Positions 1 to 64,000 of a DNA stretch of 64,000 bases are shown here, piece after piece. Position numbers and translations under genes: made by a program. Numbering within the stretch: position 1 is the first letter of the stretch; each line of letters opens with the position of its first letter. The notes under the pieces are model-generated. The model had not been told where the DNA came from, ran no database searches, and saw only the letters and a program-made list of their open reading frames with translations. Origin of the DNA: Stictocephala bisonia. Its lineage: Eukaryota > Arthropoda > Insecta > Hemiptera > Membracidae. The stretch covers positions 26,996 through 90,995 of the forward strand of contig JAQJVL010002581.1 in assembly GCA_035578905.1 (NCBI GenBank). Reading direction: 5' to 3'.

Positions 1-3000
1 ATCTGAGAACAGTTGCCAGATACACACGGTGTTGATTTGGGATCTGCTACACCAGCCGCCATATTAGATTGTAGTTACTATGATGAATACCAAGATACAC
101 GTATCTAAGAACAGTTGCCAGATACACACGGTGGTGATCTTGAGTCTGCTACACCAGCCACCATATTAGATTGTAGGTACTATGATGAATACTAAGATAC
201 ACGTGTCTATGATCAGTTGCCAGCTACACACGGTGTTGACCTTGAATCTGCTACACCAGCTGCCATATTTGTCTCTAGGTACTATGATGAATACCAAGAT
301 ACACGAGTCTATGAACAGTTGCCAGATACACACGGTGGTGATCTTGAGTCTGCTACACCAGCCACCATATTAGATTGTAGGTACTATGATGAATACCAAG
401 ATACACGTGTCTATGAACAGTTGCCAGCTACACACGGTGTTGACCTTGAATCTGCTACACCAGGTGCCATATTTGTCTGTAGTTACTATGATGAATACTA
501 AGATACACGTATCTAAGAACAGTTGCCAGATACAATCGGTGGTGATCTTGAGTCTGCTACATCAGCCGCCATATTAGATTGTAGATACTATGATGAATAC
601 CAAGATACACGTGTCTATGAACAGTTGCCAGATACACACGGTGTTGACCTTGAATCTGCTAGACCTGCCGCCATATTTGATTGGAGTTACTATGATGAAT
701 ACCAAGATACACGTATCTAAGAACAGTTGCCAGATACACACGGTGGTGATCTTGAGTCTGCTACACCAGCCACCATATTAGATTGTAGGTACTATGATGA
801 ATACCAAAATACACGTGTCTATGAACAGTTGCCAGCTACACACGGTGTTGACCTTGAATCTGCTACACCAGGTGCCATATTTGTCTGTAGTTACTATGAT
901 GAATACCAAGATACACGTATCTAAGAACAGTTGCCAGATACAATCGGTGGAAATCTTGAGTCTCCTACATCAGCCGCCATATTAGATTGTAGTTACTATG
1001 ATGAATACCAAGATACACGTATCTAAGAACAGTTGCCAGATAAACACGGTGTTGATCTTGAGTCAGCTACACCAGCCACCATATTAGATTGTAGTGACTA
1101 TGATGTATATAAAGAAACACTTGTCTAAGAACAGTTGCCAGATACACACATTGGTGACCTTGACTCTGCTACATCTGCCACCATATTAGAATGTAGTGAC
1201 TATGATGTATATCAAGAAACACTTGTCTTAGAACAGTTTCCAGATACACGTTAGTGACCTTGACTCTGCTAAACCAGCCGCCATATTATATTGTAGTGAC
1301 TATGATGTATATCAAGAAACACTTGTCTAAGAACAATTGCCAAATACACACGTAAGTGACCTTGACTCTGCTACATCTGCCACCATATTAGATTGTAGTG
1401 ACTATGATGAATACCAAAAAACACTTGTCTAAGAACAGTTGCCAGATACACACAATAGTGACCTTGACTCTGCTACATCTGCCGCCATATTAGATTGTAG
1501 TGACTATGATGTATATCAAGAAACACTTGTCTAAAAACAGTTGCCAGATACACACGTTAGTGACCTTGACTCTGCTACATCTGCCGCCATATTAGATTGT
1601 AGTGACTATGATGAATACCAAGAAACACTTGTCTAAGAACAGTTGCCAGATACACACGTTAGTGACCTTGAATCTGCTACACCTGCCGCCATATTAGATT
1701 GTAGTGACTATGATGTATATCAAGAAACACTTGTCTAAGAACAGTTGCCAGATACACACGTTAGGGACCTTGACTCTGCACCTCTGCCGCCATATTAGAT
1801 TGTAGTTACTATGATGAACACCAAGATTCACGTATCTAAGAACAGTGGCCAGATACACACGGTGTTGATCTTGGATCTGCTACACCAGCCGCCATATTAG
1901 ATTGTGTAGTTACTATGATGAATACCAAGATACACGTATCTAAGAACAGTGGCCAGATACACACGGTGTTGATCTTGGATCTGCTACACCAGCAGCCATA
2001 TTAGATTGTAGTTACTATGATGAATACCAAGATACACGTATCTAAGAACAGTTGCCAGATACACACATTGGTGACCTTGACTCTGCTACACCAGCCGCCA
2101 TATTATATTGTAGGTACTATGATAAATACCAAGATACACGTATCTAAGAACAGTTGCCAGATACACACGGTGTTGACCTTGAATCTGCTACACCAGCCGC
2201 CATATTAGATTGTAGTTACTATGATGAATACCAAGATACACGTGTCTAAGAACAGTTGCCAGATACACACGGTGGTGATCTTGAGTCTGCTACACCAGCC
2301 ACCATATTAGATTGTAGGTACTATGATGAATACTAAGATACACGTGTCTATGAACAGTTGCCAGCTACACACGGTGTTGACCTTGAATCTGCTACACCAG
2401 CTGCCATATTTGTCTGTAGGTACAATAAAGAATACCAAGATACACGTGTCTATGAACAGTTGCCAGATACACACGGTGGTGATCTTGAGTCTCCTACACC
2501 AGCCGCTATATTAGATTGTAGGTACTATGATGAATACCAAGATACACGTGTCTATGAACAGTTGCCAGATACACACGGTGTTGACCTTGAATCTGCTAGA
2601 CGTGCCGCCATATTTGATTGGAGTTACTATGATGAATACCAAGATACACGTATCTAAGAACAGTTGCCAGATACACACATTGGTGACCTTGACTCTGCTA
2701 CATCTGTCACCATAGTAGATTGTAGTGACTATGATGTATATAAAGAAACACTTGTCTAAGAACAGTTGCCAGATACACACATTGGTGACCTTGACTCTGC
2801 TACATCTGTCACCATAGTCGATTGTAGTGACTATGATGTATATAAAGAAACACTTGTATAAGAACAGTTGCCAGATACACACATTGGTGACCTTGACTCT
2901 GCTACATCTGTCACCATAGTAGATTGTAGTGACTATGATGTATATCAAGAAACACTTGTCTTAGAACAGTTTCCAGATACACGTTAGTGACCTTGACTCT

Positions 3001-6000
3001 GCTAAACCAGCCGCCATATTAGATTGTAGTGACTATGATGTATATCAAGAAACACTTGTCTAAGAACAATTGCAAGATACACACGTAAGTGACCTTGACT
3101 CTGCTACATCTGCCGCCATATTAGATTGTAGTGACTATGATGTATATCAAGAAACACTTGTCTAAGAACAGTTGCCAGATACACACGTTAGTGACCTTGA
3201 CTCTGCTACATCTGCCGCCATATTAGATTGTAGTGACTATGATGTATATCAAGAAACACTTGTCTAAAAACAGTTGCCAGATACACACGTTAGTGACCTT
3301 GACTCTGCTACATCTGCCGCCATATTAGATTGTAGTGACTATGATGAATACCAAGAAACACTTGTCTAAGAACAGTTGCCAGATACACACGTTAGTGACC
3401 TTGAATCTGCTACACCTGCCGCCATATTAGATTGTAGTGACTATGATGTATATCAAGAAACACTTGTCTAAGAACAGTTGCCAGATACACACGTTAGGGA
3501 CCTTGACTCTGCACCTCTGCCGCCATATTAGATTGTAGTTACTATGATGAACACCAAGATTCACGTATCTAAGAACAGTGGCCAGATACACACGGTGTTG
3601 ATCTTGGATCTGCTACACCAGCCGCCATATTAGATTGTGTAGTTACTATGATGAATACCAAGATACACGTATCTAAGAACAGTGGCCAGATACACACGGT
3701 GTTGATCTTGGATCTGCTACACCAGCAGCCATATTAGATTGTAGTTACTATGATGAATACCAAGATACACGTATCTAAGAACAGTTGCCAGATACACACA
3801 TTGGTGACCTTGACTCTGCTACACCAGCCGCCATATTATATTGTAGGTACTATGATAAATACCAAGATACACGTATCTAAGAACAGTTGCCAGATACACA
3901 CGGTGTTGACCTTGAATCTGCTACACCAGCCGCCATATTAGATTGTAGTTACTATGATGAATACCAAGATACACGTATCTGAGAACAGTTGCCAGATACA
4001 CACGGTGTTGATCTGGGATCTGCTACACCAGCCGCCATATTAGATTGTAGTTACTATGATGAATACCAAGATACACGTATCTAAGAACAGTTGCCAGATA
4101 CACACGGTGGTGATCTTGAGTCTGCTACACCAGCCACCATATTAGATTGTAGGTACTATGATGAATACTAAGATACACGTGTCTATGAACAGTTACCAGC
4201 TACACACGGTGTTGACCTTGAATCTGCTACACCAGCTGCCATATTTGTCTGTAGGTACTATGATGAATACCAAGATACACGTGTCTATGAACAGTTGCCA
4301 GATACACACGGTGGTGACCTTGACTCTGCTACATCTGTCACCATAGTAGATTGTAGTGACTATGATGTATATAAAGAAACACTTGTCTAAAAACAGTTGC
4401 CAGATACACACGTTAGTGACCTTGACTCTGCTACATCTGCCGCCATATTAGATTGTAGTGACTATGATGAATACCAAGAAACACTTGTCTAAGAACAGTT
4501 GCCAGATACACACGTTAGGGACCTTGACTCTGCACCTCTGCCGCCATATTTGATTGTAGGTACTATGATGAATACCAAGATACACTTGTCTAAGAACAGT
4601 TGCCAGATACACACGTTAGTGACCTTAAATCTGCTACACCTGCCGCCATATTAGATTGTAGTGACTATGATGTATATCAAGAAACACTTGTCTAAAAACA
4701 ATTGCCAGATACACACGTAAGTGACCTTGAATCTGCTACACCGGCCGCCATATTAGATTGTAGTGACTATGATGTATATCAAGAAACACTTGTCTAAAAA
4801 CAGTTTCCAGATACACACGTAAGTGACCTTGACTCTGCACCTCTGCCGCCATATTAGATTGTAGTGACTATGATGAATATCAAGAAACACTTGTCTAAGA
4901 ACAGTTGCCAGATACACACGTTAGGGACCTTGAATCTGCTACACCTGCCGCCATATTAGATTGTAGTGACTATGATGTATATCAAGAAACACTTATGTAA
5001 GAACAGTTGCCAGATACACACGTAAGTGACCTTGACTCTGCACCTCTGCCGCCATATTAGATTGTAGTGACTATGATGTATATCAAGAAACACTTGTCTA
5101 AGAACAATTGCCAGATACACACGGAAGTGACCTTGAATCTGCTACACCTGCCGCCATATTATATTGTAGTGACTATGATGTATATCAAGAAACACTTGTC
5201 TAAGAACAGTTGCCAGATACACACGTTAGGGACCTTGACTCTGCACCTCTCCCGCCATATTAGATTGTAGGTACTATGATGAATACCAAGATACACTTGT
5301 CTTAGAACAGTTTCCAGATACACGTTAGTGACCTTGGCTCTGCTAAACTAGCCGCCATATTAGATTGTAGTGACTATGATGTATATCAAGAAACACTTGT
5401 CTAAAAACAATTGCCAGATGCACACGTTAGGGACCTTGAATCTGCTACACCTGCCGCCATATTAGATTGTAGTGACTATGATGTATATCAAGAAACACTT
5501 GTCTAAAAACAATTGCCAGATACACACGTTAGGGATCTTGAATCTGCTACACCTGCCGCCATATTAGATTGTAGTTACTATGATGTATATCAAGAAACAG
5601 TTGTCTAAGAACAGTTGCCAGATACACACGTAAGTGACCTTGACTCTGCACCTCTGCCGCCATATTAGATTGTAGTGACTATGATGTATATCAAGAAACA
5701 CTTGTCTAAGAACAATTGCCAGATACACACGTTAGTGACCTTGACTCTGCTACATCTGCCGCCATATTAGATTGTAGTGACTATGATGTATATCAAGAAA
5801 CACTTGTCTAAAAACAGTTGCCAGATACACACGTTAGTGACCTTGACTCTGCTACATCTGCCGCCATATAAGATTGTAGTGACTATGATGAACACCAAGA
5901 TTCACGTATCTAAGAACAGTGGCCAGATACACACGGTGTTGATCTTGGATCTGCTACACCAGCCGCCATATTAGATTGTGTAGTTACTATGATGAATACC

Positions 6001-9000
6001 AAGATACACGTATCTAAGAACAGTGGCCAGATACACACGGTGTTGATCTTGGATCTGCTACACCAGCAGCCATATTAGATTGTAGTTACTATGATGAATA
6101 CCAAGATACACGTATCTAAGAACAGTTGCCAGATACACACAGTGGTGACCTTGACTCTGCTACAACAGCCGTTATATTATATTGTAGGTACTATGATAAA
6201 TACCAAGATACACGTATCTAAGAACAGTTGCCAGATACACACGGTGTTGACCTTGAATCTGCTACACCAGCCGCCATATTAGATTGAAGTTACTATGATG
6301 AATACCAAGATACACGTATCTGAGAACAGTTGCCAGATACACACGGTGTTGATCTGGGATCTGCTACACCAGCCGCCATATTAGATTGTAGTTACTATGA
6401 TGAATACCAAGATACACGTATATAAGAACAGTTGCCAGATACACACGGTGGTGATCTTGAGTATGCTACACCAGCCACCATATTAGATTGTAGGTACTAT
6501 GATGAATACTAAGATACACGTGTCTATGAACAGTTGCCAGCTACACACGGTGTTGACCTTGAATCTGCTACACCAGCTGCCATATTTGTCTGTAGGTACT
6601 ATGATGAATACCAAGATACACGTGTCTATGAACAGTTGCCAGATACACACGGTGGTGATCTTGAGTCTCCTACACCAGCCGCTATATTAGATTGTAGGTA
6701 CTATGATGAATACCAAGATACACGTGTCTATGAACAGTTGCCAGATACACACGGTGTTGACCTTGAATCTGCTAGACGTGCCGCCATATTTGATTGGAGT
6801 TACTATGATGAATACCAAGATACACGTATTTAAGAACAGTTGCCAGATACACACATTGGTGACCTTGATTTTGCTACATCTGTCACCATAGTAGATTGTA
6901 GTGACTATGATGTATATAAAGAAACACTTGTCTAAGAACAGTTGCCAGATACACACATTGGTGACCTTGACTCTGCTACATCTGTCACCATAGTCGATTG
7001 TAGTGACTATGATGTATATAAAGAAACACTTGTATAAGAACAGTTGCCAGATACACACATTGGTGACCTTGACTCTGCTACATCTGTCACCATATTAGAT
7101 TGTAGGTACTATGATGAATACCAAGATACACTTGTCTAAGAACAGTTGCCAGATACACACGTTAGTGACCTTAAATCTGCTACACCTGCCGCCATTTTAG
7201 ATTGTAGTGACTATGATGTATATCAAGAAACACTTGTCTAAAAACAATTGCCAGATACACACGTAAGTGACCTTGAATCTGCTACACCTGCCGCCATATT
7301 AGATTGTAGTGACTATGATGTATATTAAGAAACACTTGTCTAAGAACAGTTGCCAGATACACACGTAAGTGACCTTGACTCTGCACCTCTGCCGCCATAT
7401 TAGATTGTAGTGACTATGATGTATATCAAGAAACACTTGTCTAAGAACAGTTGCCAGATACACACGTTAGGGACCTTGAATCTGCTACACCTGCCGCCAT
7501 ATTAGATTGGAGTGACTATGATGTATATCAAGAAACACTTGTCTAAGAACAGTTGCCAGATACACACGTAAGTGACCTTGACTCTGCACCTCTGCCGCCA
7601 TATTAGATTGTAGTGACTATGATGTATATCAAGAAAAACTTGTCTAAGAACAATTGCCAGATACACACGTAAGTGACCTTGAATCTGCTACACCTGCTGC
7701 CATATTAGATTGTAGTGACTATGATGTATATCAAGAAACACTTGTCTAAGAACAGTTGCCAGATACACACGTTCGGGACCTTGACTCTGCACCTCTGCCG
7801 CCTTATTAGATTGTAGGTACTATGATGAATACCAAAATACACTTGTCTTACAACAGTTTCCAGATACACGTTAGTGAACTTGGCTCTGCTAAACTAGCCG
7901 CCATATTAGATTGTAGTGACTATGATGTACAGTATATCAAGAAACACTTGTCTAAAAACAATTGCCAGATACACACGTTAGGGACCTTGAATCTGCTACA
8001 CCTGCCGCCATATTAGATTGTAGTGACTATGATGTATATCAAGAAACACTTGTCTAAAAACAATTGCCAGATACACACGTTAGGGACCTTGAATCTGCTA
8101 CACCTGCCGCCATATTAGATTGTAGTGACTATGAAATATATCAAGAAACAGTTGTCTAAGAACAGTTGCCAGATACACACGTAAGTGACCTTGACTCTGC
8201 ACCTCTGCCGCCATATTAGATTGTAGTGACTATGATGTATATCAAGAAACGCTTGTCTAAGAACAATTGCCAGATACACACGTAAGTGACCTTGACTCTG
8301 CTACATCTGCCGTCATATTAGATTGTAGTGACAATGATGTATATCAAGAAACACTTGTCTTAGAACAGTTGCCAGATACACACGTTAGTGACCTTGACTC
8401 TGCTAAACTAGCCGCCATATTAGATTGTAGTGACTATGATGTATATCAAGAAACACTTGTCTTAGAACAGTTTCCAGATACACACGTTAGTGACCTTGAC
8501 TCTGCTAAACTAGCCGCCATGTTAGATTGTAGTGACTATGATGTATATCAAGAAACACTTGTCTTAGAACAATTGCCAGATACACACGTTAGTGACCTTA
8601 ACTCTGCTAAACCAGCCGCCATATTAGATTGTAGTGACTATGATGTATATCAAGAAACACTTGTCTAAGAACAATTGCCAGATACACACGTAAGTGACCT
8701 TGACTCTGCTACATCTGCCGTCATATTAGATTGTAGTGACTATGATGTATATCAAGAAACACTTGTCTAAGATCAGTTGCCAGATACACACGTTAGTGAC
8801 CTTGACTCTGCTACATCTGCCGCCATATTAGATTGTAGTGACTATGATGTATATCAAGAAACACTTGTCTAAAAACAGTTGCCAGATACACACGTTAGTG
8901 ACCTTGACTCTGCTACATCTGCCGCCATATTAGATTGTAGTGACTATGATGAATACCAAGAAACACTTGTCTAAGAACAGTTGCCAGATACACACGTTAG

Positions 9001-10655
9001 TGACCTTGAATCTGCTACACCTGCCGCCATATTAGATTGTAGTGACTATGATGTATATCAAGAAACACTTGTCTAAGAACAGTTGCCAGATACACACGTT
9101 AGGGACCTTGACTCTGCACCTCTGCCGCCATATTAGTTACTATGATGAACACCAAGATTCACGTATCTAAGAACAGTTGCCAGATACACACGGTGTTGAC
9201 CTTGAATCTGCTACACCAGCCGCCATATTAGATTGTAGTTACTATGATGAATACCAAGATACACATATCTGAGAACAGTTGCCAGATACACACGGTGTTG
9301 ACCTTGAATCTGCTACACCAGCCACCATATTAGATTGTAGTTACTATGATGAATACCAAGATACACGTATCTGAGAACGGTTGCCAGATACACATGGTGT
9401 TGACCTTGAATCTGCTACACCAGCCGCTATATTAGATTGTAGTTACTATGATGAATACCAAGATACACGTATCTAAGAACAGTTGCCAGATACACACGGT
9501 TGTGATCTTGAGTCTGCTACACCAGCCACCATATTAGATTGTAGGTACTATGATGAATACCAAGATACACGTGTTTATGAACAGTTGACAGCTACACACG
9601 GTGTTGACCTTGAATCTGCTACACCAGCTGCCATATTTGTCTGTAGGTACTATGATGAATACCAAGATACACGTGTCTATGAACAGTTGCCAGATACACA
9701 CGGTGGTGATCTTGAGTCTGCTACACCAGCCGCTATATTAGATTGTAGGTACTATGATGAATACCAAGATACACGTGTCTATGAACAGTTGCCAGATACA
9801 CACGGTGTTGACCTTGAATCTGCTAGACCTGCCGCCATATTTGATTGGAGTTACTATGATGAATACCAAGATACACGTATCTGAGAACAGTTGCCAGATA
9901 CACACATTAGTGACCTTGACTCTGCTACACCAGCCGCCATATTATATTGTAGGTACTATGATGAATACCAAGATACACGTATCTAAGAACAGTTGCCAGA
10001 TACACATGGTGTTGACCTTGAATCTGCTACACCAGCCACTATATTAGATTGTAGGTACTATGATGAATACCAAGATACACGTGTCTATGAACAGTTGCCA
10101 GATACACACGGTGTTGACTTGAATCTGCTACACCAGCCGCCATATTTGATTGTAGTTACTATGATGAATACCAAGATACACGTATCTAAGAACAGTTGCC
10201 AGATACACACGGTGTTGACCTTGAATCTGCTACATCAGCCGCCATATTAGATTGTAGTTACTATGATGAATACTAAGATACACGTATCTAAGAACAGTTG
10301 CCAGATACACACGGTGTTGACCTTGAATCTGCTACACCAGCCACCATATTAGATTGTAGTTACTATGATGAATACCAAGATACACGTATCTAAGAACAGT
10401 TGCCAGATACAATCGGTGGTGATCTTGAGTCTGCTACATCAGCCGCCATATTAGATTGTAATTACTATGATGAATACCAAGATACACGTATCTAAGAACA
10501 GTTGCCAGATACACACGGTGTTGATCTTGAGTCAGCTACACCAGCCACCATATTAGATTGTAGTTACTATGATGAATACCAAGATATCTAAGAACAGTTG
10601 CCAGATACACACGGTGTTGACCTTGAATCTGCTACACAGCTGTCGTATTAGATTT
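1..10655. repeat. 102-bp satellite array, two alternating unit families
   Basis: About 104 tandem units of 102 bp run from the window edge to a sharp end near 10,655, so the array continues to the left. Nearly every unit contains CAGTTGCCAGATACA. Family I has TACTATGATGAATACCAAG followed by ATACACGTRTCT. Family II has GACTATGATGTATATCAAG followed by AAACACTTGTCT. Blocks alternate approximately as I (1-1,080), II (1,090-1,790), I (1,800-2,650), II (2,660-3,530), I (3,535-4,320), II (4,325-5,890), I (5,890-6,840), II (6,845-9,130) and I (9,130-10,655). Because 102 is 34 codons, reading frames stay in phase across units and produce many short repetitive ORFs. One triplet per unit switches between TAA, TGA, TAT and TTA and decides whether the frame closes. 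I regard it as satellite DNA, not genes. Confidence 0.97.
8267..8668 (+). other. Longest uninterrupted 34-residue-repeat frame in the satellite
   Basis: Four consecutive family II units carry TTA in place of the usual TAA, leaving about 134 codons open. The translation is a 34-residue repeat containing QLPDTHVSDLDSA and ILDCSDYDVYQETLVLE. A comparable frame made of family I units lies at 9,483-9,884. There is no credible start context, no splice logic and no non-repetitive domain. I infer a by-product of the unit length being a multiple of three. Transcription of the array cannot be excluded. Confidence 0.3.
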
Positions 10656-10866
10656 GGTTCTCTATAGGGCCAGTGTTAATTTAAAAAAAGGAATACAACT
10701 TTATTTATGAACGTTTAATTTTTACTAATCTTTTTTTTTTGTGGCTCTTTGAGATCTTTGAGACTTTGAAATTTTATCTCTTGATTTATTTTTTAACTAC
10801 AAATAGCAATTGTTTGGTTAAATTAGTTTTAGTGAAACATAATCAGTTTAAAAAACTCCATTTCAG

Positions 10867-10921
10867 GGGTCACTAGTCACACTAGTCACTTGTCACACTA
10901 GTCACTAATCACTAGTCACAC
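10867..10921. repeat. CACTAGT short tandem repeat
   Basis: An imperfect run of CACTAGTCA/CACTTGTCA units, about 55 bp long, lies some 210 bp beyond the satellite edge. Confidence 0.8.
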
Positions 10922-12993
10922 TTATAAGCTATTTTAACATTTTAAATGTATGTGTAAAACGCGAACGTCTGCTACTTGAGAACGCATTGTCTGTCAATCA
11001 AGCGAAGAAGAGAGTAAATGGCAAGGAATATATTTAAGTTATACCATGGCTTGGAGACGGCGGACAGACTTCAGCCGGTATTTTGGTAGTAGACGGAGTT
11101 GCAAGTAGTTCCAGAGTCAACTCCGGATCGAAGCTCGATTGCGAGAAAATATTTCACTGGAGAAGAATATTAAAATCGTTAAATTATAATAATATTTTAA
11201 TTTATAACATAAGTTGTTTAACATCACTCGTCAGTTAACTTGGACTTGCAGGTCTGTGCGTGAACGTTATTCCACGATTGAGATATCGCCTGTTAGCTTA
11301 ACTAGGGGTTCGAACAATAGACCTTAACCCCACACTCCGAAGCCTTAGACATTAAGTCAACATAATTGCGAATAAAACAAAATATTATATTCAAAATTTG
11401 TACTTCCCGTTAGCCGATCCATCGTATTGCCTCGTACTTGTGTAATTTAGCTAGAGCTTCTTTACTTTGACTTCGTTTCTTTCAAAATAATAATACCTTT
11501 AGCTTAACATAAAGATTATTTGCTATTTGGTAATAATATGCTATTGTATAAAAAGTCATTTAGTGTTTTCTTTTATTCTTGTACTTAAATATTGCTCATA
11601 TTATTGACTATTGATTCGGATAATTTAAGTTTTCTTGTAATGATTTTTTTACTAACTAGTATACATTTTTACTAAGTAGTATACGTTTTGTATATTAAAG
11701 GTTTACATTGAACTATGATTTTTTCAATTTCTTTGTCACCTCCATAAGTTAATACGTTATTTCCTATTGATACTCATTTTAAAGTAGTTGATATATATAA
11801 AAGGTATACATTTCTACATTCCCGCAAAATTAACAAAGGGAAATTGTGCATATTTTTACCATATGGAGTTGAATACCTAAGGAAAATACATAGTTTTTAT
11901 TTGGAAAACTACATATAATTTAAATAGATGACATCATATATTTAAACTATATGTTTTATAATTTTATCTTTATACTTAATATATAATTTAATTAAATTTC
12001 ACATTTTGTATGTATTATATGTTTTATAGAAACTACTTTTGTCTATTAGTGAATAATAAATACTTAAATACACCACCCTATTATATGTTGATATATTATA
12101 GATTCTAATTTAACAGGCTTTGGATACATGAGAAAAACTAATACCGGTAATTACGGACATATCATTTTATATTGTTTAAATTATTTCAGATAACTGGACG
12201 AAAATTACTATCATACGTTTAAAATAATTATAAACATAAATATACTGAACTTACCTACTGATGTTATAAGTTAGTTCTAAAACTTTCCTAGACATACCTT
12301 AACATTGAGATAAAACAAAAGCTTACTCTAATGGATTCAAAATGAACAGATGTTCGAGAAATACTTTACAATCTTTCATCATAAATAAACTTGTTTAAGA
12401 GGATTTCACCTGGCTTAATACCAAGAGAAGTTTGATTTTAAACAGTCAATATTAAACTGTACCACAATATTTAGCTCTAACTGAAATATCGAATCTTCAA
12501 AAACAAATAATGGTTTTTATACCTATTAATTAAATAAAATGATAATGTAAGAAACTCTCTGTCCTTTAAAGACGTCTGCTCCGAGTGCTACTGAAGAAAT
12601 ATTTACATTGGTTACCGTAAAACTAAATATCATTTACCTTTATAAGATGTTTTGTGTAATAAATTAATTAAAATTTCACCTGAACATTTAATAAATAAAA
12701 AAGTACTATCCATTTTCTACTAAAAAATTATTTAAGAGCTATATGTGATACAGAATAATTTATTTAACTTATTTATTTATTTAATTATTTAACTTCACTA
12801 TTTGGATTTTTTTAATTGGTATTATAAAATATGTTACTACTGAATGACATAAAATATAGTTGACTAAAGTGGGGTCCTCCACAACATTACAAGGAATTCA
12901 TGTTAAGTATGTAAAAATGTTTACAAATAGTGATGAATACACATTAAGACACAGAAACATGCTCGGTAGATAACAGCTAAGTTGGCAGAACAA

Positions 12994-13063
12994 TAAAGAC
13001 ATTCTGTACCAATGAATGTTGTCTACATTAAAGACATTCTGTACCAATGACTGTTGTCTACAT
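12994..13063. repeat. 35-bp tandem duplication
   Basis: Two adjacent 35-bp copies (12,994-13,028 and 13,029-13,063) contain TAAAGACATTCTGTACCAAT and differ at one base (GAATG versus GACTG). Confidence 0.85.
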
Positions 13064-13654
13064 TAAATCGTGCTATAAGACCATAACTATCTCTCGCTAT
13101 ATTACTCTTCATTATCTCATCATCTTAATATTGCCAGTATATAATCATTTTATTGTTTCAATAAGTGTTTTAGTGCTATTTAAGAGCGTGATACAGCTAA
13201 TATTGGATAAATGTTACATACCGAAGTCATTGGACGGAAAACTGATCATAAACTGCAACAAGAAACATAGTTTGAATCAAATCTTTTAACAGAATGAAGG
13301 ACTTAAGAAAATTGTATTGATATTGAACCGAACTGAATTAGAAAATGTAGACGGGAAAAAGAGAACTAAAGCATGTTAATACTTTCTTACTAGTAAGATA
13401 AAGAGGGCCAAAACAGGCTGCTGAGAATATGATAAGTGTTGGAGGACACGTAACGGTGAAGGACTCTCCTTTTAGATAAAAGATATAAAATAACCCTAGC
13501 TATGGTGAAAGAAATGATTGGCATGGACATGAGGTTATATCGAAATGACAAGTAAACCTTTACATCGTCATTGGTAGTGTTAATGGTCATAGTGAGGGAA
13601 TTTTCAATTTCTTTCTTAGCCTGAGGCAAAGAAATAATTATTGATACGTGCACT

Positions 13655-15686
13655 CCGAAATTTAATAGTGCAAGCCGTGGGCTCATGCTGTCTAAGATAA
13701 AGGTGCAAGACATGGGCTCAGACTGTCTCAGATAAAAGTACAAGCCGTGGACTGATGGTCTCTCAGATAATAGTGCAAGCCGTGGGCTCAGACTGTTCAG
13801 ATAAAAGTGCAAGCTGTGAGCTCATGCTGTCTAAGATAATCGTGTAAACCATGGTTTCATGCTGTCTCAGATAAAGGTGCAAGACATGGGCTCAGACTGT
13901 CTCAGATAAAAGTACAAGCCGTGGACTGATGGTCTCTCAGATAATAGTGCAAGCCGTGGGCTCAGACTGTTCAGATAAAAGTGCAAGCTGTGAGCTCATG
14001 CTGTCTAAGATAATCGTGTAAACCATGGTTTCATGCTGTCTCAGATAAAGGTGCAAGACATGGGCTCAGACTGTCTCAGATAAAAGTACAAGCCGTGGAC
14101 TGATGGTCTCTCAGATAATAGTGCAAGCCGTGGGCTCAGACTGTTCAGATAAAAGTGCAAGCTGTGAGCTCATGCTCTCGGATAAAAGTGCAAGCGGTGG
14201 GCTCATGCTGTCTTAAATAAAAGTGCAAGCCTTGGACTGATGCTCTCTCAGATAAAAGCCGTGTGCTCATACTGTCTTAGATAATAGTGCAATCCGTGGG
14301 CTCATGCTCTCTAAGATAATAGTGTAAACCGTGGTTTCATGCTGCCTCCGATAATTTTGAAAGCCGTGGGCTCATGCTGTCCGAGATAAAAGTGCAAGCG
14401 GTGGGCTCATGCTGTCTCAGATAAAAGTGAAATCCGTGGGCTCATGCTGTCTAAGATAATCGTGTAAACCATGGTTTCATGCTGTCTCAGATAAAGGTGC
14501 AAGACATGGGCTCAGACTGTCTCAGATAAAAGTACAAGCCGTGGACTGATGGTCTCTCAGATAATAGTGCAAGCCGTGGGCTCATGCTGTCTAAGATAAT
14601 CGTGTAAACCATGGTTTCATGCTGTCTCAGATAAAGGTGCAAGACATGGGCTCAGACTGTCTCAGATAAAAGTACAAGCCGTGGACTGATGGTCTCTCAG
14701 ATAATAGTGCAAGCCGTGGGCTCAGACTGTTCAGATAAAAGTGCAAGCTGTGAGCTCATGCTCTCGGATAAAAGTGCAAGCGGTGGAACTCATGCTGTCT
14801 TAAATAAAAGTGTAAGCCTTGGACTGATGCTCTCTCAGATAAAAGCCGTGTGCTCATACTGTCTTAGATAATAGTGCAATCCGTGGGCTCATGCTCTCTA
14901 AGATAATAGTGTAAACCGTGGTTTCATGCTGCCTCCGATAATTTTGAAAGCCGTGGGCTCATGCTGTCCGAGATAAAAGTGCAAGCGGTGGGCTCATGCT
15001 GTCTCAGATAAAAGTGAAATCCGTGGGCTCATGCTGTCTAAGATAATCGTGTAAACCATGGTTTCATGCTGTCTCAGATAAAGGTGCAAGACATGGGCTC
15101 AGACTGTCTCAGATAAAAGTACAAGCCGTGGACTGATGGTCTCTCAGATAATAGTGCAAGCCGTGGGCTCATGCTGTCTAAGATAATCCTGTAAACCATG
15201 GTTTCATGCTGTCTCAGATAAAGGTGCAAGACATGGGCTCAGACTGTCTCAGATAAAAGTACAAGCCGTGGACTGATGGTCTCTCAGATAATAGTGCAAG
15301 CCGTGGGCTCAGACTGTTCAGATAAAAGTGCAAGCTGTGAGCTCATGCTCTCGGATAAAAGTGCAAGCGGTGGAACTCATGCTGTCTTAAATAAAAGTGT
15401 AAGCCTTGGACTGATGCTCTCTCAGATAAAAGCCGTGTGCTCATACTGTCTTAGATAATAGTGCAATCCGTGGGCTCATGCTCTCTAAGATAATAGTGTA
15501 AACCGTGGTTTCATGCTGCCTCCGATAATTTTGAAAGCCGTGGGCTCATGCTGTCCGAGATAAAAGTGCAAGCGGTGGGCTCATGCTGTCTCAGATAAAA
15601 GTGAAATCCGTGGGCTCATGCTGTCTGAAATAAAAGTGCAAGCCTTCGACTGATGCTCTCTCAGAGAAAAGCCGTGTGCTCATACT
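13655..15686. repeat. ~33-35-bp minisatellite with higher-order structure, left part
   Basis: Tandem units resemble GATAAAAGTGCAAGCCGTGG followed by GCTCATGCTGTCTCA. Distinct variants (GTAAACCATGGTTTCATG, AAGACATGGGCTCAGACTG, AAGCGGTGGGCTCATG) recur in fixed order. Blocks of about 182 bp occur near 13,830-14,190, and blocks of about 587 bp occur at 14,461-15,045 and again at 15,046-15,630. The last six bases, CATACT, are the left copy of the target duplication of the large element that interrupts the array. The array resumes at 31,590 and also appears after the assembly gap at 26,039. Confidence 0.93.
15681..15686. repeat. Left target-site duplication CATACT
   Basis: CATACT directly precedes the element start AGTAGGTAAAAACTAAG and is repeated directly after the element end at 31,590-31,595. 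The uninterrupted minisatellite unit reads GCTCATACTGTCTTAG with a single CATACT, as expected of an empty site. Six-base duplications are the rule for Maverick/Polinton integration. Confidence 0.85.
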
Positions 15687-16000
15687 AGTAGGTAAAAACT
15701 AAGGGAGCGAGACCCACTTTTTTTGGTTTTCCAAGATGGCGGCGGTCACGTGACCAGATCCAAGATGGCGACCGGAAGTGGATCCAAGATGGCCGCGGAA
15801 ACGGGAAAACTCCCCGTGGGAATTTTCCCTCACAAGATTTCCCTCCAAAATCCCAAATTTCCCTCAAATTTCCCACATCATACTATATAAAATGCACTTT
15901 TTTCAAGATGGCGGCATTTCCCTTGTTATACTATACAAAATACACTCCTAACCTTTTCCCCGTTATACTATATAAAATGTAAAAAGATGACGGCCTTTTA
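15687..16000 (+). promoter_or_regulatory. Left terminal block with YY1-like and E-box motifs
   Basis: The outer 300 bp holds AAGATGGCGGC at 15,733 and 15,905, near-copies at 15,762 and 15,786, and the perfect palindrome GTCACGTGAC at 15,745-15,754. AAGATGGCGGC matches the YY1/Pho consensus and CACGTG is the USF/Myc-type E-box. TATACTATATAAAATG-like TATA motifs recur at about 15,885, 15,927 and 15,963 and again at 17,002-17,126. The mirror copy lies at about 31,270-31,589. This could be an element promoter or a protein-binding end. Function is inferred from motifs only. Confidence 0.45.
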
Positions 16001-16089
16001 TATATGTACTATAATAAATGAACTTTTAAACTTCGATCATTACCGTTGGCTACCTTCGTACGCTCTTAGCCTACGATGAACGCGTCGGC

Positions 16090-16915
16090 TATAGGTCCGG
16101 CGCGCATGCGCAGGGACTTGCTACTCTACTCATATATACACTATAACAAATGTATTATTTCATACATACAGTATAACAAATGTCACAGCGCACCTAGCAG
16201 CAATTCCGATCGACCGCAGCGCACCTGGTGGCAATGCCGTGCTTTTGACCCGATCGCAGCGCCCCAAGAAGCAATGCCGATCGATCGCAGCGCACCTAGC
16301 AACCACACCAGTGCGCGGGTGGTGCATGCGCGGGGACTTGCTACTTTACTCATATTTACACCATAAAAAATGTATTATTTCATACATACACTATAACAAA
16401 TGTCACAGCGCACCTAGCAGCAATACCGATCGACCACAGCGCACCTGGTGGCAATGCCGTGCTTTTGACCCGATCGCAGCGCCCCGAGCAGCAATGCCGA
16501 TCGATCGCAACACACCTAGTGACCACACCGGTGCGTGAGTGGTACATGCGCAGGGACTTGCTACTCTGTGGCAATATACACCATAACAAACGCAATACTT
16601 CATATATACACTATAACAAACGTAATATTTCATATATACACTATAACAAATGCATTATGGCTGACGCGACCACAGCGCACCTAGCGGCAATTCCGATCGA
16701 CCGGAATGCACCTGGTGGCAATGCCGTGCTTTTGACCCGATCGCAGCGTCCCAAGCAGCAATGCTGATCGATCGCAGCGCACCTAGTGACCACACCAGTG
16801 CGCGGGTGGTGCATGCACGGAGACTTGCTACTCTACTCATATATACACCATAACAAACGCAATATTTCATATATACACTACAATAAATGTCACAGCGCAC
16901 CTGGTGGCAAGACTA
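16090..16915. repeat. ~222-bp subterminal tandem repeat, left arm
   Basis: About 3.5 units share GCATGCGCAGGGACTTGCTA, CATATATACACTATAACAAA, CCGATCGATCGCAGCGCACC and GTGCTTTTGACCCGATCGCAG. The units are much richer in CpG than the flanks. Open frames across them (for example 16,239-16,538 and 16,459-16,767) are in-phase repeats with no domain and are not called as genes. The mirror copy is at 30,535-31,120. Confidence 0.85.
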
Positions 16916-18814
16916 AGCGCATCCTTTCGGAAACATTGCGCCTTCGGAAAGCAAGTCCCTGGTGGTAATTCCCCTTCTCAAATTTCCTTCAAATTCCCTC
17001 GTTATACTATATAAAATGTAAAAAGATGGCATCCTTTCCCTTGTTATACTATATAAAATGCAGTCCTAACTTTTCCCATGTTATACTATATAAAATGCAA
17101 AAAGATGGTGGTCTTTTATATATGTACTATATAAAATGCTTTCGTGTACTTCCGGCGACTGTCGGCTACCTTTGAACGCTCTTCACCCGTCGGCTACTGG
17201 TCAGGCGCACACCCAAATGCCACGCTCTGATTGGTTGCCTCCCTCCCTACTTTCCAGGTAATCTTTCTCACACGTACTGTTAGCCTACCTATTTAAATTA
17301 ATTTTGTATTTAAGTTTTCTCAACTTTTTAATAAATACACTGTTAACCTAGTTTTCTTATATAACTTTCTCTCTTAACTTACCTATGTTCCATGTACTCC
17401 CATTCATCCATGGCTTCCTTTACCATACCCCGTTACCTACCTATACTTACGTTAAAAATATCTAATCAAGGTTGTGTACGTACTTAACACTCTAAGCAAC
17501 CCGCAATACACATTTTATTTAAAAATTAAGGAGTAAATATTACCTAATACACTGTTAACTTTTTAGTCCTTCAACTACCATCGACTACTACCTTCAGCTA
17601 CCCCTCTCCCATCTACTTCCGGTTAACTTCGTATGGATACCTTCGTATCAAACACACCCGGCATCCTCTAAACTTAATACGCTAGCTTAACTTAACTTCG
17701 TACGCTCTTACCCTAGAGCCCTCATGCCTACCCATCTTCGGACTATCCAACCTAAATTACTTTAACTGTACTTACGAGGTCTACCGGTGGCCGGACTTTA
17801 TCGGTCCGTTATTGGTCACAAGCTTTACATTTTCCTTCATTAACTATCAACTAACAATTTCCTATTTTCGCCCACCTTCGGCTACCTTTGCGTGCGTGTA
17901 CATGTTACCTAGGTTACATTACTTACTTTCAGTCACTTTCATTATCAATTCTGTGGACTCAAATACCTCACTTCCTATCCACGTTCCTATCCAGAACCCA
18001 TCAGTCCCCCTACATAACGAAACTAGAACACCTACCCTCACTTCCTTTCCTCAAAAATTCCTTCCTTTTTACTATAGCGACACTCAAGGACTAATTCACT
18101 ACCACTTCACAAACCGTATTTAATTGCCTCTGCTCGGTGCACTGGCAGACCATTAGTTCTCGCGCACTTTTCTTATCGAAACCACTTCCATTACCACAAT
18201 CATTGCTTTACATTTGTTTGTTGTCTTTTATTTGCACAATGTCTTTTAGTAATATCAAACACTTAAGTAACATTGTATATGATTCCTTCTTCTCATTTTG
18301 AAAAACAGTACTACACAGGATGACGTAATTGGAGTTTCAAAACTGGACTGGCGCATGACTCATACAGCGTTTGCGAAACTCGGGTATAGCGCTCCAGGCG
18401 CCAGACTGGTTTTCATGTCTGGACCGGCGCGTGACCCAAATGCTTCGTTCTGATTGGTTTCCCCCTCCCCCTCCTCTCCCCTCCCTCCATCCATCCCTAC
18501 TTCACCGACCAACACACTCAATCTTTCTCACTTCTGTTCTTGCGATCGTACTGATCAGACGTGTGTTCACGTTGCTCCTATTCGATAATAAAAACAATTA
18601 TTCTTATCATAATCACTTTAACTCTTTTACATTTTGGACACCGTTCTCTGCACAGTATTTCAAAAGTGATATACCGAGAGTAAGTTCCATATACAGCATA
18701 AATATTTTTACCTTTGTTCTTTGTGTGGTATTTTGAATTTGTTTCAATATTACCAAGCTTGTCTTGTAAAGTAAATTTACGTTTGTAATTTACCGTTTAA
18801 TTTAATTACCAAAG
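16916..18814 (+). other. Left-arm DNA between tandem block and polymerase, no recognised gene
   Basis: Two open frames are also open in the mirrored arm. 17,812-18,123 (103 codons) corresponds to minus 29,276-29,620, and 18,371-18,736 (121 codons) corresponds to minus 28,695-29,000. Neither resembles a known Polinton protein, their composition is biased to pyrimidine-rich codons, and neither has a good start. A pair of similar segments around GGCGCATGACTCATACAGCG (18,351) and GGCGCGTGACCCAAATGC (18,425) may be regulatory. Most of this is probably leader DNA. Confidence 0.45.
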
Positions 18815-21800
18815 ATGGAATCCTTTGCCATAAACCGCAACCTTTTAACCATTTCCTGTCAGTTTGATACTTACGGTTTCGATCTCCTTACTGTTCTGAC
18901 TGAACATAAAAACAAAATTATGTCTGAAATAAAGAACCACCTAAACAGGTTCGGGGGAGTCAAATGGTACATCACGGTCCAAATTAAATTCACTAAAACT
19001 ATAAATAACGAAGAAATCTCAACAATACATTTCTTTCACGGAAAAACTCGACCTTTGCTACCCTCCGACACTCTAGATATTCAGTATTCCGAGGATACAG
19101 ACAAAATTTTAAAAAGCGTGGGTAAGTCAAGGTAGTGGGTGGGCAATTGAAAATGTTTTACGCCTAGATCTGTTTATTGTTAAATTTCAACCCTTATACG
19201 CTTCTTCTTACATACCCATTCCTAAAAAATCTCAAACTCTATGCATGGAATTATAAATATAAAAAATAACGATGAGAAATGTTTCCTGTACTCTGTACTT
19301 ACCCTATTGTACCCTGACCGACATAGACGAGTAAGTTATTACAGAAAACGTGAAGATGAATTAAACATGTCTGGTAATAGATATCATGTCAAAATTACCG
19401 ATCTCGATAAATTTGAAAAATTAAATCCCGCTATATCAGTCAACGTCTTTGGTTTTGAAAAAGACGAAATTTACCCCCTAAGAATAACAAAAGAAAAATT
19501 TAGAGTTCAACATGTAAACCTGTTATTTCTAACTACTGACACTACTACTCACTACTGTTTAATCACCGACATGTCTTGACTGCTATCTCACACAACTAAA
19601 TGCTCAAATGCATATTACTACTGTGACTACTGCCTACACAGATTTTCTTCTCAATCACGACATACTAACCATTTACCTTTGTGCTCACCACACGGTGCAC
19701 AAAAGACTAGACTTCCGACTGATGACGAAAACTTATGTATTTTCAAAACTATACTCTATGTCACAAAGTCCCCTTCACCATATACTGTGACTGAGTCCTT
19801 TGTTGTACCCATCCCTACTACAATTAATGACCCTACTACTTCACATACTACAAACACTGCCCATCACGTACCTTCTGGCTTTGCTACGTAATTATCGACA
19901 GTGACGGTAAACCCATAAAGCAATCTAAAGTCTATAGCGGCCCCGATGTTGTTGATACTTTTCTAAATTGTTTGATTACAGAGTCTAAAGAGCTCTTACC
20001 AATTATTCATAAAAACATTCCTATTAATATGTCTCCATAAGACAAAATTACCTTCAATAATGCCTCCACCTGTCACCTTTGTCAAAAACCTTTGGATGGA
20101 GACAAAGTAGCTAATTATAATCATTTAACGGGTGAGTTCTTAGGACCCGCCCACAATTCATGTAACTTAAATTATAAAGTTCCTGATCACATACAGGTGT
20201 TTTTTCACAACTTGCGAGGTTATGACTGTCATCATCTTATTCAAGGGTTAGGTAAATTCAAAAAAGAAAAACTCTCATGCATCGCTACTACAAGCGAACG
20301 GTACATTTCAGTCACCCTCGAGTCATTACGATTTCTGGATTCCTTACAGTTCCTTAACGCTTCTTTGGACACACTCATGTCCAACCTAATTACTGACGGG
20401 GCTTCCAAATTCAAAATTTTACAACAGTGTATGACCAACACAGACTTACTTCTACGCAAAGGCGTCTTTCCCTATTCTTACATGACCGATCAATCAAAAT
20501 TTAACGATACTGAACTTCCTCCCAAGGAGGCGTTCTACAATGACCTGACCCAAACACCTATTTCAGACGACGACTACACACATGCACAGACCGTGTGGAC
20601 CACCTTTGGTATGACTTCAATGAAAGAGTACCACGACTTATACTTACTCACAGACGTGTTGTTACTTGCAGACGTTTTTGAAAACTTTAGAACTACCAGT
20701 ATGACTTACTACGGTATTGACCCGTGTAACGTCTACTCTGCCCCCGGACTTGCATGGAATTCCATGCTAAAAATGACAGACATTCATCTTGAACTACTCA
20801 CCTACATTGATCAACACCTATTTGTCGAGTCTGGTATCTGGGGCGGTGTCTCAATGATACCAAACCGGTACGCCCAGGCCAACAACCCTAACTTGCCCGA
20901 CTTTGACAACACAAAACCCATCAACTACCTACTTTATCTTGATTGTAATAATTTATACGGGACCAGTATGTCTGATAGACTCCCAGAGTCTGAATTCAAG
21001 TGGATAGACCCACAAGACATTGACTTTACAAAAGTACCCGATGACTCTGACACTGGATACATTTTAGAAGTGGACCTGCACTACCCAGACCATTTACACG
21101 ACTTACATTCTGACTTTCCACTAGCCCCCAAACGAAAAGTAGTGACAGACGATATGCTTTCCCCCTACTCTAAAAACCTACTTGACAACTGAACTATAAA
21201 CCTTCCAACACTGAAAAATTACTAACTACTCTCTGTGACAAAACCAAGTACGTTTTACACTACAGGACTCTAAAACTTTACTTACAATTGGGACTTGTGC
21301 TAACCAAAGTCCACAGAGCTCTAAGCTTTAAACAGTCTGCTTGGTTAGCCACATTTATTAACTTTAATACAGAAAAAAGAAAAGAAGCGAAAAATAATTT
21401 TGAAAAAGATTGTTTTAAACTAATGAATAATGCTACGTACGGGAAATCCTTAGAAAATGTAAGATCACGTATTGATTTCAAACTTGTAAATAACAAAAAC
21501 AATTGGTTAAATGGACAGCTAGTCCCAGACTTAAAACATTTTTTGCATACAATAAAGATATTGCGGGATTGGCTTTGAAAAAACAAACGATCTTTTTAAA
21601 CCGACCCATTTATGTTGGATTTACAGTATTGGAAATTTCAAAATTAATAATGTATAACTTTCACTACAACTGGGCAATTGCAAAGTATGGGAAAAACGTC
21701 AAGCTTTGTATGACTGACACAGACTCACTATTCTACAATGTATATACTCCCGACGTTTACGCAGATATGAAAAATGAATTACACTTTTTTGATACGTCTG

Positions 21801-22282
21801 ACTATCCACCTAGCCACCCATGCTACAGTGTAGAAAACAAAAAAGTGTTAGGAAAATTTAAAGACGAGTTAAACTCAAATCCGGCTAGGGAAATAATTGG
21901 CTTGAGAGCGAAATGCTACTCCGTTCTAAATTCAGATCTAGAGGAAAAGAAGGTGGCTAAAGGCGTCCCCCAAGTAGCGATAAAAAAACAACTAAAACAC
22001 GATATATATAAAGACTGTCTTTTAAATCATTCGTTAAAAACTACAACCGCTTTAAACATTCGCAGTGACAAACATAACTTGTATACACAACACATTTCCA
22101 AATTATCACTTTCCCCCTTTGACGACAAAAGATACATCTTGGAAAACGGCATTGATACACTAGCATACGGACACCATTTAATTAGTAAAAAACGAGCTTT
22201 AGAACACGATCATGATTTCATTAATACAAAACTAAAACTCACCCATAACTCAAACATAAACTTTGAAACAGAAAAACAATAA
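18815..22282 (+). pseudogene. Protein-primed family B DNA polymerase, left-arm copy, broken
   Basis: Such enzymes copy linear DNA from a protein primer. The start ATG at 18,815 sits in AAAGATGG, a good animal context. Recognisable parts in order are: N-terminal region (18,815-19,135); a Cys/His-containing segment with NNDEKCFLYSVL (about 19,265) and HYCLITDMS; exonuclease I region with IYCD near 19,785; a zinc-finger/HNH-like CHLCQK...NHLTGEF...HNSCNLNYK (20,070-20,180); Exo II HNLRGYDCHHL (20,206); Exo III YLLTDVLLLADVFE (20,641); motif A YLDCNNLYGTSM (20,932); motif B KLMNNATYGKSLEN (21,418); motif C MTDTDSLFY (21,711); and the GLRAKCYS KxY-type motif (about 21,900). Frame breaks occur near 19,130, inside Exo I near 19,790, and near 19,885, 21,187 and 21,540, with a stop near 20,038. 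It is not functional as it stands. The relatives are Maverick, adintovirus and bidnavirus polymerases. Confidence 0.88.
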
Positions 22283-23046
22283 TCTATACACTTCAAACAT
22301 AAAAATTAACAAAAGAACAACTAAAATTGCATACTGTCAGAACTTCTTTCCAGAACCGTTAACCTCTGACTGACTACCACTCCCTTCCCACACCACTCAA
22401 TCCTTTCCCACATCCTGTTCTTATTGCGTCACTTGTATATGGTACCAATCAGTTATTCCACTACATCAGAACTTTGTTAAACTTTTCTAATAAATCTTTT
22501 AAATTTATCGAAAATTACTTAAATCAAATTAATTTTTCTAAAATATTTACCACAACATTACTTTGAAAATGTAATATTGGACAGTTTCTTTGTATATAGG
22601 AAGATTTGTACATAACTTATCCGTTTGGTTAGATTTTACTTTGTAAAAAACCGGGTCCTTTAGCAGTTTCAATGTACGTATATACATGCAAAGTCTACGA
22701 GTAATACTTTGAGCAGTACCACACTGTTACAGGATGTGGCTCACCAAACGCTTGTGTCACAAAGACGAAATATCAGCTTGCTTTAATATAAAAATTATAT
22801 ACTTTCAACTACTAAAAAAGCGATGGAATGAGATTGTAACCCATGGTTACTAACATTTCCGTAGAAATCCAATTTACGGCATTGGATGGGCTCAACCCGA
22901 CCGTAGTGCAATGTAAAAACCTCGTACTGGGCGAACCTTCTTCTTGATTACGGTAACTCCTACGCCAGGTAAGTAATGTTAAGTTAGTTTTGAGTAAACA
23001 CTTTTACCGAAAACCTTTAAAAAACAATATGTAAAGTAAATTCTGT
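22283..23046. other. Inner arm segment downstream of left polymerase
   Basis: There is no credible ORF. This is presumed 3' untranslated and inner-arm DNA, AT-rich except near 22,880-22,975. It contains CCAGGTAAGTAATG at about 22,965, a textbook 5' splice-site string that is preserved in the mirror arm (about 23,410-23,435, complement). The arm homology ends at TTCTGT, 23,041-23,046. Confidence 0.6.
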
Positions 23047-23346
23047 TATAATATGGACACTTTTGTGAGTTTACATACTACAATTTATTAACGGATATCT
23101 TCAGCTCTGTGTGAATTTCTATAGAATACCGTACCATCGAGGTGAGGGCGGCCCAAATTTAATAAAAAATCGCCCGACTGTTCTCTAAGGCAGCCGTAAA
23201 ACGCATAAGTCCTGAGGCGGTCCTGCAACTTGGGGCTGGGCTAAACCCCGTAAGACCTCGAGTCGCAGTCCGGGCCCTCGTAAGGTACGTGTATGATTAC
23301 CTCCTGGTATTATTTTTGTATTTTTTTATCCATATTTTTTATCCAT
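23047..23346. other. 300-bp central spacer of the palindrome
   Basis: These 300 bp are present once and separate the two arms. The outer parts are AT-rich and the core (about 23,190-23,290) is GC-rich with GGGGCTGGGCTAAACCCC and GTCCGGGCCCTCG. No ORF is present. It marks the centre of symmetry and prevents a perfect hairpin. Confidence 0.75.
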
Positions 23347-24110
23347 ACAGAATTTACTTTACAGATTGTTTTTTAAAGGTTGACGGTAAAAGAGTTTACT
23401 CAAAACTAACTTAACATTACTTACCTGGCGTAGGAGTTACCGTAATCAAGAAGAAGGTTCGCCCAGTACGAGGTTTTTACATTGCACTACGGTCGGGTTG
23501 AGCCCATCCAATGCCGTAAATTGGATTTCTACGGAAATGTTAGTAACCATGGGTTACAATCTCATTCCATCGCTTTTTTAGTAGTTGAAAGTATATAATT
23601 TTTATATTAAAGCAAGCTGATATTTCGTCTTTGTGACACAAGCGTTTGGTGAGCCACATCCTGTAACAGTGTGGTACTGCTCAAAGTATTACTCGTAGAC
23701 TTTGCATGTATATACGTACATTGAAACTGCTAAAGGACCCGGTTTTTTACAAAGTAAAATCTAACCAAACGGATAAGTTATGTACAAATCTTCCTATATA
23801 CAAAGAAACCGTCCAATATTACATTTTCAAAGTAATGTTGTGGTAAATATTTTAGAAAAATTAATTTGATTTAAGTAATTTTCGATAAATTTAAAAGATT
23901 TATTAGAAAAGTTTAACAAAGTTCTGATGTAGTGGAATAACTGATTGGTAACATATGCAAGTGACGCAATAAGAACAGGATGTGGGAAAGGATTGAGTGG
24001 TGTGGGAAGGGAGTGGTAGTCAGTCAGAGGTTAACGGTTCTGGAAAGAAGTTCTGACAGTATGCAATTTTAGTTGTTCTTTTGTTAATTTTTATGTTTGA
24101 AGTGTATAGA
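23347..24110. other. Inner arm segment, mirror of 22,283-23,046
   Basis: Reverse complement of the left inner segment with only scattered differences, including the mirrored splice-donor string near 23,430. No gene was seen. Confidence 0.7.
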
Positions 24111-25938
24111 TTATTGTTTTTCTGTTTCAAAGTTTATGTTTGAGTTATGGGTGAGTTTTAGTTTTGTATTAATGAAATCATGATCGTGTTCTAAAGCTCG
24201 TTTTTTACTAATTAAATGGTGTCCGTATGCTAGTGTATCAATGCCGTTTTCCAAGATGTATCTTTTGTCGTCAAAGGGGGAAAGTGATAATTTGGAAATG
24301 TGTTGTGTATACAAGTTATGTTTGTTACTGCGAATGTTTAAAGCGGTTGTAGTTTTTAACGAATGATTTAAAAGACAGTCTTTATATATATCGTGTTTTA
24401 GTTGTTTTTTTATCGCTACTTGGGGGACGCCTTTAGCCACCTTCTTTTCCTCTAGATCTGAATTTAGAACGGAGTAGCATTTCGCTCTCAAGCCAATTAT
24501 TTCCCTAGCCGGATTTGAGTTTAACTCGTCTTTAAATTTTCCTAACACTTTTTTGTTTTCTACACTGTAGCATGGGTGGCTAGGTGGATAGTCAGACGTA
24601 TCTAAAAGGTGTAATTCATTTTTCATATCTGCGTAAACGTCGGGAGTATATACATTGTAGAATAGTGAGTCTGTGTCAGTCATACAAAGCTTGACGTTTT
24701 TCCCATACTTTGCAATTGCCCAGTTGTAGTGAAAGTTATACATTATTAATTTTGAAATTTCCAATACTGTAAATCCAACATAAATGGGTCGGTTTAAAAA
24801 GATCGTTTGTTTTTTCAAAGCCAATCCCACAATATCTTTATTGTATGCAAAAAATGTTTTAAGTCTGGGACTAGCTGTCCATTTAACCAATTGTTTTTGT
24901 TATTTACAAGTTTGAAATCAATACGTGATCTTACATTTTCTAAGGATTTCCCGTACGTAGCATTATTCATTAGTTTAAAACAATCTTTTTCAAAATTATT
25001 TTTCGCTTCTTTTCTTTTTTCTGTATTAAAGTTAATAAATGTGGCTAACCAAGCAGACTGTTTAAAGCTTAGAGCTCTGTGGACTTTGGTTAGCACAAGT
25101 CCCAATTGTAAGTAAAGTTTTAGAGTCCTGTAGTGTAAAACGTACTTGGTTTTGTCACAGAGAGTAGTTAGTAATTTTTCAGTGTTGGAAGGTTTATAGT
25201 TCAGTTGTCAAGTAGGTTTTTAGAGTAGGGGGAAAGCATATCGTCTGTCACTACTTTTCGTTTGGGGGCTAGTGGAAAGTCAGAATGTAAGTCGTGTAAA
25301 TGGTCTGGGTAGTGCAGGTCCACTTCTAAAATGTATCCAGTGTCAGAGTCATCGGGTACTTTTGTAAAGTCAATGTCTTGTGGGTCTATCCACTTGAATT
25401 CAGACTCTGGGAGTCTATCAGACATACTGGTCCCGTATAAATTATTACAATCAAGATAAAGTAGGTAGTTGATGGGTTTTGTGTTGTCAAAGTCGGGCAA
25501 GTTAGGGTTGTTGGCCTGGGCGTACCGGTTTGGTATCATTGAGACACCGCCCCAGATACCAGACTCGACAAATAGGTGTTGATCAATGTAGGTGAGTAGT
25601 TCAAGATGAATGTCTGTCATTTTTAGCATGGAATTCCATGCAAGTCCGGGGGCAGAGTAGACGTTACACGGGTCAATACCGTAGTAAGTCATACTGGTAG
25701 TTCTAAAGTTTTCAAAAACGTCTGCAAGTAACAACACGTCTGTGAGTAAGTATAAGTCGTGGTACTCTTTCATTGAAGTCATACCAAAGGTGGTCCACGC
25801 GGTCTGTGCATGTGTGTAGTCGTCGTCTGAAATAGGTGTTTGGGTCAGGTCATTGTAGAACGCCTCCTTGGGAGGAAGTTCAGTATCGTTAAATTTTGAT
25901 TGATCGGTCATGTAAGAATAGGGAAAGACGCCTTTGCG
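24111..25938 (-). pseudogene. pPolB, right-arm copy, C-terminal half up to the gap
   Basis: This is the mirrored C-terminal half of the polymerase. Motif C MTDTDSLFY, motif B KLMNNATYGKSLEN, motif A YLDCNNLYGTSM and Exo III YLLTDVLLLADVFE are all present on the minus strand. The frame changes near 24,855 and 25,203 are the mirror images of those at 21,540 and 21,187 in the left copy, so they are shared lesions or shared programmed shifts. The sequence runs into 100 Ns at 25,939, and an open frame across the Ns into the minisatellite is an artefact. The segment 25,551-25,938 is repeated in the same orientation at 26,575-26,958. Confidence 0.88.
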
Positions 25939-26038
25939 NNNNNNNNNNNNNNNNNNNNNNNNNNNNNNNNNNNNNNNNNNNNNNNNNNNNNNNNNNNNNN
26001 NNNNNNNNNNNNNNNNNNNNNNNNNNNNNNNNNNNNNN
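25939..26038. other. Assembly gap of exactly 100 Ns
   Basis: A run of exactly 100 N is the usual placeholder for a join of unknown length. Left of it is polymerase sequence; right of it is the minisatellite that normally lies outside the element. Order and distance across this point should not be trusted. Confidence 0.95.
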
Positions 26039-26363
26039 GTGCAAGCGGTGGGCTCATGCTGTCTTAAATAAAAGTGCAAGCCTTGGACTGATGCTCTCTC
26101 AGATAAAAGCCGTGTGCTCATACTGTCTTAGATAATAGTGCAATCCGTGGGCTCATGCTCTCTAAGATAATAGTGTAAACCGTGGTTTCATGCTGCCTCC
26201 GATAATAGTGAAAGCCGTGGGCTCATGCTGTCCGAGATAAAAGTGCAAACGGTGGGCTCATGCTGTCTCAGATAAAAGTGAAATCCGTGGGCTCATGCTG
26301 TCTGAAATAAAAGTGCAAGCCTTGGACTGATGCTCTCTCAGATAAAAGCCGTGTGATCATACT
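26039..26363. repeat. Minisatellite block beside the second left terminus
   Basis: This is the same ~33-35-bp minisatellite as at 13,655-15,686. The last ~200 bp have the same unit order as the array left of 15,687, including the final GAAATAAAAGTGCAAGCC unit and CATACT at 26,358-26,363, with a few substitutions. It therefore looks like another copy or allele of the left insertion flank. Confidence 0.9.
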
Positions 26364-26574
26364 AGTAGGTAAAAACTAAGGGGGCGAGACCCACTTTTTT
26401 TTGGTTTTCCAAGATGGCGGCGGTCACGTGACCGGATCCAAGATGGCGACTGGAAGTGGATCCAAGATGGCCGCTGGAAACGGAAGCAGCGGTACCAACT
26501 TCCCGTGGGAATTTTCCCTCGCAAGATTTCCTTCCAAAATCCCAAATTTCCCTCACATTTCCCATACTACTCCC

Positions 26575-28616
26575 CAGATACCAGACTCGACAAATAGGTG
26601 TTGATCAATGTCAGTGAGTAGTTCAAGATGAATGTCTGTCATTTTTAGCATGGAATTCCATGCAAGTCCGGGGGCAGAGTAGACGTTACACGGGTCAATA
26701 CCGTAGTAAGTCATACTGGTAGTTCTAAAGTTTTCAAAAACGTCTGCAAGTAACAACACGTCTGTGAGTAAGTATAAGTCGTGGTACTCTTTCATTGAAG
26801 TCATACCAAAGGTGGTCCACACGGTCTGTGCATGTGTGTAGTCGTCGTCTGAAATAGGTGTTTGGGTCAGGTCATTGTAGAACTCCTTGGGAGGAAGTTC
26901 AGTATCGTTAAATTTTGATTGATCGGTCATGTAAGAATAGGGAAAGACGCCTTTGCGTAGAAGTAAGTCTGTGTTGGTCATACACTGTTGTAAAATTTTG
27001 AATTTGGAAGCCCCGTCAGTAATTAGGTTGGACACGAGTGTGTCCAAAGAAGCGTTAAGGAACTGTAAGGAATCCAGAAATCGTAATGACTCGAGGGTGA
27101 CTGAAATGTACCGTTCGCTTGTAGTAGCGATGCATGAGAGTTTTTCTTTTTTGAATTTACCTAACCCTTGAATAAGATGATGACAGTCATAACCTCGCAA
27201 GTTGTGGAAAACACCGGTATGTGATCAGGAACTTTATAATTTAAGTTACATGAATTGTGGGTGGGTCCTAAGAACTCAGCCGTTAAATGATTATGATTAG
27301 CTACTTTGTCTCCATCCAAATGTTTTTGACAAAGGTGACAGGTGGAGGCATTATTGAAGGTAATTTTGTCTTGTGGAGACATATTAATAGGAATGTTTTT
27401 ATGAATAATTGGTAAGAGCTCTTTAGACTCTGTAATCAAACAATTTAGAAAAGTATCAACAACATCGGGGCCGCTATAGACTTTAGGTTGCTTTATGGGT
27501 TTACCGTCACTGTCGATAATTACGTAGCAAAAGCCAGAAGGTACGTGATGGGCAGTGTTTGTAGTATGTGAAGTAGTAGGGTCATTAATTGTAGTAGGGA
27601 TGGGTACAACAAAGGACTCAAAGTCACAGTATATGGTGAAGGGGACTTTGTGACATAGAGTATAGTTTTTAAAATACATAAGTTTTTCGTCATCAGTCGG
27701 AAGTCTAGTCTTTTGTGCACCGTGTGGTGAGCACAAAGGTAAGTGGTTAGTAAGTCGTGATTGAGAAGAAAATCTGTGTAGGCAGCAGTCACAGTAGTAA
27801 TATGCATTTGAGCATTTAGTTGTGTGAGATAGCAGTCAAGACATATCGGTGATTAAACAGTAGTGAGTAGTAGTGTCAGTAGTTAGAAGTAACAGGTTTA
27901 CATGTTGAACTCTACATTTTTCTTTTGTTATTCTTAGGGGGTAAATTTCGTCTTTTTCAAAACCAAAGACGTTGACTGATATAGCGGGATTTAATTTTTC
28001 AAATTTATCGAGATCGGTAATTTTGACATGATAACTATTACCAGACATGTTAAATTCATCTTCACGTTTTCTGTAATAACTTACTCGTATATGTCGGTCA
28101 GGGTACAATTGGGCAAGTACAGAGTACAGGAAACATTAAATTTTTCATCGTTATTTTTTATATTTATAATTCCATGCATAGAGTTTGAGATTTTTTTAGG
28201 AGTGGGTATGTAAGAAGAAGCGTACAAAAGGGTTGAAGTTTAACAATAAACAGATCTAGGCGTAAAACATTTTCAATTGCCCACCCACTACCTTGACTTA
28301 CCCACTTACCCACGCTTTCTAAGATTTTGTCTGTAGCCTCGGAATACTGAATATCTAGAGAGTCGGAGGGTAGCAAAGGTCGAGTTTTTCCGTGAAAGAA
28401 AGGTATTGTTGAGATTTCTTCGTTATTTATAGTTTTAGTGAATTTAATTTGGACCGTGATGTACCATTTGACTCCCCCGAGCCTGAATAGGTGGTTCTTT
28501 ATTTCAGACATAATTTTGTTTTTATGTTCAGTCGGAACAGTAAGGAGATCGGAACCGTAAGTACCAAACCGACGGAAAATGGTTACAAGGTTGTGGTTTA
28601 TGGCAAAGGATTCCAT
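26575..28616 (-). pseudogene. pPolB, N-terminal part of right copy, broken
   Basis: On the minus strand from ATG 28,616 the N-terminal region reads further than in the left copy, through a GSGWAIENV motif (28,616-28,164). It then breaks in the Cys/His segment near 28,120. The exonuclease I region is intact here, with CHKVPFTIYCDFESF about 27,640, as is the Cys/His zinc-finger-like CHLCQK...NHLTAEF...HNSCNLNYK (about 27,210-27,350). Another break falls near 27,197, just before Exo II HNLRGYDCHHL. The reading then continues through Exo III to the junction at 26,575. One codon is missing near 26,883 relative to the other copies. These lesions differ from those of the left copy in the same stretch. 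Confidence 0.85.
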
Positions 28617-30534
28617 CTTTGGTAATTAAATTAAACGGTAAATTACAAACGTAAATTTACTTTACAAGACAAGCTTGGTAATATTGAAACAAATTCAAAA
28701 TACCACATAAAGATCAAAGGTAAAAATATTTATACTGTATATGGAACTTACTCTCGGTATATCACTTTTGAAATACTGTGCAGAGAACGGTGTCCAAAAT
28801 GTAAAAGAGTTAAAGTGTTTATGATGAGAATAATTGTATTTATTATCGAATAGGAGCAACGTGAACACACGTCTGATCAGTACGAGCGCAAGAGCAGAAG
28901 TGAGAAAGATTGAGAGTGTTGGTCGGTTAAGTAGGGATGGATGGGGGAGGGATGGGGAGGGGGGAGGGGGAAACCAATCAGAACGTAGCATTTGGGTCAC
29001 GCGCCTGTCCAGACATGAAAACCAGTCTGGTGCGTGGAGCGCTATACCCGAGTTTCGCAGCCGCTGTATGAGTCGTGCACCTGTCCAGACTTGAAACTCC
29101 GATTACGTCATCCTGTGTAGTACTGTTTTTCAAAATGAGAAGAAGGAATCATATACAATGTTACTTAAGTGTTTGATATTACTAAAAGACATTGTGCAAA
29201 TAAAAGACAACAAACGAGATGTAAAGCAATGATTGTGGTAATGGAAGTGGTTTCGATAAGAAAAGTGCGCGAGAACTAATGGACTGCCAGTGCGCCGAGC
29301 AGAGGCAATGAGATACGGTTTGTGAAGTGGTAGTGAATTAGTCCTTGAATGTCGCTATAGTAAAAAGGAAGGAATTTTTGAGGAAAGGAAGTGAGGGTAG
29401 GTGTTCTAGTTTCGTTATGTAGGGGGACTGATGGGTTCTGGATAGGAACGTGGATAGGAAGTGAGGTATTTGAGTCCACAGAATTGATAATGAAGGTGAC
29501 TGAAAGTAAGTAATGTAACCTAGGTAACATGTACACGCACGCAAAGGTAGCCGAATGTGGGCGAAAATAGGAAATTGTTAGTTGATAGTTAATGAAGGAA
29601 AATGTGAAGCTTGTGACCAATAACGGACCGATAAAGTCCGGCCACCAGTAGACCTTGTAAGTACAGTTAAAGTAATTTAGGTTGGATAGTCCGAAGATGG
29701 GTAGGCATGAGGGCTCTAGGGTAAGAGCGTACGAAGTTAAGTTAAGCTAGCGTATTAAGTTTAGAGGATGCCGGGTGTGTTTGATACGAAGGTATCCATA
29801 CGAAATTAACCGGAAGTAGATGGGAGAGGGGTAGCTGAAGGTAGTAGTCGATGGTAGTTGAAGGACTAAAAAGTTAACAGTGTATTAGGTAATATTTACT
29901 CCTTAATTTTTAAATAAAATGTGTATTGCGGGTTGCTTAGAGTGTTAAGTACGTACACAACCGTGATTAGATATTTTTAACGTAAGTATAGGTAGGTAAC
30001 GGGGTATGGTAAAGGAAGCCGTGGATGAGTGGGAGTACATGGAACATAGGTAAGTTAAGAGAGAAAGTTATATAAGAAAACTAGGTTAACAGTGTATTTA
30101 TTAAAAAGTTGAGAAAACTTAAATAAAAAATTAATTTAAATTAATAGGTAGGCTAACAGTACGTGTGAGAAAGATTACCTGTAAAGTAAGGAGGGAGGCA
30201 ACCAATCAGAGCGTGGCATTTGGGTGTGCGCCAGACCAGTAGCCGACGGGTGAAGAGCGTTCAAAGGTAGCCGACAGTCGCCGGAAGTACACGAAAGCTA
30301 TTTATATAGTACATATATAAAAGACCACCATCTTTTTGCATTTTATATAGTATAACATGGGAAAAGTTAGGACTGCATTTTATATAGTATAACAAGGGAA
30401 AGGATGCCATCTTTTTACATTTTATATAGTATAACGAGGGAATTTGAAGGAAATTTGAGAAGGGGAATTACCACCAGGGACTTCCCTTCCGAAGACGCAA
30501 TGTTTCCGAAAGGATGCGCTTAGTATTGCTACCA
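28617..30534 (-). other. Mirror of the left-arm leader region
   Basis: Reverse complement of 16,916-18,814 with scattered substitutions. Open frames minus 29,276-29,620 and minus 28,695-29,000 mirror those in the left arm but are not recognised. No credible gene. Confidence 0.6.
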
Positions 30535-31120
30535 GGTGCGCTGTGACATTTATTGTAGTGTATATATGAAATATTGCGTTTGTTATGGTGTATATATGAG
30601 TAGAGTAGCAAGTCCCCGTGCATGCACCAGCCGCGCACTGGTGTGGTCGCTAGGTGCGCTGCGATCGATCGGCATTGCTGCTTGGGGCGCTGCGATCGGG
30701 TCAAAAGCACGGCATTGCCACCAAGTGCATTGCGGTCGATCGGAATTGCCGCTAGGTGCGCTGTGGTCGCGTCAGCCATAATGCATTTGTTATAGTGTAT
30801 ATATGAAATATTACGTTTGTTATAGTGTATATATGAAGTATTGCGTTTGTTATGGTGTATATTGCCACAGAGTAGCAAGTCCCTGCGCATGTACCACCCG
30901 CGCACCGGTGTGGTCACTAGGTGTGTTGCGATCGATCGGCATTGCTGCTTGGGGCGCTGCGATCGGGTCAAAAGCACGGCATTGCCACCAGGTGCGCTGC
31001 GGTCGATCAGAATTGCCGCTAGGTGCGCTGTGACATTTGTTATAGTGTATGTATGAAATAATACATTTGTTATAGTGTATATATGAGTAGAGTACCAAGT
31101 CCCTGCGCATGCGCGCCGGA
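30535..31120. repeat. ~222-bp subterminal tandem repeat, right arm
   Basis: Mirror of 16,090-16,915 and shorter by roughly one unit. It carries the same GCGATCGATCGGCATTGC and CATATATGAG-type strings. The length difference shows that the arms have diverged in copy number. Confidence 0.8.
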
Positions 31121-31269
31121 CCAGCAGCCGACGCGTGCATCGTAGGCTAAGAGGTATAGGTATTTTTGTATTTTATAATAATACATATAATACATACCTA
31201 TAAGCGTACGAAGGTAGCCGACGGTAATGATCGAAGTTTAAAAGTTCATTTATTATAGTACATATATAA

Positions 31270-31589
31270 AAGGCCGCCATCTTTTTACATTTTATATAGT
31301 ATAACGGGGAAAAGGTTAGGAATGTATTTTTATAGTATAACAAGGGAAATGCCGCCATCTTGAAAAAAGTGCATTTTATATAGTATGATGTAGAAAATGT
31401 GAGAGACATTTGGGATTTTTGAGGGAAATTTTGTGAGGGAAAATTCCCATGGGGGTTGGTACCACTGCTTCCGTTTCCAGCGGCCAACTTGGTTCCACTT
31501 CCGGTCGCCATCTTGGATCTGGTCACATGACCGCCGCCATCTTGGAAAACCAAAAAAAGTGGGTCTGGCTCCCTTAGTTTTTACCTACT
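31270..31589 (-). promoter_or_regulatory. Right terminal block with YY1-like and E-box-like motifs
   Basis: Mirror of 15,687-16,000. GCCGCCATCTTG occurs at about 31,352 and 31,533 and CGCCATCTTGG at about 31,505. The palindrome is altered here to GTCACATGAC. It ends in CTTAGTTTTTACCTACT. Confidence 0.45.
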
Positions 31590-32102
31590 CATACTGTCTT
31601 AGATAATAGGGCAATCCGTGGGCTCATGCTCTCTAAGATAATAGTGTAAACCGTGGTTTCATGCTGCCTCCGATAATAGTGAAAGCCGTGGGCTCATGCT
31701 GTCCGAGATAAAAGTGCAAGCGGTGGGCTCATGCTGTCTCAGATAAAAGTGCAAGCCGTGGGCTCATGCTATCTCAAGTAATAGTGTAAGCTGTGAGCTC
31801 ATGCTCTCTAAGATAATAGTGTAAACCGTGGTTTCATGCTGTCTCAGATAAAACTGTAATCCGTGGGCTCATGCTATCTCAAGTAATAGTGTAAGCTGTG
31901 AGCTCACGCTCTCTAAGATAATAGTGTAAACCGTGGTTTCATGCTGTCTCAGATAAAACTGTAATCCGTGGGCTCATGCTATCTCAAGTAATAGTGTAAG
32001 CTGTGAGCTCACGCTCTCTAAGATAATAGTGTAAACCGTGGTTTCATGATGTCTCAGATAAAAGTGCAAGCCGTGGGCTCATGCTGTCTCAGATAATAGT
32101 CA
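31590..32102. repeat. Minisatellite resumes; right target-site duplication at 31,590-31,595
   Basis: The array begins with CATACTGTCTTAGATAATAG, continuing the unit interrupted at 15,686, and runs with three near-identical ~118-bp groups (31,795-32,050) until about 32,102. The first six bases are the right copy of the CATACT duplication. Confidence 0.93.
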
Positions 32103-32901
32103 AGCTGGTTGTAGACTTTAAGAGGTGTACTCAAGGTTTCCTCTTGTTCAGCTCACCTACATCGTTATTAATTTGCTATTTGTTTTGCTGCCATTGCCAT
32201 AATTTAAATAACTGACTTATTTAAAATCAGTTTTACTTTTGATTAAAAGTACCATTCCACAACTTCACAATTTGAAAAATGTTCTAACGTTGTTAACAAA
32301 CACTTCCGTAGCTATAACAAGTAATATAATATAGGTAATTAATAACTCAAGTCTCTGAAAACCTATTTTATACTCTTTTTAGAGTCTGTTTGAACTATTA
32401 TAATAAATATTTAATATTACAGATTCAAACTAAATTATGTGTAGAACTGATAGTCTGAGAGAGCTTCTTCCACATTTCCACTCCACCGTGAACGTGCTGC
32501 AAGGTGCAGTCAAGTCTCTAATTTAACTTATTAATTCACACGGACTGCTGGACTATTAAGCTTCAGTTCACTCTCATCATAAGTTGTGATTCCTGTACAA
32601 AATGATGGATGGTTTTCCTTAAATATGTGTTTTTACATATTGTATATTTGTGTGACGTTGAAAACAAATATTATTAAAATAGTTTGCAGAATAACATATC
32701 GTTAGTTTTGTGTGTTTTTATTTAATTTAAATTTAAAAAATACACATTTCTACATTTATTATGTTTAAATTATCACAAATTAAATACGAGTATTACAATT
32801 ATTTGTTATATTCACTTATTTAATTTTCTAATTACAACATTAAAACGAACGATTGTAACTTATCCAATCTATGATAAAATTCTGCAGTACAAAGAAGAAA
32901 T
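32103..32901. other. No recognised feature
   Basis: AT-rich DNA with stops in all frames. No repeats or domains were recognised. Confidence 0.6.
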
Positions 32902-33335
32902 ATTTACTTATTTATTTATTTATTTTCATGCTTTAATACAGCTTTACACCCAATTACATTAAAGCAGTTAAAGACATAAACTATTATTAATACATAGTGG
33001 GATTTATATAGCCATAACACAAATGTTCAAATACAAAACTTTCCAATATCTCTAAAAGTACAATTAACAATAACACTCAAAAAGGAACATCCATATGACA
33101 ATAAACATAATTGAGTTTTAAATAATAAGTTCACTTATAAAGAAATATAAATACTCTAACATATAAATAACAAATCATGCCAACAATAAAAGACAAAAAA
33201 TATACATATATATATGACATAAACTATGAATAATTAACTAGGATAAAATATTACATAATCAACGAACATAAATTAAATGAGAGCAACAGTAACTATAAAA
33301 AGCAATAATAATGGTACAATAATACGAAAATAACT

Positions 33336-36235
33336 TTAAAATGCTGTTTCTCGTTTTGGAAATAATTTACATTTCTTTTTGAAAATGCCAGCCTTATCAT
33401 GGATAATGTCAATATTCTCTCCACCAGAAAGCATTAGGTTGTAATCCCTCATCATCCAAAGAAGAGGCGAGGACGCATGCACAACCTTACGAACGTGTGG
33501 CAAGTCAAATAGAAGCCTATTTCTGCTGTTTAAAGCAAGGATCCTAAAAGAGAGAATCTCCAGGTTGACAGCGTCATCTACCCGTGCCTGGACCAGGCCA
33601 TGCAGAAACATCTGCCCCATCACATCCCTCCTCAGGCGTAGACTTTCAAACAAAACAGACTCAATAATTAACTGTATGGATCCAAATAATTATAAACATT
33701 GAAGCACTTGAAATAAAGATATCTTAATTGTTTGGAAGAGTAAAGAGTTTCTAATCCTTTAATTTTAAAAATTAAGTATCGTTATGTTTTTGTACAGGTA
33801 TGGAGGTCTTAATCGTTAATTTTTTTTTTTCATGCGGCCCCCATAATTGGTTCTTGGTCTGTTGGGGTCACAGTTGTTTTTCACAGGTTTTATTATGTAT
33901 GTTTTCTTTTGTTTGTTTTGGTTTTTGAATATATCTGTTTGAATATAAATAAATCTTATGTTTAATAATTTAGCCTATATCTGGTTGTATTTAAACTTTA
34001 TTATATATTATTGTATTATAACCAAGAATGAATTATAATTTGGAGTACTTTATTTAGCGCTTAAGTTATAATTGTGTTTCTTCAGTTATTTTTTTTTAAT
34101 TTTATTTTATTTTTTTATTTTTCATAAAATGTGCCTTTTTATTGTGATTAATAATTTTGCCTGTGAAACTAAACTATACCTGTGAAAAAAATAAATACAT
34201 ATGTAAGTATTATTATTATTAAAAATCTTTTTGCATTCTTTCAATTGAATCGTTTTGAAATGAATGAATGGAATTCCATATTATAACAGCACTTTCCAGT
34301 TTTGCCTTATACAAAAATATTGGCGTCGTTATAATTTGAAAATGTACACCTTGTCTGATAATAAACCCCATCATTCTGCTTGCGGATGATATAAAATTAC
34401 TTACGTGGATATCAAATGACAAATTACAATCCATATTTAACTGCAGATCTTTAGTTGATTTTACTCTGCAAATTAAATGTCCATTTGAATAGTAGTTGCT
34501 TTTAATGCAATTTTCTGGTCAACTGAAGGTCATAGTATGATATTTCGATAGATTTAATTTCATTTTATTGTCTTACCCCATTTATAAATGCTATTACGAT
34601 CTTCTTGAAGTCTCTCAGCATCATGGTAGTCTGTTATGTAGTGAAATAACTTCAAGTCATCTGCAAATAATAATGGCTTCGAGTGGACCACATGTATGCA
34701 CAAGTCATTAATCATGATCGTGAACAAACACGGTCCTAAGTTCGATCCTTGGGGACTCCTGATTGGACAGTAAATTTTTCTGATAAATGTCCTTTATGAA
34801 ACACATACTGCTTCATATTTATTAAATAATACCTAAAAAAAAAGTAGATCAAGCTATCTGATAACCCATAATGATGCAATTTCCTAAGTAAAATTGATTA
34901 ATCCACTTTATCATATGGACCAGGTCATGGAATATAGCATCCGTCTGGGCGTTTCTATTCAAACCCGAGGAGTTGTAATGAGTGAAGGATAGTTAATTTG
35001 TGTTGTTCAAACCCATGTTGATTAGGATAAAGTTGGTTCTTAAAATGCTTAAATACTAGTTTCTGGATAACACTTGCCGGAACAGACAAAACAGCCACCG
35101 GTCTATAATTTTCAATCTGAGATTCTTTTCCACTGTTAAAAATTTGGCGTTACTTTATAAATTTTCCATTTTTCTGGAAAACACAAGGGTTTAAACTTAA
35201 ATTAAATATAATAGTAAGTGGTTTCGACAATATATCAACATACCCCTTAGTTAAATATTGCGGTAATAAGTCTGGACCTGCAGTAGCTTTTAACTTTAGT
35301 TTTTTAATTGCAACGGACACATCACTCTCAGAGACCTGGCCCAGAGACAGGCAAGGCACGCCTACACCAGAGGGATCAGCCATTGCCATCTCTGCCGTAG
35401 GCTCTTCAGTGTATCTATTATACACAGAAACAAAATAATGTTCAAAAGCTTGAACAATATCTTTGCCATTGGTAAGCTGATTCCCACAGCTAATAAATTA
35501 TTCTTAACAGATTTTTTGCTTCTTGCAAAACACCAAAACTTATTACTATCTGAATATATATAAGTTATATAATTTTATTTTCTAAATTAAAATATTCCCT
35601 ATATTCAACTCTAATTTCTTTCTTAACCAGTGACCTCAATTGTTTAAATGTATCTAAATCCTCATTTCGACTATATTTTTTGATTTTACGTCGATGCCTT
35701 TCCTTTAATTTAATGTTTAAAATAATTGATTTTGTAAATAAACATGGGTATTTGGGCTGTTTACACTTCTTTTTAGGATATATTAAATCAAGAACTTTGT
35801 AAATATTTTTATAAAATAAATCCACAGCTTCATTTACATTTGAAATAGAACTTAGGCAATCCCAGTCTATTTCAGCTAAGTTACAACAAAGCTGGATGAA
35901 GTTGGCCCTATCAAAAGAATAGGCTGGCGCTTCATTCAACTTTGGCCTACACAATAAAGGAACGCAGGGAACAATCCCCACCTCTATCACCGGATGATAA
36001 GAGTCCTCACAAACCATATTATCAATATTTCTAATCACTAAATCCAATGTTTTATTCTGGTAATTACAACAGTATTCTTAAGAGTATAGTTCTGTTCATT
36101 TAAAAATGTTAATAATTCATTGCATAGTTTATCACCATTATACAAGTTGTACTTAGGCCCATGTATCTGCAAATTAAAATCTCCAACAATCAGTACACTA
36201 CAGTTATTCTTTAAATTACTTGATATAGACTTTCA
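33336..36235 (-). pseudogene. Non-LTR ORF2: endonuclease and reverse transcriptase, broken
   Basis: The polyprotein nicks DNA and copies its RNA at the nick. Visible on the minus strand are: the endonuclease GDFN motif (CSVLIVGDFNLQIHGP, about 36,160-36,205); the SYHPVIE catalytic His region (about 35,985); a basic linker (35,565-36,047); RT entry SDVSVAIKKLKLKATAGPD (about 35,270-35,325); QGSNLGPCLF and the catalytic FADD (34,656-34,667); thumb-like LDSK/DCNLSFDIHVSNFISSASR (34,340-34,434); and the C-terminal tail ESLRLRRDVMGQMFLHGL (about 33,595-33,650). Several frameshifts and stops (for example 34,740-35,150 and 35,430-35,560) plus the insertion make it non-functional. Confidence 0.85.
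33725..34212. other. ~490-bp interruption of the reverse transcriptase
   Basis: The coding sequence stops at RMQKDF (34,219) and resumes at LRYLYFK (about 33,715). In between is non-coding DNA rich in T, ending on the plus strand in AATAAATACATATG and (ATT)n. It could be the 3' end of another retrotransposon inserted in plus orientation. Both junctions show TTAA, but no terminal inverted repeat was recognised. Confidence 0.5.
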
Positions 36236-36284
36236 TAAAACATTTGATATGTTACAATAATTCAGAATGCTGTCAGCGACTGTA

Positions 36285-37225
36285 CATCATCAGGTGACTG
36301 TGCGTGGTGGGAGATATGATCTGTCACACATGCGCTGTCCGCACGCCATTATCAGGTGACTGTGCGTGGTGGGAGATATGATCTGTCACACATGCGCTGT
36401 CCGCACGCCATCATCAGGTGACTGTGCGTGGTGGGAGATATGATCTGTCACACATGCGCTGTCCGCACGCCATTATCAGGTGACTGTGATACGTGGTGGG
36501 AGATATGATCTGTCACACATGCGCTGTCCGCACGCCATTATCAGGTGACTGTGCGTGGTGGGAGATATGATCTGTCACACATGCGCTGTCCGCACGCCAT
36601 TATCAGGTGACTGTGCGTGGTGGGAGATATGATCTGTCACACATGCGCTGTCCGCACGCCATTATCAGGTGACTGTGCGTGGTGGGAGATATGATCTGTC
36701 ACACATGCGCTGTCCGCACGCCATTATCAGGTGACTGTGCGTGGTGGGAGATATGATCTGTCACACATGCGCTGTCCGCACGCCATCATCAGGTGACTGT
36801 GCGTGGTGGGAGATATGATCTGTCACACATGCGCTGTCCGCACGCCATCATCAGGTGACTGTGCGTGGTGGGAGATATGATCTGTCACACATGCGCTGTC
36901 CGCACGCCATTATCAGGTGACTGTGCGTGGTGGGAGATATGATCTGTCACACATGCGCTGTCCGCACGCCATCATCAGGTGACTGTGCGTGGTGGGAGAT
37001 ATGATCTGTCACACATGCGCTGTCCGCACGCCATCATCAGGTGACTGTGCGTGGTGGGAGATATGATTTGTCACACATGCGCTGTCCGCACGCCATTATC
37101 AGGTGACTGTGCGTGGTGGGAGATATGATCTGTCACACATGCGCTGTCCGCACGCCATTATCAGGTGACTGTGCGTGGTGGGAGATATGACCTGTCACAC
37201 ATGCGCTGTCCGCACGCCATTATCC
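36285..37225. repeat. 62-bp minisatellite, ~15 near-identical units
   Basis: Units contain ATTATCAGGTGACTGTGCG, GGTGGGAGATATGATCTGTC and ACACATGCGCTGTCCGCACG. About 15 copies run from 36,289 with only rare changes (ATTATC/ATCATC; one 66-bp unit at 36,475 with GATACGTGG; single C/T changes near 37,068 and 37,191). It is clearly richer in GC than its flanks and begins right after the truncated 5' edge of the retrotransposon. Confidence 0.97.
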
Positions 37226-40200
37226 ATGGGTTTAGTTATACTACCTAAGTTTCACATCCATCTATAAATCTCTTTCACATTGTCTGCCTGATGTAGTACG
37301 TATAATCAACACCCATGGTATAAGTTCATTCTTATTGCATTTCAAATCTTGTGTGGACAATTGCAGTAGTTAATAGATGTATTTGCCAGCGTATCGGCTA
37401 GTGTTAAGGATTCAAACTGCGGAGTCCAGTGGCCAAAGTTCAAATCCCCAATGGAACTTCACGCACAGTCCTGTCTGTGGTCTTTAAGAACTGGTGTGTG
37501 AAATTAAAAACCTTCCAACTTGAACCTTTTGTTTCAAACTTTAACTTAATACACTTTTTGTCTTATATCCCCACCCTGACAACTAACATAACCAGGTTGT
37601 GGAGAATGACTCTAACTACCCACTAGAAACACATACCCTACTCAATCTAGATCAACTTTCTGTACAATAAGCACGTGGTAATTCAATAAACTCTGCTTAT
37701 CTACTTGATGGAATCTGAAATACACATTCTAAACACTCATCACACTTCGTCTTCAATTTCCTTTAAGTACATCACAGTCTGTGTTAACTTCCTACTCTAA
37801 CTAGACGATGCAAGTTATGTGATCTTAGAGCCACATTTGAAGTGACATGGAGCATCGATCTCTCTCCATAAACGTTACTCTGTGGTGAAGTACACTCCAC
37901 AGAATACAGGATAAGAATCGTTAGTTACCTATGTATTAAGGAACGTCCCTCCCCAAACCATGTTTTTTTGAACTTTTTGTAGAACCCGAATGGAATCCAA
38001 ATAAATTCTCTCAGTATTCGGGATTGTATCATCTATTTTGCTGTATAGTAAGAACTGTTCTTGTTTTCAAACAATAATTGTCTTTCATTTGCCTAACAGG
38101 TATTTCTAGTTAGGTATATATTCTTAAGTAACCCTCTCTTACTGTTCCATACTTGAGTATTTATAATTAATTACGATATGGATAATGACGCAAATGTATT
38201 TATTACTTTACTTCATTCTACTACAACACCGCCAGACAATGAGTTTATTATGACATATTTTTGGAGAATATTTATTTATTAAAGGATATTTTTACTAAAT
38301 TTTTTTCCTGAGCCAAATTTGTTTAGTTTAATATGTAATTTCATTTGTGTTTGTATTGATTAAATTTGTCTTGTAAACTAATTATTTCCTAAACATAAAG
38401 TGAATGAAAATGTAAAAGATTCGGGATTGTTTTTCGGTGTTACAAGGCCTTTGGTTATACTTGTAATACAACACGTTTCTATAGTAGTCGTAGATTCACT
38501 TTAAGTGATATTTGAGCACAAAAATAAGCCGTTCCTCGTGTTTAACCAAGACGTGTGTTCCTCAGGGGCAGTATTTTGTAATCAAATTTGATTTAAAAAG
38601 AGAGGATTTTTATATCAAATTGTCTGTATACATTGTAATGAAAACAAATTATCTTCTTATAGTGCAATATGTCAAGAGAAAAAAGCGATAAATTGGCTAT
38701 ATAAAATACATTAAATAATAGTAAATGTCACAAAAGCTAATTTTATCAATTGTTATTTAAGAACACACTTTGGATATCCATTATTCATATTCTTTGCATA
38801 TTAAATAATCAACATTTTTGACGATGTTGACACAAATCTTAAGTTAAACATTCTAAAGTTGTGTTTTTAGACTGTAACACTGTGCTGGACACGGTAACAT
38901 TAAATAATACAAATTCCAGTTCAAACAAATGTTACTTCATGAGCAAATTCTGTCACATTTACTGCTTCTTAGTTTGTAAGAGATACTACAGTTTGTTTGA
39001 TTACAAACTGTATTAAAACTCTTCACATTCTTAAATTGTAATCTAGTATTTACTAGTTCCGGTACTATAATTCCACACCAAACTATCATTAAGGCTATAC
39101 AATTTTTAATTTGCAATCTGCGTCAAATTATTATATGGAATAAACAAATGTCGTGTTCCTTTGTTATATTTACAAAATTATATAAAATTTTAACCTTTTT
39201 TATTAAAACTGATGTCAAAAGCCATTACGTGGAACTTGAGTGACAGTGTGAATATGTAACTTTAGCGCCGCATTGTACTTTATACATTTAGCTACGCCTG
39301 TGTGAAATGACATTCATACAAAAAAATGTCTTAAGGAAGTTCCTTTTCCCTTGACATAAATTAATGTCGTGATCTAAAAATAATTCACATTAAATAAAAA
39401 AAAATGTACATGACCTTTTACTGTCGCGCTACCAGTTGATATGTTTTAAACTACTTTGCGAAATAAATTGTAACTTAGAGCCAGACCTAAACAATTTAAA
39501 GAATACTTAAATACCATAAATCTTTCTCAATGATAATCACTCCTATAAACTTGAATGAACCCGATTTATAAAAATGAAGAAAACTTTGTAAACATCCATA
39601 AAACAAGTTGAAGTCATCAATGTATACTAACTAACTATACTTTAGTATAGCTCACTGTAGTATAGTTCGTTGGTTGATGTTAGTAAAACTAATTGAATAT
39701 GTAAAAGTGCTACAGTTTTGTTTTCATGTATAAATCCTGAAAAATCATAGACAAGCTCAAAATTTAACGTAATTGCTTTTTTAAGAAAACCAGTTATCAG
39801 TATATAGTAAATTGATTTATGTGTCGGATTCAATATTGAACTAAAACAAAAGTAAACCCCCATCGTCCATTGTCGTTGCATAGATAAATAATCGATTTTA
39901 TCGTTTATTTTATCTGAACTTAGTTTTTTTACTATTTTTGTTTCTCATTTGAATATTGAAATTAATTTGTTATTTATTGAAATTAATGTTATATTTACTA
40001 GAACACATATTTGTAAGTTAAGTGAATTTTTCTATGTTTAATGCCGTCTATATTAGTGATTTCAAACCAATAACTAAATATTAAAATTAATTTTGATTAT
40101 GCTAATTCAAGTCTGAAAATGTAATTAAAAGAACTCTATCTGAAAATTACTCATTTTTTAGCAATTATTAATCTGATTATAATTATTACATAAAAAGATA

Positions 40201-43005
40201 AAGGTGGAGGAGAAGTGTGTAAAAAAGAGTTTTATTGCATCTGTTTCAAAAAGTATGATACAAAAATTTTAAAACAAAAGATTGTGTTAATGAAACAAAA
40301 CATATACCCATCTCCCTTTCCTTTCATACTGCTCAATGCTTTCCGTGACCATTCTAGGTCAAGACAAAGAGTTGTGGCTGAGTTATAAATGGGTGACGTT
40401 GAGTATCACAGCGCCTCTTATATAACCTGCAAGCATAACCATAACCTACGAGCATGAAGTCTTATAGACGTGACCATAACCATGCAGTGAATTGCCTGTT
40501 TTAAAGGTAGGGGGTTGTGGCACGACTAACTTGGTAGAAACGTACCATTGAAATAATCTTTTAAGATTATCTTAAAATGGACTATTATAGTAATAGAAAA
40601 GTCTTCCATTACTATCATAGTACATTTAAGATATTCCGATATTGAATCACAGCAAATAGGAAATGATAGGTGCTTTAGAAAACTTGGTTTGATAAATACT
40701 TTTCGTGAAACCAGACTAACAGAAAACTGAAGGGTGTATGAATTAATTGATGTTGATTTAAATCATTACCAATGTATTTCAGACATAAAATTAAGTGGCC
40801 CTCTGAGAACATTCAATATTTTGATCTGCTTTCATTTCCAGCCCTCGGAAGTACGAGTCCCATACAGAGGCCAAAACTAGTTTCATTCATTGTAATTTAC
40901 AATTAAATACAAAATAAGTTTTGTTGAGATCCTTTATATAGAATAAAAGGAAAACATATAAAAAGTCTGTGTGCACTAATTCAAGTTTGAAGGTTTAAAT
41001 AAGTAGTGAGGCACGTGGAGGAGAGAGTGCATAATATACAAAAAGTGCCTGTTAATATACTGTACAATACTGTTTTTAACAATCCCACATTGATTTGTAT
41101 CAATAAAATTCACTAAAATTAGCTGCAATTAATTCTTAACTTTCATTAAATTGCCGTTCCCTTAGAAACTCAATTCAAATTTTGATTTCTGATATGATGT
41201 AGTTTATAACGGTATAGTTTTCATTGAATTTATCCTCGGTAGTTACAGTCTTGCATTATTCTAAAATTAACATAAATCATACTCCAAACACATTAAGAAT
41301 ACAACAGAGGTTATTAATTTTACTAAACATGTACTCACATATAATGTATTACGAACTTTCTGTTGTGGGGCTAGGAGGAAAATCTACGATTGAGTTTTGG
41401 GACTCTTGTTTTCCTAATATACCCACTTAAAAAAACATTTCTTATCGAGTGCATTAATTTATTTTCCAATTATGCTACAATTACAAGTGTAAGTCATCAG
41501 ACAACTTATCACTACGTTTTTTCTAATAATTATTACCTACAATAACGCTTATTTGTTAAGGGAACATGATTGTTTACAGTACGAGTATTGTTGACGTCAG
41601 CCACGAGGTTGGACTGCGGCATTATTGACCTTCCTGACCTCTGAAGGTCAAACCTAGAGGTGGCACTTACCTCTAGCACCTGCAGAATGATGTAAGCAAG
41701 AGGTCGGATCTCTTGGTGGCAGTTAAGTGTTCGAGATAGTTGTCAGAGTTCACCCAGCACAACACCCACGCACCCTACCGGCACACGACACACTGACTGT
41801 AATCACCCTGGATCGTTGAGGGAAGATGTACTGAGGAGGGAATGCGCATGCGCTACCCCCTTGTCCCGCCGGGCCATGCTGTCTGCTAGAGCCTCCACTG
41901 CACTAACCTACCCAAACATCTCTCATTCATTTAGTTCTTCTTTAATGATATTATATGAATTATGTGCAATCATAATATCAGGTTTTGAACTGAAAATTTA
42001 CAAAATAATATAGTGTTGGTAGGAAAAATTTAATCATTAAATACTACTTACAAAATTAACCGCTAATTATAGAGTGTGTAGCAGAATAGAAGCGTTTTTT
42101 TAACTTCCCTAATCCTTAAAAAAACTGATGCTAGGAAGTTGATGGTCAAGTTAAAGTGCTGTGAAAAATTTATGTATTTTTCTTTTTTCTTTCTTTTACT
42201 ATGGAAGTAATGAACATCTGTTGCGTTCTGTATAGTATTATGTACAAATTAGAATACATGTTGTTTTTTATGTGATATTTTCTATTATTTTTTTTAATTG
42301 ATTAAGTTGTTTTATTTTGTTATTTTTCACATATTAAATAAAATAAAATTAAATAATTAAATAAAATATGGCATTTGAGTAAGCTACTTGGTTTAACTTA
42401 ATTCTGAGGCATGCCTTTATATTTTTATACTAAAATGCTTTGATTTTTTTAGGTTAATCCTAATTTTGTATCTGTTTTTGATGAATAAATAAATCAAATA
42501 TAGTTATACTATGATAAAAACTACTATAATAGCATTGTAAGATTGTTTGTGGTTTTTTTTACATACTATAAATATATCAGGAAATATAATTACTTTCGTG
42601 TATATAACCCTTCTCCATCCATTATATCACCACTTCGACATTCATACAAATAAACCAAAGATTATTTTACAATTATGTGTTCCTTTTAGTATAGCAATTA
42701 ATTTAATTCATAGAACAACAGTTAAAATAATAACCTAAAATGTATTTTCCGCATGTTATGTGCATGAAATATTATTAAATATGAAATATTACAGTCACAA
42801 CAAACAAAAAGAATAGTTAGCAGAAGAAAATTAGGGTAGTATTTTCGTTGTCAAATCTAAATTATACTGTTATACTAACTCTACTTGAGGTTTCCGGAAT
42901 AAAATATCAATGAAGGCAGTTGATGAATTAAAAATAAATAAGAGTCAAAAACGTGTAAAGATAGTTTGCAAGTCACAGAGACGCCGATGTTCGTTAGCTA
43001 ACCGA
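37226..43005. other. Long AT-rich stretch without recognised genes
   Basis: Open frames here (37,429-37,626, 39,642-39,881, 41,224-41,430, 41,816-42,013 and 42,547-42,738) are short, isolated and match no family I know. A less AT-rich island at about 41,590-41,900 (GACGTCAGCCACGAGG, AATGCGCATGCGCTACCCC) could be a promoter or repeat fragment. One hairpin is listed separately. Introns or intergenic DNA of a host gene are possible but unproven. Confidence 0.5.
40569..40632. other. 64-nt near-perfect hairpin
   Basis: The left arm starts ATCTTAAAATGGACTAT and the right arm ends ATAGTACATTTAAGAT. About 29 positions pair with roughly three mismatches and one bulge around a short loop (AAAGTC). The length is like a small pre-miRNA or the remnant of a short inverted-repeat element. 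Expression is unknown. Confidence 0.5.
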
Positions 43006-43326
43006 ATATAAAGTCCAGAACCAGTGGACTGAGCAGCGTCCTCGCACGTGTCTGAATGTAAACAAGTTAATATAAAGTCCAGAACCAGTGGACTGAGCAG
43101 CGTCCTCGCACGTGTCTGAATGTAAACAATTTAATATAAAGTCCAGAACCAGTGGACTGAGCAGCGTCCTCGCACGTGTCTGAATGTAAACAAGTTAATA
43201 TTAAGTCCAGAACCAGTGGACTGAGCAGCGTCCTCGTACGTGTCTGAATGTAAACAAGTTAATATAAAGTCCAGAACCAGTGGACTGAGCAGCGTTCTCA
43301 CACGTGTCTGAATGTAAACAAGTTAA
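43006..43326. repeat. 64-bp tandem repeat, five units
   Basis: Five units at exactly 64-bp spacing (CCAGTGGACT at 43,021, 43,085, 43,149, 43,213 and 43,277) contain AAGTCCAGAACCAGTGGACT, GAGCAGCGTCCTCGCACGTG and TCTGAATGTAAACAAGTT. GTCCA...TGGAC forms a small dyad in each unit. Few substitutions separate the units. Confidence 0.95.
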
Positions 43327-44610
43327 GTTTTTTCTTTTTTCTAATATACGTCACGTATTTATATCAGATCTTGCGTATTTGTAAGCAGGCTGTACAGTAA
43401 TGTAAATATGTACGCAAGCCTATTGGTGTATAATAAATTCACTATGAAAAACATTTATTTTTTTCTGCTTGAGGCTTTCACCGTTTAACCATTTAGTTTT
43501 ATTTACAGAGCAAGATGGAGTAACATTATTTTGTATAGCATAGTTAATAATTACTTCCGAGTGAGATAGAATCGCAACATATATCTAAAAGGTTTTATGT
43601 CTAAAATATAAACTCTTTTCTGTATGTACAGTATTATCTGCCTATGATAACTTATTGTCTACTATTGATTAACTGAAATATTTCAAAAATAGTATGCCTA
43701 ATTTTGTATTCAAGTAATTGTTGTCACTGTTTAATTTGTTGACTGCGTAGTATTTTCTAAAACTAGCCGAATAACATAGAATTGTCTAAAATATTAATTT
43801 TGTATCATTATCTAAAAATAAATATAACTGGACATGACTTTATAAAGGGTTTAGCTGTTTGGCAAGCATATATACATTAACTTAATATCATAGTCAACAA
43901 TTCAACTGTCTAGTATAGACAACAATTATAATGTTGTATATATTTAATGTCTACTTCCTCACATGTTCTCTTATGTGCTGTGTAACATAGATATTCTTGA
44001 CTTAAAGAAGCGCTGCTTTAGGGAGTCTATAAACATCTTATCTTCTCCAAAACATAATTGTAAACAAAAATCTCAAAAAAAACAAAACAACAAAACAAAA
44101 AACAAAACATTGTAAACAAATTGTAAACAAAAAAAACAAAAGTTATTCCATGGTTGTCTCCACCTATTTTCCCAGTTGATTTGAACAGAAGGGTCTTTTT
44201 AAGCCAACTGTGCCTACTCGAGATATTGAAACAAACGGTTGAAACAAAATTTTATAACAATATACTTTAAATGTTCATAGGAGTGGGCTATGTTGAGTCG
44301 GTTTCATAGGAGTGGGCTATGTTGAGTCGGTTTCACAAAGGTTTATGAAAATACAACATTTGAAAACATGAGAGTCAATTGGCATACGATCAGCCATGTG
44401 GTTATGGAGCTTGTACTCAAACTACTTGTCATATACTTGTTGATTACCCAATGCGCTCTCATCAAAGAGTACTAGCTTATTGTATTTGCACGTGAGAACA
44501 CTGAATCTAGTGATCCATTTAGCTTTGTGATGGGGTATAATATTCTAACCACTAAGATAGTGTTTTGTTGAACTTTATATTGTATATTTTTTCATGACTA
44601 CCATACGACC

Positions 44611-44682
<72 letters not shown>

Positions 44683-45015
44683 ATTTATTACATCCAAGAA
44701 AAAGTAAAATTCTCATTATTTGCTCTCTAGCTTTGCTACAACCTACTCTATACCTTTAGCTCATGGGATACCATAACAATGTCTCCTTTTGATAATGGTG
44801 TTTATTTCCACATAAATGCTGAAAATGTATTTTAAAACAAACTAGTAAAGCTTTTGTTAGTTCTTACATTAAAAAACAATATCTAAAGGAAATACATAAT
44901 ATTATTTTGAACAGAGAACTTTTCTTAAGATATACGTATATATATATATATATATATATCTTTTATATATATATATATATATGTATGTATGTAAAATGTA
45001 TGTATGTATGTAAAG

Positions 45016-45053
<38 letters not shown>

Positions 45054-45845
45054 TTTAATAGACATCTGAACCAAAACGAACATGATAATCAGCTGAGCCT
45101 ATTGATTCTGTACAATTGAGGAATTTGGAATGTTACCTCAAACAAAAATGCAATAATAAGGCCTACTTCTGTTTATTTTTTTCTCAAAATGTTTTAGAGA
45201 AACTACAAACCCCCAGCCCCTCGACCATTATGTGGCATATAAAATAAATTGCGAGGAAAGCGATTATCTATGAAAACTGAAATGTTTCCAGACCTCATTT
45301 TAATTTTCATCTGTTGATTTTATCTTTCAATTAGAAATGGGACTATACTAATAATAACTTTGAATAGTAAAGATATTAAACATGCCCAATTAAAACGTGA
45401 GGAGGAATTCCAATCTTGTTATTTTAGGTTTACTGATTCAATATTAAGATTAAGAGAAAGTATCACATGAACATTGTTATTTTCCATGAACCAGTGATTT
45501 TCAGGAATAAATCCCATACGCTATGGTAAAAAGTGCCCATACCAATCACTTACGGGATTCCAAGAGAAAAATATTAAAACACGTTTATTTCAAAACAACA
45601 AAATTAATCAAAACGAGTAACAAAGAAAAAACCTTTTTCCTGAAAAACAAATATTTTTTAATATTAGGAAAAGAAACAAAACTGCCTAATAACTTATAGC
45701 ACAACACCAACTACCTTCAGATCAATGTACAAAAATATATTATTTGTAGCCATTAGTTTCTAATGTCCAAATGAATATGAAACCCTTCATCTGTGGGAAT
45801 ATTTTTTTTTTTTTTTTATTCTAATCATTGTTCTAACTGTCAAAG
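43327..45845. other. Mostly unrecognised AT-rich DNA with simple repeats
   Basis: No coding region could be supported. The frame 44,907-45,119 is a translation of AT repeats. Simple repeats inside are: an A-rich ACAAA tract at 44,060-44,145; a 29-bp tandem duplication at 44,276-44,333 (GAGTGGGCTATGTTGAGTCG); a perfect AT tract of ~66 bp at 44,614-44,679; and TA/TATG tracts at 44,930-45,050. Confidence 0.6.
44614..44679. repeat. (AT)n microsatellite
   Basis: Uninterrupted AT dinucleotides for about 66 bp. A second, interrupted TA/TATG tract lies at 44,930-45,050. Confidence 0.97.
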
Positions 45846-45847
45846 CC

Positions 45848-46780
45848 ATATACAGTCAAAAGGTTCCCGGAATCGATGTCCAGAGACACACAGCTTGGTT
45901 GCCGGTGGGAATTTTCTCGTCTATCAGTTAGTACTACTCCTGGAGAAGGGATATAGGTAGCGTGAGTATCGCCCAGCCACCATTGTTCCTCCGTGGAGAG
46001 CACTTTTCGTGTTTCGCGTGTTTAAATTGTCACGTTTTGAAAATGAACAGCTAAAAAACATTAAATTTGGTTTTTTACTTCTAAAGTCATTTTCTGGGAC
46101 ACTTAAAATGTCAATTCAAGCACACGGAATTAAGACGATGAAGAAAAGCTAATTTACGAAAGGCACAAACTTTTCGTGAAGGTCGCATAAACATTGAAGA
46201 TGACTCTCGTAGTGGGCGCTTTTCGACTGCAACCACAGATGACAACATTGAGCGAGTTCCGCAAACTGTCCATGCAAACTGAAGAATAACAATTGATAAT
46301 ATCGTTTATAAGGTAAAATTATCCACACAACAGTTCTAAGGCGCTTACTAGATGCCATTAGGATGAAACGGCTTAAAAAATTAACGAAAAGAACAATTGG
46401 ATTTTGCTGCATTACGATACCCCTGCACATCGATTCTTGTTAGTACGTAACTACCTAGTCAAGCACCACATTACCACGTTAGAACATCCTTGATATTCGC
46501 TTGACTTCATGCCGGCTGATTTCTTACTGTTCACACGGTAAAAACGTCAATATTAGGAAATCGATTTGCAGGTACTAAAGCTGTCAGTAAAAATGCGATA
46601 AAAGTATTAAAATATATTTTAAAAAGTAAGTGTCAAAAGTGTTTTGACCGTCTGTATGATCGAAGGGACAAGTATATTTTTGAAAGAGAAGATTATTTTG
46701 AAGAAATATATGTTTGTACGATTTTATATTTGTCCAATAAACATATTTCAACCAATTCCAGGAACCTTTTGACTATATCT
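45848..46780 (+). mobile_element. Mariner element with internal deletion
   Basis: The terminal inverted repeats are ATACAGTCAAAAGGTTCCCG (45,850) and its imperfect complement CCAGGAACCTTTTGACTATAT (46,758-46,778), each next to a TA as mariners require. The total of ~0.93 kb is shorter than the usual ~1.3 kb because the middle of the transposase is missing. Confidence 0.88.
46036..46720 (+). pseudogene. Mariner transposase fragment
   Basis: Decayed cut-and-paste transposase. The N-terminal paired-type DNA-binding region is recognisable from ENEQLKNIKFG (about 46,042) and FREGRINIEDDSRSGRF (about 46,167-46,217), continuing through TATTDDNIERV. The second catalytic block HYDTPAHRFLLVRNYLV is at about 46,412, followed by YSLDFMPADFLLF (the DFxP/D region, about 46,496) and the C-terminal FDRLYDRRDKYIFE. 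Several stops and shifts occur, and the stretch with the first catalytic Asp is deleted between about 46,310 and 46,390. Confidence 0.85.
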
Positions 46781-46979
46781 CGTAAATTAAATTTAACGAA
46801 TGTTCATCATAAAACATATATTATAATCATTAATAACGTTCCAAAAATATACTTATGTTCAACTGGGTCTCCAAACTCAACCGCACGTAACACAATAATC
46901 ATTTCAGGCATCAGATAGATGAAATTCGTAACTTCAATACAGTAATGTTCAGTGAGAGATTAGGAGAAACACATGGGGG

Positions 46980-47745
46980 ATAATAGCCAGTACCGAAACA
47001 GTTTGGGGTTGTGTACTGTGAGGGAAGTGTTTGCTGATCCTGTGAAACTGGGCCAGCCAGTGCCGAAACAGTTTGGGGTTCTGTACTGTGAGGAAAGTGT
47101 TTGCTGATCCTGTGAACCTGGCCAGCCAGTGCCGAAACAGTTTGAGGTTGTGTACTGTGAGGGAAGTGTTTGCTGATCCTGTGAACCTGGGCCAGCCAGT
47201 GCCGAAACAGTTTGGAGTTGTGTACTGTGAGGAAAGTGTTTGCTGATCCTATGGACCTGGCCAAGTAGTGCCGAAACAGTTTGGGGTTGTGTACTGTGAG
47301 GAAAGTGTTTACTGATCCTGTGGACCTGGCCAACCAGGGCCGAAAAGGTTTGGAGTTGTGTAGTGTGAGGAAAGTGTTTGCTGATCCTGTGGACCTGGCC
47401 AGCCAGTGCCGAAACAGTTTGGAGTTGTGTAGTGTGAGGAAAGTGTTTGCTGATCCTGTGGACCTGGCCAACCAGTGCCGAAACAGTTTGGAGTTGTGTA
47501 GTGTGAGGAAAGTGTTTGCTAATCCTGTGGACCTGGGCCAAGCAGTGCCGAAACAGTTTGAAGTTGTGTAGTGTGAGGAAAGTGTTTGCTAATCCTGTGG
47601 ACCTGGCCAGCCAGTGCCGAAACAGTTTGGAGTTGTGTAGTGTGAGGAAAGTGTTTGCTAATCTTGTGGACCTGGCCAGCCAGTGCCGAAACAGTTTGAA
47701 GTTTTGCAATAAGAGGAAAGTGTTTGCTGATCCTGTGGACAATAA
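46980..47745. repeat. ~69-bp tandem repeat, ~11 units
   Basis: Units of 69-70 bp contain GCCGAAACAGTTTGGAGTTG, TGTGAGGAAAGTGTTTGCTG and ATCCTGTGGACCTGGCCAGC. Because 69 is 23 codons, long repetitive frames stay open on the minus strand (for example 46,960-47,793, with VHRISKHFPH and LQTVSALAG repeats) and in other frames. No non-repeat domain or credible start is attached. Confidence 0.95.
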
Positions 47746-50039
47746 TAAGGAAATGAGATAACTTAGATATTGGCAGATCAAATTGGGTAGCATACAAACA
47801 TATTGACCGACCGATTATCAAATTTGTTATTCATGTATTTCAAAAAGACAAATTAACTAAAATTATAATAGCTATCTATGTGTTTATAATGTTAAATTTA
47901 CTTAATTTATATTCTAACATTTTATATTATGCAGTTTATATAGTTTGTGTAAGATATATATCTAGAAAACAGTCGAGTCGCTCGAATAGCCGCATAACCC
48001 TTTGTACCAAAGAGTTTTGTTTGGGTGTCTGTATTTCATTTCTTCGTTTCTTATTCGTGTTGGTTCCTTCGTGTTCACCGTCTTTAGACTGCTGCCCTGT
48101 CGTCGTCTATAATGGTTGGCTGAGTCTTTTGGCTCCAGGGTCGTCCGGGAGGGGAGATGGATCTTAACCTGCATTGCCTTCCAACTTGCTGTCGCCTGGA
48201 GACGTAGTGGAGGACCTACGGGCTGGGCCGTCCTTTTGGCCTTCTTTTCGGCCCAGAGTCAATCAGTTAGCACCAGTTGATAAAACAGTGCTGATCCCTT
48301 CCTACGCTGTTGACTGTTTCTCCTTCTCCAAGCAAATGACTTTAGCATGCTGGTGAAGTCAATCCTCTATTTTCTTCACCCCTATCGGTCACCTTTTGTG
48401 TATTTAAAAAAAGAGAAGAAATAATACTTTTTGGAGTACTATGAACAGTTTAGTGTGGGGGGGATTACTTGTTTTGGGGGACTCTTGGACTTTCAGTGTG
48501 GGGAGGAGGAGAATTTGTTTTTAGAAGAGTTTGTATAGATTTTATTTTGAATGTGCTTACTTATATACATTTGGGGGGGTGGGCTTTAGGTTTCTTTGTT
48601 AACGGGGGCTTGTTATCTAATTTTCTTTTCCCGATTAGGAGCTGCCCTGCCTGGCCCATAGGTTTTCGGTGAAATTATTACCTCAATCCTTTTGTTTTAT
48701 TTTTTACCTTTTTTCCAAATTGGCCTAACCTCTAAATTACTTTTGCGTTCCCAAGGCCCCGTATAGTAAAGCGGCCATTATTTTATTTATTAATTATTTC
48801 GTTATGTTTAGTTATTTTTTGATTATTGTTAATTACTGAAAGTATTTCCTTGTCGCTGTGCTGTCTTGTTTATTCGTTAATGTACTTTAGTATTTATTTA
48901 CTTACTATCGTTATATATTTGTCAGGGTGATCTTTTTATTTTTGTTAAGGCTTATTTATTGTTGTTATGTATTTTCATAGTTTATTTGTAATTAGTTTAA
49001 AATTCACATTTTTTATTAAGCCAACATTTTATCTAACCCTGAAACGGTCAACAAGTTATAGTTCTGTTTTTCTTAAATGTTTTATTATTTTCCATTGTTA
49101 AAGCCTTTCTTTTTTGTTAAAATATAAATATCTCTTTTTAAATAAAACTAAATTTTTGGCTGCAACTTTTTTCCTGAGTCCAATGCCTTCGGACCCACCC
49201 TCGAGTTTTTAGAAAGAAAGAAAAAAAAATAATCTTTATTGAAACAGCCAAACAAGCCGCATAATAGCGTCATTATAATCGTACATTTGGTCAAAAACAT
49301 ATTATTGGCTATTTAAAAATACTTAGAATAAAAAATACTTTTACTGTTTGAGGGTGGGTTACAAACGTCACAAATAAGTCACTTACATCATTTTCAAAGT
49401 AGAATAAATATCAATGTAATATTATTATTTTACAAATTCTGTAGCCTACTATAATGTTTTATATCATTGTCTACTCAATTTACTTCCTGTCTATTGTTAT
49501 GTTTCCTGTATACATTATTACATACAATCCACTGTTCTCAGTACCTTTATTCTGCCATTTTGATAGCAAATACTTGCATCTCTCTTTATCTATAACTGAG
49601 TATAATTACAATGTACTATCATTGGTTCTATGACTTTCAACTTAAATAGTTATCACATCCTTAACTAAGTAAAATAGATACTTTACACCCATTAAATAGT
49701 TGATATTGTATTACATAGATGAAATTGATATGCGTATCGTATCTAATTTTTAATGTTTTACTCTATTTTCACCCATAAATAATACTAAACATGTATCTCA
49801 ATTTCCGAGATATATTTCTAAATCATAATGCGGCTATATATTACAGATCCGGAAATGGTTTTGTGTATTGAGTGTAGTGTATTTGAATGATGATACAAGA
49901 GCAACATTCTCAACTACACCTGGATATTGGCATCTTCCGCGTTCACTTCCAGTTAGTTATGGCCGACATATCCGTCAGATGACTATGATCCTAGTGGCAT
50001 AAATTGTGATGTATCAGATTACAAATAGTATTTAATGTA
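47746..50039. other. Unclassified region, possible repeat remnant
   Basis: 47,960-48,360 is less AT-rich (GTCGAGTCGCTCGAATAGCC, GGTCGTCCGGGAGGGGAGATG) with several overlapping short frames. It resembles the leader of a retroelement but carries no recognisable enzyme domain. 48,440-48,700 is G-rich. 49,200-49,260 has an A/G-rich tract with a reverse-strand AATAAAG. No gene could be supported. Confidence 0.4.
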
Positions 50040-50620
50040 TTATTACGGTCCAACCGTGTCCTAAATAAATAAGGCGATTCCACTTCTGGCTACTAATTGT
50101 TACTTTTATTTACAATTTCTAAATCACTAAATTATACACTATGAAATATTTACAAACTTAAAATATTACTTAGACACTATTTTGACACTTAAATTTATCA
50201 CTTCTCACTCTGTTCAACTAATGTCCGACACTGCTCGGTATACTGTCACTACACTGTTACTGGAATGTTACAAATAAACACTGTATCAACAGGTGCTGAT
50301 TGTCACTCACTAACTGATTAACTCTTCATTCTGACTCTTGACTGACTGTCAGGTCGGCCGAAGGGTGTCTTTATATGACCCGGAGGTGTAAACCCAGAAG
50401 ATTCTGGAACTGGCGGTGGTGATCCTGGAGAAGAATCTAGAACTTCTCAACTCCAATTCAGGAAGGGCCTCGATTCACCTACAGGCAAATGACCTGACAT
50501 TCTAGTACCTTCCTAGAAAACCTGGATTGGCCCCGCGGGCAGATACTCGCACAGTGAGGGGGTGCAATAACGGGCGCACCGCTATTTCTATTTCGGATTT
50601 CGAGAAATTCTTTAGTATTT
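50040..50620 (-). other. Possible solo LTR or LTR fragment
   Basis: On the minus strand this ~0.58-kb block shows CATATAAAGACACCC (TATA-like, about 50,370) and a downstream AATAAA (about 50,105), the order expected of an LTR. The block is richer in GC than its surroundings. No second copy, primer site or retroviral gene is in the window, so the call is tentative. Confidence 0.25.
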
Positions 50621-51624
50621 AGCCACACATATGTGTCTGCTTGCATGGATTTTAGGAATTTTAAAAATATTCGAGAATGCAGTAGTGCTTCTTGTTTTAG
50701 CGCATTATTGTTGTAATTGTTGACTTCAATTATTTATAGGCAAATTCCAAATAGCAATTAGCTATCCAACGTGACAGTGGAGTAATTATAGTATGCTACA
50801 AAATGCGTAAGTGTCAACAATTAATTACTTTTCTACAGACTTTAAGTATATCACCTTATTTTCTATATTTAAAAAAAATATCAATTTAATGGATAACAAA
50901 ATTTAATCAAATCAAGTGAAATCTATAAAAAAAATGTATCGTGTTTACAGTGCTATTCCATTATCAGGCCCGCACATTGCTGAATAATGCAACACTATTG
51001 CATATGTTACTATGGCTATATATTTTACTATAAATATGTTTATACTAGTTGAAAATCTTAATATATAAAAATGATTACCTGAAATTCGTTGTCATTCCAC
51101 AGATTTCCTTAATTTTTTTTAAATTTACTTAATTTTTCATGGGATGTTCCTGAAGAAAGAAAAAAATCACAAAGAAATCGGAAAATTTTGGAAAATTAAC
51201 TGAAGAGTTTATAGCTTGATTTGTTTACAAACAACATAAATGAAAGAAAAATTTGAAACAAGTGATTTAAATGTTTCTGCATCTTATTTGTATTTTGTTT
51301 ATATAAACATCTGTAGTATGTAATTTCTTGGTGATATAACGTATGAAGTGTTGGTAAATAAACTAATTTTAAATTAAGATATTTAACAACATTTCATAAA
51401 ATATATTGATTTTGGACTGAAGGCAATGCTATTTATATTATAATCCCGTCCATCATGTGTGTTACAATATTTAAAATTTAAATAAGGGAATTTATTTGTT
51501 TACACTGTGTCTCATATTGACTTTGCAAAGTTCATTAATGGAAGCACCATATGTTCAGGTAAATAGATTTTTTTTTTTTTTGACCAGTGTTTAATATTAT
51601 TTTCAGTTTGTTCAGTTATTTTCA
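50621..51624. other. No recognised feature
   Basis: AT-rich DNA with no coding region, repeat array or motif that could be supported. Confidence 0.55.
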
Positions 51625-51873
51625 TTAAGGTAGGTTTACACCTGACAGTAAATTCGCGACAGTAGTTGCGCAAGTAGTGTCGTGCAGTGTAAACACTCCG
51701 ATGCAATTTTTGCTGACAGTTGTCCGCAAGTCGCCCCGAGAGCTCTTGCACGAGCTAGTGTCGCCGGTTGTTGCGACAGTTTGAATAAAATCCGTTGACA
51801 CCTGACAGCAGTCGAGGCAATTTCAACTTACGCAAGTGGTCCCACCTTTCCCGCGGCCAGTTGCTTTTCAACA

Positions 51874-52870
51874 ATGTCACGTAGTAGACGTGTTAAAACT
51901 GCAGCTGCTCTGTTGATTCTTGACCATAGGTTTAGAGTGCATAATCATAAAAAAAGGAAGAGGAGCGTCTGGGTTAAAGTATGGATTGAAAGGAGGCGGT
52001 ATTTGGGTGCATTCACAACTCTAGTAAACGAGCTACGAATGGAAGATTCACAACAATTAGGAATTTTATAAGGATGTCTGCTGTTCAACTGGAGGATCTC
52101 CTACACACTGTTGGTCCTAAAATCCAAAAAAAGGACACCGTTTTGAGAGAATCAATTTCAGCAAGTCAGAGGCTGATCGTCACTCTACGCTTTCTCGCTT
52201 CTGGTTAGTATAATAGTAAAGTATTCTAAAGTATAATATATAAGTATTCTTTTTTGGGAAAATGACAGACATTCAATTATCTGTTTCTAAATGTTGGTAG
52301 CAGTACAAAAATATGATAGGGTTTTATATGTGATTTTTAAATGAGTAATGCTAACCAAATAAACATGCCAAGTTTAGTAGACATACCAGTGTACACGAAA
52401 TAAACAATGTTTATCTTTGATTATTTTAACCCTTTTATTGCCATAGGTTCCATTTGGAACCAGGTTTTTTGGGAATTTTTCCTGATCAATCTATGGAAAA
52501 CACAGATAAACCACCTTTACAGATGGGTAAGGCAGGTGTTTTTGCTGGGTTTTATATTTTTCTAGGCTGGTAAAACTGCAGGAGAATAATAAAGAAAACA
52601 TCTGTTGTGTTCTCAGGCTTAGGTTGGTGTTGCTCATTTTGGTGATTTTCAAAGCTAAGTTTCATGGTTTTATGTCCTTTAAATTATAATAAAAACATTA
52701 ATTTAATTTTTTTATGTGTCATTAATTTTAATATTAGGTAATGGTTCTTTTTAGGTGACTCCTATCATTCATTGATGTATTTATTCAGAATACCCGCTTG
52801 TACTATAAGTATAATCATACCAGAAGTGTGTGCAGCAATTTATGAAAGTTTCAAAGATTCGCTAATGAAG
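51874..52870 (+). pseudogene. HARBI1-like transposase, first two exons only
   Basis: Exon 1 (51,874-52,203) starts at ATG in CAATGTCACG. It encodes a basic N-terminus, then RRYLGAFTTLVNELRMEDSQ, then in a shifted frame RMSAVQLEDLLHTVGPKI and RLIVTLRFLAS, the family's helix-rich N-terminal signature. The intron 52,204-52,754 has GTTAGT...TTTTTAG ends and keeps the frame. Exon 2 (52,755-52,870) gives GDSYHSLMYLFRIP and IIPEVCAAIYESFKDSLMK and ends at a GTAAGA donor. The DDE catalytic domain expected next is absent, so the enzyme is truncated. A frame break lies near 52,066. Confidence 0.85.
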
Positions 52871-53099
52871 GTAAGACATTTTATTAGCATTTATTTGCAT
52901 TTGCAGATAAGTTACAAATTTGTTTAAAACCTAAAACAAATTTGTTCCTAAACATAATTTGAGAGTTTTTAGGTCACTAATTTGAACACAAAGTGTTATT
53001 TCAGATTATTTTTATTTATAGTACATATTAAGTACAAGTCACATTGATTGGTTATTGATTATTGATAAAGATTGTAGGAAATATCACTGTACCTACTTA

Positions 53100-54538
53100 A
53101 TTGTAACAAAGAAGACTGTTGTCCCAATTGTTCCTGCTGCCCTGTTTGTTGTGTTTCTTGCGTATTGGAAGGTTGCATCTGCTGGAACTGCGCTGAGAAG
53201 ATGAAGAACCCTCACTGAAATGAGGAGAGGGGGAAGCCTGCAGTGGCGGTGGCTGACAAATGATATTTAAGGCACATCACGATTGTATACTGTACCAAGG
53301 GCTTCAGCTTCTCCTATGTTTGTAATTGCTTCCATAACAATTCGTTTGAAAATGCGTTTGTTAGCTGGATTTTTAATCTGGCGCAGTTCTGAGGCACAAA
53401 AGTCACCAAACACTTGTTCCTCATCATTATTCTGATTGAGTTGGCTCATTGCCTATTGAACATAGAGTGGTATTTCTTGAGAAGGTTATAATTTTTTTTT
53501 TTCTTGCTTGGTGGAGGTTGCATATCTGCTTGCACTTCTTCTTGGATATCTGTAATAATTGAAGTTGATGTTTCATCAATACTTTCATCTTCTGATCCGT
53601 CCCCTTCGGTGGATACATTGCTACTCTGCTTTGCCTTCATTGTCTGGAAAGTACAAATGATCTTTAGTCCTTTTTACGTGAAAGGTTAAGGCGGCTAGAA
53701 ACCAATGGCTGGAATGCCATGGTGCCTATATGCTCGCCATGTTACTTCTCGCGCAAACCGGAAGCGCAAGCCTCCACAGTCCACGCGTTCCTAATTTGCG
53801 ACCACGTCAAACGATAGAATCATGGTCATACGAAAAAGGAAAATAACTTCATAAAAGAAAAAAAAATTGAGGTTCGGTCTTTAAAAAAGTCAAAAGGTTT
53901 TTTTTAATTAATGGCTTTTATCTTCCCCCCATTCATTGCAATAAAACTGTCTTAATACTTTGTGTTACTATGTATCATGTGCAATTACGGTGTATTCTGA
54001 TTCTAGATTCCTGGAAGCAAAGACGATGCCTTGCCGTGTTTGGATGACGTCGGCCAAACCGTTCTCGATATAAAATAAAACGTAAAAAAACAAAATGGTG
54101 GCTATCTCGGAAACTAAGGAAAATCGGAAATGGGTTTAAATTAGTTTTCGTATTGTTTTTACCCATAGAATCATATGCTAGAGTATTGTCCACTCGTTAT
54201 GAATCACCCTGTATATTACAATATTAGGGGTCCATCATCCTCGCACGAGTGGTCATGGATTAATAAAAACGACCTAAAAATATTTTGTATGTCTAGAAAT
54301 AAAAACCACGTTTACTTACTAGAGTGGAAGATGTTGTGGGCAACTTTACTTGGATAAACTTCAATGCAGAAAAGTATGGCCAATTGGACACATAAACTTC
54401 ATCACTTGACTGACCTGATGATTTTTTCTTTAACTTTTTGACCTCATAGTTAAATTGGCTTCGTAAGTTATGAAGTTTTCTTTGTACCTCTTTTGTGTTA
54501 ATTTTCAACTTACTGGCGATGCCATGGTAGGCTTCCAT
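53100..54538 (-). pseudogene. MADF/BESS-like DNA-binding protein of the Harbinger element
   Basis: The second protein of PIF/Harbinger elements binds the ends and assists the transposase. Exon 1 (54,538-54,320, minus) has MADF features: AYHGIASKLKINTKEVQRKL, LRSQFNYEVKKL and YVSNWPYFSALKFI. A GTAAGT donor follows at 54,319. Exon 2 begins after TTCCAG at 53,643 and stays in frame with KAKQSSNVSTEGDGSEDES, an acidic stretch and a PPPSKKKK nuclear-signal-like patch. It breaks near 53,446, and a BESS-like tail (EEQVFGDFCASELRQIKNP) follows in another frame (53,267-53,449). Further residues to about 53,100 lie in a third frame. It is decayed but clearly identifiable. Confidence 0.8.
53644..54319 (-). 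other. Intron of the MADF gene, possibly holding an insertion
   Basis: A 676-bp intron between a GTAAGT donor and a TTCCAG acceptor on the minus strand. About 53,700-54,230 is unlike the rest of the element. It includes GAATCACCCTGTATA at about 54,200, a terminus-like string frequent in insect repeats, and GTTTGGATGACGTCGGCC. It may be a further nested insertion; its boundaries could not be fixed. Confidence 0.5.
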
Positions 54539-55083
54539 TTTCTTTACTCTATTCCTGTAATCCGTTAATGTAACATTCCAAAACTATTTCATGTTGTTCA
54601 TAAAGAGTAATGAGCTGTCTTGTTTCCATGTCAGACCATTTCCTGTTATCATCCTGATTGGTTTTTGCATTTTTATTACTCAGCTCAGGGGGAATCTGAT
54701 TATCTTCCCTCTAGATATCTTCCATCTTGATAATCTTCAAAGTACACACCACAAACCACCCACAAACAAACCGCAAACCACCCACAATCACGACAAAACA
54801 AAAGAGAACAAGCAGACACAACCACTGCCTCGGCCAACTTGCAGAAGAGTGTCGATAAATATCTAGCACTGTTTGATCGGGCGACAGTGCGAGCGCAAGA
54901 AATTTCTCGAGCCGAGTTTCGTGTTTAGACCTGCAAGTCGAAGTGTCGGACATTCCGCCGGCCAGCTCACGACACTGCTCGCGACATCTCTCGCGACACC
55001 GCTTGCCGCTCTGTTTACACTCGCAATTTTGACTGTCGTACAGAAAACTCGCGCAATTTCTGTCAGGTGTAAACCTACCTTTA

Positions 55084-55593
55084 GAAGACGTTTCACGGTC
55101 TTAAATGGTCTATATGAAGTTTATCATGATTTGTTGAATATTGGTAATTCAAATGACACCAGTTAGACGTAACTACTTAGGTTGCAGAACTCACAATGCT
55201 GCAAACCAAAGATATATACGAGCAAGTCAAACTGATGAGCAACGCGAAGCCAAAAACAGAGAAATGTTGCGTTTAATCTCAGTCGAGCTGCGTTTAGTTA
55301 CAGCGTGACAATCGATTACTGTTTACTGTCCAACGGTGCTATTGGAGCAATGAACATTGTGTGTCTACATTGCAAGTCGATAAAGTTTAAAAATTGTAAC
55401 AATTGTTAATTGTTTCATTATAATTATTTTAGAGAATTGTGTTTAGAAAATGTTAAATATTGTAAGAACTGAGAGATTTAGGTGTTTGGTTTTTTTACCA
55501 AAAGTTTTCAATATAAATTCTCCAAGTTTTGAGAAAAATTCAGAATCTTCCCCTTTCAAATAAAAGAGTAGTTTTTTCCCTTATAAATTAGCT
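55084..55593 (+). other. No intact gene; possible Helitron N-terminal scrap
   Basis: A short plus-strand stretch near 55,185-55,310 translates as AANQRYIRASQTDEQREAKN, reminiscent of the basic N-terminus of some Helitron proteins. A Helitron fragment lies 2 kb downstream. No continuous frame is present. The rest is unrecognised. Confidence 0.3.
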
Positions 55594-55741
55594 AAATAAC
55601 CAGCTTTTAGTGACTTGAAAAATTTTTCTTTTTACTTACAAAATTTAAAAGCAAAACCAAGAAAATCAAAACACTCTAAAAACTGTCACTAGAAGAGTGA
55701 CTTCAAAACAGAAACAAGTTTAACCGCGCATGCTTAGTGGA
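55594..55741 (+). repeat. ~148-bp direct repeat, copy 1
   Basis: It shares AAATAACCAGCTTTTAGTGA, CAAGAAAATCAAAACACTCT and AACCGCGCATGCTT with 56,775-56,922 at near identity. The two copies flank the region holding the foldback element's left arm. Confidence 0.9.
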
Positions 55742-56047
55742 TCTTACCCTAACTAAAGAAAACTTGTAAAATTTACTTACATAGCTGTCCTGGAGGTTAC
55801 AATCCCAAAAGTGACCACAACAAAGCTCGACCGGCATACACTCTCTCACGCACTCGCGAACAAGAAATTGCCGTACCGGAAAGAAACACCGAATACGGTT
55901 AAAAGCGCCGGGAAGATCAAACGTGGTCAATCACCGAAAGAACTCTTCAAACTGACGGAACGCTCGCAACCCTCCCACCAACGGACTTACCCCCTCTTGA
56001 CTCAAGAAGCTAAATCAACCAATTAGAACCCTCCAAACCAGGACATC

Positions 56048-56124
56048 TGAATAGGTAAGACTCACCAAACATGTTGCCTTCAGACATAAGTTCTTTCTTC
56101 AGGAGAAAGTCTACCTTGAGTGCC
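56048..56124 (-). CDS. Short first-exon-like ORF, unrecognised
   Basis: On the minus strand an ATG in AGAAGATGGC (56,124) is followed by MALKVDFLLKKELMSEG and then TTTGGTGAGTC, a possible splice donor. The start resembles the first exon of some insect retroelement polyproteins, but the similarity is weak and no continuation was identified. Confidence 0.2.
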
Positions 56125-56249
56125 ATCTTCTCAATTTATTTAATATTAAATTTTCTTTTAAAATCTGGTCTGAGATAATTTGTGATAAGCACACACTTTT
56201 CTATTTTAAACGTCTCTCTGTTGTTCAACGAGCAGAGTGGCGCACTTTA

Positions 56250-57174
56250 TGTAGCCTTATTAGCTACTATTTATTTTTGATATGTTGAACAACTTAAATG
56301 AGAGATTAAAATGAAACTTCTTCAATGATAAAAATTGTTCTTTATTTTTCTTCTTATAAATTAACTTCAACAAATTAAACTGGTTTTCTTCTTAAAATAA
56401 TAATAAAAACGAAAATAAAAATCTCTTCTTTTATTGACTTAATACAACACAAATAAATTAAAACAACTCTTCCAAAATAATAAATTAAATATCTTCAGAC
56501 CAGAAACTTTTTTATTAATTTAACTTTTCCAATAAATTTCTTTAAACTATTAAATCCAAAATGTTTCAAAGTTCAAAATTATTTAAAATTTTAAATTTTT
56601 TAAATTGCTTTAAAAATTGAAAATTGCTTTAAAATTGCCAAATTTCAAAATTTCTTTAAATTGAAAATTTCGAAATCTTTAAATTGCTTTAAAAATTACA
56701 AAATTTCAAAATTTCTTTGAATTGAAAATTCAAAATTTCAAAATTGCCTCCGGGAGATCTGGAACCAAAAGAAATAACCAGCTTTTAGTGACTTGAAAAA
56801 TTTTTCTTTTTACTTACAAAATTTAAAAGCAAAACCAAGAAAATCAAAACACTCTAAAAACTGTCACTAGAAGAGTGACTTCAAACCAGAAACAAGTTTA
56901 ACCGCGCATGCTTGGTGGTTCTGGTCTGAAGATATTTAATTTATTATTTTGGAAGAGTTGTTTTAATTTATTTGTGTTGCATTAAGTCAATAAAATAAGA
57001 GATTTTTATTTTCGTTTTTATTATTATTTTAATAAGAAAACCAGTTTAATTTGTTGAAGTTACTTTATAAGAAGAAAAATAAAGAAAAATTTTTATCATT
57101 GAAGAAGTTTCATTTTAATCTCTCATTTAAGTTGTTCAACATATCAAAAATAAATAGTAGCTAATAAGGCTACA
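56250..57174. mobile_element. Foldback/MITE-like inverted-repeat element
   Basis: The left arm 56,250-56,514 begins TGTAGCCTTATTAGCTAC. The right arm 56,917-57,174 ends with the complement GTAGCTAATAAGGCTACA. The arms match over ~260 bp with small indels. The ~400-bp centre contains A/T-rich AAATTGAAAATT repeats and copy 2 of the direct repeat (56,775-56,922). There is no coding capacity. The superfamily could not be assigned. Confidence 0.75.
56775..56922 (+). repeat. ~148-bp direct repeat, copy 2
   Basis: Near-identical to 55,594-55,741, in the same orientation, inside the foldback element. It diverges after AACCGCGCATGCTTGGTGG, where the foldback right arm begins. Confidence 0.9.
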
Positions 57175-57189
57175 AAATGAAACCCCTGG

Positions 57190-57800
57190 ATCGTGGTGCG
57201 TAAGTGGAAAAGTAAAGTTGACACAATTAGTACCGCCGCCAGAGCCGCTACAGTCATTGGTTTCTGGAAATGGACCAGAAAACTAGACATTATTTAACTA
57301 ATATTCAGCAATACAATAATTGCTTTCAAATTACATCATTTGGTGCAACTATGTAAAAATGCAACAATCATTCAAGAAAAATGCATGCTTACTTTCAAGA
57401 TTCAGGGTCAAACTTATCATAGAACAGGTTCCTTATTTCCAATAAAAAAATGGTGAATAAAGATTTTTGCAAATTTAAATATGCTTACGAGACAGTCACT
57501 GGAAAAACTTGTTTAATATCATTGGTTTTTGCAACAATTCGATCACAAAATGAAACTCATTTCACTTGCCTCATCAGATATTGCAGCTACATTATTGGAA
57601 GGTGGTCAAACAGCTAATTCAGCACTCAAGCTGCCGATGAACATGAAAACAATTGAAACTCCAACTTGCATCTTTCAAAGAATTCTGCAATGACCACAGT
57701 GTTGCAGCAAAGTGAACTGATCGTTTGGGATGGATGCACAATCGAACACAAAAAATCTTTAGAGCATTTGACCACACGAAGCAATATTTACGAAACAATT
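57190..57800 (+). pseudogene. Helitron Rep/helicase fragment
   Basis: Helitrons encode a Rep nuclease fused to a PIF1-type helicase for rolling-circle transposition. The helicase part is plain: LASSDIAATLLEGGQTANSA with LKLPMNMKTIETPTC (about 57,568-57,665), then in shifted frames TVLQQSELIVW and HKKSLEHL-like residues (about 57,690-57,775). Upstream, ACLLSRFRVKLIIEQVP and nearby residues (about 57,380-57,435) resemble the FKVQGQIYHRIGSLLP region that precedes the helicase. The sequence is heavily frameshifted, with much of the protein missing. Confidence 0.7.
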
Positions 57801-58634
57801 AATTTATTGCTTATAGTGGAATAAATCAATGGCAACATAAATTACATTACCAAACAGTATGGGCCACTACAGCCTTTCTATCAGACAGGCCAGCTACAGT
57901 GAACTGTACAGTCTATTTCATTATAAACTTCGTCCTCGTCACTATAGATCCAGATCTCATAAGGAGTAAACTACCATCCAGTTACGTTATTAATATTCTG
58001 CACTGATTTTTTAATCCTTATGATATGTTTCTACGTTGTGAATACACAAAGAAGATAACTGATTAAATGTAGTCCCCGTTGTTAAATCTTACAAAATGCA
58101 ATGAACAATTGTTTATATACCACCCACTCACGTAGAGTAGTGGTGACCCTCCTACCCACCTATGCAAATACAATGTTGAAGGCCTTCCCACACGCCCATG
58201 AACGGGGTGGTATTTGATTTTGAAAATGTTATTTTCGTTGTCTGTTTTTTTCTTTTGTTTTTACCTGTTTTTTTTTTTTTTATGGGACTGAGGTGAAAGA
58301 ACGTCAAGGATATATGACGAAATAACAATTCATCCCATCATCTTATACTGTTTGGCTCTTTATAGAAAACTGATAATGTGCCTTAGAGGTACATCTATAT
58401 ATTTAAACAATAAACTCATTCTTGGTATGTTTATGCTCTCTGAAAACCTCATGCACCAATACCATCTTTATTTAATACACCTTCGAGAATCGTTCTTTAA
58501 GATATACTGAAGACATCCCCATCATTAGCATTGAAGTCAATGACTCATTAAGAGGGTAATCAAACCAGGATATCTGCCACAAATCTTCTTAGAACTAAAC
58601 GATATGTAACACCCTTATGTGGGGTTTCATTTTC
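57801..58634. other. No recognised gene; short inverted terminal-like strings
   Basis: AAAATGAAACCCC near 57,175 and its complement GGGGTTTCATTTT near 58,622 frame this stretch together with the Helitron fragment. This could be a coincidence or the ends of a compound element. No coding region was seen in between. Confidence 0.35.
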
Positions 58635-58659
58635 CAGGGGTTTTGACCTTACTGGATGT

Positions 58660-59454
58660 TCTGGTCATTTTCTTAAAATGAAGTTGTTGACGGCCTACTA
58701 TGGTCTCATTTACCCTCACCTATCCTATGTAGTTGGGCGAGCCGGTGGCCGAGTGGTCTAAGGCGTCAGGACTTTGAGCTTGGGTTAGAGATAGCGCTGG
58801 TCCGAATCCGGCCTAGACCGGAAGACTTGTCAGTAATATTCACCTTCTACTGTACTGGTTCGCCCCCTTACTCTGCCTGATTAAGTTCCTCGCACAGATC
58901 AATAGTCTATGAGGAATGGGCAGAGTAAGGTAAAGAAGGAGGTTAGCCTCTTCTTTTATTTAAAAAAAATTATGCTTTGGGGTAGCTGTTCCAATACTGA
59001 ATCTATTCGACTATTCAGATTGCAAAAAAGGGCAGTCAGAATCATCTGTAATCTGCCATTGAGACAGTCATGCAAACCCACATTCAAAACACTGGAACTG
59101 TTTGTTGACCCTACCTTGTATATACATACTGGCTATTAGTGTAGGTCAAAGTGTGTACTTACACCTGAGACTGAGATAGACAGTCATGCCACTAGAGGCA
59201 GGGAAAACTACCGTACTGGACAACATAGAACGGTGGTCTATGAACACCTTCCCTCACAGGTTGGTGTCCAATTGGTCAATAGTTTACAATCTGAATATAA
59301 AAGCCTCGATATTCCCAAAGCATTTAAGGCACACTTAAAGAGGGTTTTGATTTCTGGGGCCTTTTACAGTGTGGGAGAGTTCTTGGCACATCACTGGGAG
59401 TCTAATAATTGTTGCCAACACCAACGATGGAATGGCTTGGATAGTTGTATGTGA
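58660..59454 (+). pseudogene. Reverse transcriptase C-terminus interrupted by a SINE
   Basis: Before the SINE, KLLTAYYGLIYPHLSYV is read at about 58,680-58,730. After it the protein resumes with LWGSCSNTESIRLFRLQKRA and VRIICNLPLRQSC (about 58,973-59,080), then KTLELFVDPTLYI. A further frame gives NYRTGQHRTVVYEHLPSQVG and VQLVNSLQSEYKSL (59,195-59,310), ending near 59,454. Order and residues match the jockey/RTE-type thumb and tail. It is frameshifted near 59,137-59,190. Confidence 0.82.
58735..58970 (+). mobile_element. tRNA-derived SINE
   Basis: The head resembles a Leu/Ser-type tRNA with an A box (GTGGCCGAGTGGTCTAAGG, 58,746) and a B box (GCTGGTCCGAATCC, about 58,796) at the spacing of an RNA polymerase III internal promoter. 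The acceptor stem does not close properly, so it is not a tRNA gene. An unrelated body (TTCGCCCCCTTACTCTGCC...) and an A-rich tail (TTTAAAAAAAATT, about 58,960) follow. It lies inside a retrotransposon coding sequence, hence a later insertion. Confidence 0.8.
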
Positions 59455-59590
59455 GAGCAGCGGGTGAATGAAACAATTGTATGTATAAATGAGGCTATTG
59501 TAAGAATGAATGTGTAGGTAGCTAAAAATATTTTTTAATCTGACGTTTGCGATACATATTAATGCAAATAAAAATAATAATAGTATTATT

Positions 59591-61924
59591 AATATTATTA
59601 TGAGTACAATTACATCTCTATCAGTTATTATAACAAATAATTAAACGTAACTAATATCCAACTATTCACCAGTCATTAATCCTTTTTTTCTATCATGAGA
59701 ATATTTATTATTTATTGCTAGTGTTATTCTCTGATAACAAGTGGACTGTATAATGAAATGTGTTGGGGGATAAAAAGAAACGATTATACGATTGCTGTTA
59801 AAGATTATAGATGAACTTATTATGCACTCACGACTTTCCTTTGAGAGAGGGTCTAGAGACACTGACTGGAAGCTGGATCAGCGTGGGCGACGTCCCACGT
59901 GCGTCCAAGTGGAGAGTAGTGCGAAACTAATATGCATTAAGACCGGGCTGATCAGCTGACCTCATTATGAGCAACAATGGGGAATTCAACGCGTATTTTG
60001 TTTAATCTGGAAAGCCGTAATGGGCAGAAAGAATAAATGTCCTTTAAACATTTTGTTATTTAAATTAAAATTATTTTTTACAAAATCACTCAAATGTTTG
60101 TATTTACACAACATTCGTTGCAATTGAAACAATGTTATGTAAATTAAGTAAAAATGGATTTGTGAAAATAGAGAGTAAGAAGAAAATACGAGTTGAAAAG
60201 TTTTCATAACTCAACGACAAAGGAGATTTCAACTCCCAAAACACTTCTTAAGTATGTACCGAACATCCAACCATTAAAACTTCCACTTAGATATTTCTGG
60301 AATTATTTGAAATATCTAAATAAATAAATTGAGTTTAGCTGACTCATGTAGCTGTAAGTGTTTCAAAATTATTGTATATAATTAATTGTAGTTGTTAAAA
60401 GAAATATCTAATCATATTGTTTACAGGACTTTTTTATTTGACGACAACCCTAAGATATGTCAAAGCGCATTCAAAAATATAAATTGGAAAATTAGTTTTA
60501 ACTAAAGTAAGAAAATTAAACTTTATATTTACAAATATTTCTCTCTTAAAATGAATAAAATAAATAACTATAAACAGTTATTTAAAGGTATAATGTAAAT
60601 GAAACGGTAATGTTAAAAAGTAAAATATTCAAATACCTTTTTATATAAGCCAATATATTTTTGTATTTTGTTATCTATGAGCAGTCACACAAAATAATTA
60701 ATTTACATACAAAATGGTTAGTTTTCTGTTAAACAAAAGGATCACTGTTTACGTGTTCACTATCTCTATAAATGTTGGATCAAATTTAGAAGAATGGCGT
60801 CCTTGTATTGGTTGTTTAGTTACGAGTACTGTTTTCAAATATTCACTTTACACACACACTAAGTGAATTGCAAAACGGCCCTGACAATATTGTCTGCTCA
60901 ATATTGAAGCGTCATATTTACATTTTTCACCAAATTTAAATTAACTTAATTTCTTTAGTTTCTGCAGTCTACAAAATAGGGACCACACGTCTTATAGGTA
61001 TCTTTCATAGCTATAATTTTGAAACAGCTATTAAATTTATGAAATCTACAATTAACTGTCCGTAGAAACAGTTTCCCTCTACGGCCGATATCTGGTGTTT
61101 GGTGACTCACACTCATCAAGAGTAGGCTAATAACTTTTCGAAAATATTCATAAAAGAAAATGTATAAACTATCAGGTAGGCACAAACGGTTTCATAACAG
61201 CTTCATTCTGTCTATAGCTGTTCCGCAGGGAAGGTACTAAATATTATATTACCATTAGTAATATACATTTTATATTAAATAATCAATATGGATCATGTTA
61301 AATTGTCGCATTTACGTTATAAACAATTGAAAAAATAAGTACTTACAGAGGGAAAATAATGATACAGTTTAATAAAATACAAGGCTTGTTTTCAAAGTAC
61401 ACATCGTTTTGGAATTCCACCGCTGTAGCGCAGCGCTCACCGTTCTGTGCATGCGCGCTGAGTACTACTATCTGTTGGCAAGCCACGGCCGCCGTTACGA
61501 ACCCATTCGACTGTATTTAACGTTACTTACGAGGTTTTTAAGGGCCTTCTCCGATTTAAAATGCCACCGACTGTAAAGTACGCGTTTTGGTAGCACTAAA
61601 GGCGGCTGACATTAATTGTGAGATCTTTTTTTAAATAATTTTTCCAACCTGTGGAATGTTATATTTTCATACTCAGTACTCTGTAATTTACTTCTTATTC
61701 TTACTGAGATCGGGGAGAAAAACTCATTTTACTTTAAATTCATCTAGTTGCTAATACACTATTATTACTTGGAAAAATATGTTATAATTAATAATGGGGT
61801 AGCAAATAAAATTATAAAGTAAGGTTTTTTATAGTTACGTAACATTTTTTAAACAAAATTATACAATAAAAGTATATTTTGAATGGCACCATACTTGGAA
61901 AAAAGAAAAACCTTTGTCTTCAGT
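59591..61924. other. AT-rich stretch without recognised genes
   Basis: Short isolated frames only (59,662-59,862, 59,986-60,207 and 60,955-61,185, all minus). Two GC-richer islets, at 59,865-59,960 (GGGCGACGTCCCACGTGCG) and 61,410-61,510 (GTGCATGCGCGCTGAGTAC), contain dyad-like strings of unknown role. Confidence 0.5.
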
Positions 61925-62320
61925 TTAGTAAAAGACAAATATGTCTTGTAATTGAACTCGACGTAATTGACGTGAAGGTGACACTGAGACAAACGACCAC
62001 GGACATACAACGTATTTAAAAGACAAATATGTCTTGTAATTGAATTCGACGTAATTGACGTGAAGGTGACACTGAGATAAACAACCACTGTCATACAACA
62101 TTAGGTCATATTGGTTCAAACTGTTCAATTTATTAAGAGACAAATAGTTCTTGTAATTGAACTCGACGTAATTGACGTGAAGGTGACACTGAGACAAACA
62201 ACCACTGTCATACAACATTAGGTCATATTGGTTCAAACTGTTCAATTTATTAAGAGACAAATAGTTCTTGTAAATGAACTCGACGTAATTGACGTGAAGG
62301 TGACACTGAGAAACAAACAG
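61925..62320. repeat. ~117-bp tandem repeat, four units, first and last shortened
   Basis: Units begin AGACAAATATGTCTTGTAA or GAGACAAATAGTTCTTG, share CTCGACGTAATTGACGTGAA and GGTGACACTGAGACAAAC, and end with CATTAGGTCATATTGGTTC. The spacing is ~89 bp, then ~117 bp. Each unit has two ACGT cores in near-dyad symmetry. Minus-strand open frames across it are repeat translations. Confidence 0.93.
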
Positions 62321-63680
62321 TGTTATAAAGCAATAAGTGATATTGGTTCTTAGTTCAAGTATTCTATTCTTACAATTCTTTATCTTATAGGTGAAAAAAC
62401 ATGTTAATAATGAGAATATAGATTTTAACTGTTATTAAATATTGATATTAGAAAAACGTTTAGATCTCGTTGGTAAAATAAATTATTGACAGTTTTCTTT
62501 ATTTTTAAGTAGTTTTTTTGTGTCCAAGAGGGTGAATATATTTTCGTTTAGTATTATTTACTTTTTAATAAGGGTTGTGTAAGTGCGCATGACTTTTTTA
62601 TCGTGGATTGATGTTGGGTGGTTGATCTAAGGCCTTGTACTCCAGCCACAACTTAGTGGGGTGATAAATAAAATATTTGTGACTGTAATTTGCATCTTTA
62701 CTGAGAATTTAATCAAAACCATTAGAAGAAAGCTTGAAAAATTGAATTTTGTATGTGTTTGTCCGTACAAAAACTGTACAACTCAAAAACTATTAAAGAT
62801 AGGGACGTGCGGTTTTTATTAAAATGTTTATTATCAAACTCGTTTGAGCCCTTATTCAAAAAATTCATTTTTTATGCTTTTTATCCTTTAAAATAAAAAA
62901 ACTAAAATTTCAAAAAGGTGAAAACTATCTACATCTACAAAGTACACCTACATACTAAATTTAGTAAAAATTTATCTATCCGTTTGGTATCCATCACATA
63001 CACACACACAGACACTTATCGGGCAGACACCAAACTTTTTTTAATATTTTTTGTGTTCAGGGGGTCCTAAATGGATTTTTAGACCAACTTATAAAAAAAA
63101 TTTGTTTACGACTACCATACTTTATGGGAAAAAGTTTACTTTACTAATGCCTATGGGAAAAAGTAATCAAAAGTAAATGTTCAGCTCAGGGTCTAACTCA
63201 AGTTAATATTCTCTATTTGTATTGGTAAATAAATGCGTCATAATAACTAAATATTTTACTGCTGTAACTATGACATTAATTTTAACAGTTTTAAATAATA
63301 CATAAATAATTTAATAATTTTATTAACTAGATAGAATAGTACAAATAAAATATTTCTTGAGATACAAATTAAATTGTTTAAGTAATTGCTTCCTTTTAAA
63401 AGTAAAAACCACTGAAAGCACGTTAAATAAAAATGCTTGTCTTGTAATATTTCATTATTTCATAGTATTCTTACAATATTGTTTGAGGTTTTATTCTACT
63501 GTATATTAGTTCACTGGGAAATATAATATTACTAAACATTTATATCAGAACTGTATAGTTAACCTTACATTGAATAATTTTAAAGAATGTCTCGAGTTGA
63601 CACTATAAATATTATTAAATACCAAATAATCGATTTATCAAATGTTGCATCAAACATTTAACATCGATCAGTGGTAATTC
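62321..63680. other. No recognised gene
   Basis: AT-rich, with a short CA microsatellite at about 62,998-63,020. 62,750-63,100 looks like a degraded repeat (phrases such as CAACTCAAAAACTATTAAAG and TACCATACTTTATGGGAAAA), but its family was not identified. Confidence 0.45.
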
Positions 63681-63685
63681 GGTGG

Positions 63686-63735
63686 TATGTATATAAAGTG
63701 ACGTGGAACGGACAGAACAGCTGATTGCTCATTAC
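63686..63735 (+). promoter_or_regulatory. Possible core promoter (TATA plus initiator)
   Basis: TATATAAAG near 63,690 is followed by TGACGTGG and, about 30 bases after the TATA, by GCTCATTACAG, an initiator-like context. The spacing is right for an arthropod TATA promoter. Any gene would run off the window; the frame to 63,988 starts without a good ATG and is not recognised. Confidence 0.3.
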
Positions 63736-64000
63736 AGACGAATATTTGGCACGCTATTATCCGATGGGTGGAGGGGGGGTGGAGGAACAATGGGACAATC
63801 TGGGAGTCGGAGTATTACATAATATAAGTAGCACATTTTGTAACTGTAATTTAAAATTAATGAAATATTTATACATCTATTGCGCTTTGTTAATTTTAAT
63901 TTTGATCAGGCCACAGATGAAAAAGATTCATTCATTCATTAGTAAGTTACCGATCGTCAAGATATGGGTGAATATGAGGAACGAATGATTGTTATGAGAG

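Follow-up and report, generated by a model that had tools for sequence, protein, structure and literature searches.

How a polymerase gene could come to lie in both arms of a long inverted repeat, and whether those arms belong to one element at all, are the questions raised by a locus in a 64,000-nt stretch of Stictocephala bisonia DNA (assembly GCA_035578905.1, contig JAQJVL010002581.1, positions 26,996-90,995, forward strand; hereafter the window). A preliminary description read positions 15687-31589 of the window as one continuous palindrome, with two inverted arms of about 7.3 kb, a protein-primed DNA polymerase (pPolB) in each arm and a 300-bp spacer between the arms. When the window was compared with itself, inverted arms and a palindromic centre were indeed found, but the interval is not a single palindrome as assembled, because an assembly gap of 100 N at 25939-26038 (self-comparison and sequence inspection) cuts through the proposed right arm, and downstream of it the arm is not continued: satellite DNA comes next, then another left terminus (26364-26564), oriented like the first, and then inverted arm. 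What had been taken for a 7.3-kb right arm is made up of 2,592 bp from one sequence piece and 5,018 bp from another. The suspicion that the assembly matters here was well founded; two copies meet at the gap, an example of how a break in an assembly can lend separate copies the look of one giant element.

We refer to the two pieces as copy A (15687-25938), which is without its right end, and copy B (26364-31589), which has both ends. Copy A leads from the satellite through the terminus at 15687 into a 7.4-kb left arm (15687-23046, plus strand), where the terminal AGTAGG is followed by subterminal repeats and by polymerase remnants directed toward the centre; a non-palindromic central spacer of 300 bp (23047-23346) and 2,592 bp of inverted arm (23347-25938, minus strand) lead on to the gap. 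Copy B leads from the satellite through its left terminus (plus strand) and a 7-bp junction of an internal deletion (26565-26571) into the outer 5.0 kb of the inverted arm (26572-31589, minus strand), which ends in CCTACT. The polymerase-side arm lies on the left side in copy A and on the right side in copy B. The size of the spacer agrees with what had been reported, as do the terminal inverted repeats recovered in the self-comparison and the subterminal tandem repeats (220 and 267 bp; 16104-16890, plus strand; repeat analysis).

In the window self-comparison, the innermost inverted match pairs 20455-23046 with 23347-25938 over 2,592 bp at 99.54% identity without gaps, and the palindromic centre sits within one continuous sequence piece. 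Another inverted match pairs 16324-20843 with 26572-31112 at 96.8% identity with 31 gap columns, and further inverted pieces reach 15687 and 31589. When 15687-25938 was base-shuffled 20 times, no inverted match longer than 34 bp arose; the inverted arms, with 2,592 bp ungapped, are therefore far beyond chance.

The two copies look like two versions of one insertion, either alleles or a local duplicate, to judge from their position in the surrounding repeat. The insertion target is a 35-bp satellite array with a 587-bp higher-order period (13663-15680), and the uninterrupted satellite site, ...GTGTGCTCATACTGTCTTAG..., occurs with its CATACT at 14268, 14855, 15442 and 26119, the first three being 587 bp apart. 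The hexamer CATACT flanks the left end of copy A (15681-15686) and both ends of copy B (26358-26363 and 31590-31595), which confirms the 6-bp target duplication proposed earlier. Satellite is present to the left of copy B (26039-26357), in the same register as to the left of copy A, and to its right (31596-32107). In both copies the insertion point lies 239 bp beyond the same satellite landmark. The left flanks of A and B differ at 8 of 325 aligned bases (26039-26363 against 15361-15686; 97.2% identity by BLAST), and other satellite copies (14188-14495 and 14774-15082) are 94.5-95.8% identical to these flanks. Since the neighboring satellite copies are almost as similar, it is mainly the identical insertion point that argues for a shared origin of A and B.

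The ends, the target duplication and the inward-pointing polymerase remnants resemble those of Maverick/Polinton elements. Intact vertebrate Mavericks are described in the excerpted text of PMC8097293 as mostly having eight genes with one pPolB, inverted repeats of 46-1,447 bp, (AGT)2-type ends, 6-bp duplications and a polymerase module generally directed toward the centre. The insertion shares with them the 6-bp duplication (CATACT, beside the two ends of B and the left end of A), the terminal inverted repeats seen in self-comparison and a centre-directed polymerase module. Its end motifs (AGTAGG and CCTACT) come close to (AGT)2, with five of the six bases in agreement, the rule of (AGT)2 or (AG)3 ends being one described for vertebrates; the earlier suggestion of Maverick/Polinton-like ends is upheld to this extent. 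Unlike the intact vertebrate elements, it has a broken polymerase located inside the inverted arms, and the ORFs scanned yielded no further gene of such an element. We have accordingly filed the insertion as a defective derivative and not as a complete Maverick. Should the whole length of the palindrome prove real, the inverted repeats of a Maverick have grown to include the polymerase gene and exceed the range given for intact vertebrate elements in that part of PMC8097293. In cryptophyte Polinton-like viruses, repeats are said to span hundreds to thousands of bases (PMC12220804, excerpt). No palindromic or foldback Polinton is described in the titles and abstract openings of the papers listed first in the literature searched, which is weak evidence, as subscription journals lie mostly outside that literature.

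The Pfam scans covered 47 distinct ORFs of at least 45 residues (E limits 1, 5 and 0.1), of which 39 came from the left arm and spacer of copy A and eight, a subset of those available, from copy B. No integrase of rve or other type, no capsid protein, no packaging or other ATPase and no protease family scored above cut-off among these 47 ORFs, and integrase and capsid genes had likewise been absent from the preliminary description; a P-type transposase was not matched in the same set either. A VP16-like major capsid model gave 13.2 bits on 22363-22563 against a cut-off of 27 (E 0.079), and we took this match as chance. An Endonuclease_7 match in the window is below cut-off. Four ORFs on the central spacer had no Pfam match, the spacer ORF at 23166-23411 had no protein homologue at E up to 10, an Rfam scan at gathering threshold gave 0 matches, and the terminus pattern matched no viral contig.

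Remnants of a putative pPolB in several frames, aligned to the polymerase of a metagenomic relative (locus L019, described below), occupy 19253-22189 in the left arm (plus strand; alignment and Pfam), and comparison with the L019 ORF places further remnants at 24204-25935 in the inner right arm of copy A and at 26571-28135 in copy B (both minus strand). DNA_pol_B_2 scored 35.4 bits on 20041-21189 and 33.8 bits on 26556-27224, both above the cut-off of 25.8; it scored 15.1 bits, under that cut-off, on 21186-21575 and did not match the open frame at 21494-22279. A PHROG DNA polymerase family matches 20041-21189 as well (E 3e-4). YLDCNNLYG, NNATYGK and MTDTDS, which we take to be polymerase motifs A, B and C, are found in the left and inner right arms of copy A, and an ORF upstream of the remnants (18806-19135) presumably resembles the polymerase N-terminus. 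A search with the polymerase fragment returned 5,431 proteins at E up to 0.001; among the 120 of these that were listed, the best-scoring one is 57% identical and the named homologues are from molluscs (Pecten, Mercenaria, Gigantopelta), corals and spiders. A second polymerase piece, of 224 residues from copy B, had one relative, 35% identical. The structure model of the 383-residue polymerase fragment was too poor to use (mean pLDDT 59, pTM 0.37), and a profile search of the PDB found no polymerase, the one weak match being a thymidine kinase (E 0.084).

Of the claim that each arm carries a pPolB, it holds that polymerase remnants are present in both orientations; they are interrupted by frame changes and an in-frame TGA. 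Measured against the open polymerase-like ORF of L019, the left arm of copy A changes frame near 19880 and at 21180-21216 and 21476-21494, and copy B changes frame near 27209. The in-frame TGA is common to the left arm of A (19577-19579) and copy B (27836-27838), and the frame changes at 21180-21216 and 21476-21494 are common to the left and inner right arms of copy A. Judged by its reading frames in this assembly, the polymerase is broken in the left arm of A, the inner right arm of A and copy B, from which we infer that nothing at the locus is active now. Some of the lesions in A may be assembly errors in that piece: outside the tandem repeats, 10 of the 13 indel runs between the left arm of A and the right arm of B are bases absent from the former, so that deletion errors in piece A may have occurred.

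Single-sequence scans of viral and genome contigs with the polymerase fragment gave no relatives. Profile searches returned 18 loci, one of them viral and 17 from MAG records of bacteria or archaea, and then L019, of which 14,463 bp were examined from a 17,398-bp IMG/VR contig. L019 resembles the window in having a related polymerase region, 42% identical to the 383-residue window fragment, and a sub-cut-off Endonuclease_7 match. It differs from the window in that it has one open polymerase-like ORF (1,286 residues), an rve integrase barely over the family cut-off (33.2 against 32.6 bits), a Pox_A32-type ATPase, and no inverted repeat of at least 40 bp in the 14,463 bp examined. Another relative, L012, has an integrase with rve and Chromo domains about 6.3 kb from its polymerase match, and stop codons break up that match. 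At E 0.01, DNA_pol_B_2 matched none of the long polymerase-like ORFs in L001, L012 and L019, and we therefore call these polymerases because they resemble the window fragment. Among the 18 relative loci obtained first, no reported inverted repeat contains the polymerase, a survey that is weak because 14 of these loci fall below 8 kb and not one is known to be a complete element.

The inner arms of copy A differ at 12 of 2592 sites, with six transitions, six transversions and no indels. Four of these mismatches, all transversions, fall at 23000-23029 beside the spacer; the probability of such clustering is P=6e-5 for at least four in the last 50 bp, a stretch chosen post hoc, and P=0.002 for any four within 30 bp. 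The outer arms are 97.2% alike (4838 of 4978 aligned columns, gaps excluded). The left arm of A and the right arm of B differ at 101 of 3966 sites in 16437-20454, against 12 of 2592 in the inner arms (Fisher p=8e-12), and because the outer comparison pairs A with B and the flanks differ by 2.5% as well, the outer 2.5% may be divergence between A and B rather than between arms. Inward from 18187, this difference drops from 4.3% (18187-19186) to 2.8% (to 19686), 1.3% (to 20454) and 0.5% (to 20843); the trend is not monotonic, with 2.0% at 16437-18186 and 4.6% at 15687-16103. Eight 500-bp bins from 16437 vary beyond a uniform rate (chi-square p=0.014). The near identity of the inner arms, together with their more diverged edges, is compatible with gene conversion from arm to arm. 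The termini differ at 7 of 188 sites between A-left and B-left, 12 of 187 between A-left and B-right, and 18 of 199 between B-left and B-right. The idea that the termini are clearly older than the arms was dropped, as a better alignment leaves only a modest difference.

Galileo, a foldback-like element of the P superfamily in Drosophila, offers a comparison outside the Mavericks (PMC3573991, excerpt). The insertion resembles Galileo in its long, internally repetitive inverted repeats, which in Galileo recruit internal sequence (TIR1-F1-F1-TIR2); it is unlike Galileo in that the repeats of the latter average 668 bp and its P-type transposase is unrelated to pPolB. Extension of the terminal repeats of Galileo is proposed to occur by break-induced replication or long-tract gene conversion, and the same excerpt, citing others, refers to inverted-repeat expansion in Polintons as already reported.

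It is improbable that the palindromic centre is an artefact of assembly, a product of repeat collapse or of chimeric molecules or reads that folded back, and that the real locus is an ordinary decayed Maverick. The break of the first piece at the N gap inside the right arm and the restart of the second at the left terminus point in this direction, as do the absence of indels across the 2592 bp of the inner arms and the bases that the left arm of A lacks in 10 of 13 indel runs; yet a self-folded read would not be expected to carry 12 substitutions, four of which cluster at the centre, or a 300-bp spacer, and copy B independently places a polymerase arm to the right of the site that has one to its left in A. 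A distinct, self-sustaining family of pPolB-only foldback elements, which the preliminary description had considered, is highly improbable: the lack of any integrase, capsid, ATPase or protease above cut-off in the 47 ORFs would suit it, but the polymerase is broken in both arms of A and in B, a single insertion in two copies is seen in the window, and the metagenomic relatives L019 and L012 have an rve integrase on the same contig. We tentatively favor, at close to an even chance, a defective Maverick whose copy A became palindromic when one of its ends was duplicated over the opposite one; exchange between the arms would have followed, and copy B would be a deleted allele or duplicate. A Maverick/Polinton-type element integrated in the satellite array with a 6-bp target duplication, as its ends show, and its polymerase was inactivated. 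Beyond integration and inactivation, we infer that the polymerase-bearing end may have been copied onto the opposite end during break repair, primed by the terminal inverted repeats, through break-induced replication or long-tract gene conversion of the kind proposed for Galileo; that the remainder of the element would have been overwritten in this way, the product being a palindrome whose loop measures 300 bp; that gene conversion between the arms could then have maintained the near identity of their inner parts; and that copy B would represent this insertion a second time, as an allele or a duplicate that lost its left arm and centre. Copying in place is supported by the insertion point shared by A and B, the small difference between their left flanks, the lesions common to the arms, the lower divergence of the inner than of the outer arms and the fall in divergence inward from 18187.

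The mismatches at the centre edge speak against the favored reading, looking as if the arm edges had escaped conversion and the palindrome were older than its inner identity suggests, and the shared inner lesions could have been spread by conversion or could be one assembly error in both arms. A rather unlikely but possible alternative is replicative fold-back before integration, in which a template switch of about 300 nt back during protein-primed replication would give a palindromic genome with two identical ends, to be integrated in trans by the integrase of a helper, with later homogenization of the arms and deletion in B. Fold-back would account for a single target position, duplicated once, that has a polymerase-side arm to its left in A and to its right in B; a 300-bp loop is of suitable size, and the divergence at the centre edge, with four mismatches in the last 50 bp, is comparable in magnitude to that between termini. 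It explains the two like ends as well as copying in place does, and the older-looking centre edge somewhat better. However, the lesions common to the arms point to a polymerase that had been broken before it was copied, in which case helper functions, including a polymerase, or later conversion would be needed, and no second insertion is seen within the 64-kb window. Because the arms share lesions, and given the proposal for Galileo in the excerpted PMC3573991, copying in place within a dead insertion is at least as likely as fold-back, and it would explain the shared lesions without a helper. Adenovirus and the pGKL linear plasmids are known to yield palindromic derivatives, including the hairpin and dimer plasmids of pGKL1, and Daniell reportedly described palindromic defective adenovirus genomes in 1976. 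These protein-primed replicons are like the window in being able to form inverted dimers of one end; their palindromes are extrachromosomal, whereas the one in the window is integrated and decayed. Incomplete adenovirus particles carry left-end DNA, and no palindromes are described in the excerpted parts of two reviews of adenovirus packaging (PMC5033970, PMC12090768). By analogy, it is conceivable, if doubtful, that the palindrome arose in protein-primed replication as an inverted dimer built from a Maverick's polymerase end, comparable to a defective genome and inserted by an integrase acting in trans, in which case Mavericks would shed mobile palindromic parasites as adenoviruses do. The sequence of the centre provides a simple genome-wide discriminator between palindromes that move, with a cycle like that of defective genomes, and repair in place.

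An rve integrase and a polymerase-like region occur together on each of two Maverick-like contigs that were recovered among the relatives of the broken polymerase of the insertion, namely an IMG/VR contig (L019) and one of the MAG loci (L012). The first of these also encodes an ATPase of the Pox_A32 type, as well as a GIY-YIG domain, and the polymerase match of the second is broken up by stops. The contigs of the 17 loci with polymerase relatives to which the latter belongs (L002-L018) are all catalogued as bacterial or archaeal MAGs; they probably represent eukaryotic or viral DNA that was binned into these MAGs. Among the matches listed for the polymerase fragment, one protein bears the name Candidatus Thiodiazotropha.

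Within the window, a 35-bp satellite lies on both sides of the insertion: to its left (13663-15671) the array has a higher-order period of 587 bp, and to its right (31588-32107) the period is 105 bp. Two ORFs at 35150-36077 on the minus strand are reminiscent of the reverse-transcriptase region of a LINE; a Pfam scan of both returned no match at E 0.01. Other repeats were also observed: a 102-bp tandem repeat in approximately 105 copies (2-10654), further arrays at 36285-37224, 43005-43326 and 46985-47740 (units of 62, 64 and 69 bp), and, at 56246-57177, a 260-bp inverted repeat whose copies are 97.7% alike and approximately 410 bp apart.
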